From NCBI RefSeq assembly GCF_003688855.1, contig NZ_REFW01000001.1, positions 124,001 through 188,000 of the forward strand: a stretch of DNA of 64,000 nucleotides, read 5' to 3'. Positions 1 through 64,000 of this stretch are shown here, one piece after another; within the stretch, counting starts at the first letter, position 1; the number at the start of each line of letters is the position of its first letter. Source of the DNA: Tessaracoccus antarcticus. Lineage in GTDB: Bacteria; Actinomycetota; Actinomycetes; Propionibacteriales; Propionibacteriaceae. A program made the position numbers and the translations under genes. The notes under the pieces were generated by a model that ran no database searches, had not been told where the DNA came from, and saw nothing but the letters and a program-made list of their open reading frames with translations.

Positions 1-2
1 GT

Positions 3-200
3 GCCTTCCTCGGCATCTACCCCACCACCACCGCCACGAAGTTCGGCACCATCTCCATGAAGGTCTCAGCGGGACCCGAGCCGAAGCCCGAACCGAAGCC
101 CACCCCGCCATCGGCTCCGCCCGTCGTCACCCCGGTTGTCCCACCGCCGGCGGCAACGCCGGCTGTCACACCGCCGGCCACGCCCGGCACCAACGGCTGA
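3..200 (+). CDS. Penicillin-binding protein, C-terminal end (partial)
   Basis: Only the last 65 codons are in the window. The visible part starts AFLGIYPTTTATKFGTISMK, then becomes a Pro/Ala/Thr/Val-rich tail with PEPKPEPKP repeats and stops at 198-200. A proline-rich tail after the transpeptidase domain is common in actinobacterial class A penicillin-binding proteins. The next gene is a metallophosphoesterase whose ATG overlaps this stop (TGATG). The order PonA2-type PBP then metallophosphoesterase is known from actinobacteria such as Mycobacterium, and that is the main reason for the call. No catalytic motif can be seen here, so the identity rests on context and tail composition. Confidence 0.55.
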   Translation, partial: AFLGIYPTTTATKFGTISMKVSAGPEPKPEPKPTPPSAPPVVTPVVPPPAATPAVTPPATPGTNG

Positions 201-1132
201 TGGGGCCGCGTCCCGGTCACGTCCTGGGTGCCCTCGGTGGTGCAGCCCTCGGGTGCTTCGCATGGGGACTGGTGGAGGCCAACCTCTTCACGGTCCGCCG
301 CCTGGAGGTTCCCGTCCTGCCACCGGGGGGCAGGACCCTCCGGATCCTGCACGTCTCCGACCTGCACCTCACGTCGAAGCAGCACTTCAAGCTGGACTTC
401 ATCCGCAGCCTGGCGTCCCTGCGCCCCGACCTGGTGGTGACCACGGGCGACAACATCGCCGACGCCGACGCCATCTTCCCGCTGATGGCGGCATGGAACA
501 GCCTCCGGTTCACCCCCGGTGTGTTCGTGTTCGGGTCCAACGACTATTACGCCCCCGCCTTCAAGAACCCCGTGAAGTACATCCTCGACGGGCGTTCGCG
601 CCCCGCCGAGGACCCGAAGGAACTCCCGTGGCGGACCCTGCGCGACAAGATGACCGGCGTCGGGTGGAAGGACCTCACCCACCGTCGCGAAACCCTGGAG
701 GTCAACGGGTACAAGATCGCCTTCCGCGGCACGGATGACGCGCACCTGGGGCGCGACGACTACTCGGCCGTGGCTGGCCCCGCCGACCCCACTGCCGACC
801 TCAACATCGGCGTCACCCACGCCCCCTACCTGCGCCTCCTGGACGGGATGACCGCCGATGGCATGGACCTGATCCTGGCCGGCCACACCCACGGGGGCCA
901 GGTCTGCGTCCCCGGCTATGGCGCTCTGGTCACCAACTGCGACCTGGATCCGGCCCGCGCGAAGGGACTGTCCTCGCACACGCACGGCGGCCACACCTCC
1001 GCGCTGCACGTCTCAGCTGGTGTGGGCACGTCCCCGTTCGCGCCGTACCGGTTCGCCTGCCGCCCCGAGGTGACGTTGCTGACCCTGGTGCCACGCCCGG
1101 TCGGTTTCGCGACTGATGAACCGGTGAGCTAG
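200..1132 (+). CDS. Membrane-anchored metallophosphoesterase (calcineurin-like, YkuE type)
   Basis: This is a 310-residue protein. A hydrophobic stretch at about residues 7-25 probably anchors it in the membrane. The metal-binding motifs of calcineurin-like phosphoesterases appear in order: DLH (D54, H56), GDN (83-85), GSND (112-115, in place of the usual GNHD) and GHTHGG (228-233). Such enzymes hydrolyse phosphoester bonds using a two-metal centre. The substrate is unknown; cell-envelope phospholipids or lipid-linked intermediates are possible given the PBP neighbour. The start overlaps the PBP stop, so the two are probably translationally coupled. The GSND variant is shared by actinobacterial relatives as I recall them, so I do not read it as a defect. 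Confidence 0.88.
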   Translation: MGPRPGHVLGALGGAALGCFAWGLVEANLFTVRRLEVPVLPPGGRTLRILHVSDLHLTSKQHFKLDFIRSLASLRPDLVVTTGDNIADADAIFPLMAAWNSLRFTPGVFVFGSNDYYAPAFKNPVKYILDGRSRPAEDPKELPWRTLRDKMTGVGWKDLTHRRETLEVNGYKIAFRGTDDAHLGRDDYSAVAGPADPTADLNIGVTHAPYLRLLDGMTADGMDLILAGHTHGGQVCVPGYGALVTNCDLDPARAKGLSSHTHGGHTSALHVSAGVGTSPFAPYRFACRPEVTLLTLVPRPVGFATDEPVS

Positions 1133-1135
1133 TAT
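1130..1135 (+). promoter_or_regulatory. Possible -10 box for tRNA-Pro
   Basis: TAGTAT fits the actinobacterial TANNNT -10 pattern and lies 27 nt before the mature tRNA 5' end. It overlaps the stop codon of the phosphoesterase gene. I see no good -35 box, so this is weakly supported. Confidence 0.35.
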
Positions 1136-1161
1136 TTCCGATGGCTCGGTGACGAGTCGAT

Positions 1162-1238
1162 CGGGGTGTGGCGCAGCTTGGTAGCGCGCGTCGTTCGGGA
1201 CGACGAGGCCGCAGGTTCAAATCCTGTCACCCCGACCA
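1162..1238 (+). tRNA. tRNA-Pro (anticodon CGG), CCA encoded
   Basis: A complete cloverleaf can be folded by eye. The acceptor stem is CGGGGTG with CACCCCG. The D arm holds GCGCAGCTTGGTAGCGC. The anticodon stem CGTCG/CGACG encloses loop TTCGGGA, with anticodon CGG at 1196-1198. The T arm is GCAGG-TTCAAAT-CCTGT. The discriminator base A1235 is followed by an encoded CCA at 1236-1238. A CGG anticodon reads CCG proline codons, which are frequent in this genome. It stands alone between the phosphoesterase and a terminator hairpin. Confidence 0.96.
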
Positions 1239-1242
1239 GCAT

Positions 1243-1280
1243 GACGAAGGGCCCGGACCAATCGGTCCGGGCCCTTCGTC
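1243..1280. terminator. Strong bidirectional hairpin terminator
   Basis: A perfect 17-bp stem (1243-1259 with 1264-1280) has a 4-nt AATC loop. It starts 4 nt after the tRNA CCA on the + strand and 15 nt past the stop codon of the convergent amylase-pullulanase gene on the - strand. It can end both transcripts. There is little T-tract on either side, as is usual for high-GC actinobacteria. Confidence 0.85.
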
Positions 1281-1295
1281 GTTGCCGTTCACGTC

Positions 1296-4200
1296 CTACT
1301 TGAACCTCACGATGTTGTTGAACAGCCAGCCGTTGGTCCAGTAGTACGTGCGGTTGCCACCCGCCTCCACCCTGGATGCGATGTAGCTGGCCCAGATGAA
1401 GCTGCGGCAGCCGTTGCGACCGGTGGCCGGGGTGTCGCACTCGGTACGCCACTTCCGCCCCTCGGTGGACGTCCACTCCCCCGCGTGCCCCAGCGGGTTG
1501 CTGGTCCACTGGGAGCGCTTCATGTAGGGCAGGTACGTCATGTTGTTGAAGTACCAGCCCGTGCTCGGCCGGAAGGCACCGTTGACGTAGGAGACCTGGG
1601 TGGCCCAGATCGACGTACGGCAGCGGACCGTCTGCGAATACGGCTCACACGTGGTGAACCACTTCCGCCCGTTCACGTCGTGGTACCCCGGCGTCGAATA
1701 CAGATCACTCTGACCCGATGTCGGCTTCACAGTCGGTGTCGCCGTGGGGGTGGCCGTTGCCGTCGGTGATGCCGTGGGCGTGGGCGTGGGTGTCGGTTCG
1801 ACGAGCGTCGCCTTCTCCACGAGCATCGCCGCCGTACGCGCCGGGACGGTGAGGGTGCCGTCGGCGGCCACCCACCCCGTCGCCTTGACGACGGCGTCCT
1901 GGCCGCCGGCCTGCACCTCGCTGAGCGCGAACTGGCGACCCGCCAGTGCCGGCACCTTCGTGGTGATGGTCCCCGGCGTGGCGTTGATGGCCACCAGGAC
2001 CCCGTCGAGGTCCTCATCGACGTCGACGGCGAACGCGCCGGATCGGTCATCCACCGCCATCAGGACGAGTCCCGGCACCTGGTCCGTGCCGGACCCGGGG
2101 AAGGTGACGCGCTCACGCACGAGGGCGTCGGTGCCAAGACTCAGCAGCGGCGTCGACTTCCGCAGACGGAGCAGGTCCAGGGACTGCGCCAGCGACGCCT
2201 CCATGGCCGCCTTGTCCGGTTTCAGGGCCGGGTTCTCGAGCAGCGGCTTCATGACGGGCCACTTCTCCCCGTTCTTGTCCTTCACGGGCAGGCCGGTACC
2301 GAACGTGTTGCTCTCCAGGCTCCAGTCGACGGCGTTGAAATGGTCGCCGGAGTTGTACGAGTCACGGTCCAGGGACTTGGACCGCAGGATCTCGGTGCCG
2401 GCGTGCCAGAACGACGGCGACTGCCCCAGCGCGACCGTGGCCAGGGAGATCGTGTTCATCCGTACACGATCAGCCATGGAGGTCCCCACGGGGAGCTTCA
2501 TGATGGCGAGGTCGTACAGCGTCTCGTTGTCGTGGGCGTCGACGTAGTTCACCGACTCCTGAGGCATGCTCGAGAACCCAGCCGGTTGCCCGTTGTAGTC
2601 GAGCTCGGATCCCTTCTTCACGGTCCCGTCGGCAGCCAGGAAGGAGTAGTCCTTGAGGTTGCCGGCCATGCCGAGGCGGACGAGGTCGCTTGAGTGCTTG
2701 AGCGCTGCCAGCTGCTCGGCGCCGGTCTGGGTGGAGAGACCGTTGGGGTCGGTGTAGAGCCCCGTTCCGAGTCCCTGGTTGACGCGGTGGTCCTCGTCGA
2801 AGGGGCCGCCGCCGTGAACTGCGTCGCGGAGTCGGTCGTTGAAGGCGCCGATGCCGGTGCCGTCGAGTTGGCCCTGCGTCGCCTGACGGAAGCGGGCGTT
2901 GTCGGCCACCTCACCGAAGTTCCAGCCCTCGCCGTAGAGGTAGACGGCGGAGCCGTCGATGCCATCGGTGGCCATCGTCAGCTCGTTGAGTGCGGCGCGG
3001 ACGGCCTCCATGTTGGCGCGGGAGTGGTGGCCCATGAGGTCGAAGCGGAACCCGTCCACGTGGTAGTCGCGGGCCCAGGTCACCACCGAGTCCACCATCA
3101 TTTTCTGCGCCACCTGGTTCTCCGTGGCCACGTTCTCGCAGCAGGTGGACGTCTCGATGACACCCGAGGCCGAGAGGCGGTGGTAGTAGCCGGGCACCAC
3201 TTTGTCGAGCACGGACTTGGCGTCCTGCCCCGAGGCGGCCGTGTGGTTGTAGACCTCATCGAGGACCACCTGCAGCCCCGTGTCGTGGAGTGCACCCACC
3301 ATCTCCCGGAACTCGTAGCTTCGCCTACCACCCACCTGGTTGGCGTCGGTGGCGTAGGAGCCCTCCGGCGCACTCCAGTGCAGCGGGTCGTAGCCCCAGT
3401 TGAAGGCGTCCTTGTCGGCGACGGCGGTGACGGCGGCCTGCTGATCCTCCGATGCCGACCCGGCGTCCGACGGGATGGCGGGGACGGCCTGCTGGGTGCG
3501 GTCCTCCGGGATCGTGGCGATGTCGAAGGTGGGCAGAAGGTGCACGGTGTCGATGCCCGCCTCCGCCAGCGTGGCAAGGTGCTGCATGCCGGTGGAATCC
3601 TTGCGGGTGAACGCCTTGTACGTGCCCCGCTCGGCTTCCGGCACGGATGCGTCGGCGATGGAGAAGTCGCGGACGTGCAGTTCCCAGATGGCGCGCGATG
3701 CGTCGTTGCGCACCGTCGGGGCCGCCACGTCACGCCACTGCTGCGGCGCGAGTTCCGGGTCGTCGAGGTCGACGAGGACCGAGCGCGTCGAGTTCACCGT
3801 CAGCCCCAGCGAGTACGGGTCGGTGACGTCGTTGGTCACCACCGCATCCATGGACGGCACGAAGACGTCGATGGACCACAGGTACTGGGAGTCCTTCCAG
3901 GACGCGTCGCCGGTGACGGACCACGTGCCGTCGTCGGACTGCGTCGCCTCCACGGCCACGGGGTCACCCGCACCCCCGGCGGGCCAGCGGTGGAGCGACA
4001 CGTCCTTGGCGGTCGGGGCCCAGACGCGCAGCGTCGGGATGCCGTTGGTCCAGACGGGACCGAGGTCCACGTTCTCGACGGCGTCCCCGTAGAGGGCGTC
4101 GAGGACAGGTGCGATCTGCACGGATGTGGCCGCCCGCAGGACGTCACCATCTCCGGCACTGACCAGCAGTTCACCGGTCAGGAGGTCCGCCACGGCTGCG

Positions 4201-7200
4201 GTGCCCGGGACGGTGAGTGCAACGTAGTCCTTCAGCTGGGGGTACTGCGACACCAGGTCGGCGGGCAGAACGCCCCCGTAGGTCAGGGGGATGGTTTCGC
4301 CGCCCGTGACCGCGTCGCCGACGGTGACTCCACCGGCCGGGTCGTGATGCAGGGCCCACGTCAGGGTGGAGAGGTCGCCGGGGATCAGCGACGTCGGCCA
4401 CGCCATGGTGGTCGGGGTCAGCCACTGGGCCCACGCCTGACCGACGCCCGCCAGGGGCGGGTTGGCAACCTCGATGCTCAGCAGATGGGAAGTCTCGTCG
4501 TAGACGGCCTTCACGGTCTCCCCTGCGCCGACGGTGAACTGGTAGTTGCCGCCTCCGGGGGCACCGCCCACCCCATAGTTCACATCCCAGGAGCCGCCCA
4601 CGGCCACCTTGATCTCGTAGCTGCCAGCGGGCAGGGCGTCGCTCTGGTACACCCAGGTACCGTCGCCCAGCGGCCGCATGGCGGTGGCGATGCACTCGGG
4701 CTGCCAGTCGGCCGAGCACCCGAGCTCCGACTGCCACGTGCCGGGAAGCGTCACCATGGCGGACACGTTGACGACCCAGGACAACTTGGTCAGGGGGTCG
4801 TGGAAGAACCGCACGGGCGTGCCGTCGGTGGTGTAGGTCATGTTGCCACCGCCGGCGACACCGTCGGCACCGTAGCTCTCGTCCCAGTTGCCGCCGTAGG
4901 CCACCTTCCATTCATAGGTGCCCGCCGGGATGGTGAAGACGCCGCTGTAGAGGCCGGATCCGTCCAGGGTCAGGGCGGCTTCCGCGCAGTCCGGTTGCCA
5001 GTCGGCCGCGCACCCCATGTCGGAGTTGTGAGTTCCGGGAACGGTGACCTCCACTGCGCCGGGCACCTCGCCACCGTCGGCGGGGGCCAGCGAAAAGTCC
5101 TGCCCCACCCAGACCAGGGCGGAGTCGCCGGCGATGGTGTCGACGCCCGTCGTGACGGCACGGACCTCGACGGGGGTGCCGACGGCGAGCGAGGCCACGT
5201 CGCCGTAGACACGCGGGGTGTCGTCCTCGGCCACGCCCATGGTCGTCCACGTCGACGAGTCCTCGAACGTGCGCATGGCGAACGTCGTCTCCGCCCAGCG
5301 GTTCAGGTCGATGGTGGCCGTCACAGGGGCGGTGTCACCGGTGATGGCTGCACCATCGGTGAGGTCCAGTGCGATGGCACCAGTGCTCGCCGCGACCGTG
5401 CGGTCGGCCTTCAGCACCACGCTCGAGAGCGCCGGCACCGTGAGGGAGACAACGCCCTCGGCGTCGGCCGTGACGGCGCTGCCGCCGCGCACGGACGCGT
5501 AGGCGGCAGACGGGGTGAGCGTGGTGACGTCGACGGTCTTGTCCGTGGTGGCGTTGTTGACGCCCACCAGGTACTCGACCTTCTCGTCGCGGTCAACGCG
5601 GGAGAACGCGTAGACGCCGGCGCCGGCGGTGGAGAGGCGCTCGTACTGGGCACCGTCGGCCAGGGCCGGATTCTCGGCCCGGAGCTGCGCCATGTCGGCG
5701 ATGCCCTCATAGAGCGCAGTGTCGGTGTCGTAGCGGTCAGCGGTCCCGACGACGTCACCGTTCAGCAGCGGCTGCGTGGCGTAGGAATCAACGCTGGTGC
5801 CGAACATGTCCTGTCGGGCGGCCTTGTCGCCGCCCGTGCCGACGAAGCCCTGCTCGTCGCCGTAGTAGACGACGGGCTGGCCGCGGGTCAGATACATCAA
5901 CTCGTGGGCCAGTGCGGAGCGCTTCTCGGGCTGGTCCGAGTCCTTCACGAAGTACCCGATGCGGCCCATGTCATGGTTGCCGAGGAACGTGGGCAGGGTG
6001 GCGGCGGAGGTGTCGGACGTCAGGTACAGGTCGTCGCCCGCGAACAGCGAGGACAACCCCTTGGTGCTGGACCCCTTCGCGAAGTTGGTGGCGGCGGACT
6101 GGAAGGTGAAGTCCAGGGTGGCGTCCATGTCGGTGCGGCGCAGGTACGGGGCCAGCTTGGCGGGGTCCGCGTCGTAGACCTCACCGAACATGAAGAAGTC
6201 GGGGTTCACGGCTGCGGCGTGCGCCGCGAGGGCGGCCGTCCACTTCTCCCAGAACTCGAAGTTGACGTGCTTGACGGTGTCGATGCGGAAGCCGTCGACG
6301 CCCATGTCCATCCACGAGGTGTAGATGTCCACCATGCCGTCCACCACGGTGGGGTGCTCCGTCATGAGGTCGTCAAGGCCCACGAAATCGCCGAGGGTGA
6401 CGGACTCGCCCTCCCACGTCGAGTCGCCCCGGTTGTGGTAGAGCGTCTCGTCGTTGAGCCAGGCGGGGGTCTTCGTCACGCCGGCGCGCAGCGTGGGGGT
6501 GTAGGGGAAGGAGACGTTCGCGTCGAGGGCGGGCCACACGGCGGAGCCCGCCAGTGCGGCGATGTCGATGACGTTGCCGGCCGCGTCCTTGTACGGGGAG
6601 GTGGCCACGGGGATGTAGGAGTACTCACCCTCCTCGTACTCGATGCCGTCGGCCGTGTGGTTGGTGATGATGTCGAAGTAGACCTTCATGCCGCGCTCGT
6701 GTGCGGCGTCGGTCAGCGCGGCCAGGGCGTCGTTGCCCCCGAGGTGCGGGTCGATGGTGGTGAAGTCGGTGATCCAGTACCCGTGGTAGCCGGCGGACAC
6801 GTCGTCGCCTGCGCCCTGGACGGGCCTGTTCGTGAACGACGGGGTCAGCCAGATGGCCGTGGTGCCCAGCCCCTGGATGTAATCGAGCTTGTCGACGAGG
6901 CCCGTGATGTCCCCGCCATGGTAGAACCCCTCGTCGGTGGGGTCGAAGCCGTTGGCGAGGCGGTCCCCGACGATGCCGCCGGTGTCGTTGGTCGGGTCGC
7001 CGTTGGCGAAGCGGTCGGTCATGACGAAGTAGAAGTTCTCCACGTCCCCCTCGCGGACCGCCGGCTGGGCGATGGTGTCGTCACCGGGTACGTCCTTGCC
7101 CGTGGGAAGCAGCTCGGGCCCCGTGACACCGATGCGCCCAGTGGCGGCGTCGTAGGAGAAGGTCAGGTCCATGTCGCGAGGGAGATTCAGCCTGGCGTTG

Positions 7201-7523
7201 TCGCCAGCGGCGTTGTTGGCACCGACTGCCCGATCCCAGTCGCCGTCGAGCACGATCTTGAAGTCATACTGACCCGCCGGAACGGCGTAGTCGGCGGTGT
7301 AGACACCACTTCCCGGGTCCTCCTCCACCAGCCTGGTCAACTGGCAGGCAGGGTCCCAGTCCGCGGCGCACCCGAGTTCGGACTGGAAGGAGCCCGTGGC
7401 CACCACCTGCAGTTCGGCGGCAGCCGCGGGCGCGGTGGCGCCGGGCGACACCAGCCCCGCGACGACCAGCGGGAGTGCCGTGAGGGCAGCCAACAGTTTC
7501 CGGGATCGGGTTTCGAGCGACAC
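1296..7523 (-). CDS. Secreted bifunctional alpha-amylase/pullulanase (two GH13 domains, three X25 modules, C-terminal Cys-repeat module)
   Basis: This 2075-residue protein has a signal peptide (about 1-36, ending APAAAAE). An X25-like starch-binding module follows (about 40-130). The first GH13 domain (about 163-560) has D415 (GFRID), E448 (FGE) and D518 (NHD). After an all-beta stretch come two more X25-like modules (about 828-918 and 924-1020), a pullulanase N2-like region and a CBM48-like part (about 1160-1260). The second GH13 domain is of pullulanase type, with D1495 (GFRFD), E1532 (GEGW) and D1665 (HDNE). A Pro/Thr linker (about 1895-1930) leads to a duplicated Cys module (1936-2075). 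The likely role is extracellular cleavage of alpha-1,4 and alpha-1,6 bonds of starch or glycogen. GTG start; the RBS AAGGAG lies 6 nt upstream. All six GH13 catalytic acids are present, so both halves look active. Confidence 0.93.
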   Translation of the reverse strand: MSLETRSRKLLAALTALPLVVAGLVSPGATAPAAAAELQVVATGSFQSELGCAADWDPACQLTRLVEEDPGSGVYTADYAVPAGQYDFKIVLDGDWDRAVGANNAAGDNARLNLPRDMDLTFSYDAATGRIGVTGPELLPTGKDVPGDDTIAQPAVREGDVENFYFVMTDRFANGDPTNDTGGIVGDRLANGFDPTDEGFYHGGDITGLVDKLDYIQGLGTTAIWLTPSFTNRPVQGAGDDVSAGYHGYWITDFTTIDPHLGGNDALAALTDAAHERGMKVYFDIITNHTADGIEYEEGEYSYIPVATSPYKDAAGNVIDIAALAGSAVWPALDANVSFPYTPTLRAGVTKTPAWLNDETLYHNRGDSTWEGESVTLGDFVGLDDLMTEHPTVVDGMVDIYTSWMDMGVDGFRIDTVKHVNFEFWEKWTAALAAHAAAVNPDFFMFGEVYDADPAKLAPYLRRTDMDATLDFTFQSAATNFAKGSSTKGLSSLFAGDDLYLTSDTSAATLPTFLGNHDMGRIGYFVKDSDQPEKRSALAHELMYLTRGQPVVYYGDEQGFVGTGGDKAARQDMFGTSVDSYATQPLLNGDVVGTADRYDTDTALYEGIADMAQLRAENPALADGAQYERLSTAGAGVYAFSRVDRDEKVEYLVGVNNATTDKTVDVTTLTPSAAYASVRGGSAVTADAEGVVSLTVPALSSVVLKADRTVAASTGAIALDLTDGAAITGDTAPVTATIDLNRWAETTFAMRTFEDSSTWTTMGVAEDDTPRVYGDVASLAVGTPVEVRAVTTGVDTIAGDSALVWVGQDFSLAPADGGEVPGAVEVTVPGTHNSDMGCAADWQPDCAEAALTLDGSGLYSGVFTIPAGTYEWKVAYGGNWDESYGADGVAGGGNMTYTTDGTPVRFFHDPLTKLSWVVNVSAMVTLPGTWQSELGCSADWQPECIATAMRPLGDGTWVYQSDALPAGSYEIKVAVGGSWDVNYGVGGAPGGGNYQFTVGAGETVKAVYDETSHLLSIEVANPPLAGVGQAWAQWLTPTTMAWPTSLIPGDLSTLTWALHHDPAGGVTVGDAVTGGETIPLTYGGVLPADLVSQYPQLKDYVALTVPGTAAVADLLTGELLVSAGDGDVLRAATSVQIAPVLDALYGDAVENVDLGPVWTNGIPTLRVWAPTAKDVSLHRWPAGGAGDPVAVEATQSDDGTWSVTGDASWKDSQYLWSIDVFVPSMDAVVTNDVTDPYSLGLTVNSTRSVLVDLDDPELAPQQWRDVAAPTVRNDASRAIWELHVRDFSIADASVPEAERGTYKAFTRKDSTGMQHLATLAEAGIDTVHLLPTFDIATIPEDRTQQAVPAIPSDAGSASEDQQAAVTAVADKDAFNWGYDPLHWSAPEGSYATDANQVGGRRSYEFREMVGALHDTGLQVVLDEVYNHTAASGQDAKSVLDKVVPGYYHRLSASGVIETSTCCENVATENQVAQKMMVDSVVTWARDYHVDGFRFDLMGHHSRANMEAVRAALNELTMATDGIDGSAVYLYGEGWNFGEVADNARFRQATQGQLDGTGIGAFNDRLRDAVHGGGPFDEDHRVNQGLGTGLYTDPNGLSTQTGAEQLAALKHSSDLVRLGMAGNLKDYSFLAADGTVKKGSELDYNGQPAGFSSMPQESVNYVDAHDNETLYDLAIMKLPVGTSMADRVRMNTISLATVALGQSPSFWHAGTEILRSKSLDRDSYNSGDHFNAVDWSLESNTFGTGLPVKDKNGEKWPVMKPLLENPALKPDKAAMEASLAQSLDLLRLRKSTPLLSLGTDALVRERVTFPGSGTDQVPGLVLMAVDDRSGAFAVDVDEDLDGVLVAINATPGTITTKVPALAGRQFALSEVQAGGQDAVVKATGWVAADGTLTVPARTAAMLVEKATLVEPTPTPTPTASPTATATPTATPTVKPTSGQSDLYSTPGYHDVNGRKWFTTCEPYSQTVRCRTSIWATQVSYVNGAFRPSTGWYFNNMTYLPYMKRSQWTSNPLGHAGEWTSTEGRKWRTECDTPATGRNGCRSFIWASYIASRVEAGGNRTYYWTNGWLFNNIVRFK
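1299..1718 (-). repeat. Tandem Cys-repeat module, C-terminal in the amylase-pullulanase
   Basis: These codons (residues 1936-2075) encode two copies of a unit of about 65 residues. The shared pattern is G-R-x-W-x-T-x-C, 8-9 residues, C-R-[ST]-x-I-W-A-[ST], then a loop ending W-x-F-N-N-[MI]. Copy 1 is NGRKWFTTC...CRTSIWATQ...GWYFNNMTY. Copy 2 is EGRKWRTEC...CRSFIWASY...GWLFNNIVRF. Each copy has two cysteines that could form a disulfide after export. The same two-copy module begins the secreted C5-epimerase-like protein at 28998-29396. I cannot name a described family for it; a wall- or polysaccharide-binding role is inferred. Confidence 0.8.
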
Positions 7524-7554
7524 TTCAGACTCCTTCGTCCACGCGCGTCGTCCG

Positions 7555-7589
7555 GAGCGTCAACGCTCGCGGCACATGAGCGCATGCTA
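7555..7589 (-). promoter_or_regulatory. Promoter and LacI-type operator of the amylase-pullulanase gene
   Basis: On the - strand TAGCAT (7589 to 7584) fits a -10 box and would start transcription near 7577, about 54 nt before the start codon. Just downstream lies the perfect inverted repeat GAGCGT-TG-ACGCTC (7568 to 7555). Its central spacing resembles LacI-family operators, which often control starch and maltose genes in actinobacteria. Binding there would block transcription. No regulator gene is in the window. Confidence 0.45.
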
Positions 7590-7674
7590 CGCGAAGGGGG
7601 GTCAGCAAGGTCCCGAATGGGATCATCCCGCGACGGGCCTTCCTCGGCGCCACCGTCGTCGCCGCCAGCAGGGG

Positions 7675-8364
7675 TCACCAGGTGGCGAGGGCACCACCGG
7701 CATCAAGGCAGGGGATGTCGGGCAGGCCCTTGGGAATGTTGTTGTCGGCCATCTCCGTGCACTCCACCACGCTCTGCATGGCCATCAGCGTCTCCCACTT
7801 CCCATCCACCTTGCCCCAGATGCTCTGGGAGCCGCCGCAGCCGGGGGCGAAATCCTGCCCCGCCGCGTAGCCGTCGGCGTGGAACGCCAGGACGGTGAAC
7901 TCGCTCTGGCAGCCACTGGCGTCAGGGGTGGACACGCGCTCGGCGACGAACGCGCGGAAATCGGCAGTCGTCTGCGTGAGTCCCTTTGCCTCGGCCGCGG
8001 TCTTCACGGTCACCTCCATGCTCACCCACGCCCCACCGGCTGGCGCACTGGTGACGGCCTCCGACGGCGGCGGCGGCGCGCTGACCGGGGGCGGTGCGGT
8101 GGCGGTGGGTGGAGCCTCGGAGGAGGCCGAGGGTTCGCCCGTTGACGGCACGGGCGGGGTCGTCTCCGCCGGCGCGCTCGAAACGGGGATTGGCGCCGTG
8201 GTGGCGGATTCGACGGGCTCGCCGCTGGCCACGGGCTCGGGAGTGGTGGCAGTGAGCGTCGGCGATGCGGGTGACCCGGTTCGTTCCACGTCCGTGGTTC
8301 CGCCACTGCAGCCAGCCAGGAGGAGTCCGCCGAGGGCAATGGCCGAGAGTGTCCGCTTCATCAT
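7675..8364 (-). CDS. Putative lipoprotein of unknown function
   Basis: The product starts MMKRTLSAIALGGLLLAGCS, a typical lipoprotein signal with lipobox LLAGC, so it should be lipid-anchored outside the membrane. A long Thr/Pro/Ser/Glu-rich linker follows, then a C-terminal domain of about 120 residues with four cysteines (DASGC, APGC, VVEC, DIPC) that may form two disulfides. I do not recognise the domain. I chose ATG 8364 because it fits the signal peptide; a GTG at 8382 would add six residues before it. It is transcribed away from the MFS gene and stops about 150 nt before the amylase-pullulanase start, on the same strand. Confidence 0.75.
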   Translation of the reverse strand: MMKRTLSAIALGGLLLAGCSGGTTDVERTGSPASPTLTATTPEPVASGEPVESATTAPIPVSSAPAETTPPVPSTGEPSASSEAPPTATAPPPVSAPPPPSEAVTSAPAGGAWVSMEVTVKTAAEAKGLTQTTADFRAFVAERVSTPDASGCQSEFTVLAFHADGYAAGQDFAPGCGGSQSIWGKVDGKWETLMAMQSVVECTEMADNNIPKGLPDIPCLDAGGALATW

Positions 8365-8556
8365 GGACCCAGCAAACCACACGGGGCTTCAGGCAGGACT
8401 CGCCCCCCGGTCTGCCGGGTGCACGGCCCTGCAACGTCGGGGCCAACGTCGCCCCCGCCACGGGTGGACCAGCGTCGGGGCCGCCGGGTCTGGGCGGCGT
8501 CGAGGCGCTGGCAAGGAGGGACGACGACACCGACCTCAGCATCGGGGCGCCGCACC

Positions 8557-8562
8557 TAGACT
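8557..8562 (+). promoter_or_regulatory. -10 box of the MFS transporter gene
   Basis: TAGACT fits TANNNT and would give a leader of about 35 nt that carries the GGAGA ribosome binding site at 8591. The rest of the 8365-8603 gap shows only short G/C-rich direct repeats (GTCGGGGCC) and no gene. Confidence 0.5.
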
Positions 8563-8603
8563 GAGCGCGGCCCTCTGCCGTCCGCCCACAGGAGAGTTCA
8601 TCC

Positions 8604-9809
8604 ATGCCCGCCGTCGTGTCCCCTGAAGCTCGCCGCGCCCGATGGGGTGTCATCGCACTGTTCTGGCTCAACGGCGTGGCGTGGGCGTCGATCCTGCCCC
8701 GCTACCCCGAGATCAAGCAGGCGCTGGGGCTCTCGGACACCTTCTGGGGGGTATCGGTGGGAATCGGACCCATCGGCGGGCTGGTGGCCGGGTTGTTCAC
8801 GGCCCGCCTCATGCGGCGCTTCAACTCGGCCGTCGTAGCCGTCGCATCCCTGGTGCTCTACATTGCCATGCTGAACGTCATCGGCAACGCACCGGTGGCG
8901 GCGGTGTTCGCCGTCGGGGTGTTCCTCATGGCAGCGTTCGACGCCCTCACCGACATCTCCATGAACGCCCACGGTCTTCGGGTGCAGAAGCTCTACGGCC
9001 GCTCCATCCTCAACAGCTTCCACGGCTGGTGGTCCATCGGGGCGGTGTGCGGAGGCTTCCTGGGATCGGCCGCGGCGCAGTGGCACGTGCCCATCTGGTT
9101 GCAGTGCCTCGTCGCCACCGTGGTGTTCGCGACGATGGCCCTGGCATCGAAGGCGTTGCTGCTGCGCACGCCCGACCACACTGAACTGGACGACGTCGCC
9201 GTCGAGGCCTCCCGCACCGCTCCTCGCCGCATTCCCAGCCCCATCCTGATCCGCCTCGTGGCGCTCGGCCTGCTGGGCGCCTCCGCAGGTCTCATCGAGG
9301 ACACCGGCGCCACCTGGGGTGCCGTGTACATGGACCGCGCGTTCGTCGTGACACCCTTCCTGGCGGGGATGGCCTTCGTGGCGCTGCAGGGCGCGCAGAT
9401 GGTGGGCAGGTTCACGGGTGACGCACTCGTCAACCGGCTCGGCAGCCGACCTGCTCTGATGCAGGGCGGAGCGATCGCGGCGCTCGGCATGGCTGCCGCC
9501 GTGGCGTTCCCGAGCCCCGCGGCCACCCTCATCGGCTTCGCCTGCGCCGGGTGGGGTGTGGCGACGGCAATACCGTCAGCCATGCATGCCGCCGACGAAC
9601 TGCCCGGGATGCGGACGGGCAGCGGACTCACGATCGTGACGTGGATGATGCGGCTGGGCTTCTTCACCGGCCCCCCGCTCATTGGTCTGCTCGCCGACGC
9701 CACGGCCCTGCGCTGGGCGCTGCTCGTGGTCCCGGCCTGCGCACTGGTGATGCTCCTGCTGACCCCGGCCCTGAAACCGCTCCACTCGAAGCCCCACGGA
9801 AACGTGTAG
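8604..9809 (+). CDS. MFS transporter (YbjJ/FucP-like)
   Basis: This is a 401-residue polytopic membrane protein with about 12 hydrophobic segments, typical of the major facilitator superfamily. The N-terminal half has FWLNGVAWASILPRYPEIK in the first helix and a basic loop FTARLMRRF between helices 2 and 3, which is the MFS A-motif position. The pattern is closest to YbjJ-type transporters. The substrate cannot be told. The start ATG has GGAGA about 8 nt upstream. The gene converges on the glycosyltransferase at 9839 with a 29-nt gap and is probably not part of the polysaccharide locus. Confidence 0.85.
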   Translation: MPAVVSPEARRARWGVIALFWLNGVAWASILPRYPEIKQALGLSDTFWGVSVGIGPIGGLVAGLFTARLMRRFNSAVVAVASLVLYIAMLNVIGNAPVAAVFAVGVFLMAAFDALTDISMNAHGLRVQKLYGRSILNSFHGWWSIGAVCGGFLGSAAAQWHVPIWLQCLVATVVFATMALASKALLLRTPDHTELDDVAVEASRTAPRRIPSPILIRLVALGLLGASAGLIEDTGATWGAVYMDRAFVVTPFLAGMAFVALQGAQMVGRFTGDALVNRLGSRPALMQGGAIAALGMAAAVAFPSPAATLIGFACAGWGVATAIPSAMHAADELPGMRTGSGLTIVTWMMRLGFFTGPPLIGLLADATALRWALLVVPACALVMLLLTPALKPLHSKPHGNV

Positions 9810-9838
9810 GGAAGGAAGCACTGGCCCTCGTCGCCGGG

Positions 9839-11332
9839 CTACTCAGGAATCGCAGTGGCGGGGGTCACCTCGGTGGAGCCGAAGGGGCCGTCCTGCAGGT
9901 GGGGATGAAAGTTGGTGAGCTTCCCGAACTGCTCCAGCAGCCTGGGCTCGTTGCTCTGCCAGGAGAACTCCTGCGCCAACTGGTGAAGCCGTTCCTGCGG
10001 GATGGGATTCTGCAGCATCTCCATCATCTTCGCGGCCAGGTCCACGGGGTCGCCGGTCGTGAACACGTTGCCCATCTTGTGGGTGAGCACGAACTCCGCC
10101 ATGGTCTTCGCGTCGGAGGACACCATGGGCAGCTCGGCGTGCAGGTATTCGAAAAGCTTGTTCGGCAGGGTGCGGTCGTGGTTGTCGGAGCCACCGGGCA
10201 GTGGGTGCACCGCCACGTCCGCGCCGTGCAGGTAGTAGCTGAGGTTGGCCTGGCTCACGGGACCGATGAAGTGGATCCGGTCGTTCACGCCGAGGTCGTC
10301 GATCATGGGCTGCAGCTTCGTCATCATGGGGTGCGGCAGCGGCATGGTGACGATCGCGAGGTGGACGTCGTCGGCCACGTGGGCCATGGCCTCGATGAGC
10401 GTCTCGATGCCGCGGGCCCAGCTCATGATCCCTGCATAGACCAGCAGCGGCGTACCCTCGGCGACACCTGCAGCCTCGCGGACGGTGATGTCGCCCTCCA
10501 TGGGCTGGAACACCGACAGGTTCACGATGGTGTCCGGCAGCACGGGGAGCTTGTAGCGCTCCTGCAGCATGGTGGCGTGCGACGCCGTCACGGTCATGAC
10601 GTAGTCGGCCTTCGGCATGAATGCGCGCTCGGTGCCCAGTAGTGCCTCGTGGGCGGAGCGTGCACCGATCTCCTTGTCCGGCAGGCCGGCGAAGTCCTCG
10701 CGCACGTCGTAGGACAGCTTGACGTCCTTGCCCTGCAGGCGCAGCGACGTGGCCGCCGCCCACGCGGCCGGCAGTGCCAGCGGGTTGTGGACGTGCAGGA
10801 CGTCGGGGTCGAGTTCCACCAGCAGGTCGTGCAGCGTGTACACGACGTTGTGGGCGACGGGGAGGTTGCGGGGCAGATCGAGTGCTTCGAACGGGTCGTC
10901 GGACCCCTTGAGCCGTACCCGCGCCGCCTTGCCGGCGGTGATGGCCGTCTCCTTCAGCTGCATGCCGTGGACCAGCGCAAGCTTGGCCGTGGTCATCAGC
11001 CACTTGATGAGCGCCTTCACTGAGGCGGCGTTGGGGCCGGTGATCCGCTGACCGTACGCGCCGCGCTGGCGCTGCAACCGGCCGGCGCGCTCGTCGTTGC
11101 GGGACGGCGCCGGCGCCTCCGCACCGGTCGAGGGCCACTGCTGCAACGGGACGCGGATCACGCGGGTGTGGCCGCCCAGGAGGAACTCGCCGGACTCGCC
11201 GTCCTTCGGCTCCACGGAGATCACGATCGGCTCGAAGCCGCCGCGGTGCAGGGTGGTGGCGATCCGCTTGATGCGCGAGTCGAAGTCGACGGGGGCGTGG
11301 CGGAAGAGCACGACGCGAGGCTTGGATGTCAC
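9839..11332 (-). CDS. Glycosyltransferase, GT-B fold (GT4-like)
   Basis: This 497-residue protein has no signal peptide. The N-terminal half starts KPRVVLFRHAPVDFDSRIKR, typical of GT4-like enzymes (D-S-R in the first loop), and includes LHVHNPLALPAAWAA. The C-terminal donor domain carries LLVYAGIMSWARGIETLIEA, the HFIGPVSQANLSYYLHGADV region, and LPNKLFEYLHAELPMVSSD, the E-containing donor-binding loop. It should transfer a sugar from a nucleotide donor inside the cell. GTG start, only 3 nt after the stop of the upstream UDP-sugar dehydrogenase gene, so the two are one operon. Confidence 0.85.
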   Translation of the reverse strand: MTSKPRVVLFRHAPVDFDSRIKRIATTLHRGGFEPIVISVEPKDGESGEFLLGGHTRVIRVPLQQWPSTGAEAPAPSRNDERAGRLQRQRGAYGQRITGPNAASVKALIKWLMTTAKLALVHGMQLKETAITAGKAARVRLKGSDDPFEALDLPRNLPVAHNVVYTLHDLLVELDPDVLHVHNPLALPAAWAAATSLRLQGKDVKLSYDVREDFAGLPDKEIGARSAHEALLGTERAFMPKADYVMTVTASHATMLQERYKLPVLPDTIVNLSVFQPMEGDITVREAAGVAEGTPLLVYAGIMSWARGIETLIEAMAHVADDVHLAIVTMPLPHPMMTKLQPMIDDLGVNDRIHFIGPVSQANLSYYLHGADVAVHPLPGGSDNHDRTLPNKLFEYLHAELPMVSSDAKTMAEFVLTHKMGNVFTTGDPVDLAAKMMEMLQNPIPQERLHQLAQEFSWQSNEPRLLEQFGKLTNFHPHLQDGPFGSTEVTPATAIPE

Positions 11333-11335
11333 GGG

Positions 11336-12628
11336 TCAGATTCCCTTTCCCAGGGTGATGAGGGTGATGTCGCGGAAGTTGGCGGCGTCCAGCATGCGAC
11401 GACCGTCGACGACCACCTGCACGCCCGGCAGGTCGTCGGCCGTCAGGTCGCGGTACTGGGCGTGGTCGGTGTGGACGATGACGACATCGGCGGGCTCACC
11501 CATGTGATGGGCGCGGAAGCCGAGGCGGCCGAGTTCGTCGTCGCTGAACAGGGGGTCGTGCACGGTCACATCAGCGCCCAGGGACGTCAGGGCGTCGACG
11601 ACGGGGAAGACGCCGGACTTGGCCGACTCCTTGACCCCACCGCGGTAGGACGCCCCCAGCACGACCGCCTTGCGTCCGGCAAGCGACCCCATCGCCTTCT
11701 CCGCCAGTTCGACGGCGTAGGCGGGCATGGCCTCGTTGGCGAGTCGGGCGGTTTCGACGATGGAGGCGTCGGGATCCGTCCACAGGTACAGCCGCGGGTA
11801 GATGGGGATGCAGTGGCCGCCGACGGCGATGCCGGGGCGGTGGATGTGGCTGTAGGGCTGCGAGTTGGAGGCCTCGATGACCTGGAACACGTCGATGCCG
11901 TTGTCCCCGGCGAAGCGGGCGAACTGGTTGGCCAGGCCAATGTTGACGTCGCGGTACGTCGTCTCCGCCAGCTTCGCCATTTCGGCGGCCTCGGCGGAGC
12001 CGAGGTCCCACACGCCGTTGCCGCGCACCAGGTCCGGGCGCTCGTCGAACTGCAGAACCGCCTCGTAGAAGGCGGTGGCACGCTCGGCGCCGCCGGGCGA
12101 GACGGCGCCGATGAGCTTGGGGTACTTGCGCAGGTCCGCGAAGACGCGACCCGTGAGGACCCTCTCCGGGGAGAAGACGACGTGGAAGTCCTCGCCCTCC
12201 TTCAGGCCGGAGCCCTCCTCCAGCATGGGGGTCCAGCGGGTGCGGGTGGTGCCGACGGGCAGCGTGGTCTCGTAGCTGACGAGCGTGCCGGGCGTGAGCC
12301 CCTTGGCGATGGAGGCGGTGGCGGCGTCCATGGCCGCGAACTCGGGGGTGCCGTCGGCCTGGACGAACAGCGGGACCACGATGACGACGGCGTCGGACTC
12401 GGCGACGGCGGCGACGGTGTCGGTGGTCGCCCGCAGGCGACCCTCCGGCACCAGGACTGCCAACTTCTCGGCCAGGTGGGCCTCGCCGGGGAAGGGTTCG
12501 GTGCCGGCATTGACCAGGTCCACGATGGTGGTGTTGATGTCCGTGCCGATCACCTCGTGCCCCGAGTCTGCGAACTGGACGGCGAGCGGGAGGCCGATCT
12601 TGCCCAGCGCGACGACGGTGATCTTCAA
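11336..12628 (-). CDS. UDP-sugar 6-dehydrogenase (WbpA/WecC family)
   Basis: This is a 430-residue NAD-dependent UDP-sugar dehydrogenase. It has the Rossmann start KITVVALGKIGLPLA, the FSPERVLTGR block, the E-M-A-K-L-A-E-T helix, and the catalytic cysteine C273 in GIAVGGHCIPIYP. Such enzymes oxidise C6 of UDP-GlcNAc or UDP-ManNAc to the uronic acid. The window has a second dehydrogenase at 36482 that looks like classical WecC. This copy is therefore the better candidate for the WbpA step (UDP-GlcNAc to UDP-GlcNAcA) that feeds WbpB/E/D; that split is inferred. TTG start with GGGAG 6 nt upstream. It leads a two-gene operon with the glycosyltransferase. Confidence 0.88.
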   Translation of the reverse strand: MKITVVALGKIGLPLAVQFADSGHEVIGTDINTTIVDLVNAGTEPFPGEAHLAEKLAVLVPEGRLRATTDTVAAVAESDAVVIVVPLFVQADGTPEFAAMDAATASIAKGLTPGTLVSYETTLPVGTTRTRWTPMLEEGSGLKEGEDFHVVFSPERVLTGRVFADLRKYPKLIGAVSPGGAERATAFYEAVLQFDERPDLVRGNGVWDLGSAEAAEMAKLAETTYRDVNIGLANQFARFAGDNGIDVFQVIEASNSQPYSHIHRPGIAVGGHCIPIYPRLYLWTDPDASIVETARLANEAMPAYAVELAEKAMGSLAGRKAVVLGASYRGGVKESAKSGVFPVVDALTSLGADVTVHDPLFSDDELGRLGFRAHHMGEPADVVIVHTDHAQYRDLTADDLPGVQVVVDGRRMLDAANFRDITLITLGKGI

Positions 12629-12690
12629 GGGGAACTCCCACTCATTTTCAGGTACGTCTGGGGCCGCGGTGGCGCGGCACGCGATTGGTG

Positions 12691-12696
12691 AGTCTA
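12691..12696 (-). promoter_or_regulatory. -10 box before the UDP-sugar dehydrogenase operon
   Basis: TAGACT on the - strand (12696 to 12691) fits TANNNT and would give a leader of about 56 nt before the TTG start at 12628. Confidence 0.4.
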
Positions 12697-12731
12697 CCGT
12701 CTCCCCCGTCGCCGCCGGATGCCTGACCCGC

Positions 12732-15056
12732 TCAGCCGGGGTCGGGCGCCGGCATCACCTCGCCACGGTCCCCGTCCACGACGACGCACTGCCCGTCATG
12801 CAGGATCGTTGTGGCCGTGGCGGCACCCATGACGGCGGGGATGCCGTATTCCCGGGCGACGATCGCCGCGTGCGACGCCACCCCACCATGGTCGACGACG
12901 ACCGCGGCGGCACGCTGGAACAGCGGCGTCCAGGACGGGTTGGTGGCCTCGCACACCAGCACCTCGCCCGACCGCAAGTCCCCGAACTGGTCGGGGCCGT
13001 CGATGACCCGCACCGCGCCGGTGGCACGTCCACCGCCACCGGCGGCACCGGTCACCAACGCGTCAGGGGATGCCCGACGGTGCGGATACAGCGTGCTCGA
13101 GGCGATCAGCGGGGTGGCTGCCAACACCGCCCAGGCCGCCCGGCGACGGGTGGCCGCCTCCCGCAGGGAGAAGGCGTCCGAGCCGGCCGTCGACACCCCC
13201 CTGGTGACCTCCTGCAGCGTGAGCATCCAGACGTCCTCGGCGTCGTCGAGACGGCCATCCCTGGCAAGACGACGACCCACCTCGTTGAGTGCGCTGCGCA
13301 CCGCGGGGAAGGTCCTCGTGAGCTCGAAGTGCGTGTCCTCCCGGAAGGCCACTCCCCGGGCGGCGAGGCGCCCGAGCCCGCGGACCACACCCGACCGCCG
13401 GAGCAGAGACGTCGGCGCACTGGCCTTCTCGTCTGCGCCCCCCTGCTCCATCAGCACCCGGATCAGGCCCATCACGGTGGTGGGCGAGTCGACCCAGGCC
13501 GGGTCGTGCAGGAGCATGATGCTGGTGGTTTCCCGGTGACCGTAGGTGTCCAGGAAGCACTGGAAACGGCGCCACCAGTCGGCAGCTGCTGGCAACGATG
13601 ACGCGCACGTCAGTGCCTCCCCCAACTCCCCCGCCTCGAGGAGTTTCCGCAGCTCCCCAATGGCGACGGCGTCAGCGGCGAGCCCTGCGAGCTCGTCGTT
13701 CGCGGCCCTGGTCATCGTGGGCACGTGGCCGATCAGCTCAGGGAGGACCTTCGTCCGACCCACCAGGACAAGCCGCAGACCAACCATCCCGACCAGTCCG
13801 CCCGGCAGACGCTCCACACGCAGCCGGGTCATGAGCTCCACCAGTGTCGAGGCCCTGCGGGGAACGTCCACGAGTTCCTCCAGCGACAGCATGCTGGGGT
13901 CAAGGCGGTCGAGTGCGGCTGCGCCGCTGCGGTACGCCCGGGTCAGCGGATCCTCCTGCCACGGGGCCGTGCTCCCGCGCAACCCACGCGCAACCGTCCG
14001 AGCGATCCGCAGCGGCACGACGGCCGTGGGGTGCGGCGATGGTGGCGCGAACTCCTGCACAATGGCGTCGCGAGCCGGCAGCATCTCACCCCAGGAGATC
14101 CGCACACCCACGAGTTGCTCCATCATTTCTGCAACGTGCGCCGCCACCGTCGGAAGAATCCATGCGGTGAGTTCCATGGGGTAGGGCCGTCGGGGGAGCA
14201 TCTCGAGCAGGGTGGGCCCAATGAAACGCTGGAACCGGTTCAGCGCACGCGGAGGTGGCGGCAGCGCGGTCATGGCCCGGGACTGGAGGATCGAGAGGCG
14301 GCCCTCACGGATGGCCCACTCGATGTCCTGGGGAGCTCCGAAGTGCTCGGCGATCCGCCTGCCCACCGCTGCGATTTCCGGGATCTGGTCCTCCCGCAGC
14401 GACGGCACCGCCACCACCCGACGCTCCACGATGTGGTCCCTGTGGTCCACCAGGAAGTGGTCGGGAATCACCGTCCCCGAGACCACCGCCTCCCCCAGTC
14501 CGCGAGCCGCGTCGATCACGACGGTGTCCCGCGCGCCGGTGACCGGGTCGGCCGTGAACATCACGCCGGCCACGTCTGCAGGCACCATGGCCTGCACCAC
14601 GACGGCCATGGCAACGGTGGCCGACTCGATACCGAGCCGGTCCCGGTAGGCGACAGCCCGCTCGGTGAACAGTGACGCCCAGCAGCCCAGCACCGCGGCC
14701 ACCACGGCGTCCTCGCCCTCCACGTCCAGGAACGTGTCCTGCTGTCCTGCGAAAGCCGCCCCCGGCAGGTCCTCGGCCGTGGCGCTGGAGCGGACCGCGA
14801 CGGCGCCGCCGCTCATCGAGCCGTAGGCCTGCCGGATGGCGGCATCAACACCGGACGGCAGCCCGGCCCCCCTCACGTCGTCGACGGAGCGGGCCGCCCC
14901 CACCGCGGTGCGGTATGCGTGCGTGGTGACGATGAAACCGTGCGGCACATCGAAGCCGGCATGGAGGAGTTCCCCCAGGTTGGCGCCCTTGCCCCCGGCG
15001 ATCGCCAGGTCGTCTCGACGCACCTGGTCCAGACGCACGCAGAACTGCTCGTTCAT
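12732..15056 (-). CDS. PEP-utilising phosphotransferase, rifampicin phosphotransferase/PEP synthase type
   Basis: This 774-residue protein has three parts. The N-terminal ATP-grasp domain (about 1-300) has GGKGANLGELLHAG, the AVRSSATAEDLPGAAFAGQ block, and GVMFTADPVTGARD. A central helical region has no clear relative. The C-terminal swivelling His domain has the phospho-histidine H729 in HGGVASHAAIVARE. Rifampicin phosphotransferases share this layout at about 865 residues and move the beta-phosphate of ATP to the antibiotic through the His. PEP synthases are similar but have a PEP-binding barrel, which I do not see here. The substrate is therefore open. The ATG at 15056 follows TACCGT by 6 nt and fits the family N-terminus. 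Confidence 0.75.
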   Translation of the reverse strand: MNEQFCVRLDQVRRDDLAIAGGKGANLGELLHAGFDVPHGFIVTTHAYRTAVGAARSVDDVRGAGLPSGVDAAIRQAYGSMSGGAVAVRSSATAEDLPGAAFAGQQDTFLDVEGEDAVVAAVLGCWASLFTERAVAYRDRLGIESATVAMAVVVQAMVPADVAGVMFTADPVTGARDTVVIDAARGLGEAVVSGTVIPDHFLVDHRDHIVERRVVAVPSLREDQIPEIAAVGRRIAEHFGAPQDIEWAIREGRLSILQSRAMTALPPPPRALNRFQRFIGPTLLEMLPRRPYPMELTAWILPTVAAHVAEMMEQLVGVRISWGEMLPARDAIVQEFAPPSPHPTAVVPLRIARTVARGLRGSTAPWQEDPLTRAYRSGAAALDRLDPSMLSLEELVDVPRRASTLVELMTRLRVERLPGGLVGMVGLRLVLVGRTKVLPELIGHVPTMTRAANDELAGLAADAVAIGELRKLLEAGELGEALTCASSLPAAADWWRRFQCFLDTYGHRETTSIMLLHDPAWVDSPTTVMGLIRVLMEQGGADEKASAPTSLLRRSGVVRGLGRLAARGVAFREDTHFELTRTFPAVRSALNEVGRRLARDGRLDDAEDVWMLTLQEVTRGVSTAGSDAFSLREAATRRRAAWAVLAATPLIASSTLYPHRRASPDALVTGAAGGGGRATGAVRVIDGPDQFGDLRSGEVLVCEATNPSWTPLFQRAAAVVVDHGGVASHAAIVAREYGIPAVMGAATATTILHDGQCVVVDGDRGEVMPAPDPG

Positions 15057-15062
15057 CCACCC

Positions 15063-15068
15063 ACGGTA
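15063..15068 (-). promoter_or_regulatory. -10 box giving a leaderless start for the PEP-utilising enzyme
   Basis: TACCGT on the - strand (15068 to 15063) is followed by 6 nt and then ATG 15056. Transcription would begin at or next to the start codon. This decides the start in favour of 15056 over an in-frame ATG at 15092. Confidence 0.5.
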
Positions 15069-15139
15069 GACCCGGGAGACTGCCCGGAGCATGGAAACGG
15101 GGCCGGCGAGGAGATCCCCGACGGCCCCGCTGTCAGGAC

Positions 15140-16126
15140 CTACAGCGTGACGGTCTCGCCGGTGGTGGCGGACTCGATGACGGCTTCGGCCACACGGACG
15201 GTGTTGAGGCCCTGTTCCAGGGTCACGATGTCCGCGTCCTTGCCGAGGACGGCGTCGCGGAAGTTCTCGTGCTCACGCAGCAGGGGCTCCGGCTTGGGGA
15301 ACGCGTAGCGCACCACGTCGCCCTCACTGACACCGCGGAAGTGCGCGATGTCGGACCATGTGCTCTTGACGGTCCCGTTGACGTAGTACGTCAGGTCCGC
15401 GGTCAGCGTGTCGGCCACGAACGTGCCGGTCTCACCGGTGATGATCGTGACGCGCTCCTTCAGCGGGGAGAGCCAGTTCACCAGGTGGTTCGCAACGATC
15501 CCGCCCTCGAGCCGGCCCGTGACCGAAATCAGGTCCTCGTACTGGCGCCCCGAGAGGTTGTTGGCGTTCGCCGCCACCTGCTCGTAGCGCGACTGCACCA
15601 CCCACGCGGTCAGGTCAATGTCATGGGTGGCGAGGTCCTTGACCACACCCACATCCGCGATCCGGGCCGGGAACGGACCCTGCCGGCGGGTCGCGACCTG
15701 GATCACACGCCCCAGCTGACCCTCAGCGATCCGCCTGCGGGCCTGCTGCAACGCCGGGTTGTAGCGCTCGATGTGGCCCACAGCACCCACCAGGGACGCC
15801 TTCGCGAACGCGTCGACGAGCTGGTTCGAGCTCACCACATCCACCGCCAGCGGCTTCTCAATGATGGCATGCACCCCGGCCTCGGCCAGCTTCAAACCCA
15901 CCTCCAGGTGCAGTGCCGTGGGCACCGCCACCATGCAGTAGTCCAGCTTCAACTCCAGCAGTTGCTCCACAGTGTCAAACACCGGGCGCCCACCAGCCAC
16001 GTTGAACTTGTCGCCCCCGGGATCCATGATCCCCACCAGGTCGACACCCTCCAGGGACCCCAGCACGCGGGCGTGGTGACGCCCCATCATGCCGATCCCG
16101 ATCAGACCAGCCCTCAGGTTTCCCAT
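15140..16126 (-). CDS. wbpB: UDP-GlcNAcA 3-dehydrogenase-like oxidoreductase (WbpB type, Gfo/Idh/MocA family)
   Basis: This 328-residue protein has the Gfo/Idh/MocA layout: Rossmann start LRAGLIGIGMMGRHHARVLG, the EKPLAVD motif in the nicotinamide-binding loop, and DVGVVKDLATHDIDLTAW with the H-D-x-D catalytic block. WbpB-type enzymes oxidise C3 of UDP-GlcNAcA so that an amino group can be placed there. It lies 1 nt after the aminotransferase gene and is the last gene of a wbpD-wbpE-wbpB operon, which strongly supports the role. Codon use changes inside the gene: the first two thirds favour GTG, GCG, GGT and GAT, the last third favours C-ending codons like the neighbours. Confidence 0.86.
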   Translation of the reverse strand: MGNLRAGLIGIGMMGRHHARVLGSLEGVDLVGIMDPGGDKFNVAGGRPVFDTVEQLLELKLDYCMVAVPTALHLEVGLKLAEAGVHAIIEKPLAVDVVSSNQLVDAFAKASLVGAVGHIERYNPALQQARRRIAEGQLGRVIQVATRRQGPFPARIADVGVVKDLATHDIDLTAWVVQSRYEQVAANANNLSGRQYEDLISVTGRLEGGIVANHLVNWLSPLKERVTIITGETGTFVADTLTADLTYYVNGTVKSTWSDIAHFRGVSEGDVVRYAFPKPEPLLREHENFRDAVLGKDADIVTLEQGLNTVRVAEAVIESATTGETVTL

Positions 16127-16127
16127 C

Positions 16128-17216
16128 TCAGGCACCTGCCTTCGCCAAAGCATTGACAGCGGCCACGACACGCTCCAGGTCAGCCCGGGACAGCGACGGG
16201 TGCACCGGCAACGACAGGCACTCCTTGGCGGCACGCTCGGTCTCCGGCAACTCCACCGGCGACTGGAACGGCTTGAGCCGGTGGTTCGGCACCGGGTAGA
16301 ACATCCCCGAGCCCACCTGGTACTGCTCCTTCAACGCCGCAGAGAAACCATCACGGTCATCGGCCACCCGCACCGTGTACTGATGGAACACATGCACCGC
16401 ACCCGGCAACGTCGGGGGCGTCACAACACCCTCCAGGTTCGCTGAGAGGAACGCCGCATTCTCCTGACGCTGCGTGGTCCAGGCACCCACCTTCGTGAGC
16501 TGCACCCGACCAATCGCGGCATGGATGTCCGTCATGCGGTTGTTCAACCCCACAACCTCGTTGTGGTACTGCTGCAACATCCCCTGGTTGCGGTACAGAC
16601 GAAGGTTGCGCTCCACCACCTCAGTGGCGGCCGAGACCATCCCACCCTCACCGGAGGTCATGTTCTTCGTCGGGTACAGCGAGAACATCCCGAACTCACC
16701 AAACGCACCCACAGGGGTCCCGTTCAACGACGCACCATGCGCCTGCGCAGCATCCTCGAACAACATCAGGCCGTGCTTGTCAGCAATGGCCTGCAACTCC
16801 GCCATCTTCGCCGGATGACCATACAGGTGCACCGGCATGATCGCCTTCGTGCGCTCCGTGATGGAGGCCTCCACCGACGCCGGATCCAACGTGAAGTCAT
16901 CCGCCGCAATATCGGCAAACACCGGGGTGGCGCCCGTCAGCGCCACCGAGTTCGCCGTCGCCGCGAACGTGAACGACGGAACGATGACCTCGTCACCAGC
17001 CGCGATGCCACACGCCAACAAACCCAGGTGCAAACCAGACGTACCCGAGTTCACAGCCACACACGCACGCCCGAGCTTGAAATGCTCCGAGAACTCCTCC
17101 TCGAACGCCTTGACCTCGGGACCCTGCGCGATCATGCCGGAACGCAGAACCCGATCAACGGCCTCACGCTCCTCGTCACCAATGATGGGCTTGGCCGGGG
17201 GGATGAAATCAGTCAC
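16128..17216 (-). CDS. wbpE: UDP-3-keto-GlcNAcA aminotransferase-like (WbpE type, DegT/DnrJ/EryC1/StrS family)
   Basis: This 362-residue PLP enzyme starts TDFIPPAKPIIGDEEREAV. It has VNSGTSGLHLGLLA, the IVPSFTFAATANSV block, FEDAAQAHGA with the PLP-contacting Asp, and the Schiff-base lysine K184 in LYPTKNMTSGEGG. WbpE relatives transfer an amino group to C3 of the keto sugar, with glutamate as donor. GTG start at 17216 with GGAGG 7 nt upstream; its GTGA overlaps the stop of wbpD, so translation is coupled. Codon use is unlike that of wbpD upstream: G-ending Ala, Pro and Leu (TTG) codons and GAT, CGT and GGT are common. This suggests a different origin. Confidence 0.9.
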   Translation of the reverse strand: MTDFIPPAKPIIGDEEREAVDRVLRSGMIAQGPEVKAFEEEFSEHFKLGRACVAVNSGTSGLHLGLLACGIAAGDEVIVPSFTFAATANSVALTGATPVFADIAADDFTLDPASVEASITERTKAIMPVHLYGHPAKMAELQAIADKHGLMLFEDAAQAHGASLNGTPVGAFGEFGMFSLYPTKNMTSGEGGMVSAATEVVERNLRLYRNQGMLQQYHNEVVGLNNRMTDIHAAIGRVQLTKVGAWTTQRQENAAFLSANLEGVVTPPTLPGAVHVFHQYTVRVADDRDGFSAALKEQYQVGSGMFYPVPNHRLKPFQSPVELPETERAAKECLSLPVHPSLSRADLERVVAAVNALAKAGA

Positions 17217-17809
17217 TGAGAAACCTCCACGAGTGTTTCGTTGTCTTGCGTGTACAGGGAACCGGTCTGCGGGCACACCCACAGGCCGGGTTCTTCTCCG
17301 GGCTCCAGTGGGACGCCAGCGCGACCCACCCACCGGATACGACGCGCGGGGACACCGGCGACGAGGGCAAAATCAGGGACGTCCTTGGTGACGACGGCGC
17401 CGGCGGCCACCATGGCCCAACGGCCGATGGTGACGGGCGCGATGCAGACGGCGCGCGCGCCGATGGAGGACCCCATGCGGCAGGTGACGCCCACGGCGTC
17501 CCAGTCGTCGCCACCCTTGATGTTGCCGTCAGGATCGATGGCACGGGGGAAGTAGTCGTTGGTGAAGCAGGCGGCCGGACCGACGAAGACGCCGTCCTCC
17601 AGCACTGCTGGTTCGTACACGAGCGCGTAGTTCTGCACCTTGCAGTTGTCGCCCATCTGCACGCCGGTGCCGACGTAGGCGCCGCGTCCGATGATGCAGT
17701 TCCTGCCGAGCACAGCCTGTTCCCGCACCTGCGCCAGATGCCAGACCGATGAGCCCTCCCCGATGACCGCGTCAGGCGAGACGTCGGCACTGTCCTGGAT
17801 GCGCACCAT
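17213..17809 (-). CDS. wbpD: UDP-GlcNAc3NA N-acetyltransferase-like (WbpD type, left-handed beta-helix)
   Basis: This 198-residue protein consists of hexapeptide repeats from about residue 10 to 150, for example AVIGEG, CIIGRG, YVGTGV, VFVGPA and IGARAV. Such left-handed beta-helix enzymes use acetyl-CoA, and the sequence around FTNDYFPRAIDPDGN is typical of WbpD. It would acetylate the 3-amino group to give UDP-GlcNAc3NAcA. The start ATG 17809 has AAGGAAG about 6 nt upstream; an in-frame ATG at 17845 lacks this. It is the first gene of the wbpD-wbpE-wbpB operon. Codon use matches the surrounding genome, unlike wbpE. Confidence 0.88.
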   Translation of the reverse strand: MVRIQDSADVSPDAVIGEGSSVWHLAQVREQAVLGRNCIIGRGAYVGTGVQMGDNCKVQNYALVYEPAVLEDGVFVGPAACFTNDYFPRAIDPDGNIKGGDDWDAVGVTCRMGSSIGARAVCIAPVTIGRWAMVAAGAVVTKDVPDFALVAGVPARRIRWVGRAGVPLEPGEEPGLWVCPQTGSLYTQDNETLVEVSQ

Positions 17810-17840
17810 GCAGATCTTCCTTCCGTTGACCCCGCTCGCG

Positions 17841-17846
17841 AGCATA
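17841..17846 (-). promoter_or_regulatory. -10 box of the wbpD-wbpE-wbpB operon
   Basis: TATGCT on the - strand (17846 to 17841) fits TANNNT. It gives a leader of about 25-30 nt that includes the AAGGAAG ribosome binding site. Confidence 0.45.
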
Positions 17847-17889
17847 CCGTCTGGGTTTCCGAGCGTCCGAACCGGGAGCAGTGTCCGTG

Positions 17890-18983
17890 TCAGCCGGCGC
17901 TGACCAACCCTGCAATGCGGCTGGCGGCCTCGTCGTAGGTGTTGCGGCGGGTGCGGGCCACCTCACCGGCCTCACGTGCCGCCGCCACGAGGTCGGCGCG
18001 CCACAGCGGGTCGGTGGCGTAGCGGCGCAGGACGCGGGCGGTCTCCTCGGGCGATTCGACGATGGCCCCGGCGCCCGTGCGGTGCAGCAGCTCCGCCACA
18101 CGCGGCAGGGGGGTGGCGATGGTGGGCAGTCCGCAGGCGAGGTACTCATAGATCTTCGAGGGCATGGCCTCGGCGAAGGCAGGGGTGTTGGCCAGCATGC
18201 AGAACCCGATGTCGGCGCCCTCGGCAATCGCCCAGGACTGCTTGGGCTCCTGCCTTCCGTGGAAGCGGATCCGCGAGCAGTCGGGGTCCTGCAGCCGTGA
18301 CTCCAGCCATTCGCGGTCGTCACCGGCGGCGGGACCGACGATGTCGAGTTCCCACGGCCGGTCATCACCGGCTGTCAGGGCGATGGCCTCCACCATGGTC
18401 TGCAGTCCGCGGGAGCGTCGGTTGTCGCCAATGTAGACGGCCCGCCACGCTCCGTCGTCGACGTGGGTGGCCATCTCAGGCAGCAGGGTGAAGTCGGGTT
18501 CGTTGCGCATGACGTAGCGAAGCGGGGCTCGCCGGGGCGGGACGTGCTCGTCGGCCACCAGCACCAGGTCGGCGTGACGCGTGGCCCAGGTCAGTCCACT
18601 GACTGCGCTCTGCAGCAACATCAGGAGGGGTTTCGGCACCCAGGACCGGTCCTTGAGCAGGGCACGGTAGTCCTCGTGGACGTCGGCCACCCACGTCATG
18701 CGCCGTGCCTTGCTGGCGAGCCAGGCGCTGGGGGTGGGGTCGGGGTCGATGGTCACGAGAACGTCGGCCCTGGCCTGCCACGGCCAGAGCAGTGCGCGCA
18801 GCCCGCGGCGCAACTTTCCCACGGGGGCTTCGGCCACCACCTCGCACTCCCTGGGCCCCAGCGCCGCATCGCCCAGTCCACGAATGGAGACGTCGAAACC
18901 GGCCCGTCGCAGCGCCGCCGACGTCCTGTGCAGTCGGGCGTCCGCCACATCGTGACCTGTCGTGACGATGGCCAGCCGGGGGT

Positions 18984-18987
<4 letters not shown>
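17890..18987 (-). CDS. Glycosyltransferase, GT-B fold
   Basis: The product is about 365 residues with a GT-B layout. It starts near NPRLAIVTTGHDVADARLHR, has WVADVHEDYRALL in the acceptor half and PSKIYEYLACGLPTIATPLP as donor-binding loop. It probably adds a sugar to the lipid-linked polysaccharide. The start is unclear. The reading frame overlaps the stop of the ABC ATPase gene, and the only codon at the natural N-terminus is CTG at 18987, which would form a CTGA overlap with that stop. A canonical ATG exists only 60 nt further inside the ATPase gene (19047), and a GTG lies 10 codons downstream of 18987. It is the last of five genes in one operon with the exporter. Confidence 0.8.
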
Positions 18988-19830
<843 letters not shown>

Positions 19831-19853
<23 letters not shown>

Positions 19854-20694
19854 GCTCCCTCGAGATGAAGTAGAGAAGGCCACCGAAGAACAGAAGGACT
19901 GCCCAGGCGACCGCGATGGCCACGTAGTGCCACGGCACGTGGTGGCCGGCCAGCGCGTCCGACCACATGCCCAGCGGCCCGAACAACGGGTTGACGAACT
20001 GGGCGAACTTTCCCAACGGGTGGTTGCCGAATTTCGTGACGAATTCCTCGGCTGAGTAGAGCACCGGCGAGAGGTACAGCCACACCCGGATGAAGTAGGG
20101 CAGGAACTGGGCGGTGTCGCGGAAGTACACGTGCCACGTCGCCACGATGGCGCCGATACCGGAGGAGATCATGCTGGCCAGCACCACCACCACGGGCAGC
20201 CACAGCAAGCTCAGGGTCCACGGCTTGCGGAAGATGACGTGAATGACGAGGTAGACCAGCATCGTCGGCGCGAAGCGGCGCAGCGACAGGTACAGGTTGG
20301 ACATGATCAGCAACGACTTGGGGAAGTTCATGTTGAGGATCAGGCTGCCGGCGTTGGTCACCGACGTGGCGCACGATGTGATGACGCCCGAGATGAAGAA
20401 GAAGAGGAACAAGCCGGAGGTGATCTGCGCGAAGTCGGCGGTCTTGGACCCGGAGATGATGAAGATCAACAGGTAGTAGACGCCGGCCAGCATCAGCGGG
20501 TTCAACACCAGCCACAATTGGCCCAGCACCGTGTTGGTATTGCTGGCGCGCATGTTGGTGTCGGAGAGCTCCTTGGCGAAGTCGCGACGCTTCCAGAGCT
20601 CCGTGAAGTACTCCCTGAGGTCCGGGAGACCTGCCTTGTGGGGGGTGTAGACACGCACGTTGGACATGTCTGCAGACTGCTTGCTCACAGCCAT
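19831..20694 (-). CDS. wzm: Polysaccharide ABC exporter, permease (Wzm/TagG type)
   Basis: The product is 287 residues with about six membrane segments after a cytoplasmic N-terminus that contains LREYFTELWKRRDFAKELS. Typical ABC-2 permease features are the first helix QLWLVLNPLMLAGVYYLLIF and YFRDTAQFLPYFIRVWLYLS before the fifth. With the adjacent Wzt it would flip a complete lipid-linked polysaccharide chain across the membrane. ATG 20694 has AGGGGG about 5 nt upstream, better than the upstream in-frame start at 20829. The locus lacks a Wzx/Wzy pair, so ABC-dependent synthesis is the natural reading. Confidence 0.92.
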
Positions 20695-20725
20695 GCGTCC
20701 CCCTGACCATGATCGTGGAACCGCA

Positions 20726-21895
20726 TCACGGCAACTCCTTCTGCTCTTTCTCGCCCAGCTGCGTGTAGATCGCCAGGAGGCGATCCGCGTCCGTTTCCCA
20801 GCTGAGCTCCGGGCGCGCTCGCCCGACATTACTCACCAGTGTCGGGTATTGCTCCACCGCATCACGAATTGCGGCCACCAGCGACTGCGCGTCGCCCGGC
20901 TTGTACAGGGTGCCCAGATCGTGTGTGCGCACCATCCGGGCCAGCTCCCCCACCTCCGTGGCCACCACGGGGACCCCGAGGCTGACGGCGTGGAACAGCT
21001 TGTTGGGCATGGCCAGCCGGTGGTTCTCCCACTTGTCGGAGTGCGTCACCAGGGAGAGGCCAGCGGCCTGGATGAGGTCGGAGGCGCCGTCCAGGGGCAG
21101 TGCGGGCCTCACGTCGAGACGCCCCCTGTCGAAGGAGGTGAGCCAGGTGTCGTCGGAGGGGCCGACGACGGTGATGGGCAACTCGACCTGCCGGCTGGCG
21201 GCGGAAATGGTCTCCAGCTCACGGAACGCCGCGACGCGTCCCGCGTACACCAGCCCGGCGGGGGCGGGGAGCGGGGCGGGCAGCTCCGGCAGCAGCGGGA
21301 AGGTGTTGTGCACGACGGAGACGTTGTCCCAGCCGTACTGGCGGCCCAAGGCGGCCGCGACGCCGTCCCCGACGGTGATGACCGCGGCCGCCTGGCCGCC
21401 GAGCTCCGCCTCGAGGCGTCGTTCCCGGCGGTCCGCGAGCGGGGTGGGACGGTACTCACGCGGCAGACCCGTCCACAGTTCGTGGGAGTCGTAGACCAGC
21501 GGTGCCCCGTGCTCGCGGGCGAGCCGGGCGCCAGCAGCCAGCGCGGTGAAGTCGTGGGCGTGGACCACGTCGAAGTCGCGGTCCTTGGCGTCGAGGTAGG
21601 CGCCCTCTGCCCACCGGCCGAACGAGCTGCGGCGGTGCTGCGGAAGCAACGTCCATCGCGCCAGCCGCATCGGGGCCGACAGCGTCCGCCCTTTCAGGGA
21701 CGGCTGGCCCTCCGCCCGGAACACCGACGAGGTCCCGACGGTGGAGACGGTGATCCCGTCCACATCCTGGAAACCCTCGGGCACCGAACGACCGACGATG
21801 TGCACGCTGTGGCCGGCACCCACGAGGGTGCGCGCCTCCCGCAGGACTCGGGTGTCGGTGGCCACCGTGGTGGCCACGAGCATCAGGATTCTCAT
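20726..21895 (-). CDS. Glycosyltransferase, GT4-like
   Basis: This 389-residue GT-B enzyme starts MRILMLVATTVATDTRVLRE, with the D-T-R loop seen in many GT4 enzymes. It has FDVVHAHDFTALAAGARLA, then VYDSHELW, and in the donor domain LVYAGRVAAFRELET and MPNKLFHAVSLGVPVVATEVGE. It is the second gene of the five-gene exporter operon, 11 nt after the preceding stop. A GTG at 21910 that overlaps the upstream stop could also be the start and would add five residues. The sugar and acceptor cannot be told from sequence. Confidence 0.85.
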   Translation of the reverse strand: MRILMLVATTVATDTRVLREARTLVGAGHSVHIVGRSVPEGFQDVDGITVSTVGTSSVFRAEGQPSLKGRTLSAPMRLARWTLLPQHRRSSFGRWAEGAYLDAKDRDFDVVHAHDFTALAAGARLAREHGAPLVYDSHELWTGLPREYRPTPLADRRERRLEAELGGQAAAVITVGDGVAAALGRQYGWDNVSVVHNTFPLLPELPAPLPAPAGLVYAGRVAAFRELETISAASRQVELPITVVGPSDDTWLTSFDRGRLDVRPALPLDGASDLIQAAGLSLVTHSDKWENHRLAMPNKLFHAVSLGVPVVATEVGELARMVRTHDLGTLYKPGDAQSLVAAIRDAVEQYPTLVSNVGRARPELSWETDADRLLAIYTQLGEKEQKELP

Positions 21896-21906
21896 GCGCG
21901 GGACCG

Positions 21907-24402
21907 TCACAGCCCCATGAACTCGGCGAGCACCTGGGCGCTGGCGCGCCCGTCGTGCCAACGCACGGCGTACTCGCGGCCGGCACGGGACAACGCCGCG
22001 ACCGTCTCCCTGTTCTCCAGGACCGCCTCGAGCACCTCCCGGAGGTTGTGCCAGGACGCCTCGACGATGGGGACGTTGCCGTCGATGCGTGCACGGACCC
22101 GGTCGGCGACGTGGCCGATGACCACCTTGCCGCCGGACATGGCCTCGACGGCGGTGATCCCGTAGTCACCAAGGCGTAGCTGGTCGATGACGATGTCGCA
22201 GGCCATCATGCGCTCGCGCATCTGCTCACGGGTCAGGCCCTCTTCCCGTACGTAGCGGATGCGGCCCTCGGCCTGCAGCTTCTGGCAGATGAGGTCGACG
22301 TCGTCGGAGCCCTTCATGGAGCCGCGCGACGGGACGTGGAACACCTTCGGTGCGCCATCACCGGCCAACGGCTCGATGTCGCTGGACCACGCGTCGGTGT
22401 CCACGACGATGGGCAGCCAGGTGGCCTCGGGCAGGTAGTCCAGCAGGTCGTTGGTGGTCACGAACACCGGTCCCTCGAAGGCCAGGACATGGGGCATGAT
22501 GGCCTCCACCTGGGACTGCAGCGTGGCCGTCAGTTCGTCATCAGGGTCAGCGAACGGCGAGTCGGGCTCCTGCGCGGCATGGAGCCGGGGGTTGCGGATG
22601 TCCGAGCCGTGGAACACCAGGCCCTGCCGGATGCCGGCCTCCTTGAACCAGGCCGCCTCGTCGTGGAAGAACTTGCCGAACTTTGCCCCCACCATGGCGC
22701 GGGCGCTCTCGGTGAGGACGTGCGTGACGCGGTTCTCCAGCTTGCGCACCAACTGGCGCTGCCAGGCGGGCGAGACCCACTGCTGGTAGGTGACGCTCTG
22801 GTCGACGGGGAACGTGAATGCCTGGTCGCGGACCAGCCACACGGACTCGGCGATGGCCTCCGGGTGTTCCCGCATGAGCGAGGTGGACCACATCCGCGGC
22901 TGACCGCCGGTGTTGGCGCACCCCACGCGCAGCCACGGACGGGGCTCGAAGATCTCCGAGTCCGCCAGCGAGGCCCGCTGCGACAGCATGTCACGGCGGA
23001 TGGCGCTCAGCTGGTCACCCAGGGCGCTGGGACGCAGCCCCTCCTTCGCACGGGCGGCGGTGACGTCGAGGCACACCTCCTGCACAGTGGGCAGGAACCG
23101 CTCGAAGCTGTGCTCCTCGACGAGTTCGTCGGTGATCCTGGCGCGGTAGTCGTCGAGGTTGGCCAGCAGTGTGGTGGTGGCCTCGGCGATGGAATCCGGG
23201 TTGGAGTGCTCGAACACCTCACCGATGCCAAGCGTGGTGATGCGCTCGCTGAGCCAGTCCATGTTGGACGTCAGGATCGGCAGCCGCGCCTGGACGGACT
23301 CGTAGTACTTGTTGGGGGCCGCCCAGTTGTGGTTGCCCACGGGCAGGAACGGGAAGATGGCCGCCGTGGCCGAGGCCAGGTACTCGGCCACCTCATGGGT
23401 GGGGGCGAACGGGACGAAGTGCACGCGGTCGCGCACGCCGTGCTTCTCGGCAAGCTCCTCCAACTCCAGCACGTAGCTGCTGCCGCGCCTCGCCCCGATG
23501 GCCAGGTGGACGCCCGCCAGCTTCGCCAGCGCTTCGACGACGTCGTGGACGCCGCGGTGGTACGACAGGCCCCCCGCGTAGACCAGGAGCGGTGCATCGG
23601 CGTCGATGCGCAGGAAGTCGCGGATGGTCATGGGGTGCTCGACGGGGGGAAGCCCGTTGATGGGAGCGTTCGGGACGAGTTGCGGGGTGACGGGAAGGTT
23701 GTACTTCTCCGCCAGGAAGTCGGCGATGGGTTCGCACACCGTGACGGTGGCGTCGCAGCTGCCAATGTATTCGGCCTCCAACGCCGGGAACCCCTCGGTG
23801 ACGTTGGGGTCCTCGCTGGCGAGGCCGTAGACGTACTCGCGGGCGTCGTACACGACGCCGGTCCGGTGACCCTGCGCCCGGAAGTGGGCGGCCACCTCGG
23901 TGGCCAGCGGCAGTAGGTGGACGTCGGTGACGATGACGTCGGGCTGCAACTCGATGAGGGTCGGCTTCATGGCCCGGGTCATGACGGGCACCTGCGGCAG
24001 CGCCTCCTCCCAGAACTTCAGGTCCGGCTTGGGCTCCGGGGGCGGCGGCAACACCTTGTCCTTCAGATGGCGCGCCTTCTCCGCGACGACACCTGTCACC
24101 TCGTCGATCCGCGCAACACCCTTGAGCACCTGCTGTGGGGGGCGGCGGTGAGCAGTGACGTGGAACGCCTTGCGGACTCCGCGGTACACGAGCGACAACG
24201 GCTTCTTGGCCGGCACAGGAGCAGAGGGGGTGCACAGCACGTACGGCATCCCGGCGATCATGCCCCGGGGAGGGATCCCCCCTCCGAAACCCACCATGGT
24301 GACCTTGTACCCGGCAGCCAGCAGGGCCAGGCCGTTGCGGTGCGCGCGCGCGTCGATCTCGATGTTGTTGGGAAGGGCGATGACGGCATGCGGTTGCTGC
24401 AT
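21907..24402 (-). CDS. Double glycosyltransferase (two GT-B domains in one chain)
   Basis: This 831-residue protein contains two complete-looking GT-B parts. The first half (about 1-430) starts HAVIALPNNIEIDARAHRNG, then shows LLVYAGGLSYHRGVHDVVEA and APNKYYESVQARLPILTSN. The second half (about 490-831) starts WLRVGCANTGGQPRMWSTSL, then has LVFHGSDIRNPR, VFHVPSRGSMKGSDDVDLIC and YGITAVEAMSGGKVVIGHV. The two may add consecutive sugars. ATG 24402 has GAGGAG 5 nt upstream. It is the first gene of the operon that includes Wzm and Wzt, so it is likely to act early in chain assembly or on the repeat unit. Confidence 0.85.
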   Translation of the reverse strand: MQQPHAVIALPNNIEIDARAHRNGLALLAAGYKVTMVGFGGGIPPRGMIAGMPYVLCTPSAPVPAKKPLSLVYRGVRKAFHVTAHRRPPQQVLKGVARIDEVTGVVAEKARHLKDKVLPPPPEPKPDLKFWEEALPQVPVMTRAMKPTLIELQPDVIVTDVHLLPLATEVAAHFRAQGHRTGVVYDAREYVYGLASEDPNVTEGFPALEAEYIGSCDATVTVCEPIADFLAEKYNLPVTPQLVPNAPINGLPPVEHPMTIRDFLRIDADAPLLVYAGGLSYHRGVHDVVEALAKLAGVHLAIGARRGSSYVLELEELAEKHGVRDRVHFVPFAPTHEVAEYLASATAAIFPFLPVGNHNWAAPNKYYESVQARLPILTSNMDWLSERITTLGIGEVFEHSNPDSIAEATTTLLANLDDYRARITDELVEEHSFERFLPTVQEVCLDVTAARAKEGLRPSALGDQLSAIRRDMLSQRASLADSEIFEPRPWLRVGCANTGGQPRMWSTSLMREHPEAIAESVWLVRDQAFTFPVDQSVTYQQWVSPAWQRQLVRKLENRVTHVLTESARAMVGAKFGKFFHDEAAWFKEAGIRQGLVFHGSDIRNPRLHAAQEPDSPFADPDDELTATLQSQVEAIMPHVLAFEGPVFVTTNDLLDYLPEATWLPIVVDTDAWSSDIEPLAGDGAPKVFHVPSRGSMKGSDDVDLICQKLQAEGRIRYVREEGLTREQMRERMMACDIVIDQLRLGDYGITAVEAMSGGKVVIGHVADRVRARIDGNVPIVEASWHNLREVLEAVLENRETVAALSRAGREYAVRWHDGRASAQVLAEFMGL

Positions 24403-24439
24403 GTCTCTCCTCATGGGGGACGGGGCGATCCTCAGGTGA

Positions 24440-25924
<1,485 letters not shown>

Positions 25925-25950
25925 GTCGCGGCAGTACGTGACACCGACGC

Positions 25951-25986
25951 GCCGCCCCGGGATGGTTCTGCCACTCCCGGGACGGC
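25951..25986 (+). terminator. Hairpin terminator after argG
   Basis: GCCG plus CCCGGGA (25951-25962) pairs with TCCCGGG plus CGGC (25975-25986), with one internal mismatch and a 12-nt loop. A short GTTGC follows rather than a T-run. It separates argG from the next operon. Confidence 0.6.
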
Positions 25987-26002
25987 GTTGCTGCTTCGTG
26001 GA

Positions 26003-26008
26003 TAGGCT
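26003..26008 (+). promoter_or_regulatory. -10 box giving a leaderless start at 26015
   Basis: TAGGCT is followed by 6 nt and GTG 26015. There is no ribosome binding site, so the transcript probably starts at the GTG. Confidence 0.5.
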
Positions 26009-26014
26009 CGACGG

Positions 26015-26401
26015 GTGGACCCAGTGACGCAATCCGACCAGACACCCCACCTCCATGAGGTGGCCCTTGCCGAACTTGACGTGGCGAACCGCCACCTTTC
26101 AGACGCAGGCCGCACCATCGACGAACTTCGCTCCGACGTACTCGCCCTCGCCTCCCGCGTTGACGCCGCCCGGGCGGAGGCCGAGGCCTTCCGCCACGAA
26201 CTCGGGCGGGAGCACTCGGGCACCGCCGCCCTGCGGGGACAGGTGGACATCGCTGCTGTGGAACGAGAGGAACTCCAGCAGAGGATCGCCGGGCTCGAGG
26301 CCCACGTCGCCCGGCTGAAGAAGCAACTGGAGCGGCCCGGCCGTCTCATGGTGAAGAAGGCCCTGCGCCGCGGGCAGTACGCGAAGCCGGAGATCTCGTG
26401 A
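26015..26401 (+). CDS. Small coiled-coil protein, partner of the next glycosyltransferase
   Basis: This 128-residue protein is almost entirely helical. Heptad patterns run from about residue 12 to 105 (for example LAELDVANRHLSDAGRTIDE and LQQRIAGLEAHVARLKKQL). The last 20 residues are basic (RPGRLMVKKALRRGQYAK) and might sit on the membrane surface or bind phosphate groups. No enzyme motif is present. Its stop overlaps the start of the glycosyltransferase at 26398 (GTGA), so the two are translated together. A similar arrangement is seen at 35629. A role as scaffold or length ruler for the glycosyltransferases is inferred only. Confidence 0.7.
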   Translation: MDPVTQSDQTPHLHEVALAELDVANRHLSDAGRTIDELRSDVLALASRVDAARAEAEAFRHELGREHSGTAALRGQVDIAAVEREELQQRIAGLEAHVARLKKQLERPGRLMVKKALRRGQYAKPEIS

Positions 26402-27585
26402 CGGGCACCGTCGCCCCCAGAGATACCGTGCTGGATGTGTTACGGGAGCGGCACGACTTCGTTCTCGTTGCCGTCACCTACCCGCACCGCTGGCGCACGG
26501 GGTCCGAATATGTCCGCAGCCGCGCCGACGCCTATGCGGCGGCCGGACTGCGTGGTGTCGTGGTGGACTACTCACCGCTCAACGTCGCCGAACCCCACAT
26601 GGAATCCGACACCACCCCCGTGGCCGTGATCCGGCCCACCGACCTGCCCGCAGCGCTGGAGGCCATCGCCGCGGCCGGCTCCCCCGTCCTGGCCCACTCC
26701 CCCACGCCCCAGGCCCTCGACGAGTTGCACGCCCGCATCCCCGGGGAGCGCCTGGCCGTGTGGTTCCACGGCTACGAGGTGCGCGACTACCGGCGCCTGC
26801 AGTGCAACACCACCACCGAGGAACTGTTCGCCATCCGCCACATCCGCGACGCCCAGAACCGCGACCGGTTCCGCGCGGCCGCGCCAGTCTTCAGCGACCC
26901 TGCCGTCACGAAAGTGTTCGTCTCCGACATCCAGAGGCAGTACTCGGAGTTCGACGTGGGCGTCGCGGCCACCCATGTGGAGATCATCCCCAACCACATT
27001 GACGAGGACACCTACCGGGCGCGGGAACGCCGACCCGATGAGGCCCGCAGGATCCTGCTGATGCGTGGCTTCGCGCAACTCAACTACGCCAACGACGTGG
27101 CCCTGCGGGCACTGGAGATCTGCTCCCGCCGCGACGGCTTCGGCGAACTGGACATCACGGTGCGCGGCTACGGGCAGCACTTCGGGAGCGAGGTGAAGGG
27201 GGTCCGGACGTTCGACAACGTCACCGTCGAGGAGGGTTTCTCCAGCCCCGCCCAGATGGCAGCGCTGCACGACGCACACGGGGTGTTCCTGTGCCCCACG
27301 CGCTACGACACGCAGGGGGTCATGCTGGGTGAGGCCATGGCCAGCGGCATGGTGACCATCACCAACCCCGTGGCCGCCATCCCGGAGTTCACCGACGACA
27401 CGTGCAGCCTGCTACCCCGCGGCAACGACCCCTGGGCGTTCGCCGACTCCCTGTGGGAACTCGTCCAGGACCCGGGACGGATGCCGGCCCTGTCCCGCAA
27501 TGCCGCCGCCCGGGTGCGCCGGCAGTGCGGCACCACCGCCACCATTGACCGTGAGATCGAGCTGATCCGGGGGCTGACGCCATGA
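26398..27585 (+). CDS. Glycosyltransferase, GT-B fold
   Basis: This 395-residue protein starts with a less typical acceptor domain (FVLVAVTYPHRWRTGSEYV, AVWFHGYEVRDYRRLQ). The donor domain is clearer: RILLMRGFAQLNYANDVALR, then GVFLCPTRYDTQGVMLGEAM and ASGMVTITNPVAAIPEF, which is the E-x7-E-like region of GT4 enzymes. GTG start overlapping the coiled-coil gene, and its own stop overlaps the ATG of the next gene (ATGA). The three form one tight operon that starts at 26015. Confidence 0.82.
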   Translation: MTGTVAPRDTVLDVLRERHDFVLVAVTYPHRWRTGSEYVRSRADAYAAAGLRGVVVDYSPLNVAEPHMESDTTPVAVIRPTDLPAALEAIAAAGSPVLAHSPTPQALDELHARIPGERLAVWFHGYEVRDYRRLQCNTTTEELFAIRHIRDAQNRDRFRAAAPVFSDPAVTKVFVSDIQRQYSEFDVGVAATHVEIIPNHIDEDTYRARERRPDEARRILLMRGFAQLNYANDVALRALEICSRRDGFGELDITVRGYGQHFGSEVKGVRTFDNVTVEEGFSSPAQMAALHDAHGVFLCPTRYDTQGVMLGEAMASGMVTITNPVAAIPEFTDDTCSLLPRGNDPWAFADSLWELVQDPGRMPALSRNAAARVRRQCGTTATIDREIELIRGLTP

Positions 27586-28808
27586 CCTTCCACACACCCG
27601 TGGTCTTCACCGACGACGGCGCCGTGGCCGCCGCCTCCCGATCCCGGGGTTGGCCCGTGGTCAGCCGTGACGGTGCCAACCTGCGGCTCACTGGTGTCCA
27701 GCAGAGCGTCCCCGTGCCGGAGGAGGCCATGCGCATCGAGGCCGGGTCCCTGACGGGACCCCACGTCGCTGGCTGGAAGCTTGTCCTGGACTGGCTCGAG
27801 AAGCATCTGCATCGCCCCCTCCTGGTGGTGGAGCCAAACGGCTGGGTGCAGGACCTGGCCCTCTGGTCGGCGTCCTCCCGCGGTTGGCCCATGGCGTCAT
27901 GGGTGCACGGGGATGCGCCCGTCGTCGCGGCCGCCGGGGCGGTGGCACTCGTCGCCTCCGGCCAGGGCGTGCTGTTCCTCGACGATGACACCCGGTCGCG
28001 CTTCACCGCCGGTTGGCGCTCGACGATCACGGAACTCCCCTCCACCCCGCTCATCGACGTGCCGCGTCCCGGCGCGCCCACACCCTCGTCGCGCAGAGAG
28101 GGCGTCACACGCGTGCTTGTGGTGGCCTACTACGCCGGGGACAGCCCCACCGTCGGCGCCCAGCGGCCCACCTACTGGTTCGAGGAGTTGGAACGCCTGT
28201 CCGGCGGCGACATCACCGTCGACCTCGCCACCGCTGCGCCGTGGGATGCGGCGCACGGCCGGGTGCACCACGTACCCGACCTCGGGCCGGCCACCCTTGC
28301 CCCTGGCCGGGGCCCCATCGACACCTGGGCCACGGTCGCGTTCACACACGCCGCTGACAGGGCCTACGCCCCCACCCGCCACGTGGGCGGGTACTGGCAC
28401 GTGGCGCTGGAGCGCTGGTTCGCGGCGCGCGACGACCACTTCGACGTCGTCATCATCACGGGCGAGGATTTCGAGTACTTCGGGTTCGCGGCGTGGGCTC
28501 AGAACCACTGGTATGCCCGCACCGTTGTGGACTACGGCGCGCCTGCAGAGTTGGTCCGTCGACGCTCATTCCCGGGGGCCGCGGGTGTGCAGGCTGCGGA
28601 TGAGGAACGGGGCTGGAACATGGCCGCGGACCTCACGACAGCCCCCGATGCAGCCACCCTGGCGCTGGTGGAGCGCAGCGGACCTCAAGCGGTCCTTGAG
28701 GTGATCCCCGACCATCGGGATGGAGACAAACCCCAAGCCACACGACATTTGGTGGCCGTGATCCGCGAGCTGGGTCGCTCTGCACACAGGCCTGCCACAG
28801 ATTCTTAG
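27582..28808 (+). CDS. Glycosyltransferase-like protein of unknown specificity
   Basis: This 408-residue protein has no signal peptide or membrane segment. The first 170 residues hold Rossmann-like pieces (PLLVVEPNGWVQDLALW, MASWVHGDAPVVAAA). The second part restarts with TRVLVVAYYAGDSPTVGAQR, PTYWFEELERLSGGD and FDVVIITGEDFEYFGFAAW, which resembles the N-terminal domain of GT-B enzymes. I do not see a complete donor-binding domain, so it may be half an enzyme or a subunit. It is the last gene of the 26015 operon. Confidence 0.6.
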   Translation: MTFHTPVVFTDDGAVAAASRSRGWPVVSRDGANLRLTGVQQSVPVPEEAMRIEAGSLTGPHVAGWKLVLDWLEKHLHRPLLVVEPNGWVQDLALWSASSRGWPMASWVHGDAPVVAAAGAVALVASGQGVLFLDDDTRSRFTAGWRSTITELPSTPLIDVPRPGAPTPSSRREGVTRVLVVAYYAGDSPTVGAQRPTYWFEELERLSGGDITVDLATAAPWDAAHGRVHHVPDLGPATLAPGRGPIDTWATVAFTHAADRAYAPTRHVGGYWHVALERWFAARDDHFDVVIITGEDFEYFGFAAWAQNHWYARTVVDYGAPAELVRRRSFPGAAGVQAADEERGWNMAADLTTAPDAATLALVERSGPQAVLEVIPDHRDGDKPQATRHLVAVIRELGRSAHRPATDS

Positions 28809-28871
28809 AAAATACTGAGGGATGAGTTAGGGTGAAATCGCCTACAGGCCCAACCGGGCACCCAACTCATC
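28805..28871 (+). promoter_or_regulatory. Promoter and inverted repeat before the C5-epimerase-like gene
   Basis: TTAGAA (28805-28810) and TAGGGT (28828-28833), 17 nt apart, could be -35 and -10 boxes. An inverted repeat spans the -10 box and the leader: GATGAGTT-A-GGGTG (28821-28834) pairs with CACCC-AACTCATC (28859-28871), 13 bp with one bulged A. It could be an operator or a leader hairpin. Confidence 0.45.
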
Positions 28872-28886
28872 TCTGACGTGGTGGTT

Positions 28887-31292
28887 ATGTCTTCCGTTCG
28901 AACACATCGGCGAATCCTTCCTCTACTGGTTGCCGTCCTCCTCGGCTGCATCGGGGCGGTGGTGCAACTCCCGCAGACCGCGGCAGCAGAGGACCATCCC
29001 TACACGACGCCGGGGCAACGCGAGTACAACGGCAGGCTGTGGAACACCACGTGCGAGGACTACTCCTCCACGGCGAAGCGCTGCCGTGCAGAGATTTGGG
29101 CAACCCAGGTGAAGGTGATCGACGGTACATACCAGTTCGTCAACGGGTTCGCCTTCAACAACCTCACCTACCTCCCGTCCAACAGGGAGAACTGGAAGAA
29201 CAACCCGCTCGGCAAGGACGGCCAGTTCATCCAGGACGGACGCATGTGGCAGACCGAATGCGACACCGCCTGGACCGGCAAGAACGGCTGTCGCTCCTTC
29301 ATCTTCGCCAGCGTGATCGAACCCACGAAGACAGCGACCGGCTGGACGTTCAAGAAGGTCGACAAGTGGCTGTTCAACAACGTGGTGCAGTTCACCCCCG
29401 TCGTCTCGACGCCGCCGCCGGCGGGGCCCAAGAATCCCTGCAACATTGATCCGCCGGCAGGGTGGACATTCACGTCGGAGGGTCGCCCCCACCTCATCAA
29501 GCCCGGCTATGAACCGGCCGACCACTACAACCCCATCTCCCTGGCCAACTTCACCAAGCTGGCGTTGAGGATGGATCCCACGAAGGTGAAGGAGGCCGAC
29601 CGCCTCTGCTTCGCCCTGCTGGGGGCCAACGAACTCCTGAAGAAGGATGAGACGCGCACCTACGAGGGCAGGGAAAGCCTGTGGTTCCCCTACCCCTTCG
29701 GCTTCTCCGCCAACCCGGCCGTGGACGACCTCCCCGCCGGCTGGAACTCCGGCCTGGGTCAGGCCGGCGCCATGACGGCCATGTTGGAGTTGTCGAAATT
29801 CGTGGGCGAACTCGACAAGCCGGTGGCAGAGCGGACGTGGGAGAACGTCGCCAGGAAGATCTACAACTCCTACCTCATCCCCCTCGACAAGGGCGGCTTC
29901 ACCAACCGCGAGAACGGCTTCCTGTGGTTCGAGGAGTACCCCACCACCCCCGATCCCACCGTCGTCAACAACGGCCACCATCAAAACGTGCTGGCCCTGT
30001 ACAGCTACTGGCTGCGGACGAAGGACCCCGAGGCGTTGGCTCTCTTCGATGAAGCTGTTGCGGACATGGGCCCCCAGACCATCAAGTCGGAAGTGCCCCT
30101 GGAGGGCGGCACCATGTCGTCCTACGACCTGATGCGCGGCTACCAGGCCACCCCCCTGCGGGCCGTGTCCCTGGGCAACGCAAAGATCACCCAGACGCTG
30201 CTCAACGGGCAGCCCCTGACCGCCTATCCGGACAACAAACCACGCTATGACAAGGCCACGAAGGCCGCCACACTGCCCCTCGGCAGCCCCAGCGGCAGCG
30301 CACCGGAAATGGTCGCGAACCCCCACATGAACGCCGTGGTGAACAAGGTCCCAGCAGGTTGGCGTGCCGTCAATGGCAACGTCGCAGGCCTGCGCGGCCC
30401 TGACAGCCTCGGCATGATAGGCGTCCACCCCAACGGATCGTCCTGGGCGGGTCTCGAGCAGATCATCCCCGCGTCGTCGTGGACCACCAAGGCATCGCCC
30501 GGTTCCCGTCTCTCGATGGCCATGAACTCACGCTTGGAGATCACGGCAGGCGCCTCGGGCACGGGAGGCAAGGTCTCCATCTACTCCGTGTGCCCGGCAC
30601 CCGGCAACAAGACCACCACCACCCTCATTCTTGAGAACCCGAAGAACCGCTCCCAGAATCGCGTGTCGTGGTCCACCGCCGATTTCACTGCCCCGGCAGC
30701 CAACTGCGACATCAAGATCCAGCTGCTCACCTACAGCTACGGCGTCGACAACACCACCGCCTGGTATGACGACGTCACCCTCAGCGCTGCCGACCCGTTG
30801 GGCCCCAACGTTGCACCCGCCTACGACCTGCTGGTGCACAGGACGCCCACCAACACCCTCACCGTCAAGGGCACAGGGAAGGTGGCCGTCCAGGGGTACT
30901 ACGGAGGCCGCTGGCTGACCTTCGCGGAAGGCACGCTGACCTCTGCCGGACTCAACGTGAAGGTTCCCGAGCGCTACACGGGGCGCAACATCAACTACAA
31001 CTACCACGACGGGCACATCTCCGAACTGCAGCTCATCGCCTGCTACTCGGGGGAGAAGTCCCTGGATCAGATTGCGAAGCGCTGGAGTGCGATGGCCACC
31101 AAGCCCTACAGGGACTTCTCGAACAACTCCTCGTGCAGGGAGATCCCGCGCGTCCTGGATGTCGGCGGCAATCCCGTGTTCGTCGAGGCGGAGCCCGCCC
31201 CCATGTCGGAAGTCCCCACGGTCGTGCCGACCACCATGGCCCTCCCCGAGGACGCCTCGCCGGCATCATCCGACGGGTCCGAGGACGAGTGA
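28887..31292 (+). CDS. Secreted uronyl C5-epimerase-like protein with N-terminal Cys-repeat module
   Basis: This 801-residue protein has a signal peptide (about 1-34, ending TAAAE). The duplicated Cys module follows (38-170). A domain resembling the C-terminal catalytic part of D-glucuronyl C5-epimerases (about 280-440) comes next, with WNSGLGQAGAMTAMLELSK, then WFEEYPTTP (347-354) and VVNNGHHQNVLALYSYWL. The EYPTTP block and the N-G after it match animal heparan sulfate epimerases as I know them. A beta-rich region (about 480-640) and a Ser/Pro/Glu-rich tail end it. It would act outside the cell and invert C5 of uronic acids in an exported polymer. That substrate is inferred from the uronate genes around it. 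ATG 28887 is preferred; GTG 28878 adds three residues. Confidence 0.78.
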   Translation: MSSVRTHRRILPLLVAVLLGCIGAVVQLPQTAAAEDHPYTTPGQREYNGRLWNTTCEDYSSTAKRCRAEIWATQVKVIDGTYQFVNGFAFNNLTYLPSNRENWKNNPLGKDGQFIQDGRMWQTECDTAWTGKNGCRSFIFASVIEPTKTATGWTFKKVDKWLFNNVVQFTPVVSTPPPAGPKNPCNIDPPAGWTFTSEGRPHLIKPGYEPADHYNPISLANFTKLALRMDPTKVKEADRLCFALLGANELLKKDETRTYEGRESLWFPYPFGFSANPAVDDLPAGWNSGLGQAGAMTAMLELSKFVGELDKPVAERTWENVARKIYNSYLIPLDKGGFTNRENGFLWFEEYPTTPDPTVVNNGHHQNVLALYSYWLRTKDPEALALFDEAVADMGPQTIKSEVPLEGGTMSSYDLMRGYQATPLRAVSLGNAKITQTLLNGQPLTAYPDNKPRYDKATKAATLPLGSPSGSAPEMVANPHMNAVVNKVPAGWRAVNGNVAGLRGPDSLGMIGVHPNGSSWAGLEQIIPASSWTTKASPGSRLSMAMNSRLEITAGASGTGGKVSIYSVCPAPGNKTTTTLILENPKNRSQNRVSWSTADFTAPAANCDIKIQLLTYSYGVDNTTAWYDDVTLSAADPLGPNVAPAYDLLVHRTPTNTLTVKGTGKVAVQGYYGGRWLTFAEGTLTSAGLNVKVPERYTGRNINYNYHDGHISELQLIACYSGEKSLDQIAKRWSAMATKPYRDFSNNSSCREIPRVLDVGGNPVFVEAEPAPMSEVPTVVPTTMALPEDASPASSDGSEDE
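28998..29396 (+). repeat. Tandem Cys-repeat module, N-terminal in the C5-epimerase-like protein
   Basis: Residues 38-170 hold two copies of the same unit as in the amylase-pullulanase tail. Copy 1 is NGRLWNTTC...CRAEIWATQ...GFAFNNLTYLP. Copy 2 is DGRMWQTEC...CRSFIFASV...KWLFNNVVQF. Between the copies NNPLGK matches SNPLGH of the other protein, so the whole pair was duplicated or exchanged as one block. Here it is N-terminal, in the other protein C-terminal, so it is a portable module. Confidence 0.82.
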
Positions 31293-31327
31293 TGAACGCT
31301 TGACCAGTGGTTGAGAGCTGAGAACGC

Positions 31328-31364
31328 CGATCCCCGACACCGATGTGTCGGGGATCGTGCTTTT
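31328..31364 (+). terminator. Rho-independent terminator after the C5-epimerase-like gene
   Basis: CGATCCCCGACA-C pairs with G-TGTCGGGGATCG around a short loop, 13 bp in all, followed by TGCTTTT. It is the most classical terminator in the window and makes the epimerase-like gene a single-gene unit. The rest of the 31293-31513 gap has a possible -10 TACGGT (31446-31451) for the next gene. Confidence 0.88.
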
Positions 31365-31513
31365 CCGTCGACGCCCGCACTTCGCGTGGTCGTGGACGCC
31401 ATCAGCGGACCCCTCCGTCAAGATCCTCGACGCCGCGGTGGGCGCTACGGTGTCCGGGTACCGGTCGTCCCGCCCCAGCCGGATCAGGCGACCCCCATCA
31501 ACTGGAGCTTTCG

Positions 31514-32350
31514 ATGCCAACGCCCAGACGACTCACAACTGCACTGGCGCAACGCCTGACACCCGTGGTTGCCCTCGCCATCGTCGTGTTCGGCGTGGCA
31601 GCCATCCTCGCGGCCGCACAGCTGTTCCTCCTCACCCTGCCCTTGATGGGCCTGGCGGCACTGCTCACGGGGAGCGGATTCATCCTGTTGACGTGGAAGC
31701 TCCAGAGCATCGGGGTGACGACCAAGGCCCTGCAACGCAGGATGGATGTGCTGGCGACCAGCGCGCAGCCTCCACCGCCGCTGCCCCCTTCTTCGTCATC
31801 GTCTCCCCCCACTCCCGAGGCACCCGAGCCGCCTGCAGTGGCGAGCCCCTCCCCCGCACCGGAGCCTCCCCGGGGGGACGCGACGGCGCACCATCTTGTC
31901 CGCCTCATCCACGGTGGAGGTTCTGCCGAGGCCCCACTGCGTCGGCGGATCGCCCTGGTGGGCTCGACCGCACTGCGCGACCGCCTCACCGCTCATGGAT
32001 CCGTCATCCCGCTGCACCCCCGCATGAGTGTTGCGGAGCTCGAGCAGGCCACCCCGGACACGCTCGTCGTGGAGGAGGACGCCATCGACTCAGGTCCCTG
32101 GATCGGCGCCCTGGACCCCCAGGGCGCAGAGCTCCTCGCGGAACTGCGCACGGCCGTGGAGTGGATGCGACGCAACGACGGCGCCGTGGTCGTCCTCCCC
32201 GCATCTGGTGCCCGGAAGGCAGGGGCGCAGTCTCTGCGTACCGACACCGTCGTGCTGGACGAGGCGACGATGGCTGCTCAACGCGTCGACGCGCCACCGT
32301 CGCTGCTGTCAGCGCTGGCAGCGCACCGTCACGGGCAGCCGACAGCATGA
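31514..32350 (+). CDS. Two-helix membrane protein with cytoplasmic GT-like domain
   Basis: This 278-residue protein has two adjacent membrane segments (about 15-60), a short coiled piece and a Pro/Ser/Glu-rich linker (about 85-120). A C-terminal domain of about 150 residues follows, with IALVGSTALRDRLTAHGSVI, DTLVVEEDAIDSGPWIGAL and LLAELRTAVEWMRRNDGAVV. This resembles the N-terminal Rossmann half of GT-B enzymes without a donor half. It may hold the next glycosyltransferase at the membrane. ATG 31514 has GGAGC 5 nt upstream. Its stop overlaps the ATG of the glycosyltransferase gene. Confidence 0.68.
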   Translation: MPTPRRLTTALAQRLTPVVALAIVVFGVAAILAAAQLFLLTLPLMGLAALLTGSGFILLTWKLQSIGVTTKALQRRMDVLATSAQPPPPLPPSSSSSPPTPEAPEPPAVASPSPAPEPPRGDATAHHLVRLIHGGGSAEAPLRRRIALVGSTALRDRLTAHGSVIPLHPRMSVAELEQATPDTLVVEEDAIDSGPWIGALDPQGAELLAELRTAVEWMRRNDGAVVVLPASGARKAGAQSLRTDTVVLDEATMAAQRVDAPPSLLSALAAHRHGQPTA

Positions 32351-34104
32351 CGGGGCGACAGGTAGTCCTGTACGGCGACGTCAATCTCAATGTCCTGGAT
32401 GGTTCCGCGACGTGGCTGGTGTCACTGGCCGAGACGCTGACCCTCACCGACTCCACCCTCCATGTGGTTCTCAAGGCGCACGTGACCACGGACCGGCTCC
32501 TCACCCGCATTGCGGACCACCCCCGGGTGGTGATCCACCCACCCATCACGAAACCGGGGTACAGCGTCATGTCCCAGGCAGAGGCGGTCACGCGGCTCGA
32601 AGGGGTGGTGCAGGACGTGGGGGCCGGCATCCTCATCGTGCGCGGCAGGGAGATGGCCGCCGCGGCAGGATCCTCCGAGGTCCTCTCCCCGCGCCTGTGG
32701 AGCTACGTGACCGACCTCACGTTCCCCGCCACCACGATGCCGCCGGAACAACTGGCGCAGCTGCGCGACATCGCAACACGTTCCCATCGGTTCTTTGCCC
32801 AAACGGAGGAGACGCGGGCCTACCTCGAGGCGATCGTTCCCGAGGCTGCCGGGAAGTGCCTCCTCATGACACCGACGATCCCCGACGAGTTCTTCGTCCC
32901 CCTGGAGGAGTCGATGGGCGACCGACCGCTGCAGCTGGTCTATTCCGGGAAACTGCATCCCGACTGGAAGACCCTGCAGAGCATGGAGCTCCCGGCACGA
33001 CTGGCAGCCGTCGGGTGTCCGGCGACGCTGACCATCCTCGGCGACAAGGTGTACTCACCGGAGCCTCTCTGGATCTCCAGTATGCAGAGCGCCCTGGAGG
33101 CACCACCGCCGCGGGTGACCTGGGCCGGAGGGGTTCCACGGGAGGAGGCCCTCCGTGTCATCGCAGAGAAGGATCTGGGCCTGAGCTGGCGATCATCGGA
33201 CCTCGATTCGAGCCTGGAGATCTCCACGAAGATGCTGGAGTACGCCGCCTCGGGAACACCTCCCATCCTGAACCGCACGCCCGCCCACGAGGCGCTCTTC
33301 GGGAAGGACTACCCGCTCTTCGTCGACGAGACAATCGAGTCCGTGATCCAGGTGGTGTCGCGCTGCCGCCCACTCCTGCCGGCGACGCGTGTGGCGGCGC
33401 AGGAGGCCGTCCGTCCCTACGCGAGCAGCGTCACGGCGCAACGTCTGGAGGCATACTTCCGCCGCAGTGAGTCGGGCCCCGACGTGGACCCGCTCGCGAC
33501 TGGGGTCGTGGACGCGGAGCGTGCCACCCAGGGTTCGGCGCCTGCCCCGCTTGGCGTGGACGTGCCCGATTTCGACCGCCCCAAGCATCCCGGCTCCGGG
33601 CACGCGATCGCCATGATGGGCTTCGTGCCGTACGCCACCCGCCCGGACCTGGCGCTGGACCTTCTGGAGGCGTTGATCGTGCAGGATCCGGGGTTCAGAC
33701 TCCACATCATGGGGCCACAGCCGTGGGACTGCCCCCCGGTGTGGCGGCAGTGGGAGGAGCGTGAGCTCTACCTCACGTTCTTCGACAGGATCGGCTCCAC
33801 TCCGGGACTGTTGGACCACGTGGTGTTCGAGCCACCCCGCCGGGACACCGCCAACTGGCTTCGCAGTATCGGCTGGGTGATGTTCCCCCCAGACGTCGTC
33901 GCCCCCGCGTCGGTGCTCGCGCAGGTGGAGGCCTCCGGCGCCACTGCCCTGCTTTTCCCACCACCCGATGATGCCGCCCTTGTGGGGGACGAACCCCTGC
34001 ACACCACGATCGAGGCCATGGCGGAGTTCATCATGGAGCAGGGGAAGGATAACCCTGCCAGCGAGGCGTTCGGGCCGTCGACTTGGCCATCACCAGCTCC
34101 GTGA
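32347..34104 (+). CDS. Glycosyltransferase, long GT-B type
   Basis: This 585-residue protein starts GRQVVLYGDVNLNVLDGSAT. It has a donor-binding half in the middle (LQLVYSGKLHPDWKTLQSM, SLEISTKMLEYAASGTPPIL) and then a second set of Rossmann-like elements from about residue 415 (HAIAMMGFVPYATRPDLALD, LAQVEASGATALLFPP). It may carry two transferase units, the second one incomplete. It starts on an ATGA overlap with the membrane partner gene. Its last 74 nt overlap the end of the convergent gene at 34031, which is unusual in this window and suggests a rearranged junction. Confidence 0.78.
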   Translation: MTGRQVVLYGDVNLNVLDGSATWLVSLAETLTLTDSTLHVVLKAHVTTDRLLTRIADHPRVVIHPPITKPGYSVMSQAEAVTRLEGVVQDVGAGILIVRGREMAAAAGSSEVLSPRLWSYVTDLTFPATTMPPEQLAQLRDIATRSHRFFAQTEETRAYLEAIVPEAAGKCLLMTPTIPDEFFVPLEESMGDRPLQLVYSGKLHPDWKTLQSMELPARLAAVGCPATLTILGDKVYSPEPLWISSMQSALEAPPPRVTWAGGVPREEALRVIAEKDLGLSWRSSDLDSSLEISTKMLEYAASGTPPILNRTPAHEALFGKDYPLFVDETIESVIQVVSRCRPLLPATRVAAQEAVRPYASSVTAQRLEAYFRRSESGPDVDPLATGVVDAERATQGSAPAPLGVDVPDFDRPKHPGSGHAIAMMGFVPYATRPDLALDLLEALIVQDPGFRLHIMGPQPWDCPPVWRQWEERELYLTFFDRIGSTPGLLDHVVFEPPRRDTANWLRSIGWVMFPPDVVAPASVLAQVEASGATALLFPPPDDAALVGDEPLHTTIEAMAEFIMEQGKDNPASEAFGPSTWPSPAP

Positions 34105-35632
34105 GCCCACTGTCACCCCAGGCTGCCAGCATCTCGTCGCGGATATGGGGGGTGGGGAACACCACTTCATCAGCCACGATCACGGTGACCGCCTCAATGA
34201 GCGCGAACGTGGTGGGGATGCGCAGCGCCTCAAAACCCCTCGCGTCAATGGCAGCCCGAAATGTGGCAGTCACGTCGTCCCACACGATCGGTGACGGCCG
34301 TTTTGCACCCTCGGGGGTTGTCCGCAGGGAATGGGAGAACTCCGCCGTCCACACGATGGGCCAGTGGTCCAGCTTGAACAGGGCGCCGGCTGCGTGGGAA
34401 CTTGCCCACGGAGCGCGCGAGTACAGCGATCTGTAGGGCTTGCGCCCATGTCGTCGTGCGGCCGTGCGGGCCGCGGACAGCGCAAAAGCGGTGACACACT
34501 CCGAGACGTCCTCGCCCCACGGGACCGCCAACCCGGTGTGGGTGTCCAGGACATCGGCCACGAGAACCAGAGCGTGAGGATTCTGCGGATGGGGGCCCGG
34601 CGGGACCGCGGAGATGACATCCACCACCGCACCCCGAGCCACCAGCGTTTCCAGTTCCCCCGCAGCGTCGGCGTCCGTCTGCAACCCGAAGGTGGGCAGA
34701 AAAGCCAGCTCCTCGGCCTGCCCCTTGTTGAAGAGACCTCGGGGGAAACGTTGGATGTTGGCCCGGTTCACCGCGGCCATCACACGGGCGCGGCCTTCGG
34801 GGTTCCCATCCAGCCAGCGGACGAGTGAGTTGGCCTGGGACCGGATCATCAACATCCGGCTGTCATCCGCGACGCTTCCGACGGGCAGGTCGAGGCCGTC
34901 AAGCCGCTGGATGCACGCCAACCGTTGGGTCACCAGGAAATCAAAGGAGGTGTTCTGGCGGGAGATGGATCCGGCGCGCACGCGACGCACGTAGTGGGCG
35001 TCGTCCCCGTAGGTGAAGGCAACCAACAGCTCATGGGCCAGTAGGTGGGAGAAGTAGACCAGGTCCTCACCGCTGCGCAGATCCTCGTCATAGCGAATCT
35101 GCACCGCGACGTCACGCGGCAGGATCTTGCAGGCATTGAACATCAGTATCCAGTGCTGTGTGGCCAGTGGGACCACCTGGGCGTCTGCCGCCCGGGTCTG
35201 GGTGCCGTAGGGGCTGGGCCGGAGCTCGTCGGTGTCCATCAGTTGGTCGATCAGGGGGAGGACGACGACGCGGTCGACGCCTGCAGCAGCAAGTCCGAGT
35301 TCCAGGAAGCGCGGCTGCAGCCAGTCGTCGTCGTCGACGAAGGTCACGTACCGTCCGCTGCTGATGGCCAGACCGATGTTGCGCGCGTGGCTGGCACCGG
35401 TGCGGTCAGAGAACTCGACGCGCAGTCGCAGCCCCGGGTGTCTCTCGGCCATGCCTTCCAGCGCTTCGACATAGCCTTCCCGTGGCCCGTTGACGATCAC
35501 GACCACCTCGAACATCGTGGCATCCAGCGTCTGCGAGGCGAGGGACGAGAGTGCACCCTCGATCCTCTCGGCCCCCCTGTAGGTGGGGATGATGACGGAG
35601 AGCGCCACGGGCGGCAGCGTCACGGGGTTCAC
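34031..35632 (-). CDS. Glycosyltransferase GT2 with C-terminal domain shared with the 37723 protein
   Basis: This 533-residue protein starts with a GT-A domain of family 2: LSVIIPTYRGAERIEGALSS, then SHARNIGLAISSGRYVTFVD followed by DDDW, the metal-binding acidic motif. A C-terminal domain (about 400-515) shares SRAPWASSHAAGALFK, WTAEFSHSLRT and ADEVVFPTPHIRDEML with the protein at 37723. That relative continues for another 190 residues with a GT-B-like domain, while this one ends soon after. It looks like a C-terminally shortened paralogue. GTG start with GTGA overlap to the upstream coiled-coil gene. The 3' end overlaps the convergent gene by 74 nt. Confidence 0.82.
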   Translation of the reverse strand: MNPVTLPPVALSVIIPTYRGAERIEGALSSLASQTLDATMFEVVVIVNGPREGYVEALEGMAERHPGLRLRVEFSDRTGASHARNIGLAISSGRYVTFVDDDDWLQPRFLELGLAAAGVDRVVVLPLIDQLMDTDELRPSPYGTQTRAADAQVVPLATQHWILMFNACKILPRDVAVQIRYDEDLRSGEDLVYFSHLLAHELLVAFTYGDDAHYVRRVRAGSISRQNTSFDFLVTQRLACIQRLDGLDLPVGSVADDSRMLMIRSQANSLVRWLDGNPEGRARVMAAVNRANIQRFPRGLFNKGQAEELAFLPTFGLQTDADAAGELETLVARGAVVDVISAVPPGPHPQNPHALVLVADVLDTHTGLAVPWGEDVSECVTAFALSAARTAARRHGRKPYRSLYSRAPWASSHAAGALFKLDHWPIVWTAEFSHSLRTTPEGAKRPSPIVWDDVTATFRAAIDARGFEALRIPTTFALIEAVTVIVADEVVFPTPHIRDEMLAAWGDSGLTELVMAKSTARTPRWQGYPSPAP

Positions 35633-36324
35633 GACCGCAGGCGTTTCCGCAGGGCCCAGTACTTCGTCGTGACCCGACCAAGGGTGGAGTTCGAGAGGTT
35701 GGCGTAGCGTTTCTGCAGCGCCGCCAACTCCCCCTCCAGGGCTGTGGCGTGGGCAGCCAACTGCTCTTCGCGTTCACCCACGGACTCCCGTGCCTGCTCA
35801 AGAGCGTGCGCACCTGCTGCGAGTAGCCTCTCCTCCTGCTCCTGCCACAGCGGCTCCCGCCCCGCCCGTAGCCCCACCAGAAGCGGCTGGAGGCTACTCC
35901 CTTCCCCGCCCTGCACCCGCAGACCTGTCACTGACAGTCGCTTCAGTGACGCAACAACATGGACCTCCAGGTCCTGTGGCAACGTTGACCCGGCAATCGC
36001 CTCGATCACGGTGGCATGGTCCTGTGTGGTCACGATGAACACAGCGCGGTCAATCCCACCGTTGCCGAGGGCCATGGCCTTGTGGGTGGCCGCGAGCCAC
36101 ACCTCCGGGCGCGTATCAATGATGGCCACGATCGCCGCCATCTCCTCGAGGGATTCCCACGCAGGCAGTGATGCGTGCAGACGCCCGCCTCCCAGGGGGA
36201 GCTTTGCGCCCACACCCCGGCTGTGCCACGCGTCCATGAGCACGTCCGCGCCGTCGAACGACGGGGCGTCCGTTCCGAGGGTGGCTGCACACTGGAGGCC
36301 ACACCTTTTCTCGATTGCTGACAT
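35629..36324 (-). CDS. Protein with C-terminal coiled coil, partner of the GT2 gene
   Basis: This 231-residue protein has an N-terminal alpha/beta part (for example VWLAATHKAMALGNGGIDRA, then VFIVTTQDHATVIEAIAG) of a type I do not recognise. A coiled coil follows (about 165-212, REQ/EEQ-rich heptads). The tail is basic: STLGRVTTKYWALRKRLRS. That tail is like ones I know from actinobacterial glycosyltransferase genes. The start ATG has GGAGA 4 nt upstream. Its stop overlaps the GTG of the GT2 gene. It mirrors the coiled-coil/glycosyltransferase pair at 26015-27585. Confidence 0.65.
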   Translation of the reverse strand: MSAIEKRCGLQCAATLGTDAPSFDGADVLMDAWHSRGVGAKLPLGGGRLHASLPAWESLEEMAAIVAIIDTRPEVWLAATHKAMALGNGGIDRAVFIVTTQDHATVIEAIAGSTLPQDLEVHVVASLKRLSVTGLRVQGGEGSSLQPLLVGLRAGREPLWQEQEERLLAAGAHALEQARESVGEREEQLAAHATALEGELAALQKRYANLSNSTLGRVTTKYWALRKRLRS

Positions 36325-36358
36325 GGGTCTCCGCTGGCCGATGATGACGTCACCGTCG

Positions 36359-36412
36359 ACGCTATCAGTGGTGCTCGTCCCACACGGGGAGCCGGGGGGC
36401 GTGCGCTAGTGT
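36359..36412. promoter_or_regulatory. Divergent promoters between the GT2 pair and wecC
   Basis: TAGCGT on the - strand (36364 to 36359) gives a leader of about 28 nt to ATG 36324. TAGTGT on the + strand (36407-36412) gives a leader of about 63 nt to the wecC GTG. Both fit TANNNT. Confidence 0.45.
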
Positions 36413-36481
36413 GACATCGAGAAGCCGTCCCCCGGGTCGGCGACGGATTGTTGTCAATTGAGGCGATCAGGAGATCACGGA

Positions 36482-37708
36482 GTGACAAAACCAGACGTGT
36501 GCGTGGTGGGCCTCGGCTACATCGGCCTCCCGACAGCCGCAATCTTCGCCCACAAGGGCAAGCAGGTCCACGGTGTCGACGTCAGCCCCAGAACAGTGGC
36601 TGCGGTCAACTCGGGGAAGGTGCCGTTCGTCGAACCCGACCTTGGCGGCTTCGTGGAGCGCGCCGTCTCCAACGGCACGCTCACAGCCTCCACCGAGCCC
36701 GTCCCGGCGTCCACCTACATCATCGCGGTGCCAACGCCCTTCCACGATGACCACAGTGCCGACCTCAGCTACATCGAGGCCGCCACCCGTGCCGTGTCCC
36801 GCCACCTCACTGGCGGCGAGCTCCTCATCCTGGAGTCCACGTCCCCACCCGGCGCCACGCAGCACATGGCGGACGTGGTGGCACAGGAGCGGCCGGACCT
36901 GGCCCACGCCGGGATCAAGTTCGCCCACTGCCCTGAGCGGGTCCTGCCCGGCCGTGTCATGGTGGAACTCGTCGAGAACGACCGCATTGTCGGCGGAATC
37001 ACCCCCGAGGCGGCCGAAGAGGCCCGTGAGCTCTACCGGGTGTTCTGCGAGGGTGAGATCCTCCTGACCGATGCCACCACCGCGGAGATGGCGAAGCTGG
37101 TGGAGAACAGCTTCCGCGACGTCAACATCGCGTTCGCCAACGAGCTGTCCATCATTTCCGACAAGCTCGGCATCGACGTGTGGGAGCTCATCGAGCTCGC
37201 CAACCACCACCCCCGGGTCAACATCCTGCAGCCCGGCCCCGGCGTGGGCGGCCACTGCATCGCCGTCGACCCGTGGTTCATCGTCGCGGCCGCCCCCGAT
37301 GAGGCCCGCCTCATCCGGACGGCACGCGAGGTCAACGACAGCAAGCCCCGCTACCTCATGGAGCGCATACGGGCCGCCAGCGAGGGCACGAACGAACCAA
37401 CGGTCGCCATGCTGGGTCTGGCATTCAAGCCCAACATCGATGACCTGCGCGAGTCCCCGGCACTCCAGATCGTCCACGACTACGCCGAGGCGCATCCGCA
37501 GTCGCGCGTCCTTGCCGTGGAGCCGCACGTCGAGGAACTGCCGGCGAAACTGGCGGGGCTGTCCAACGTGCGTCTCACCCCCACCGATGAGGCGATTGAC
37601 GCGGCGGACGTCGTCGTTGTCCTGGTGGACCACGACGCATTCAAGGCCATCCCCGCGCATCGCGTCGCGGAGAAGCAGGTCGTGGACAGCAAGGGGCTCT
37701 GGCGCTGA
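36482..37708 (+). CDS. wecC: UDP-N-acetyl-D-mannosamine dehydrogenase
   Basis: This 408-residue protein oxidises UDP-ManNAc to UDP-ManNAcA with two NAD+. The match to WecC is close: VCVVGLGYIGLPTAAIFA at the start, ESTSPPGAT, HCPERVLPG, and PGPGVGGHCIAVDPWFIV with catalytic C259. The last third holds MLGLAFKPNIDDLRESPAL. The WecB-type epimerase 4.5 kb downstream supplies its substrate. GTG start with GGAG 8 nt upstream. It leads a + strand operon with a glycosyltransferase, a methyltransferase and the PP-loop gene. Confidence 0.93.
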   Translation: MTKPDVCVVGLGYIGLPTAAIFAHKGKQVHGVDVSPRTVAAVNSGKVPFVEPDLGGFVERAVSNGTLTASTEPVPASTYIIAVPTPFHDDHSADLSYIEAATRAVSRHLTGGELLILESTSPPGATQHMADVVAQERPDLAHAGIKFAHCPERVLPGRVMVELVENDRIVGGITPEAAEEARELYRVFCEGEILLTDATTAEMAKLVENSFRDVNIAFANELSIISDKLGIDVWELIELANHHPRVNILQPGPGVGGHCIAVDPWFIVAAAPDEARLIRTAREVNDSKPRYLMERIRAASEGTNEPTVAMLGLAFKPNIDDLRESPALQIVHDYAEAHPQSRVLAVEPHVEELPAKLAGLSNVRLTPTDEAIDAADVVVVLVDHDAFKAIPAHRVAEKQVVDSKGLWR

Positions 37709-37722
37709 TCGGCAACGACACG

Positions 37723-39810
37723 ATGCCTGAGACTGACTCGCCCTCCCAGGTGGTCGTCTCGGTGGTTGTTCCATGCTTCCGCAGCATCGATTTCCTGCCT
37801 GCCTGCATCGCCACTTTCACCGCGCAGACACTGGATCCCGACCTGTTCGAGACCATCTTCGTCTTCAACGGAACCGACGACGGTGGAATGGCACTGGCAG
37901 AGGAATTGCTGTCGGCCAGTGGTCTTCACCACCAGATCCTCAAGAGTTCCGTCGGGGCCAGCCCGGCGCGCAACCGTGGATCGCAGCAGGCCAGGGGTTC
38001 CTGGATCGTCTTCCACGATGTGGACGACACCTTGTCCCCGCAGTACCTGGAAGCACTGCTGGCGTCCGCCACCTCGCGGACCATCGTGCCGGTCGCAGGC
38101 ATCGTGGACATCGACGAGTTCGGCAACGAAAAGCCCTCGGAGATCCACGAACAGATACAGGAGCACCGCGGGGTCGTCGACGCTCGAGACCTCCGCCGGG
38201 TGCTGACGCTGGCGACACTGAAACTGATCCCGGCCGAGGTGGTGCACCGACACCCCTTCAACGAGCAACTCGACAGCGGCGAGGACGTCGCTCTGTTCGC
38301 CGACATGGCAGATGCCGAAGGGTTGAGCTTCGACACCACTCCGGCGCACGAGGGTGCCATGTATCGCCGCCTGGTCCGGGCGGGTTCCGTGGGCCGCCAA
38401 GGCATGACATTCGACTTCAAGGTCCGTCAACGACTCGATGTGATCGAGGTGCTCGAACAGCAGATCGAGCGGGGCGGGCCCCTGAAGGACCTCATCGCAT
38501 CCTTCGTCATCTCCCAGGCCAGTTTCATCTCCCGTTACCTGGATGCCCATCCGGAGCAACAGGAAACGGTGGTGGCGGCGATCAAGGAAAGGGATCTGCA
38601 CAATTTTCCGTGGTACGTGCTGCGGTTGCGAAGCCAGCGGTTGATCGTCTCGTACAACTTCGCCCCCTTCTCCGACCCGTCTTCCGTCGTCGCACTGAAG
38701 CGAGCCGTGGTGTCCGGGAAGAAGTGGAACGTCATCTCCGCCGACATGTCCAGCGTTCGTTCCACGGACCGCACGTTGGCGCGGCTCGCACGCGACGCCG
38801 TCGCCGAGCACACCATGGTGGATGGGCCGGCCGTCTGGTCGCAATGGTCGGGTATGGAGGACTTCATGGAGCGCGGGTGGACCGCGCTCGAGGAGCTCGA
38901 GGTGGTGCATGGCCGCCAGCGGGAAGTTCACAGCCGCGCCATGTGGCCCGCCTCCCACTACCTGGGGGCACTCATCAAGGCACGTCGCGGCGCTGAGGTG
39001 CACTGGGCGGCCGAATTTTCCGACCCCCTCAGCACCGACGTCAAGGGCAACTTCAGGCCGGGCGTCGTCACCCCCTCCCCCCTCCTCGCCGAACTTGAGG
39101 ATGCACTGCGTGCTGTGGGCGTGGAGCCTCCGGGGACCGACTCCCTTTTCGTCTGGGCCGAAACAGTGGCGTACGGGTTGGCGGATCAGATCATGTTCAC
39201 GAATCCTCACCAGATGACTGCCATGCTGGAGCGTGTGACCGACCGCACGCTCCGGGAACGGATCCTTGACAGGGCCGTGGTGTCCCCGCAGCCGACCCTC
39301 CCCGAGGCCTGGTACGACCTCGGGCGCGGACCGACCACACTCACACCCGGCGTCTTCCACATCGGGTACTTCGGTTCGTTCTACCCCACGCGTGGCATGG
39401 GCGACGTCTTCAAGGCTCTGGCTGAACTCCCCGCCGAGAAGGCCGCCCGCATCAAACTTCATCTCTTCACGGCGTCAACGCCCCAACTGGCGGAGGAAAT
39501 CGCCAGGAATCCGCGGCGCTCCTCCATCATCGTCTACAACTCGCTGCCCTACCTTGACTTCCTCAGGGCTACACGGGAGTTCGATCTGCTGTTCCTCAAC
39601 GATGCGGAAACGCGGTCCGTGGGCAAGAGGGTCAATCCCTACCTGCCCTCCAAGCTCAGCGATTACCTTGGCAGCGGGAGCCCCATCTGGGCAATGGCGG
39701 AACCCGGCAGCATGCTCTCCCGGTCACCCGTGCACCACATCACCCGGCTCGGGGACGTGCCGGCAGCGGTGGCTCTTCTCAACCAACTCGTTCCCGGGGG
39801 GATACGTTGA
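37723..39810 (+). CDS. Glycosyltransferase, GT2 domain fused to a GT-B-like domain
   Basis: This 695-residue protein begins with a family 2 domain: VVVSVVVPCFRSIDFLPACI, then SPARNRGSQQARGSWIVFHD followed by VDD, the metal-binding motif. The middle domain (about 370-500) is shared with the 34031 protein (SRAMWPASHYLGALIK, WAAEFSDPLST, ADQIMFTNPHQMTAML). The last 190 residues look like the donor half of a GT-B enzyme: FHIGYFGSFYPTRGMGDVFK and LPSKLSDYLGSGSPIWAMAE. So there are two transferase units with a linker domain. ATG start 14 nt after wecC; its stop overlaps the TTG of the next gene. Confidence 0.84.
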   Translation: MPETDSPSQVVVSVVVPCFRSIDFLPACIATFTAQTLDPDLFETIFVFNGTDDGGMALAEELLSASGLHHQILKSSVGASPARNRGSQQARGSWIVFHDVDDTLSPQYLEALLASATSRTIVPVAGIVDIDEFGNEKPSEIHEQIQEHRGVVDARDLRRVLTLATLKLIPAEVVHRHPFNEQLDSGEDVALFADMADAEGLSFDTTPAHEGAMYRRLVRAGSVGRQGMTFDFKVRQRLDVIEVLEQQIERGGPLKDLIASFVISQASFISRYLDAHPEQQETVVAAIKERDLHNFPWYVLRLRSQRLIVSYNFAPFSDPSSVVALKRAVVSGKKWNVISADMSSVRSTDRTLARLARDAVAEHTMVDGPAVWSQWSGMEDFMERGWTALEELEVVHGRQREVHSRAMWPASHYLGALIKARRGAEVHWAAEFSDPLSTDVKGNFRPGVVTPSPLLAELEDALRAVGVEPPGTDSLFVWAETVAYGLADQIMFTNPHQMTAMLERVTDRTLRERILDRAVVSPQPTLPEAWYDLGRGPTTLTPGVFHIGYFGSFYPTRGMGDVFKALAELPAEKAARIKLHLFTASTPQLAEEIARNPRRSSIIVYNSLPYLDFLRATREFDLLFLNDAETRSVGKRVNPYLPSKLSDYLGSGSPIWAMAEPGSMLSRSPVHHITRLGDVPAAVALLNQLVPGGIR

Positions 39811-40937
39811 ACAGGACCAAGCTTCTCTACCGTCTGGCGCTTGCCGGCTCAGCCCTGCTCCTTCTAGCGGCAGCGGTGTTGGCCGTGGTTCCGGACGGAG
39901 TCCCCTTTCAGGTCTTCGCCCTGTCGCTGGGCATCCTCGGGGCACTGCTCACGGGCCACCTCCGGATGCGCCTGACCTCGACGGGACAGCGCGCGACTGC
40001 TGCTGCCCTCCGGACGCTGGTGTCGCGCAGCGAGCAACTGGTGCTACTGGAGAAGGCAGTGAAGGATGTTTCCGCCTCGGCGAGGGGGGCCGACGAAACA
40101 ATCCTGCTCGCGTTGGGCGACACGCAGGCTTCCATCGCGGCGAGTGAGAGTTTCCTGCTGGCCGAGCTGAGCACGCTTCGGCAGCGCATCACGTCGACGG
40201 CCACGTCCGGCTCGGCGGAGCTGCTGGCGCACGAGAAAGCGGTCACCACCCGCCACGCATGGGTTCAAGGACAGTTTCAGCAGCTGCGAACCCAGCTCGA
40301 ACACCTTCCCTCGGACGCCGGGGAGTACAGCACGCTGCGCCGCCTCCTGGTGCCTGACCACGTCGCCCTCCCACAACTGGGCGGCTGGGCCATCTCCAGC
40401 TCAACGGTCGACTCACTGGTGCACAAGGCACTGGCCGAGGACGGTCCGCGCACCATCGTCGAACTGGGATCCGGGGCATCCACCATCTGGTTGGCGTACG
40501 CGCTGCGGAGCCGCGGCACCGGAGGTCACATCCACTCCCTGGACCATCTGGAGGAGTACGGGTCGAAGACCAGGGCACTTCTGGAGGCCTACGGCCTCAC
40601 TGAGTTCGCCACGGTCCACATAGCCCCACTGGTCCCCGTCGACATACGGGGCAGGACGTTCAACTGGTACGACACGTCTGCGCTTGGCTCGGAGGCCAGG
40701 ATCGACATGCTCCTCGTGGACGGCCCCCCGGCAGGCAACACGGAGAACAACAGGTACCCGGCGCTTCCCCAACTGGCACCCATGCTGGCCGATGGTGCCT
40801 TCGTGTACCTCGACGACACCATCCGCAGCGACGAGAAGCACGTGATCGAGCTGTGGTTGTCAGAGTTTCCCGAACTGGCGCAGGAAGCCCTGCTCCCCAA
40901 GTCAACGATCCTTCGATGGAGTACCGGACATCACTGA
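39807..40937 (+). CDS. Membrane-tethered SAM-dependent methyltransferase
   Basis: This 376-residue protein has two membrane helices (about 10-50), a helical coiled region (about 55-165) and a C-terminal class I methyltransferase domain of the Methyltransf_24 kind. The SAM-binding glycine loop is IVELGSGASTIWLAYAL. Further on are GHIHSLDHLEEYG and the acidic strand end IDMLLVDGPPAGN. It probably methylates a sugar of the growing polysaccharide at the inner face of the membrane. TTG start with GGGGGG about 5 nt upstream; TTGA overlaps the stop of the glycosyltransferase gene. Confidence 0.75.
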   Translation: MNRTKLLYRLALAGSALLLLAAAVLAVVPDGVPFQVFALSLGILGALLTGHLRMRLTSTGQRATAAALRTLVSRSEQLVLLEKAVKDVSASARGADETILLALGDTQASIAASESFLLAELSTLRQRITSTATSGSAELLAHEKAVTTRHAWVQGQFQQLRTQLEHLPSDAGEYSTLRRLLVPDHVALPQLGGWAISSSTVDSLVHKALAEDGPRTIVELGSGASTIWLAYALRSRGTGGHIHSLDHLEEYGSKTRALLEAYGLTEFATVHIAPLVPVDIRGRTFNWYDTSALGSEARIDMLLVDGPPAGNTENNRYPALPQLAPMLADGAFVYLDDTIRSDEKHVIELWLSEFPELAQEALLPKSTILRWSTGHH

Positions 40938-41004
40938 CATCACGACGCGCCGCGCCGCGGAAATCACCTTCCACGAACTCGAGATCGGACCCCGGCGCGT
41001 TGAC

Positions 41005-42102
41005 GTGCAAGCACGGGAAGCAGGAACCGTGCACGACCTCTGGTTCGAAACGAGCCATGACGTGGGGATCACGTCAACATCCATGGCTGTCGCGCTGTCC
41101 ACGCTGTGCGGCCGGGCATTCGACAAGGTCCACTTCAACTTTCCGGTGTCGCAAGGCGTCATCACACCCATCACACAACTGACTCAGGCAGAGGTCAGTG
41201 CCACCCCCACACAATCCTCGGATCCAAGCGGCGCGCGACGCGGCAACCTGCTGAGCTTCAGCGGAGGATTCGACTCACTGGCCGCTCGCGCACTGATGCC
41301 CTCGGACACCAAGCTGGTGTCGATGGATTTCGGAGGGCGGTTCTCCCGGGAGCGGGACTTCTTCGACCGCTTCGACACCCTGCGCGTTTCGAGCAACCTT
41401 CTGTCGAGCCCGCTGCGGAGGAACTCCTGGTCGTTCATGGGCATCGGAGCCATCCTGGCCTCCGACTTCCACCATTGCGAGTACCACACCTTCGGGGGGA
41501 TTCTGGAAGCCGGGGTGGACAACATGCGGGTCAAGCCGGCTGCTGCGGCCGCGGGCACGTTCCCACCTTTCCGCGCTGCCGGCTACACCAACGCCCCGTA
41601 CGTTCTCGGGCTCACAGAAGTGGGCACACTGATCGTGTTGCTGCAGACCAACCCGGAGCTCGTTGCCCCGTCCCTGTCATCCCTGGCAAGCCCCGGTGAG
41701 GAGAAGCTGTATCGCAAAGCGGTACTGACCCGGTTGGTGGCGGACACGCTGAACATCACCGTGGACTTCGATGACATCGCGCCCCCTGCCGAACCCCACT
41801 TCCGCTTCGGCCAGAACTTCGCCCTGGACCTCCTGTCCCTCTACGTCGTCTCCCGGCGCGGGGATGTGGCCGGACTTCGCCTTGTGAGTGACATGCCCCC
41901 GTCGGTGACGGAGGCAGCCAAGGGACTCGACATGGCGTTCATGGAGCGGGCCAACCCGACGCTGTACGAGCACTTCCCCCAGCCCCTCCTGGGTGGTCTG
42001 TACAGGAGGCTTGGCGAGTGTGGCATCCGGTGGTACACGGAGCGCGACTGGACGTCATTCCGCACGGTCCGTGAACTCCTCGCCCCGTACCACCGCATCT
42101 GA
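41005..42102 (+). CDS. PP-loop (SGGFDS) protein of unknown function, paralogue 1
   Basis: The product has 365 residues from the only canonical start, GTG 41005. The ATP-pyrophosphatase loop SGGFDS is at 86-91, followed by DFGGRFSRERDFFDRFDTLR, then GAILASDF and GGILEAG. All these blocks recur in the protein at 60083. PP-loop enzymes adenylate a substrate, often a carboxyl, before amide or thio transfer. It lacks the four-Cys zinc site of QueC and the N-terminal glutaminase of asparagine synthetases. Since it ends the wecC operon, amidation of a uronic acid is a fair guess, no more. Similarity to the paralogue continues about 25 codons upstream (EITFHELEIG..) where no ATG, GTG or TTG exists in frame, so the true start is uncertain. 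Confidence 0.65.
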   Translation: MQAREAGTVHDLWFETSHDVGITSTSMAVALSTLCGRAFDKVHFNFPVSQGVITPITQLTQAEVSATPTQSSDPSGARRGNLLSFSGGFDSLAARALMPSDTKLVSMDFGGRFSRERDFFDRFDTLRVSSNLLSSPLRRNSWSFMGIGAILASDFHHCEYHTFGGILEAGVDNMRVKPAAAAAGTFPPFRAAGYTNAPYVLGLTEVGTLIVLLQTNPELVAPSLSSLASPGEEKLYRKAVLTRLVADTLNITVDFDDIAPPAEPHFRFGQNFALDLLSLYVVSRRGDVAGLRLVSDMPPSVTEAAKGLDMAFMERANPTLYEHFPQPLLGGLYRRLGECGIRWYTERDWTSFRTVRELLAPYHRI

Positions 42103-42136
42103 GCCACACGTCCCAGCCCTCTGGAACGTGGAGCGA

Positions 42137-43288
42137 TCAGTTCCCCTGGACGTCGAACTCCGGCATCCGTTTGCCAACGTTGAGGAGTTCCGCGATCGCC
42201 GCGGCACTGCGCTCACCGGCAAGGCCATCACCATACGGATTCACCGCGGTCGACATCGCCTTGTACACAGCAGGATCATCCAGCAACACATCCACCTCCG
42301 CCACGATCCGCTCCGTCGTCGTACCGATCAGCTTCACCGTCCCCGCATCCACAGCCTCCGGGCGCTCCGTGTTGTCCCGCAACACCAACACCGGCTTCCC
42401 CAGACTCGGCGCCTCCTCCTGGACACCACCCGAATCCGTCAGGATCAGGTACGCCAACTTCTGCACGTGCACGAACTCCGCATAATCCAGGGGCTCACAC
42501 ACCAAAATATTGTCGTGATCCGCGAACAACGGCAGGATCTCCTCGCGCACCTTCGGATTCTTGTGCGCCGGGAACACAAACACCGTGTCCGGACGCGCCG
42601 CAGCAAGCTGCGCCACCGCCCGACCAATCCGGCGCATCGGCTCCCCCAAATTCTCACGGCGATGCGTCGTCAACAACACGATCCGACGCTCCTCCCCCGC
42701 CAGTGCGGCGATCCGGGGATCCGTGAACGTGACCACCTGCTCAGCAGTCCAGTGCAACGCATCAATCACCGTGTTGCCCACCACACTGACGATCGCCGGA
42801 TCAATACCCTCACGCAACAAGTTGTCCCGCGACAACGTCGTCGGCGCCAGATGCAACGCCGTCACCTGACCCGCGAGCTTCCGGTTCGCCTCCTCCGGGA
42901 ACGGCGAATGAATATCACCCGAGCGCAACCCCGCCTCCAGGTGCACCACCGGAATGTTGTGATAAAAACACGCGATCGCAGCAATGGCCACCGTCGTCGT
43001 GTCCCCCTGCACCACCACCGCATCCGGGCGACGCTCCGTCAACACCTTCGGCAACTCCTGCAGGATCCGTGCCGCCAACTCCGTCAACGTGGCACCCGGA
43101 TGGAACACCTTCAGATCCAGATCCGGCGTGATCCCGAACCACTGGTTGACCTGATCCATCATCTCCCTGTGCTGACCAGTACTCACCACGATCGGGTTCA
43201 GCACCGACGACGCCTCCAGCGCACGGATCAACGGCGCCATCTTCACCGCTTCGGGACGTGTGCCATAAACGACCATGACCTGCTTCAT
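42137..43288 (-). CDS. wecB: UDP-GlcNAc 2-epimerase (WecB/WbpI family)
   Basis: This 383-residue protein starts KQVMVVYGTRPEAVKMAPLI, the signature of non-hydrolysing UDP-GlcNAc 2-epimerases. It has VQGDTTT, HLEAGLRSGDIHSPFPEEAN, LTTHRRENLGEPM and the LTDSGGVQEEAPSLGKPVLV block. It converts UDP-GlcNAc to UDP-ManNAc. WbpI, which does the same with UDP-GlcNAc3NAcA, is a relative, and since this locus has WbpB/E/D the enzyme may serve that step or both. Codon use (GCG, CCG, TTG, GAT, GGT) differs from its neighbours and resembles wbpE. ATG start with GGAGAG upstream. It converges with the PP-loop gene, 34 nt apart. Confidence 0.93.
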   Translation of the reverse strand: MKQVMVVYGTRPEAVKMAPLIRALEASSVLNPIVVSTGQHREMMDQVNQWFGITPDLDLKVFHPGATLTELAARILQELPKVLTERRPDAVVVQGDTTTVAIAAIACFYHNIPVVHLEAGLRSGDIHSPFPEEANRKLAGQVTALHLAPTTLSRDNLLREGIDPAIVSVVGNTVIDALHWTAEQVVTFTDPRIAALAGEERRIVLLTTHRRENLGEPMRRIGRAVAQLAAARPDTVFVFPAHKNPKVREEILPLFADHDNILVCEPLDYAEFVHVQKLAYLILTDSGGVQEEAPSLGKPVLVLRDNTERPEAVDAGTVKLIGTTTERIVAEVDVLLDDPAVYKAMSTAVNPYGDGLAGERSAAAIAELLNVGKRMPEFDVQGN

Positions 43289-43318
43289 GCGGCTCTCCTT
43301 CGTGGACTACGTCCAATC

Positions 43319-43324
43319 ACCCTA
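43319..43324 (-). promoter_or_regulatory. -10 box of wecB
   Basis: TAGGGT on the - strand (43324 to 43319) fits TANNNT. It gives a leader of about 24 nt with the GGAGAG ribosome binding site. Confidence 0.5.
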
Positions 43325-43462
43325 TCCATGCGCGCCCGCTGCCGTGGCGAGGGCTGGCCGGGCGCCGCCAATGGGCGAGTCCCTGCTCACAGCTCCCGCA
43401 GGGACCAGCCGGGACCCACTGCTCGTGTTCGGCGCTGCTCGCGGCCTGACCCGCGTCCGCCC

Positions 43463-43468
43463 TAGGGT
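43463..43468 (+). promoter_or_regulatory. -10 box giving a leaderless start for the EspC-like gene
   Basis: TAGGGT is followed by 6 nt and ATG 43475, with no ribosome binding site. It probably drives the whole 43475-46468 operon. Confidence 0.55.
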
Positions 43469-43474
43469 CTGGCC

Positions 43475-43771
43475 ATGGACTACACCGTGCAGATCGGACG
43501 GCTGGAGCACCACGGGCGCGACGTTGCGGCCGTCGGCGCCGATGCCGCCTACACCCTGCACGCTGTGCGCCTCGACGCGGCCGCCACCGCCATGCCGGGT
43601 TCGATGTCAGGCGTCGCAGCCGTGGCTCTCCATGGCAGGTTCGCGTCGGCGGCTGGCACGCTGGCCAGCGGGCTGGAGGCGTACGGGTCTTCCACGCATG
43701 CCACCGTCGACGGCTACCGGCAGCAGGAGGACAAGGCCGCGGCCGCCATCACCCAGTTCTTCGGGGGCTGA
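43475..43771 (+). CDS. EspC-like small type VII secretion substrate
   Basis: This 98-residue protein is helical and Ala-rich, without a signal peptide. Two helices are separated near PGSMSG (41-46), the place where WXG100-type proteins turn. Near the C-terminus Y81-RQQ-E85 fits the type VII secretion signal YxxxD/E. This combination is typical of ESX substrates of the EspC/WXG100 kind. The next gene encodes a protein with a WxG helical hairpin, so the two probably form a co-secreted dimer. ESX machine genes (mycP, eccC) lie 12-20 kb to the right. Confidence 0.68.
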   Translation: MDYTVQIGRLEHHGRDVAAVGADAAYTLHAVRLDAAATAMPGSMSGVAAVALHGRFASAAGTLASGLEAYGSSTHATVDGYRQQEDKAAAAITQFFGG

Positions 43772-43774
43772 GCC

Positions 43775-45424
43775 GTGGCTGGTTGGGGTGACGGTCTCCG
43801 GTGGGACGCGGCAGCGCTCCATGCCTCCGCGGAGGCACAGCGCGGCCAGGCCGACGCGCTGGCCTCCGCGATACAGCGGTTCAGCAACACGCCCACCGGC
43901 ACCTGGGAGGGCGTCGCCGCGACCGCTGCGGCGGCGCGGCGCAGCGCACTCGCCGCCCAGGGCGCCCACCTGTCCTCCCTGCTGGCGGACGCGTCGACGG
44001 CGTACGCCGACGCGGCATCGGACCTTGAGCCCCTGCGCGGCGACATGGACGCCACCGCCAACAACGCCCTGTCACAGGGTTTCCGGATTTCCGACGGCGG
44101 CCACGTGGAGGACCTCGCCGGCGGTTGGAGGATGCTGGATCCCCGCAGGCCCTGGACCCGGATCCGCATCTGGGGTTCCGTGCAGGCCATCGTCTTCCGG
44201 CTCACGACGCTCGACGCCCGGTTGGCCGGCCGACTCGCCGTCATGGCCGTGGGCGGCCGGATCAGCGAAGGGGGAACCTCCATGGCCGACGGCGTCCTCT
44301 CAGGGGCGCAGTTCCTGGGCGACCGCGTCGACGACGGGCTGGACTGGGGCCGGGGCCGGTGGGAGGACCTGGGCGACCTCGCCGATGTTGCGCGGGACAC
44401 CGTCGGCGAACACCTGTCCGCCTTCACGGCCGGGGTCGACCGGTTCCTCGACGCGTCGGGGGAACGTCCGAGATGGGTGGACGATCTCCTGCAGCGGGGC
44501 GAGATCCCCGAGCTTGCCGAGGTGTTGGCGGTCGGCGGCTACCTGACCGGCCTCGGTGCGGGCGCCATCGCCAACCTCGTCACCGGAGAGGACCAGAAGT
44601 TCTTCGACGACGGGCGGCCGTTCGTGGGCGACCCGCAGCACAGGTCGGGCCTGGACAACCGGCGCCTGCACAACCCGTCGGATCTGATGCGCGACATGTC
44701 CACGGTGTACTCGACACGCAACGAGGGCCGCGACCGCCCGAGTGTCCAGATCACCCGGGTCGACAATCCCGGGCAGCCGCCGCGCTACATCGTGGCCATC
44801 CCCGGCACCACCGAATCCATCGACACGTGGGGCGGCTGGACCGGGCAGCAGGGGGGCACGGACTGGGCGGCCAACCTCAAGGGGGTCGGCTACGGCACCA
44901 CATCGTCGACTGAGGCCATTCGGGCTGCCATCGACAAGGTGACGGCAGAACATCCCGGCGGCGGGCGCCCCCAGATCATCCTCACGGGCCACTCGCAGGG
45001 CGGCATCATTGCCGCCAACATCGCGGCCGATCCCGACTTCTCCTCCCGCTACGACATCGGCGGCATCATGACTGCCGGGTCCCCCATCCAGACCGTCCCC
45101 ATCCCCCGGGACATCCCCGTGGTCAACTTCTCCAACCAGTACGACCCCGTGCCGAAATCCGACCTGGGGGGTTTCGGCGGCTCGTACGAGCGCCCAGGGG
45201 TCTCCGACGTGTCCCTGGACAACGGGCCGGGTGAACTCGGACTTCACGACTGGCACGGCCAGGACACCTATGAGAACAAGATCCGCGACATCATGAGACC
45301 CGGCGGATCCGACTGGACGAAGGATGAGGCCCCCGTGCACGACTTCACCACCCACATCGACCGGTTCTACCCCACCGTCGGCGGCACCATCTCCACGTAC
45401 CAGGTGGAGGTGGGGCGTGAGTAG
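43775..45424 (+). CDS. Type VII effector-like lipase/esterase with N-terminal WxG domain
   Basis: This 549-residue protein has no signal peptide. The N-terminal 95 residues form an Ala-rich helical hairpin with W44-E-G46 at the turn, like WXG100 proteins. The C-terminal part (about 325-530) is an alpha/beta hydrolase of lipase type. The nucleophile S407 is in GHSQGG, the likely acid is D457 in NQYDPVP and the likely histidine is H491 or H494 in LHDWHG. IVAIPGTTESIDTWGGW forms the oxyanion region. It would be secreted by an ESX system and cleave lipids or esters. GTG start, GGGGG 7-8 nt upstream, 3 nt after the EspC-like stop. Confidence 0.78.
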   Translation: MAGWGDGLRWDAAALHASAEAQRGQADALASAIQRFSNTPTGTWEGVAATAAAARRSALAAQGAHLSSLLADASTAYADAASDLEPLRGDMDATANNALSQGFRISDGGHVEDLAGGWRMLDPRRPWTRIRIWGSVQAIVFRLTTLDARLAGRLAVMAVGGRISEGGTSMADGVLSGAQFLGDRVDDGLDWGRGRWEDLGDLADVARDTVGEHLSAFTAGVDRFLDASGERPRWVDDLLQRGEIPELAEVLAVGGYLTGLGAGAIANLVTGEDQKFFDDGRPFVGDPQHRSGLDNRRLHNPSDLMRDMSTVYSTRNEGRDRPSVQITRVDNPGQPPRYIVAIPGTTESIDTWGGWTGQQGGTDWAANLKGVGYGTTSSTEAIRAAIDKVTAEHPGGGRPQIILTGHSQGGIIAANIAADPDFSSRYDIGGIMTAGSPIQTVPIPRDIPVVNFSNQYDPVPKSDLGGFGGSYERPGVSDVSLDNGPGELGLHDWHGQDTYENKIRDIMRPGGSDWTKDEAPVHDFTTHIDRFYPTVGGTISTYQVEVGRE

Positions 45425-45773
45425 GCAAAGTCTCGCCGACATGGCTGCGGCGCTCCGCGACACCCTGACGACGCTCGAGGGATGCGAGAGCGTCGAGGCC
45501 ACCTGTCGTCGCAGCGGGCCCATCAGCGGCGCCCAGTGCGTCGTCACCCTCCACACCACCAGCACCGACCCCGCCTCGAGAGCCCGACTCCTTCGCGCGG
45601 CCCTCTCACGGTGCGCTGTCGTGCTGGCATCGTCGGCGCTGCGTGGCCAGCTCTACCTGTACTGCTACGACGGCGACGGGATGCGCCACACTGTCGACGA
45701 GGTGGACGACGACCTCGGAGCCGCCATCAGTTTCGACCGCCTCGCCGTCCGGGAAGGACTCCAGCGCTCATGA
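45417..45773 (+). CDS. Small protein downstream of the type VII lipase, unknown
   Basis: This 118-residue protein has no signal peptide or membrane segment. It appears to be alpha/beta: an N-terminal helix (LADMAAALRDTLTTLEG), a strand pair around AQCVVTLHTT, a helix, and a final strand GQLYLYCYDGDG. Four cysteines are present. The GTG start overlaps the lipase stop by 8 nt and its own stop overlaps the next ATG (ATGA). The place directly after a secreted toxin-like lipase suggests an immunity protein or a dedicated chaperone, which cannot be settled from sequence. Confidence 0.65.
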   Translation: MSRQSLADMAAALRDTLTTLEGCESVEATCRRSGPISGAQCVVTLHTTSTDPASRARLLRAALSRCAVVLASSALRGQLYLYCYDGDGMRHTVDEVDDDLGAAISFDRLAVREGLQRS

Positions 45774-46468
45774 CCCACCACCCCATGACGGGAACCGGAA
45801 GTGGGCTGCAGGTCGGGCGCCTCGCCACCCCCGCCTGGCAGGCCGCCGTGGAGCAGCTCGCCCACCGCTGTCCCGAGGGCGCCCCCGAGGAACTGCTTGC
45901 AGAGTGGCGGGCCGCGGGGATCATCGACGCCGACCTGACGGTGGTCCCTGACTGGCAGCGTGCACTCGACGCCCAGGATCGCGCCGAGGCGGCCATGACG
46001 CTCGTCGCCCGCATGGGTGAGGTGGCATTCCTCACGAACCTCTACCTGTGCCCGGACCTGGGACTGGACGTTGCCGTCACACTGCGCGCCACGGTCGCCG
46101 AGGGTGGCCCCGTCAGCCGCATCGACCTCGTGCATCCGCAGGCGGAGGTGGCCACCGCCCCACACGTCCACCTCTGGACGCTTTTGCGACGCGTCCTGCC
46201 CCCGCTGGAGGTCTTCCGGGCCGACGCGCCGGGCACGTCCGTTGTCCCCGTCTTCATCACGGATGCGTTGGCCACGGCGGAGTCCGCTGGGGCAAGTGTC
46301 TTCGCCTACGGGGTGCACGCGACAACGGGGCGCAGCGAGGAGGCCGTCTGGTATCTCAGCGACGACACACTGCACCGGCTCTCCCCCGCCAGCCAGGAGG
46401 TGCTGCGGGTCGACAGCGGCGACGTTGCCTCCGGGCTCATGGCGCTCGTCGGGCGCCTGCTGGGCTGA
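45770..46468 (+). CDS. Protein of unknown function in the type VII lipase operon
   Basis: This 232-residue protein is soluble-looking and has no motif I recognise. It starts with a helix-rich part (WQAAVEQLAHRCPEGAPEEL, LLAEWRAAGI) and then has about eight predicted strands (for example VAFLTNLYLCPDLGLDVAVT). It is about the size of EspG chaperones, which bind ESX substrates in the cytosol, and its position fits, but I do not see a sequence match strong enough to claim it. It ends the operon that begins with the EspC-like gene. Confidence 0.6.
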   Translation: MTHHPMTGTGSGLQVGRLATPAWQAAVEQLAHRCPEGAPEELLAEWRAAGIIDADLTVVPDWQRALDAQDRAEAAMTLVARMGEVAFLTNLYLCPDLGLDVAVTLRATVAEGGPVSRIDLVHPQAEVATAPHVHLWTLLRRVLPPLEVFRADAPGTSVVPVFITDALATAESAGASVFAYGVHATTGRSEEAVWYLSDDTLHRLSPASQEVLRVDSGDVASGLMALVGRLLG

Positions 46469-46694
46469 GCGACGCCGGTTCCCGGCACGCGGCCAGGGTG
46501 CCAGGGACGCCCCGGGCATCAACGGAGGTCGGCGACGACGAGCGTGTGCATGTCCAGCATGGCCATCGTGGTCCGGTCCGCCACGGCCTGGTCCGGGTCG
46601 TTTGACGGCCCGCATGAGTTCCACGGACACGCCCCGTTGTGCGAACCCCGCAGTCCGCGCTGCCAGCATTGCGGGGCGGAGGGAGGCTCCCGAG

Positions 46695-46700
46695 TAGGTT
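46695..46700 (+). promoter_or_regulatory. -10 box of the ferritin gene
   Basis: TAGGTT lies 6 nt before ATG 46707. The 6 nt are GGAGGC, so the transcript may be leaderless even though the bases look like a Shine-Dalgarno sequence. The rest of the 46469-46706 gap holds no gene I can support. Confidence 0.45.
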
Positions 46701-46706
46701 GGAGGC

Positions 46707-47225
46707 ATGACCCTCACGGATGAACTTGCACAGGCCTTCAACAACCAGGTGACCATGGAATTCGAGGCCGCCATCGTCTACCGGCAGCTGGCCATCGACA
46801 TGGATGCCATCGACCTGCCCGGTATCGCAGGCTGGTTCAAAGCCCAGGCGGAGGAGGAACAGGTCCACGCCGAGAAGTTCGTGGTGCACATGCTGGATCG
46901 CGGGGCCACCCCCCTGATCCAGCCGCTGACGCCGTCGGGGCAGCACGCCACGTCGGTGCTGACCGCCTTCGAGGCCTCCCTGGCCCACGAGAAGAAGGTG
47001 TCGGAGTCGATCCGCGAGATCTACCGCCTCGCGCAGCGAACCGGGGACATTGACTCCCTGCCGCTGCTCAACTGGTTCGTCGACGAGCAGTTGGAGGAGG
47101 AGTCCACCGTCTCCGCCATCATCGGCCGGATCAGGATGATCGGCGAGGACGGAAACGGTCTGCTTCGCCTGGATTCCGAGCTGGGCCGTCGCCCCGGTGC
47201 GGAGACCGCCATCGGCAGGGCCTGA
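46707..47225 (+). CDS. Ferritin
   Basis: This 172-residue four-helix protein stores iron as a 24-mer. Typical ferroxidase residues can be seen: EFEAAIVYRQL in helix A, EEEQVHAEKFVVHM in helix B (E-x2-H), and NWFVDEQLEEESTVSAI in helix D. There is no Met ligand pattern of heme-binding bacterioferritin, so ordinary ferritin is the better call. It ends at a strong hairpin shared with the convergent aldo/keto reductase gene. In actinobacteria such genes are often under iron or oxidative-stress control; no clear operator is visible here. Confidence 0.92.
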   Translation: MTLTDELAQAFNNQVTMEFEAAIVYRQLAIDMDAIDLPGIAGWFKAQAEEEQVHAEKFVVHMLDRGATPLIQPLTPSGQHATSVLTAFEASLAHEKKVSESIREIYRLAQRTGDIDSLPLLNWFVDEQLEEESTVSAIIGRIRMIGEDGNGLLRLDSELGRRPGAETAIGRA

Positions 47226-47242
47226 GCCCCCACCGACCGGCT

Positions 47243-47276
47243 GGCCCCGGCCGCACACGTGTCAGCGGCCGGGGCC
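47243..47276. terminator. Bidirectional hairpin terminator
   Basis: GGCCCCGGCCGC (47243-47254) pairs perfectly with GCGGCCGGGGCC (47265-47276) around a 10-nt loop. It lies between the convergent ferritin and aldo/keto reductase genes. Confidence 0.8.
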
Positions 47277-47292
47277 CGTCCGGGCACAGGCG

Positions 47293-48297
47293 TCAGGTCA
47301 GGCGTGCCTTCGGCGACTCCGTGAGGGACGCGTCACTCTCCACGACCCCACCCAGCGCGACGTCAATGGCCTGCATCACGTCCGCCTCCAGCGTGAGCCC
47401 GGCGATCTCCGCGCTCGGAGCAATCTGTTCCGGCCTGGACGCCCCGATGATGGCCGTGGCCACGTTGTCATTCTGCAGCACCCACGCGATGGCCAGCTGC
47501 GCCATGGTGATGCCGAGGCCCTCGGCGATGGGCTGCAACTTCTGCACCGCGGTCAGGACGTCGTCGCGCATCCAGCGCTCGATCATCTTCTGACCACCCT
47601 TCTCGTCCGTGGCACGGCTGCCTTCCGGCACGGGCTGGCCCGGCTTGTACTTGCCGCTCAGCACCCCCTGCGCCATGGGCGACCACACCACCTGGGTCAT
47701 GCCCAGCTCACGTGAGGCCGGCACCACTTCGCCCTCGATGACCCTCCACAGGGCCGAGTACTGGGGTTGGTTGCTCACCAACTGGAAACCGAGTTCGCTC
47801 GCCAGGGCGTGACCCGCCCGAAGCTGCTCGGCGTTCCATTCGCTGACACCGATGTAGAGCGCCTTGCCCTGGCGAACGATGTCGGCGAACGCCTGCATCG
47901 TCTCCTCGAGCGGGGTTTCGACGTCGTAGCGGTGCGCCTGGTACAGGTCGACGTAGTCGGTCTGGAGACGCTGCAGGGATCCGTGGATGCTGTCCATGAT
48001 GTGTTTGCGGGACAGCCCGGTGTCGTTGGGGCCCAGCTTCCCCGTGGGGAAGTACACCTTCGTGAAGATCTCGAGCGACTCGCGGCGGGAACCCTTCAGG
48101 GCGTCCCCGAGGACCACCTCCGCGGCCGTGTTGGCGTAGGCGTCGGCAGTGTCGAAGGTGGTGATGCCTGCATCCAGGGCCGCCTTCACACACGCGTTCG
48201 CCCTCTCGTTCTCCACCTGCGAGGCATGCGTGAGCCAGTTGCCGTAGGTGATGGCGCTCACCTTGAAACCGGAATTCCCCAGCTTGCGATATTCCAT
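47293..48297 (-). CDS. Aldo/keto reductase (YghZ/Kv-beta-like)
   Basis: This 334-residue NADPH-dependent reductase has the (beta/alpha)8 pattern. The catalytic tetrad is seen in DTADAYANTAAEVVLG (D, Y), FTKVYF (K) and LYQAHRYD (H). The cofactor-binding end has AIIGASRPEQI. It resembles the YghZ and potassium-channel beta-subunit branch, which reduces aldehydes such as methylglyoxal. ATG 48297 has AAAGG 6 nt upstream; an upstream GTG or ATG would add only eight residues. The promoter region carries an inverted repeat that may be an operator. Confidence 0.9.
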   Translation of the reverse strand: MEYRKLGNSGFKVSAITYGNWLTHASQVENERANACVKAALDAGITTFDTADAYANTAAEVVLGDALKGSRRESLEIFTKVYFPTGKLGPNDTGLSRKHIMDSIHGSLQRLQTDYVDLYQAHRYDVETPLEETMQAFADIVRQGKALYIGVSEWNAEQLRAGHALASELGFQLVSNQPQYSALWRVIEGEVVPASRELGMTQVVWSPMAQGVLSGKYKPGQPVPEGSRATDEKGGQKMIERWMRDDVLTAVQKLQPIAEGLGITMAQLAIAWVLQNDNVATAIIGASRPEQIAPSAEIAGLTLEADVMQAIDVALGGVVESDASLTESPKARLT

Positions 48298-48339
48298 TGT
48301 TTGCCTTTCGCGTTCACTCATCGAAGTGGTCGGACCCCA

Positions 48340-48379
48340 ACGTTAGCGCCACCCACCAAGGGGGTGAGGCATTCACCCC
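48340..48379 (-). promoter_or_regulatory. Aldo/keto reductase promoter with possible operator
   Basis: TAACGT on the - strand (48345 to 48340) fits a -10 box with a leader of about 36 nt. The inverted repeat GGGGTGA-5 nt-TCACCCC (48361-48379) covers the -35 position. The remaining gap to 48655 (about 280 nt) shows repeated GTACAC words, the palindrome TTGTTAACAA (48592-48601) and no gene. I found no convincing -10 box for the WhiB gene there. Confidence 0.4.
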
Positions 48380-48655
48380 TGGGGGTGTGGCGGGAATGCG
48401 TTGAACATGTCACTTTTGTCCCACCGTAAACGGCTGTGACCAGCGGCTTCACTGAAGTTTATGTACACCCACGACATAGCGCAGGGGTCAATGAGTACCC
48501 GTGCTCAGCGGCATGGGTGATCAGTACACAGAGAAGACGGGTAGGACCCCACACAAAAGGGTCTGTTGCGGGGGCCAGAACTCCGACACTCTTGTTAACA
48601 ACACTAATAGCCGCCCGGGTCAACGAGGTCCGGGAAGTTCGTGAAGGGGACAAAC

Positions 48656-49201
48656 ATGACGGTCAACGAGACGCAGACACCTTGCATGACCTACACCAAC
48701 GTGTTCCTGCACCCGCTGCTCGACGACGCCCAACCCGCCAGCAAGCAGACCAACCGACGTGAGCAGTCCATGCTCCGGGCCCAGGCCGACAAGCTGTGCG
48801 CCAGCTGCCCCCTGCTGGCCCAGTGCCTCACTGACGCCATCACCAAGTTTGACGTCAGCGGTTTCGTGGCCGGCACCACGAAGCGGCAGCGGCAGGAGAT
48901 TCGCACCCGCCTGGGCGTGGTGATCTCCGAGGACGATTTCGACTCCTACGCAGGGGTCAACTCCGGCCGCCAGTTCGACCGCAACGAGATCCACCGCCTG
49001 CGGATGGCCAACCCCAGCGAGCCCCTCAGCGCCATCGCGGCGCGAGTCGGGTGCTCCGTCTCCACGGTGAAGCGCCACCTTCGCCGCATCGAGAGCGAGG
49101 GGCTTGCCCCGGCTCCCCGCACAGCCAAGCCGTCCCCGGCCGAGATCATGCGCGCCGCTGTGGATGTCAAGAAGGGTGTGCGCCGCGGCGTCGCCGCCTG
49201 A
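48656..49201 (+). CDS. WhiB-type iron-sulfur regulator with C-terminal helix-turn-helix
   Basis: This 181-residue protein has the WhiB cysteine pattern: one Cys near residue 10, then C-x2-C-x5-C in LCASCPLLAQCL, which should hold a [4Fe-4S] cluster. The turn after it is GFVAGTT followed by KRQRQEIR, in place of the usual G-[VI]-W-G-G and basic helix. After a linker comes a helix-turn-helix-like part, LSAIAARVGCSVSTVKRHLR, and a basic tail. Most WhiB proteins are 80-130 residues and end after the basic helix, so this fusion is uncommon. ATG 48656 has AAGGGG 6 nt upstream; GTG 48641 is a weaker choice. Confidence 0.82.
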   Translation: MTVNETQTPCMTYTNVFLHPLLDDAQPASKQTNRREQSMLRAQADKLCASCPLLAQCLTDAITKFDVSGFVAGTTKRQRQEIRTRLGVVISEDDFDSYAGVNSGRQFDRNEIHRLRMANPSEPLSAIAARVGCSVSTVKRHLRRIESEGLAPAPRTAKPSPAEIMRAAVDVKKGVRRGVAA

Positions 49202-49223
49202 CCCCCCACCCCACGAACCACGC

Positions 49224-49258
49224 AGGGGCACCCGCAGGTCTGACCTGCAGGTGCCCCT
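49224..49258. terminator. Bidirectional hairpin terminator
   Basis: AGGGGCACC-C-GCAGGTC pairs with GACCTGC-A-GGTGCCCCT, 16 of 17 bp, with almost no loop. It separates the convergent WhiB and HAD genes. Confidence 0.8.
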
Positions 49259-49273
49259 TCGTCGTCGGGAACG

Positions 49274-50104
49274 TCAGAACCAGCGGCCGATCTCCTCCGC
49301 GGTGCCACCGTCCTCGAAAGTGCCCGTGACGTGGTCCGCCGCTGCCCGCACATCCTCGGCGGTGCCGCCCATGGCGACACCCCGGCCTGCCCACTGGAGC
49401 ATCTCGATGTCGTTGTCGCCGTCACCCAGTGCGAGCACGTCCCCGGCTGTCAGCCCCAGGGCATCCACCACCTGCTGCAGGCCGTGCGCCTTGTCAATGC
49501 CCCGGGGGGCAATGTCCAGCCATGCGGACCACCCGATGAAGTAGGTCACCTCGTGCAGGCCCAGCGACCGCGCCATCTGGTTGAACACCGCCTCGGAACT
49601 GTCCGGGTCCCTGATGACGATGCGCGACACCGGGCGCGAGGCCAGTTCCTCGAGCGACTCAATCACCACCTCGCCGTGCAGTTCGCCGTCGGGGAAGGGA
49701 CGCGAGACGCGCCACTTCAATCCCTCCTGGACGCCAATGATCGCTTCGGGCGCGGCCTGTGAGACCTTGGCGATGCTGTCGGCCGGGTCGAACCGCTCCT
49801 CCGACACCACCTCGAGCGGCGGGTACCTGACAACCATGGCGCCGTTGGCTGTCACGGCCCACCCCGGGGGCAGTTGAAGGTGTTCAAAAATGATGTCGGT
49901 GGATGTCCATCCACGCCCGGTGGCCAGCACAACGGGCACACCGGCGGCGACGATGCGGCCGACGGCCTCCCGTACGTCGTCGGGCATCACCCCGTTGCCG
50001 TCCACGAGGGTGCCGTCGATGTCCAGCGCCACGAGCCTCGGTGTGAACCCGGTGGGTTCGACGCCGTTGCGAGCGTCCCTGTCCTGCGTCGTGTCCTGCG
50101 TCAT
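49274..50104 (-). CDS. HAD-superfamily phosphatase, Cof type
   Basis: This 276-residue protein has the HAD motifs: nucleophile Asp in [13 protein letters not shown], motif II T in VVLATGRGW, the Lys in [15 protein letters not shown], and [20 protein letters not shown] as motif IV. This is the Cof/YidA layout with a C2-type cap. Substrates of such enzymes are usually phosphosugars or nucleotides and cannot be predicted. The ATG overlaps the stop of serS (ATGA), so it is the second gene of a serS operon, a frequent order in actinobacteria. Confidence 0.9.
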
Positions 50105-51375
50105 GCCAGCGGCACCAACGTCTCGCGGCCGCCAAGCCAGGGGCGCAGCGCCTCTGGCACCGAGACGGAACCGTCGGCCTGCTGATGGTTTTCCAGCAAC
50201 ATGATGATGATGCGGGTCATGGCGCACAGCGTGCCGTTGAGGGTGGCGACGGGCTCGGTCCCGGCGTCGCCCCTGTAACGGATCCCCAGGCGGCGTGCCT
50301 GGAACTGCGTGCAGTTCGAGGTGGACGTCACCTCCCGGTACCGCTGCTGCGTGGGCAGCCATGCGTAGCAGTCGTACTTGCGGGCGGCCGACAGGCCCAG
50401 ATCGCCGGCGGCGACGTCGAGGACCTGGAAGGGGATCTCGAGCGCCTGGAGGAACTCCTTCTCGAATCCCAGCAGCCTCTCGTGCCACGCCTCCGCATCC
50501 TCGGGGCGGCAGTGGACGAACATCTCCACCTTGTCGAACCAGTGGACCCGGAAGATGCCACGGGTGTCCTTGCCGTAGGACCCCGCCTCCTTCCGGAAGC
50601 ATGGGCTGTAGGCCACGTACTGCCGCGGCAGGGTCTCGGCGTCGAGGATCTCACCGGAGTGGTAGGCAGCAAGCGCCACCTCGGAGGTGCCGACGAGGTA
50701 CAGGTCCTCGGCGGGCAGGTGGTACACGTCCTGGGCGGCCTGGCCCAGGAACCCGGTCCCCTCCATGGCTGACGGCTTCACCAGGGCCGGCGGGATCATG
50801 GGCGTGAAGCCCCACTCGGTGGCCTTCGTGATGGCGAGGTTCAACAGCGCCAACTCCAGCAGTGCACCAACCCCGGTGAGGACGTAGAAACGGGATCCGG
50901 AAATCTTGGCGCCACGCTCCATGTCGATGGCACCGAGCGCCTCGCCCAACTCCAGATGGTCCCGTGGTTCGAATCCCTCGGCGGCGAAGTCGCGGGGGGA
51001 ACCGATGGTCTCCAGTACCACGCCGTCATCCTCCCCTCCTTCGGGGACGCCGTCGAGCACCAGGTTGCCCACCTGCAGCATGAGCTCGTTGAAGCGGGAG
51101 TCGGCCTCGTCGGCGGCAGCCTGGGCAGCCTTCACATCAACGGAGAGTTGCTTGGTCTGGGCCAGCAGGTGGGCCTTCTCGTCGCCACTGGCCTTGGCCA
51201 CGGACTTCCCGATCGTCTTCTGTTCGGCCCGCAGGCCCTCGAAGGCGGCAATATGGGTGCGGCGGGCGCTGTCCGCGGTCACGAGCTCATCCACGAGGCC
51301 CACCGACTCCCCGCGGGCCGCCTGGGAACGACGTATGCGGTCGGGGTCTGTGCGCAGCCACTTCGGATCAATCAT
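50101..51375 (-). CDS. serS: Seryl-tRNA synthetase
   Basis: This 424-residue class II synthetase charges tRNA-Ser. It starts [18 protein letters not shown], with the long antiparallel coiled coil (about 28-100) that grips the tRNA extra arm. Motif 2 is [20 protein letters not shown] and motif 3 is [32 protein letters not shown] is also typical. ATG 51375 follows TAGGCT by 7 nt and has no Shine-Dalgarno sequence, so a leaderless transcript is likely. Confidence 0.97.
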
Positions 51376-51382
51376 GGCCCAC

Positions 51383-51473
51383 AGCCTACTCAGGATCACG
51401 GCGCCCAGCCCGGGCCAGCCACCCGGTCCTGACCCGCGGGGTGACGCACCGCCCATCCACACCGTGGAACAAT
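51383..51473. promoter_or_regulatory. Divergent leaderless promoters of serS and the PAP2-kinase gene
   Basis: On the - strand TAGGCT (51388 to 51383) is 7 nt from the serS ATG. On the + strand AACAAT (51468-51473), a weaker -10, is 6 nt from ATG 51480. Confidence 0.45.
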
Positions 51474-51479
51474 TCGGCC

Positions 51480-53015
51480 ATGACCACTTGGCAGCGCTCG
51501 ACGTTCAACGTGGTGGCCACCGTAGTTTTCGCCGCCGCCTTCGTGATGTGGACACTGTTCCTCCCCACATCTCTCGATGAGCTGTGGCAGGTGCCGTCCC
51601 CGACACCGCAGCAGTGGTCCGGCCAGATCGGTGCCGCCATCGCACTCGTGGGGCTCCCAGCGGTGATCTACCCCTGCCTGCTCGTGGCGAGCTGGTGGGC
51701 CAGCCGCCGGCAGCTCACCTCCGTCTCCGCGGCGCTCGTCCTGTCCGTCGGACTGGGGTTCGGATCCGCGACGCTCCTGAAGGAACTGATCGGGCGGGAC
51801 CGTCCCCCCTCGGAGTGGCTGCACCTCATCTCCCACCAGGGGCCCGGATACCCGGCCCCGCACATGGTGGCCATCACCATCGCTGCCATCATGTTCTCCA
51901 CCCTGGCAACCGTGGCCCGTCGCCGACGCGGCACCATCCGGGCGTGGCAGGTGGCGGGGGCGCTGCTGGTGGTGCTGCTCGCCGTCACCCTGCTGCTGAC
52001 GCGCGCCAACCACATCACGGACGTGGTGGGTGGGATCCTGCTGGGCGCACTGGTGGCCAACGCCTCCAACCTGGTGTGCGGCGTCAACACCGTGCGGCTC
52101 GGCCCGACTGCCGAAGCCGGCGGTGGCCGGGCCGCCATCATCTACAACCCCACCAAGGTGCTGGACCAGACCGTGTTCAAGGGGCTCATCGAGCGTCGTC
52201 TCGCCGAGGACGGCTGGGAGCCGCCGCTGTGGCTGTCGACCAGCATTGACGACCCCGGCAGGGGAATGGCCCACCAGGCGCTGGACGCCGGCGTGGACCT
52301 GGTGATGGTGGCTGGGGGCGACGGGACCGTGCGGGTGGTCTGCGGGGCACTGGCCAACACCGGCGCCACCGTCGCCATCGTCCCCTCAGGCACCGGCAAT
52401 CTGCTGGCCGGCAACATGAAGATCCCCTTCGACGCGGAGAGGGCACTCGACGTCGCGCTGCGGGGCCGCACACGAGCCATCGACATCCTGGAGGTGACCG
52501 TGCCGGGGCGGGATGTGGACCACGCCGCCGTGATGTGCGGCGTCGGCGCCGACGCGGCGGTGCTCAACGACACCAACGAGGAACTGAAGAATCAGATCGG
52601 CGTGGCCGCCTACGTCATTGCCGGCCTCAGCCACGTCAAGGCCCGCCCCTTCCGGGCCACCGTCACGGTGGACGACGACGAGCCGCTGGTGCGCGACGCG
52701 TCGCTCGTGATGGTGGGCAACGTGAGCGACCTCCAGGCCGGTCTGACGCTCATGCCGGACGCGTCGGCCGGCGACGGTGTCCTCGACGTGCTCATCGCCT
52801 CCCCCAGAAATCAGGTGGAGCTGACGCAGATGGTCTCCGCCATCCTGGCGCAGAGCAGGGAACCGTCCACCATGGACCGCCGCACCGGAGAACGCGTGAG
52901 CATCGAACTGGGCGAGAACGAACTCTACGAACTCGACGGCGACGTCATCGGCGAGACCACCCACCTGTTGTTCCAGGTGTTGCCCGCGGCCCTGCAGTTG
53001 CGTGTTCCCCACTGA
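51480..53015 (+). CDS. PAP2 phosphatase-diacylglycerol kinase fusion
   Basis: This 511-residue protein joins two lipid enzymes. The N-terminal half (about 1-200) has six membrane segments and PAP2 motifs: [10 protein letters not shown], then PAPHM where PSGH is usual, and [11 protein letters not shown]. The C-terminal half is a diacylglycerol/sphingosine kinase-like domain: [33 protein letters not shown] and GDGVLDVLI. It may phosphorylate or dephosphorylate membrane lipids. The His of the second PAP2 motif is kept but Ser-Gly is replaced, so phosphatase activity is not certain. ATG 51480 fits the first helix. Confidence 0.86.
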
Positions 53016-53025
53016 CCCCACTTGC

Positions 53026-54378
53026 TCAGAGCACCTGGGCAGCCACCCATCCGGCGGCCAGCAACGGCAGGTTGAAGTGCAGGAACGTGGGGATCACACT
53101 TCCACGGATGTGGTCGTGCTGACCGTCGGCGTTCAGCCCGGCGGTGGGGCCCAGTGTGGAGTCGGACGCCGGTGACCCGGCGTCGCCCAGTGCACCGGCA
53201 GTACCGATGATGGCGACCGTGGCCAGGGGGGAGAACCCCAGCGTGATGCACAGCGGCACGTAGATGGCCGTGATGATGGGCAGCGTCGAGAAGGAACTGC
53301 CGATGCCCATGGTCACCACCAGTCCGACGACGAGCATCACGATGGCGGCCAGCGAACGATTGCTGCCGAACATGTCCGAGCCCTGCGCGACGAGGGTCTC
53401 GATGTCGCCGGTCGCGTTCATCACGGAAGCGAACCCCTGGGCCGTGATCATGACGAGCCCGATCATGGCCATCATGCGCATGCCCCCCGTGAACACCCGG
53501 TCCGCCTCACTCCAGCCGACCACGCCGGTGGTCATGAACAGGGCCAGCCCCACGAGCGCCCCCACCAGCAACGGGTCGGCCTCCGTGCCGATCGCGGTCA
53601 TCCACGCCTGAATGACGAAGCACGCCACGATGGCCACCAGCGACACCACGATCTTGTACCGCGAGACGCGCGACGGGCTGGGCGCGTCGGCGTCGATGGT
53701 CGCGGTGGGGCTGTAGTCACGGGGCTTGCGGTAGGAGATGAAGATGGCCACGAGCAGCCCCGCGAACATCCCGAGGGCCGGAATGGCCATGGCGTGCATG
53801 ACGCTGACGCCACCGGTGTCCAACCCTGCCTTCTCGATGTTGCCGAGCAGGATGTCGTTGAGGTAGATGCGTCCGAAGCCGATGGGCAGGAACATGTAGG
53901 AGGTGACGAGGCCGAACGTGAGGGCGCAGGCGATGAGACGGCGGTCGATCCGCAGGCGGGTCAGCACACCCAGCAGAGGTGGCACGAGCAGGGGGATGAA
54001 CGCGATGTGCACAGGGATGAGGTTCTGGCTCATGATGGCCATGGCCAGCACCCCGGCGACGATCCCCCACTTGGCCCACTCGGCGGCGCGCTGGTTGGGG
54101 GCGTCGGGGTCCCCCAGCTTGCCCACGATCCAGTCGGCCAGCAGCCGCGGCAGACCCGAGTGCGCCACCGCCATGGCGAAGGCCCCCAGCAGGGCGTAGG
54201 ACAGGGCGATCTTCGCGCCAGCCCCCAGCCCCTCCTGGAACGCCACCATGGTGCCATCGAGTCCCAGCCCGGCGACGACACCCCCCACGACGGCACCTGC
54301 AGCCAGTGCCAGCACCACGTGAACGCGGACGACGGCGAGGACGAGCATCACCAGGACGGCAATGAGGACGGCGTTCAT
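53026..54378 (-). CDS. NhaC/YuiF-type membrane transporter
   Basis: This 450-residue protein has about 12 membrane segments. It resembles the Na+/H+ antiporter-like family that includes Bacillus YuiF, thought to carry amino acids such as histidine. Typical parts are SQNLIPVHIAFIPLLVPPLL, GFGRIYLNDILL, VTMGIGSSFSTLPIITAIYV and GALGDAGSPASDSTLGPTAG in the last third. Transport direction and substrate are not known from sequence. ATG 54378 follows a TAACCT box with a leader of about 23 nt. It converges with the PAP2-kinase gene, 10 nt apart. Confidence 0.82.
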   Translation of the reverse strand: MNAVLIAVLVMLVLAVVRVHVVLALAAGAVVGGVVAGLGLDGTMVAFQEGLGAGAKIALSYALLGAFAMAVAHSGLPRLLADWIVGKLGDPDAPNQRAAEWAKWGIVAGVLAMAIMSQNLIPVHIAFIPLLVPPLLGVLTRLRIDRRLIACALTFGLVTSYMFLPIGFGRIYLNDILLGNIEKAGLDTGGVSVMHAMAIPALGMFAGLLVAIFISYRKPRDYSPTATIDADAPSPSRVSRYKIVVSLVAIVACFVIQAWMTAIGTEADPLLVGALVGLALFMTTGVVGWSEADRVFTGGMRMMAMIGLVMITAQGFASVMNATGDIETLVAQGSDMFGSNRSLAAIVMLVVGLVVTMGIGSSFSTLPIITAIYVPLCITLGFSPLATVAIIGTAGALGDAGSPASDSTLGPTAGLNADGQHDHIRGSVIPTFLHFNLPLLAAGWVAAQVL

Positions 54379-54408
54379 CTGGTGATCTTTCGCTGAGGGG
54401 GCTGGGCA

Positions 54409-54414
54409 AGGTTA
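54409..54414 (-). promoter_or_regulatory. -10 box of the YuiF-type gene
   Basis: TAACCT on the - strand (54414 to 54409) fits TANNNT. It sits inside a small inverted repeat GCTGG/CCAGC (54401-54420). Confidence 0.4.
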
Positions 54415-54439
54415 TCCAGCCGGGCCGCCTCCCATCGAA

Positions 54440-54459
54440 CCGACCCTGTTCGGGTCCGG
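54440..54459 (-). terminator. Possible weak terminator after pheA
   Basis: CCGACCC pairs with GGGTC-c-GG around TGTTC, just past the pheA stop. There is no T-run. Confidence 0.35.
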
Positions 54460-54460
54460 C

Positions 54461-55378
54461 TCAGCGGTCGCCGTTGGGCCTCTCCAGCGTCGCCAACCAT
54501 TGTGTGGCGGAGTGGAAGTCGGCGTCGGAGAATCCCATGGGTACGTCCGGCGGTTGCTTGTCGGCACGGGCGTAGGAGCCGAGGAAGATCACGTCGCGGC
54601 AGATGCGGTGCAGGCCCAGCAGCGCCTCAGTCACGCGTCGGTCATGGAGGTGACCTTCGGCATCGATGGCGAAGCAGTAGCTGCCGAGAAACGTCTTGGT
54701 GGGACGTGACTCGATGCGGGTCAGGTTCACTCCACGAACGGCGAACTGTTCGAGGATCTCGAGCAGTGCCCCGGAGCGGTCCTCATGCATGTAGGCCACC
54801 AGCGTCGTCTTGTCGCGTCCGGTGCGCGACGGCACCGGGCCGGGGCGGCCCACCATCACGAACCGGGTCACGGCACCCGGGTTGTCCTCGATGCCGTAGG
54901 CCACCTCGTCCAGGCCGTAGATCTTCCCGGCCACGCGGGCACACACCGCGGCGTCGTGCCGCGACCCCGGGTCGGCGACTTCCAGCGCGGCACCCGCCGT
55001 GGAGCCCGCCGCAGTGACGAGTGCCTCGGGAAGTTCGCGGGACAGCCATTGGCGGACCTGCGCCAGCGCGTGCCCGTGGGTGAGAACATGGCGGACGTCC
55101 TCCAGCCGTGTCCCCGGGCGCGTGTAGAGACCGAACGTCACAGGGATGACGATCTCCCCGACGATGACGAGGGGGTCACCGGCGATCAGTTCATCAAGGG
55201 TGGCCGACACCCCACCCTCGACGGAGTTCTCGATGGGCACCACAGCCCCGTCGATCTGTCCGCTGCGCACGGCGTCGAGCGCCTGGGCGACGCTGGGCAG
55301 CGCCACGGCCTCCTCGTCGCTGACCGACAGAAGAGCCTGATGCGTGAATGTTCCCGCCGGACCGAAGTAACCGAGCAC
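54461..55378 (-). CDS. pheA: Prephenate dehydratase
   Basis: This 305-residue enzyme makes phenylpyruvate from prephenate in phenylalanine synthesis. The substrate-binding domain starts LGYFGPAGTFTHQAL and has VPIENSVEGGVSATLDEL; the catalytic Thr is in AVTRFVMVG (the TRF motif). A C-terminal ACT domain with GALLEILEQFAVRGVNLTRI and ESRP should give feedback inhibition by phenylalanine. There is no chorismate mutase part, as usual in actinobacteria. GTG 55378 follows TAGCCT by 6 nt, so the mRNA is probably leaderless. Confidence 0.95.
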   Translation of the reverse strand: MLGYFGPAGTFTHQALLSVSDEEAVALPSVAQALDAVRSGQIDGAVVPIENSVEGGVSATLDELIAGDPLVIVGEIVIPVTFGLYTRPGTRLEDVRHVLTHGHALAQVRQWLSRELPEALVTAAGSTAGAALEVADPGSRHDAAVCARVAGKIYGLDEVAYGIEDNPGAVTRFVMVGRPGPVPSRTGRDKTTLVAYMHEDRSGALLEILEQFAVRGVNLTRIESRPTKTFLGSYCFAIDAEGHLHDRRVTEALLGLHRICRDVIFLGSYARADKQPPDVPMGFSDADFHSATQWLATLERPNGDR

Positions 55379-55384
55379 GCGCCA

Positions 55385-55437
55385 AGGCTATTGCATGGCG
55401 CTCCCCGGGGACCGACGGTCCCGGCGCCGGATACGCT
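55385..55437. promoter_or_regulatory. Divergent leaderless promoters of pheA and mycP
   Basis: On the - strand TAGCCT (55390 to 55385) is 6 nt from the pheA GTG. On the + strand TACGCT (55432-55437) is 7 nt from the mycP GTG at 55445. Confidence 0.55.
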
Positions 55438-55444
55438 GGCGGGC

Positions 55445-56719
55445 GTGAAACCACTGCTCCGACGACTCGCCGCCACGTGCGCAGCAACGGTGGTGCTCTC
55501 GTTGCAGGCCGTCGGCGTGGCCGTCGCAGACCCCGAAATCGGCCCCTTCAACTCGGAGCAGTGCCGGGCAACGGAACGCACGGCAGATGCGGACGTGCCC
55601 CGGGCGTGGCACCTGGATCGGTTGCAGATGGAGGTGGCCTGGGGGGCTGCCACCGGCAAGGGCATCAAGGTGGCGGTCATCGACACCGGCGTCGCGGCCA
55701 AGGGCACCGCCTACTTCACGCCGGATCGTCTCACCACCTACGACTTCCTGGGCGGTGCCAGTGAGAAGGACAAGGCCGCGTTGGGCATGGACTGCACGCA
55801 TGGCACGGAGGTGGCGTCGCTCATCGCGGCCGGGCGCCCCGACGGCCGTGATGTTGACACCCGCACCAACTTCGCGGGCATCGCGCCCGACGCACAGATC
55901 ATTTCCTACCGCACCCTCAGCGTGTCCGAGCCGCAGGAGGGGGAGGTCGAGTCCTTGGCGCCGACCATAGCCGCCGTCCTCGACGCCACGACGAGGAAGG
56001 TGCGCGTCATCAACCTCTCGCAGTCGGTGGGGCCGCTCGACCCCCTCCTCGACGACTACGGGAATGCTGTTGCAGCCGCCCTCAAGCAGGGGATCGTCGT
56101 GGTGGCGGCTGCCGGGAACGTCACCGAAGGGGTGCAGGAGACGTCCTACCCTGCCGCGTTCCCGGGCGTCATCGCCGTCGGCAGCTCCACCCCCACCGAC
56201 GGGGCCGCCAAGGAGAGCCGTCCGGGGAGCTACGTGACGGTGGGGGCCCCCGGCAGCGACATCACGGCGCTGCTGCCCTCTCGTGTCAGGGACTCCGCCG
56301 GATCCGCGAACCAGGCATACACCAGCGCTCTGGTGGGCACGTCGTACGCGGCCCCCATCGTCAGTGGCGTCGTGGCGCTCATGCTGGAGATCGACCCCAC
56401 GTTGACGCCCGAGCAAGTCCTGGACCGGTTGAAGGCGACGGCGGACCCGCCGCCCACCGCGGTGCCCGATGACCGACTCGGGGCAGGCATCGTCAACCCC
56501 ATGCGTGCCATGACGGGCGTCATGAGGCCGCAGACGCCCGAACCGGGCGCCGACGCGTCCGTTGCCGTTGCGCCACTGCCGACGCGCGAGCCCCCCGACA
56601 TGCAGCCCGCCATGGTCGCCGTGGGCGTGGGAATCGGGGCACTGGTCCTGGCGGCCGTCGGCCTCGTGGCCGCCGTCACCATCCCCGCAGCCGTCCGGCG
56701 CGGAAACCCAGCCGACTAG
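55445..56719 (+). CDS. mycP: Mycosin, type VII secretion subtilisin-like serine protease
   Basis: This 424-residue protein has a signal peptide (about 1-29, ending AVGVAVADP) and an S8 protease domain with D80 (VAVIDTG), H119 (CTHGTEVASLIAAG), N225 (AAAGN) and S300 (GTSYAAPIVSG). A Pro-rich linker and one C-terminal membrane helix (390-413) follow, with a short cytoplasmic tail. This is the layout of mycosins, which sit on the outer face of the membrane and are needed for a stable ESX secretion complex. It stands alone here, 4.8 kb from eccC and on the opposite strand, which is unusual for an ESX locus. GTG 55445 follows a TACGCT box by 7 nt. Confidence 0.9.
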   Translation: MKPLLRRLAATCAATVVLSLQAVGVAVADPEIGPFNSEQCRATERTADADVPRAWHLDRLQMEVAWGAATGKGIKVAVIDTGVAAKGTAYFTPDRLTTYDFLGGASEKDKAALGMDCTHGTEVASLIAAGRPDGRDVDTRTNFAGIAPDAQIISYRTLSVSEPQEGEVESLAPTIAAVLDATTRKVRVINLSQSVGPLDPLLDDYGNAVAAALKQGIVVVAAAGNVTEGVQETSYPAAFPGVIAVGSSTPTDGAAKESRPGSYVTVGAPGSDITALLPSRVRDSAGSANQAYTSALVGTSYAAPIVSGVVALMLEIDPTLTPEQVLDRLKATADPPPTAVPDDRLGAGIVNPMRAMTGVMRPQTPEPGADASVAVAPLPTREPPDMQPAMVAVGVGIGALVLAAVGLVAAVTIPAAVRRGNPAD

Positions 56720-56767
56720 GAGACCCCTGGGTCTTACGCTGGCGGTGATGAACGCCTGACAGCGGAC

Positions 56768-59098
56768 TCAGCCGGCGACCTTCTCCAGCCGGATCACCAC
56801 GGACTTGCTGGTGGGGGTGTTGGAGAACTCCGCCGTCGAATCGAGGGGGACGAGCACGTTGGTCTCGGGGAAGTACGCGGCGGCGCAGCCCTTGGCGGTG
56901 TCGTAGGACACCACCCGGAAGCCGGGCGCGCGGCGCTCCACGCCGTCGGTGAACTCCGAGACGATGTCCACCTGGTCGGCGTCGGCAAGACCCAGTTCCG
57001 CGAGGTCGTCGGGGTTGACCATCACCACGCGCCGTCCACCGCGGATCCCGCGGTAACGGTCGTCGTTGCCGTAGACCGTGGTGTTGAACTGGTCATGGGA
57101 GCGCAACGTCTGCAGCAGCAGGCGCCCCTTCGGCAGTTTCGGCCACCACAGTGTCGTTGCCGAGAAGTTCGCCCTCTGTGAATCGGTCCCGAACTCGCGC
57201 TTCTCGTGGGGTGGATGCGGCAGGCGGAAGCCACCGGGCACGTTGATGCGGGCCTCGAAGTTCTCGAAGTGGGGTACGACGGCCTCGATGTGGCGTCGGA
57301 TGAGCCGGTAGTCGCCCTCGAGAGCGCTCCAGTCCACCTGCGGGGCGCCCGCCAACCGGTTGCCCGACCCGTCCTCGAAGAGTCGCATGGCCAGCTGACA
57401 GACGATGGAGACCTCGGAGCGGAGATCAGTCGACGGCGGTTCCAGCTTCCCCGCGGACGCATGCACCATCGACATGGAGTCCTCCACGGTCACGCGCTGG
57501 GGCCCGCTCTTCTGGATGTCCCGGTCCGTTCGGCCCAGCGTCGGCAGGATGACGGCCACCCGACCGGCCGCGAGGTGGGAATGGTTGAGCTTGGTGCTCA
57601 CCTGCACCGTCATCTCGCAGTCCTGCAGGGCGGCCTCGGTGACGTCCGTGTCCGGGGCCGCCTTCGCGAAGTTCCCACCCATGGACATGAAGAACCGCAC
57701 CCGGCCGTCGCGCATGGCACGGACCGTGTCGACGGTGTCGTGGCCCGCCTCCCGTGGGCTGGTGAAGCCGAACTCCGCGTCCAGCCGATCATGGAAGATC
57801 ATGGGCATCCTCTCGAAGATGCCCATGGTGCGGTCGCCCTGAACGTTGGAGTGCCCCCGGACGGGCAGCAGGCCCGCGCCGGGCCGGCCCAGGTTGCCCT
57901 GCAGGAGGACGAGGTTGACGACCTCCTTGATCATCGCCACCGAATGCTTGTGCTGGGTCAGGCCCATGGCCCAGGCGACGACCGTGCGGTCGGTGTCGAG
58001 CAGCAGCCGTCCGACCTCGCGGATCTGGGCCTCGCTGACACCGCTGGCCTCGACGATGTCCGCCCACGGCTCGGCGCGGACGACGGCCAGGTAGTCGTCG
58101 CATCCGGCCGTGTAGTTCTCGATGAACGCATGGTCGAGCGCCGTGTCCCGACCCACCATGTGGTCCCCGGCGTCCTCGGCCTCCAGCAACACCTTGGCCA
58201 GGCCCCGGAAGAGGCCCTGGTCACCACCGAGGCGGACCTGCAGGTGGTGATCGGCCAGTGAGGTGCCGGAGCCCAGCATGCCGCGGACGGTCTGTGGGTT
58301 GCGGTAGCGAAGCAGGCCGGGCTCGGGCAGCGGGTTGACGGCGACGATGACGGCGCCGGCACGCTTGGCCTTCTCCAGGGTGGTGAGCATGCGCGGGTGG
58401 TTCGTGCCGGGGTTCTGCCCGGCGATGATGATGAGCTTCGCCCCCTCGACGTCCTCCAGTGTCACCGAGCCCTTGCCGATGCCGATGGTGTCCGCCAGTG
58501 CGCGCCCCGAGGACTCGTGACACATGTTGGAGCAGTCGGGAAGGTTGTTCGTGCCGAATCCGCGGACCATGAGCTGGTAGAGGAACGCCGCCTCGTTCGA
58601 GGTGCGCCCCGATGTGTAGAACGCAGCCTCGTCAGGGCTGGCCAGGCTGCGCAGTTGGTCGGCGATGAGCGTGAGGGCCTCATCCCATGTGGCCTCGCGG
58701 TAATGCGTCTGGTCCCGGTCCCGGATCAGTGGAACCGTGAGCCGGCCCTGCCGGTTGAGCCACATGTCGTCGCGTGCGTAGAGCTCCTCGATGGAGTGTT
58801 CTGCGAAGAAGGCCGCCCCAAGCCGTGCCTTCGTCGCCTCGTGGGCCACGGCCTTGGCCCCGTTCTCGCAGAACTCCGCATGACTCCGCTTGCCGGCAGC
58901 GGGGTCCGCCCAGGCGCAACTCATGCAGTCGAACCCGTCGGTCTGGTTCAGGCTGAGGAGGGTCTTGGCGGTGCGGGCCGGGCCCATCTCGCGCAACGCG
59001 TGCTGCATGGCGTGCAGAACCCCGCCCAGCCCGGCGACGGAGCGTTTCGGCTCCCCCACCCTGATTTCGTCGTTCGGCGGCCCTGCCGGAGTGTCCAT
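56768..59098 (-). CDS. Molybdopterin oxidoreductase, FdhF/YdeP family
   Basis: This 776-residue protein is a molybdenum- or tungsten-bis-MGD enzyme. The N-terminal part has C58-M-S-C61 and C77 but no full four-Cys cluster motif of formate dehydrogenase H. The cofactor parts show YTSGRTSNEAAFLYQLM, then SNMCHESSG, AGQNPGTNHPRML and RGHSNVQGDRTMGI. YdeP relatives are linked to acid resistance in enterobacteria; the reaction is not known. It is divergent from fdhD, whose product delivers sulfur to such cofactors, so the two work together. ATG 59098 follows TACAGT by 6 nt and looks leaderless. Confidence 0.9.
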   Translation of the reverse strand: MDTPAGPPNDEIRVGEPKRSVAGLGGVLHAMQHALREMGPARTAKTLLSLNQTDGFDCMSCAWADPAAGKRSHAEFCENGAKAVAHEATKARLGAAFFAEHSIEELYARDDMWLNRQGRLTVPLIRDRDQTHYREATWDEALTLIADQLRSLASPDEAAFYTSGRTSNEAAFLYQLMVRGFGTNNLPDCSNMCHESSGRALADTIGIGKGSVTLEDVEGAKLIIIAGQNPGTNHPRMLTTLEKAKRAGAVIVAVNPLPEPGLLRYRNPQTVRGMLGSGTSLADHHLQVRLGGDQGLFRGLAKVLLEAEDAGDHMVGRDTALDHAFIENYTAGCDDYLAVVRAEPWADIVEASGVSEAQIREVGRLLLDTDRTVVAWAMGLTQHKHSVAMIKEVVNLVLLQGNLGRPGAGLLPVRGHSNVQGDRTMGIFERMPMIFHDRLDAEFGFTSPREAGHDTVDTVRAMRDGRVRFFMSMGGNFAKAAPDTDVTEAALQDCEMTVQVSTKLNHSHLAAGRVAVILPTLGRTDRDIQKSGPQRVTVEDSMSMVHASAGKLEPPSTDLRSEVSIVCQLAMRLFEDGSGNRLAGAPQVDWSALEGDYRLIRRHIEAVVPHFENFEARINVPGGFRLPHPPHEKREFGTDSQRANFSATTLWWPKLPKGRLLLQTLRSHDQFNTTVYGNDDRYRGIRGGRRVVMVNPDDLAELGLADADQVDIVSEFTDGVERRAPGFRVVSYDTAKGCAAAYFPETNVLVPLDSTAEFSNTPTSKSVVIRLEKVAG

Positions 59099-59104
59099 GC
59101 CCCC

Positions 59105-59114
59105 ACTGTAGGCT
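59105..59114. promoter_or_regulatory. Overlapping divergent -10 boxes of the molybdoenzyme gene and fdhD
   Basis: The 10 bp ACTGTAGGCT hold TACAGT on the - strand (59110 to 59105) and TAGGCT on the + strand (59109-59114). The two boxes share the TA at 59109-59110, so RNA polymerase cannot open both at once. The + transcript would have a leader of about 37 nt with GGGAGG before the fdhD start. Confidence 0.5.
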
Positions 59115-59157
59115 CGATCGTTGACGAATTCGATGGTGGCCGGGAGGGCGGGAACAG

Positions 59158-60003
59158 ATGAAGCGGGCAGTCGTGCGGTGGCGCGTCCACACAATGTCCG
59201 CCTCCGGGCCAGCGCGGCAGCGACCGGACCAGCTTGCCGGCGAGGAACCCATGGAGATCCGGCTGGCCGGCAGGCCGTTCAGCGTCACCATGCGCACCCC
59301 CGGCCAGGATTTCGACCTCGTGGCAGGGTTTCTCCTCTCGGAGGGCGTGATCTGGCATCCCGAGCAGGTCAGCAGGATGGACTTCGGCACCGGTATCGGC
59401 GCTGACGGCCTGCGGGACTACAACACGGTGGAGGTGACCCTGGCACCGGGGGTGGCGTTGCCCGACATCTCCATGCAGCGTCACGTGTACACCTCCAGCA
59501 GTTGCGGGATCTGCGGCACAGCCTCGATCGAGGCGGTGCGCAAGGCATCCCACCACGACGTGATGACGGACCCCTTCACCGTGGATGTGGCGGAGATCCT
59601 GGCGCTTCCGACCCTGCTGCGGGCACAACAGGCGAACTTCGACCGCACCGGCGGGGTGCACGCCGCGGCCCTGTTCACCCAGGACGACTCCGGCCATCTC
59701 AGACTCGTCTCCTCCGCCGAGGACGTGGGCCGGCACAACGCCGTCGACAAAGTGCTGGGCGGCGCCCTGCTCCGAGGTCAACTGCCACTCGGCGGGGCGG
59801 TGCTCCAGGTCTCCGGGCGAGCCTCGTTCGAGCTGGCACAAAAGGCACTCATGGCCGGCGTCCCCATCCTGTCCGCCGTGTCCGCCCCCTCCTCGCTGGC
59901 CGTCCAACTCGGCGCAGAGCGAGGCCTGACGGTGGTGGCCTTCAACAATGGGAGGACGCTGAACGTCTACACCCACGAGCACCGGATCCGAGCGGCCGAG
60001 TAG
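59158..60003 (+). CDS. fdhD: Formate dehydrogenase accessory sulfurtransferase FdhD
   Basis: This 281-residue protein transfers sulfur from IscS-like desulfurases to the molybdenum cofactor of FdhF-type enzymes. The essential CxxC is C116-G-I-C119. Other typical blocks are EEPMEIRLAGRPFSVTMRTP, FLLSEGVI, AEDVGRHNAVDKVLGG and SGRASFELAQKALMAG. It is divergent from the FdhF/YdeP-type gene, its likely client. ATG 59158 has a purine-rich stretch (GGGAGGGCGGG) before it; another ATG 12 codons in is less likely. Confidence 0.94.
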   Translation: MKRAVVRWRVHTMSASGPARQRPDQLAGEEPMEIRLAGRPFSVTMRTPGQDFDLVAGFLLSEGVIWHPEQVSRMDFGTGIGADGLRDYNTVEVTLAPGVALPDISMQRHVYTSSSCGICGTASIEAVRKASHHDVMTDPFTVDVAEILALPTLLRAQQANFDRTGGVHAAALFTQDDSGHLRLVSSAEDVGRHNAVDKVLGGALLRGQLPLGGAVLQVSGRASFELAQKALMAGVPILSAVSAPSSLAVQLGAERGLTVVAFNNGRTLNVYTHEHRIRAAE

Positions 60004-60082
60004 AACCTTCGGCCCGGCGAGGACTCCTGGATGCTGCGGTCCCCGGCCTCCCGTGGTCAGGTGTGGGGCATGTCGGCACGCG

Positions 60083-61249
60083 TCACCTGACGACGAGTGT
60101 CTCGGAACCCTGGGGGTAGAGCATCGTCACCACTTGCTCAAGTTCACGAAAGTCGGATCGGCCGTAGATTCCCATGCCGGCTGCCAGTGCCGTCTCGAAG
60201 ACACGGTGCGCCAAGTCGTTGTTCTTTCCCCACATCTGCTCCGGAAACACCTTCAGGTAGAAGTCGAGTGAAAGGTCCTTTGCAGCAGCGACCGCCTCGT
60301 CCGGGATGGGGTTCCTGTAGCTGGCCTGGACGGGTTCGACCCCCAGGTGCTTGATCATGAACATTGACACGAAATCCTCGGTGAAACTCTTTCCCCACAC
60401 GTACCAGGGTCCCGCCGTCGGAATATCCGGCCACAACTCCGTTCGTCCCAGCGACGCCTGATATGCACGCATCATCAGGATCTTGCGCGTGTACTTGCCC
60501 TCTTTCGGGTTGGCAAGCGACGTGAGGGAATCAGCCAGAAGGTGCGGGTAGCGATGGTGGACGATTGCGGCCGTCCCCGCTTCCGTCAAACCCCTGACCG
60601 GAAAGTACGGCGTGATTCCCAAGTACTCCTGGGCGGCGGAGGGCGGTGTGTCCCAGGTGCGGGAGTTCTTCATCAGGTCCAGGGCTGCAAGCCCGAACAC
60701 ACCACCCGTCGCGAGATGGTCAATGCGAAAGTGGTCGTTCAGCAGGATGGCCCCCGCCAACATGAACTCCCAGTGATGCCGGTTGAAACCCTCGTCGACC
60801 AGGTTGGTTTCGACGATCGTGGTGTCGAAGCGTTCGAAGAATGGCCGCTCTCTGGCGAACTTCCCACCGAAATCGAAGGAGAAACGCTTGCTCCGCGGGG
60901 GCATCATGCTCACGGCAGCCAACGAATCAAACCCGCCGGAGAATGCCAGGACTGACCTCTTGCCGACGCGGTGGGGTCTGGATCCTCTCTCCTTCAATTC
61001 GACCTTCCCACGCGAGATCTTCTCGATGGTCTCTCTGCATTCGACAGGGGCCTCAATGCCCTCATAGACGATCGTCTGGTATTTCGAACCCACGAGAAGC
61101 GCCAGGGCCAGGGCCACAACATCGTCCGCCGGTTTGTGTCGGACACCGAGGTCGAAATACAACTCGCTGGAGTCGCCATCCTCGTCGACGCTGACATCCA
61201 GCCGCCCCTTGCGGCTCCGTCGGATATTGCTGAAGGTGACTACTGACAA
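60083..61249 (-). CDS. PP-loop (SGGFDS) protein of unknown function, paralogue 2
   Basis: The product has about 388 residues from TTG 61249, where the similarity to the protein at 41005 begins. The PP-loop SGGFDS is at about 104-109. DFGGKFARERPFFERFDTTI, GAILLNDHF, GGVFGLAALDLM and YVWGKSFTEDFVSMF are blocks shared with paralogue 1. It may bind ATP and adenylate a substrate; no glutaminase, zinc site or tRNA-binding part is visible. The frame stays open to ATG 61405 and 61447, but that stretch has no partner in the paralogue and is visibly richer in A/T. The gene is less GC-rich than its neighbours and stands between fdhD and eccC, which hints at transfer. Confidence 0.68.
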   Translation of the reverse strand: MSVVTFSNIRRSRKGRLDVSVDEDGDSSELYFDLGVRHKPADDVVALALALLVGSKYQTIVYEGIEAPVECRETIEKISRGKVELKERGSRPHRVGKRSVLAFSGGFDSLAAVSMMPPRSKRFSFDFGGKFARERPFFERFDTTIVETNLVDEGFNRHHWEFMLAGAILLNDHFRIDHLATGGVFGLAALDLMKNSRTWDTPPSAAQEYLGITPYFPVRGLTEAGTAAIVHHRYPHLLADSLTSLANPKEGKYTRKILMMRAYQASLGRTELWPDIPTAGPWYVWGKSFTEDFVSMFMIKHLGVEPVQASYRNPIPDEAVAAAKDLSLDFYLKVFPEQMWGKNNDLAHRVFETALAAGMGIYGRSDFRELEQVVTMLYPQGSETLVVR

Positions 61250-61505
61250 AGACCTGCCCCCACACGATGTACTGGCTCCGCCAGATTCGGATTGCTGAAA
61301 CCCCGAACCATACCCGGAAACAACAGCACAGTGGGCAGGGGCCTCGACGAACCGATAATCAGGAATTGCCTTTTCCCGTTGTCTGAGTGCCGCCCACGAT
61401 GGCATGCGCCCTCCGGGGACATGCCGGACGGGTTTTTGCCACGCCAACTTCTTCGATGGGGATTACATGCGAAGCAATTCGCGAAACGGTGAAGGGTGTA
61501 TCCGC
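61250..61505. other. A/T-richer gap with hairpin and promoter-like box
   Basis: No gene is supported here. On the - strand TATGGT (61312 to 61307) may be a -10 box for paralogue 2. A hairpin GGCATG/CATGCC with inner CCC/GGG (61401-61425) is followed on the + strand by GGACGGGTTTTTG, like a terminator, although no + strand gene lies upstream before fdhD. Confidence 0.4.
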
Positions 61506-64000
61506 TCAGGACACAGGGGGTGTGTCCGCGTCGTAGAGCGCCGTCTGGATCGACCCCTTGAACGTGCGGGTGATGAGCGTGCCGCGGCCGGGGGGCATGG
61601 GCGTCGCCTTGACGTCCCCCCACAGTGCACCCTCGTCCTTGTTGCCGCTCATGATGAGGCCCGGGTTGGCGGACTCCTTCATGCGCGTGATGAGGGGGTC
61701 GCCGAACATGGCCCGTCCCGCACCACCCGCGCCACGGGCCAGGATGATGTGCAGACCAATGTCGGAGGCCTGGCTGATGAGGTCGGCGAACGGAGCCATG
61801 GGGTTCCCCGTGGAGGTGGCGACGAGTTCGTAGTCATCGACCACGACGAACATCTCCTGCCCTGTCCACCACGACCGGTCCCGCAGTTGCTGCTGCGTCA
61901 CGTCGGGGCCGGGCAGTCGGGCGCGGACCGCCTCGGCGGCCTGCTGCAGCATGGGGGTGGCCGCGGACGCCGACGGGTAGTAGCCGATGAGGTGATCGCT
62001 CTCGATCTCACCGAGCAGGGACCGCCGGTAGTCGACGATGATGATCTTGGCTTCCTTGGAGGTGTACCTCGTGGTGAGCCCGTGGAGGAAGGTGCGCAGC
62101 AGGTTGGACTTGCCACACTGCGGACCGCCGATGATCACCATGTGCGGGTCGGAGGCCGGGTCGAGCGCGACAGGCGCCAGCTCCAGCTCGTCGACCCCGT
62201 ACGGCACGGTCCGCTCCGGCGGGTCGTGCGTGATGGCGGGCAGGCCAGCCGTGAGGCTGAGCTCCTCCGGCAACAGCCGAACATCCGCCGCCCGGGGACC
62301 CTTCCACGCAGTGTTGAGCGCCTGGATGAAGGAGCGCTGGCCGGCAGCAATGTCGACTGCGTCCTCGACGCCGTCGATGCGGGGAAGACCGATGAGGGTG
62401 TGGAGGTTCCCGGCGGTGATGCCGCGACCCGGACGTCCGGTGGGGATGACCAGCTGGATCTTGCGGTCGATCTCGGAGTCGAAGGCGTCGCCCAGTTTGA
62501 GCTCGATGCGGTTCTGCAGGGCGTCCTTGGTACCGGCACGCACCTCCGACCACTTCGACGCCGCCACCCACACGTGGATGCCGAAGCCGAGCCCGCCGTT
62601 GGCCAGCACCTGCACCTGGGGTTCCAGCGACTCGAATTCCGTCTTGAGGGTGGACCAGCCGTCGATGACGAAGAAGACGTCGGTGGGAAATCTGTCGGCC
62701 GGGATGCTGCCATCCCGGCGCGCCTGCCTGTAGGTGGACATGCCGTCGATGCCGTGCTCGGCGAACTGGCGTTCACGGGCGGAGCGCAGCGACGTGATCT
62801 CGGCCACGGTGCGACGCACCCTGTCGACGTCGAGCCGGCTGGTGACCGACCCCATGTGCGGCAGGTGACGCATCGACAGCAGCGAGCCGCCACCGAAGTC
62901 GAGGCAGTAGAAGCCCACTTCCTGCGGCGTGTGCGTCAGCGACAGGCCTGCGATGGCGGCTCGCAGGGCCATGGACTTGCCCGACTGTGGCCCCCCCGCG
63001 ACACCCAGGTTGCCTCCGGAGCCGGAGAAGTCGAGCCACCACGGGTCGCGGCGCTGCTGACGCGGTTTGTCGATGAGCCCGACGGGGGCACGCAACGTTC
63101 CCCTCCAGCCCGGTTCCGCGACCGTGAGGCCGCGGCCCTCCACCTCCTGCAGTGCCCCCAGCAGCAGGTCCATCGTGGGCGGCTCCTCCAGTGGCGGCAG
63201 CCACACCTTGTGCGACGGCCAGCCGTGGCCGCGGAGACGTCCCACGGCGATCGACAGCAGCGTCTCGTCGTCCTCGGGTGCCTCCACCTCGGCCCGTGCT
63301 GCGACCGCCGTGGTCCGTGACGACGGCGGCGCCGCCGATGAATCCGGCGCGGGCGCGGACACCGGCATCACGTAGTCGAGGCTGAACTCGAGGACGGGCG
63401 GCACCCACCGTGAGGGGTCCAGGGCGATGCCCTCCACGATGACGTCGCGCTCCTGTTCCGGGGCGCTCGAGGTGCCGTGCCAGGGCCCGGAGACGTAGGC
63501 GGCCTTGAACCGGGTCATGCCGGTGGTGTCGTACTTCAGGTAGCCGTTGCCGGGCGGGTTGGGGAGTTCGTAGGCGTCAGGCACCCCGATCACGGCCCGG
63601 GATTCGGCGGGACTGAAGGTGCGCAGTGCGATCCGGTAGGACAGGAATGTGTCGAGCCCGCGGAGCTTGTTCTCCTCCAGCCGCTGCGAGGCGAGCAACT
63701 GGTGGACGGCGATGGATCGCCCCACCCGCCCGATCTGGACGAAGAGGTCGATGAACTCGGGCCGGGCGGTGAGGAGTTCGGAGAATTCGTCCACCACGAT
63801 GAGCAGGCTGGGCATCGGCGGAATGTCGGCGCCCGCCTGCCTGGCCGTCTCGTAGTCCTCGCGGTTCTTGAAGTTGCCGGCAGAGCGCAGCACCTCCATG
63901 CGACGGTCCAGTTCCCCCCCGATGGCGTCGGCCATCCGGTCCACGAGGCTGAGTTCGCCCTCCAGGTTGGTGATGACGGCCGACACGTGGGGCAGTTCGT
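61506..64000 (-). CDS. eccC: Type VII secretion ATPase EccC (C-terminal part, cut by the window edge)
   Basis: At least 830 residues are in the window; the N-terminus lies beyond 64000. EccC is a FtsK/SpoIIIE-type motor with membrane helices and three ATPase domains. The visible part begins inside the first ATPase domain (SLLIVVDEFSELL is its Walker B). The second domain has Walker A GGPQSGKSMALR and DVFFVIDGW, the third has GGPQCGKSNLLRTF and EMFVVVDDYEL. It powers export of ESX substrates and binds their YxxxD/E signal with the last domain. The acidic residues after the second and third Walker B strands are less canonical than in the first, as is common in EccC. The rest of the ESX locus probably lies to the right. 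Confidence 0.93.
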   Translation of the reverse strand, partial: ELPHVSAVITNLEGELSLVDRMADAIGGELDRRMEVLRSAGNFKNREDYETARQAGADIPPMPSLLIVVDEFSELLTARPEFIDLFVQIGRVGRSIAVHQLLASQRLEENKLRGLDTFLSYRIALRTFSPAESRAVIGVPDAYELPNPPGNGYLKYDTTGMTRFKAAYVSGPWHGTSSAPEQERDVIVEGIALDPSRWVPPVLEFSLDYVMPVSAPAPDSSAAPPSSRTTAVAARAEVEAPEDDETLLSIAVGRLRGHGWPSHKVWLPPLEEPPTMDLLLGALQEVEGRGLTVAEPGWRGTLRAPVGLIDKPRQQRRDPWWLDFSGSGGNLGVAGGPQSGKSMALRAAIAGLSLTHTPQEVGFYCLDFGGGSLLSMRHLPHMGSVTSRLDVDRVRRTVAEITSLRSARERQFAEHGIDGMSTYRQARRDGSIPADRFPTDVFFVIDGWSTLKTEFESLEPQVQVLANGGLGFGIHVWVAASKWSEVRAGTKDALQNRIELKLGDAFDSEIDRKIQLVIPTGRPGRGITAGNLHTLIGLPRIDGVEDAVDIAAGQRSFIQALNTAWKGPRAADVRLLPEELSLTAGLPAITHDPPERTVPYGVDELELAPVALDPASDPHMVIIGGPQCGKSNLLRTFLHGLTTRYTSKEAKIIIVDYRRSLLGEIESDHLIGYYPSASAATPMLQQAAEAVRARLPGPDVTQQQLRDRSWWTGQEMFVVVDDYELVATSTGNPMAPFADLISQASDIGLHIILARGAGGAGRAMFGDPLITRMKESANPGLIMSGNKDEGALWGDVKATPMPPGRGTLITRTFKGSIQTALYDADTPPVS

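Follow-up and report, generated by a model that had tools for sequence, protein, structure and literature searches.

The gene at positions 28887 to 31292 (+) of the window, i.e. the whole stretch of 64,000 nucleotides of Tessaracoccus antarcticus DNA that was analysed, encodes a protein of 801 residues that belongs to the family of the animal heparan sulfate glucuronyl C5-epimerase GLCE, with its predicted fold and its catalytic residues, and it lies within a polysaccharide locus. The best explanation, to which we give a probability of about 0.7, is that the product is an exported, wall-attached GLCE-type C5-epimerase acting on the polysaccharide of its own locus. The enzyme would be secreted and then retained at the wall through its N-terminal module. 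Its active-site cleft, perhaps together with a carbohydrate-binding module (CBM)-like insert, would bind the already exported uronate-containing polysaccharide, and uronic acid residues in the chain would be inverted at C5 by abstraction and re-addition of a proton, as in animal GLCE.

The reading frame extends from 28878 to 31292 (+), with the ATG at 28887. It is matched by the Pfam family C5-epim_C (PF06662) with an E-value of 2.6e-15 and a score of 56.8 bits, against a curated cut-off of 23.3. A phmmer search of the PDB sequences (E up to 10) gave three matches, all of which were GLCE. The protein is 14-15% identical to the human GLCE chains over the aligned residues. In the alignment human E499, Y500, N510, Y560 and Y578 correspond to E350, Y351, N362, Y413 and Y706, so that all five catalytic residues of GLCE are kept. 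The GLCE fold was also found in the predicted structure (model m629b7cd8771d; mean pLDDT 73.5, pTM 0.57), and a plain Foldseek search with this model returned CBMs but no GLCE among the best 50 matches. The resemblance to GLCE proposed in the sequence-only reading is thus borne out by the family match, the PDB matches and the five residues, and the structural match whose absence would have told against it is present in the predicted fold.

The protein begins with an apparent export signal (residues 1-35; 28887-28991, +), recognised by eye from the sequence and an alignment of six. This supports the export that had been proposed and with it action at the level of the polymer, which follows if the enzyme is exported. 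The signal is followed by the N-terminal module of two homologous beta repeats (residues 36-175; 28992-29411, +). The first catalytic part (residues 189-420; 29451-30146, +) contains E350, Y351, N362 and Y413, the first two lying in a WFEEYP motif (residues 347-352; 29925-29942, +) at the positions of human E499 and Y500. The second (residues 696-738; 30972-31100, +) contains Y706, the equivalent of human Y578, and H707. Between the two parts is a predicted CBM16-like beta-sandwich (residues 469-636; 30291-30794, +), the modelled fold of which resembles CBM16, CBM22 and CBM4 in Foldseek. Families of the AlgG and AlgE type are absent from the four Pfam families listed for the protein at E up to 10. 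Neither the CBM-like insert nor the multi-copy nature of the terminal module figured in the sequence-only reading.

Genes for the synthesis of amino-sugar uronates lie on both sides. Four classes are found close together between 11336 and 17845 (-): a WbpA-like nucleotide-sugar dehydrogenase (11336-12628; TIGR03026, 305.2 bits, cut-off 189.8), a WbpB-like Gfo/Idh/MocA oxidoreductase (15140-16234), a WbpE-like DegT/DnrJ/EryC1 aminotransferase (16128-17333; PF01041, 4.4e-116) and a WbpD-like hexapeptide-repeat acetyltransferase (17213-17845; PF00132, 2.7e-19). The start codons of the WbpB- and WbpE-like genes are uncertain, and all four assignments are by family and gene order, as no specific NCBIfam equivalog passed. 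There is also an ABC exporter, comprising a Wzt-like ATPase (18984-19883, -; PF00005, 6.3e-22), for which the best NCBIfam model is one for teichoic acid export (207.4 bits, below the cut-off of 538), and a Wzm-like permease (19831-20829, -) that scores below the cut-offs of both PF01061 (7.6e-05) and NF050109 (56.4 bits against 380). The window also holds several glycosyltransferases, including one of group 1 (26398-27585, +; PF13692, 9.4e-11) that is kept near the epimerase gene in the clade A loci described below. Genes for WecC, the UDP-ManNAc 6-dehydrogenase (36458-37708, +; NF008286, 581.5 bits, cut-off 459), and WecB/MnaA, the UDP-GlcNAc 2-epimerase (42137-43288, -; TIGR00236, 458.6 bits, cut-off 210.15), complete the set. 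We note that the frames 27582-28808, 31343-32350, 35629-36324, 41005-42102 and 43275-44546 of the locus have no Pfam match at 1e-3.

With both WecB and WecC above their curated cut-offs, UDP-ManNAcA is well supported as a precursor. No 2-epimerase of the WbpI type was found, the single PF02350 match in the genome (3.65 Mb in 13 contigs) scoring as WecB. UDP-GlcNAc3NAcA and UDP-ManNAcA are therefore the expected precursors, with the diacetamido sugar in the gluco form, unless the diacetamido sugar is a further substrate of the WecB-type enzyme. Inversion at C5 is expected to give the L-ido product from the former and the L-gulo product from the latter. The likely substrates would thus be uronates made by the same locus, i.e. 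D-ManNAcA converted to L-GulNAcA, or alternatively 2,3-diacetamido-D-glucuronate converted to its L-ido form. The diacetamido-uronate locus of the sequence-only reading is consequently seen in its WbpA-, WbpB-, WbpE- and WbpD-type genes but lacks WbpI, and the proposed D-manno to L-gulo inversion survives best for ManNAcA and is not secured for ManNAc3NAcA.

The original form of that proposal, conversion of 2,3-diacetamido-D-mannuronate to the L-gulo form, is in our view unlikely. C. acnes belongs to the same family as the organism of the window. Its wall polysaccharide is reported to contain 2,3-diacetamido-mannuronate (PMC6598116). The wbp-type genes of the locus are consistent with such a substrate, as is the presence of a WbpE homologue in all 13 epimerase-containing genomes of the genus. 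Two related loci (L016 and L021) have in addition a further gene near the wbp genes whose product is 31-32% identical to the 2-epimerase of the window. Against this, the genome of the window has no second PF02350 match, and the clade A enzymes adjoin wecC and not wbp.

A second PF06662 copy elsewhere in the same genome is 38% identical to the epimerase. Full-length named relatives (L012-L022) come from Tessaracoccus, uncultured Arachnia and a Propionibacteriaceae metagenome-assembled genome, the closest at 73% identity. The tree of the copies has 24 rows, of which 16 are different. In clade A the gene directly precedes wecC in four loci (L012, L013, L014 and L022, the last in fragments); in the window the two are 5.2 kb apart. 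The clade D genes (L016, L021) are flanked by a WbpD-like gene and a glycosyltransferase gene, and one clade B copy (L019) is in a polysaccharide locus of the same kind. Clade A and D genes thus stand among biosynthetic genes. For the other clade B copy (G152, L200), the 19.5 kb covered contain no match to wbp, wecC or exporter genes, and all seven clade C, E and F loci checked are outside a polysaccharide locus, next to ftsE and prfB, a phosphofructokinase-like gene, or both, as recognised by eye. These copies argue against action on the polysaccharide of the enzyme's own locus, as does the occurrence of WbpE in 14 of the 26 genomes of the genus that lack the enzyme. In three clade E loci (L015, L018, L198) the gene after that for the epimerase encodes another module-bearing protein. 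In a paralogue at L017:9989-12205, WFEEYP is replaced by WFELYR; this lacks the catalytic glutamate and the protein is possibly inactive. Of 147 sampled genomes of the Propionibacteriaceae, five outside the genus encode PF06662 proteins and lack the module, showing that it is not a requirement of the enzyme family.

Residues 36-175 match 62 places in the genome at E up to 1e-3, of which 54 cover nearly the whole module. One lies in the window, at the C-terminal end of a pullulanase (frame 1296-7523; module 1296-1700, -; 53% identity, E 5.9e-39). The two halves of the module consensus are repeats of one another, aligning with a score of 103 against a mean of 31 and a maximum of 55 in 300 shuffles, and the module is modelled with a pLDDT of 93.2. 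This undescribed module gave no significant match in Pfam, the PDB or viral models. When 34 module sequences were compared with Pfam at E up to 1, neither SLH nor CWB2 was among the six families matched. All of the best 30 of the 62 matches are at protein ends. The 21 C-terminal modules are separated from the stop codon by 0-4 residues, and the nine N-terminal modules start no more than 85 residues from the upstream stop of the frame, behind an apparent signal region; two of these nine proteins are the epimerases. Pfam matches were obtained for 16 of 20 proteins scanned from the best 30, and the partner domains include GH26, GH10, GH123, subtilases, beta-galactosidase domains, 5'-nucleotidase, CAP and LRR. 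Export of the C-terminal module proteins is suggested by these domains, most of the proteins having been viewed as their last ~630 residues. Numerous and placed at the termini of diverse proteins, it looks like a terminal wall-anchoring module, with putative binding to the wall.

In a sample of the class (394 genomes) six genomes have module matches; the five besides that of the window are distant, at 27-38% identity. Eight frames with such distant relatives were scanned: two gave Amidase_2, one SpoIID and five no match, so that three of the eight are wall enzymes, an indirect hint of binding to a wall polymer. Four of the genomes (L180, L182, L183, L185-L187; family f29) each have two or three such relatives near one another, some of them on Amidase_2 and SpoIID enzymes. 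A frame of Brevibacterium senegalense (L034), outside the Propionibacteriaceae, carries the module at 52% identity, possibly by transfer.

Several of the module partners (GH26, GH10, GH123) are degradative, and CBM-like domains such as that of the insert occur on degradative enzymes too, so that an enzyme for foreign uronans is conceivable. Abstraction of the C5 proton is also common to lyases. A uronan lyase or degradative enzyme that attacks an environmental polysaccharide, and does not modify the wall, would fit these features. We consider this quite improbable given the retention of all five catalytic residues of the epimerase, the biosynthetic setting of the clade A and D genes and the constant company of wbpE in the genus.

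The preferred reading, a wall-attached epimerase, can be extended. PF06662 is present in 13 of 39 genomes of the genus, and these have 11 to 66 module matches each. Among the remaining 26 genomes the module gives no match in 24, a single match in G129 and 16 in G161. At a threshold of at least 10 matches, epimerase and module therefore agree in 38 of 39 genomes (13/13 with, 25/26 without; Fisher p 1.7e-9, not corrected for kinship). This suggests that the epimerised polymer might be the ligand of the module, i.e. that L-uronate sites made by the enzyme bind the module proteins, the enzyme included, in parallel with pyruvylation by CsaB for SLH domains. This would add to the preferred explanation and not exclude it, and we regard it as a tentative possibility. 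The epimerase label requires eight changes when placed on a SerRS tree (38 of the 39 genomes), at least six of them forced by well-supported branches, and five of six independent pairs differ in the same way, none in the opposite way and one not at all. The copies concerned belong to different clades and sit in loci of at least two kinds. However, the enzyme itself carries the module, so part of the association is built in and would be seen for any module protein; the label shows clustering on the tree (eight changes against a shuffled mean of 11.0; 12 of 500 shuffles as low); and the p value of 0.0625 for the pairs is the lowest possible with five differing pairs. G161 also stands against it, as does the Brevibacterium genome, which has the module but no credible match when searched with the catalytic part of a clade E enzyme. 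The same query found nothing credible in G161, G129, G164, G139, G171 and G147. WecC above its cut-off is found in seven genomes with the epimerase and three without, and in the pairs test it agrees in a mean of 2.8 and runs opposite in a mean of 0.2; the module is associated with WbpE at p 0.028 and with WecC at p 0.019, both uncorrected. The enzyme may thus prepare a wall polymer gripped by many surface proteins. Display on a modified polymer in its full form, in which an L-uronate epitope made by the secreted epimerase is the receptor of the two-repeat beta module on ~50-60 exported proteins and enzyme and module are gained and lost together in the genus, is doubtful.

The closest known enzymes are human and zebrafish GLCE (6hzz, 6i01, 6i02, 4pw2, 4pxq). 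These lack the N-terminal anchor-like module and the bacterial polysaccharide locus, and their last two catalytic tyrosines are 18 residues apart, compared with 293 here, where the CBM16-like domain intervenes. RED65_08024 of Bermanella marisrubri is, by its description, likewise a bacterial GLCE-type enzyme, active on desulfated heparan sulfate or heparin, and the accessible text of its descriptions mentions no anchor module (PMC4432689, PMC13308652). Its natural target was called unknown in a 2015 review (PMC4432689), and an account from 2026 names one identified bacterial glucuronyl C5-epimerase, that from Bermanella (PMC13308652). The present enzyme brings a gene context, a testable polymer and a genus with alternating presence and absence of the gene. 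Another prokaryotic glucuronyl C5-epimerase, Agl32 of Halobacterium, reportedly does without the catalytic residues of GLCE and works on a glycan still linked to lipid, prior to export (PMC13308652). The alginate epimerases AlgG and AlgE similarly invert D-manno to L-gulo residues in the polymer (PMC13308652, PMC4432689), but belong to families that the present protein does not match in Pfam. An exopolysaccharide of Vibrio contains L-GulNAcA, for which an origin from ManNAcA by inversion at C5 was proposed (PMC3901696) and the epimerase was called unknown (PMC4432689); our enzyme bears on how this sugar can be made. Finally, the CsaB/SLH (PMC10435577) and CWB2/PSII (PMC4973711) systems likewise combine a terminal repeat module, many exported proteins and a wall polymer. 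The 34 module sequences match neither in Pfam and the modification proposed here is inversion at C5; should the link to the module hold, it would account for the attachment of a large actinobacterial surface proteome to the wall.
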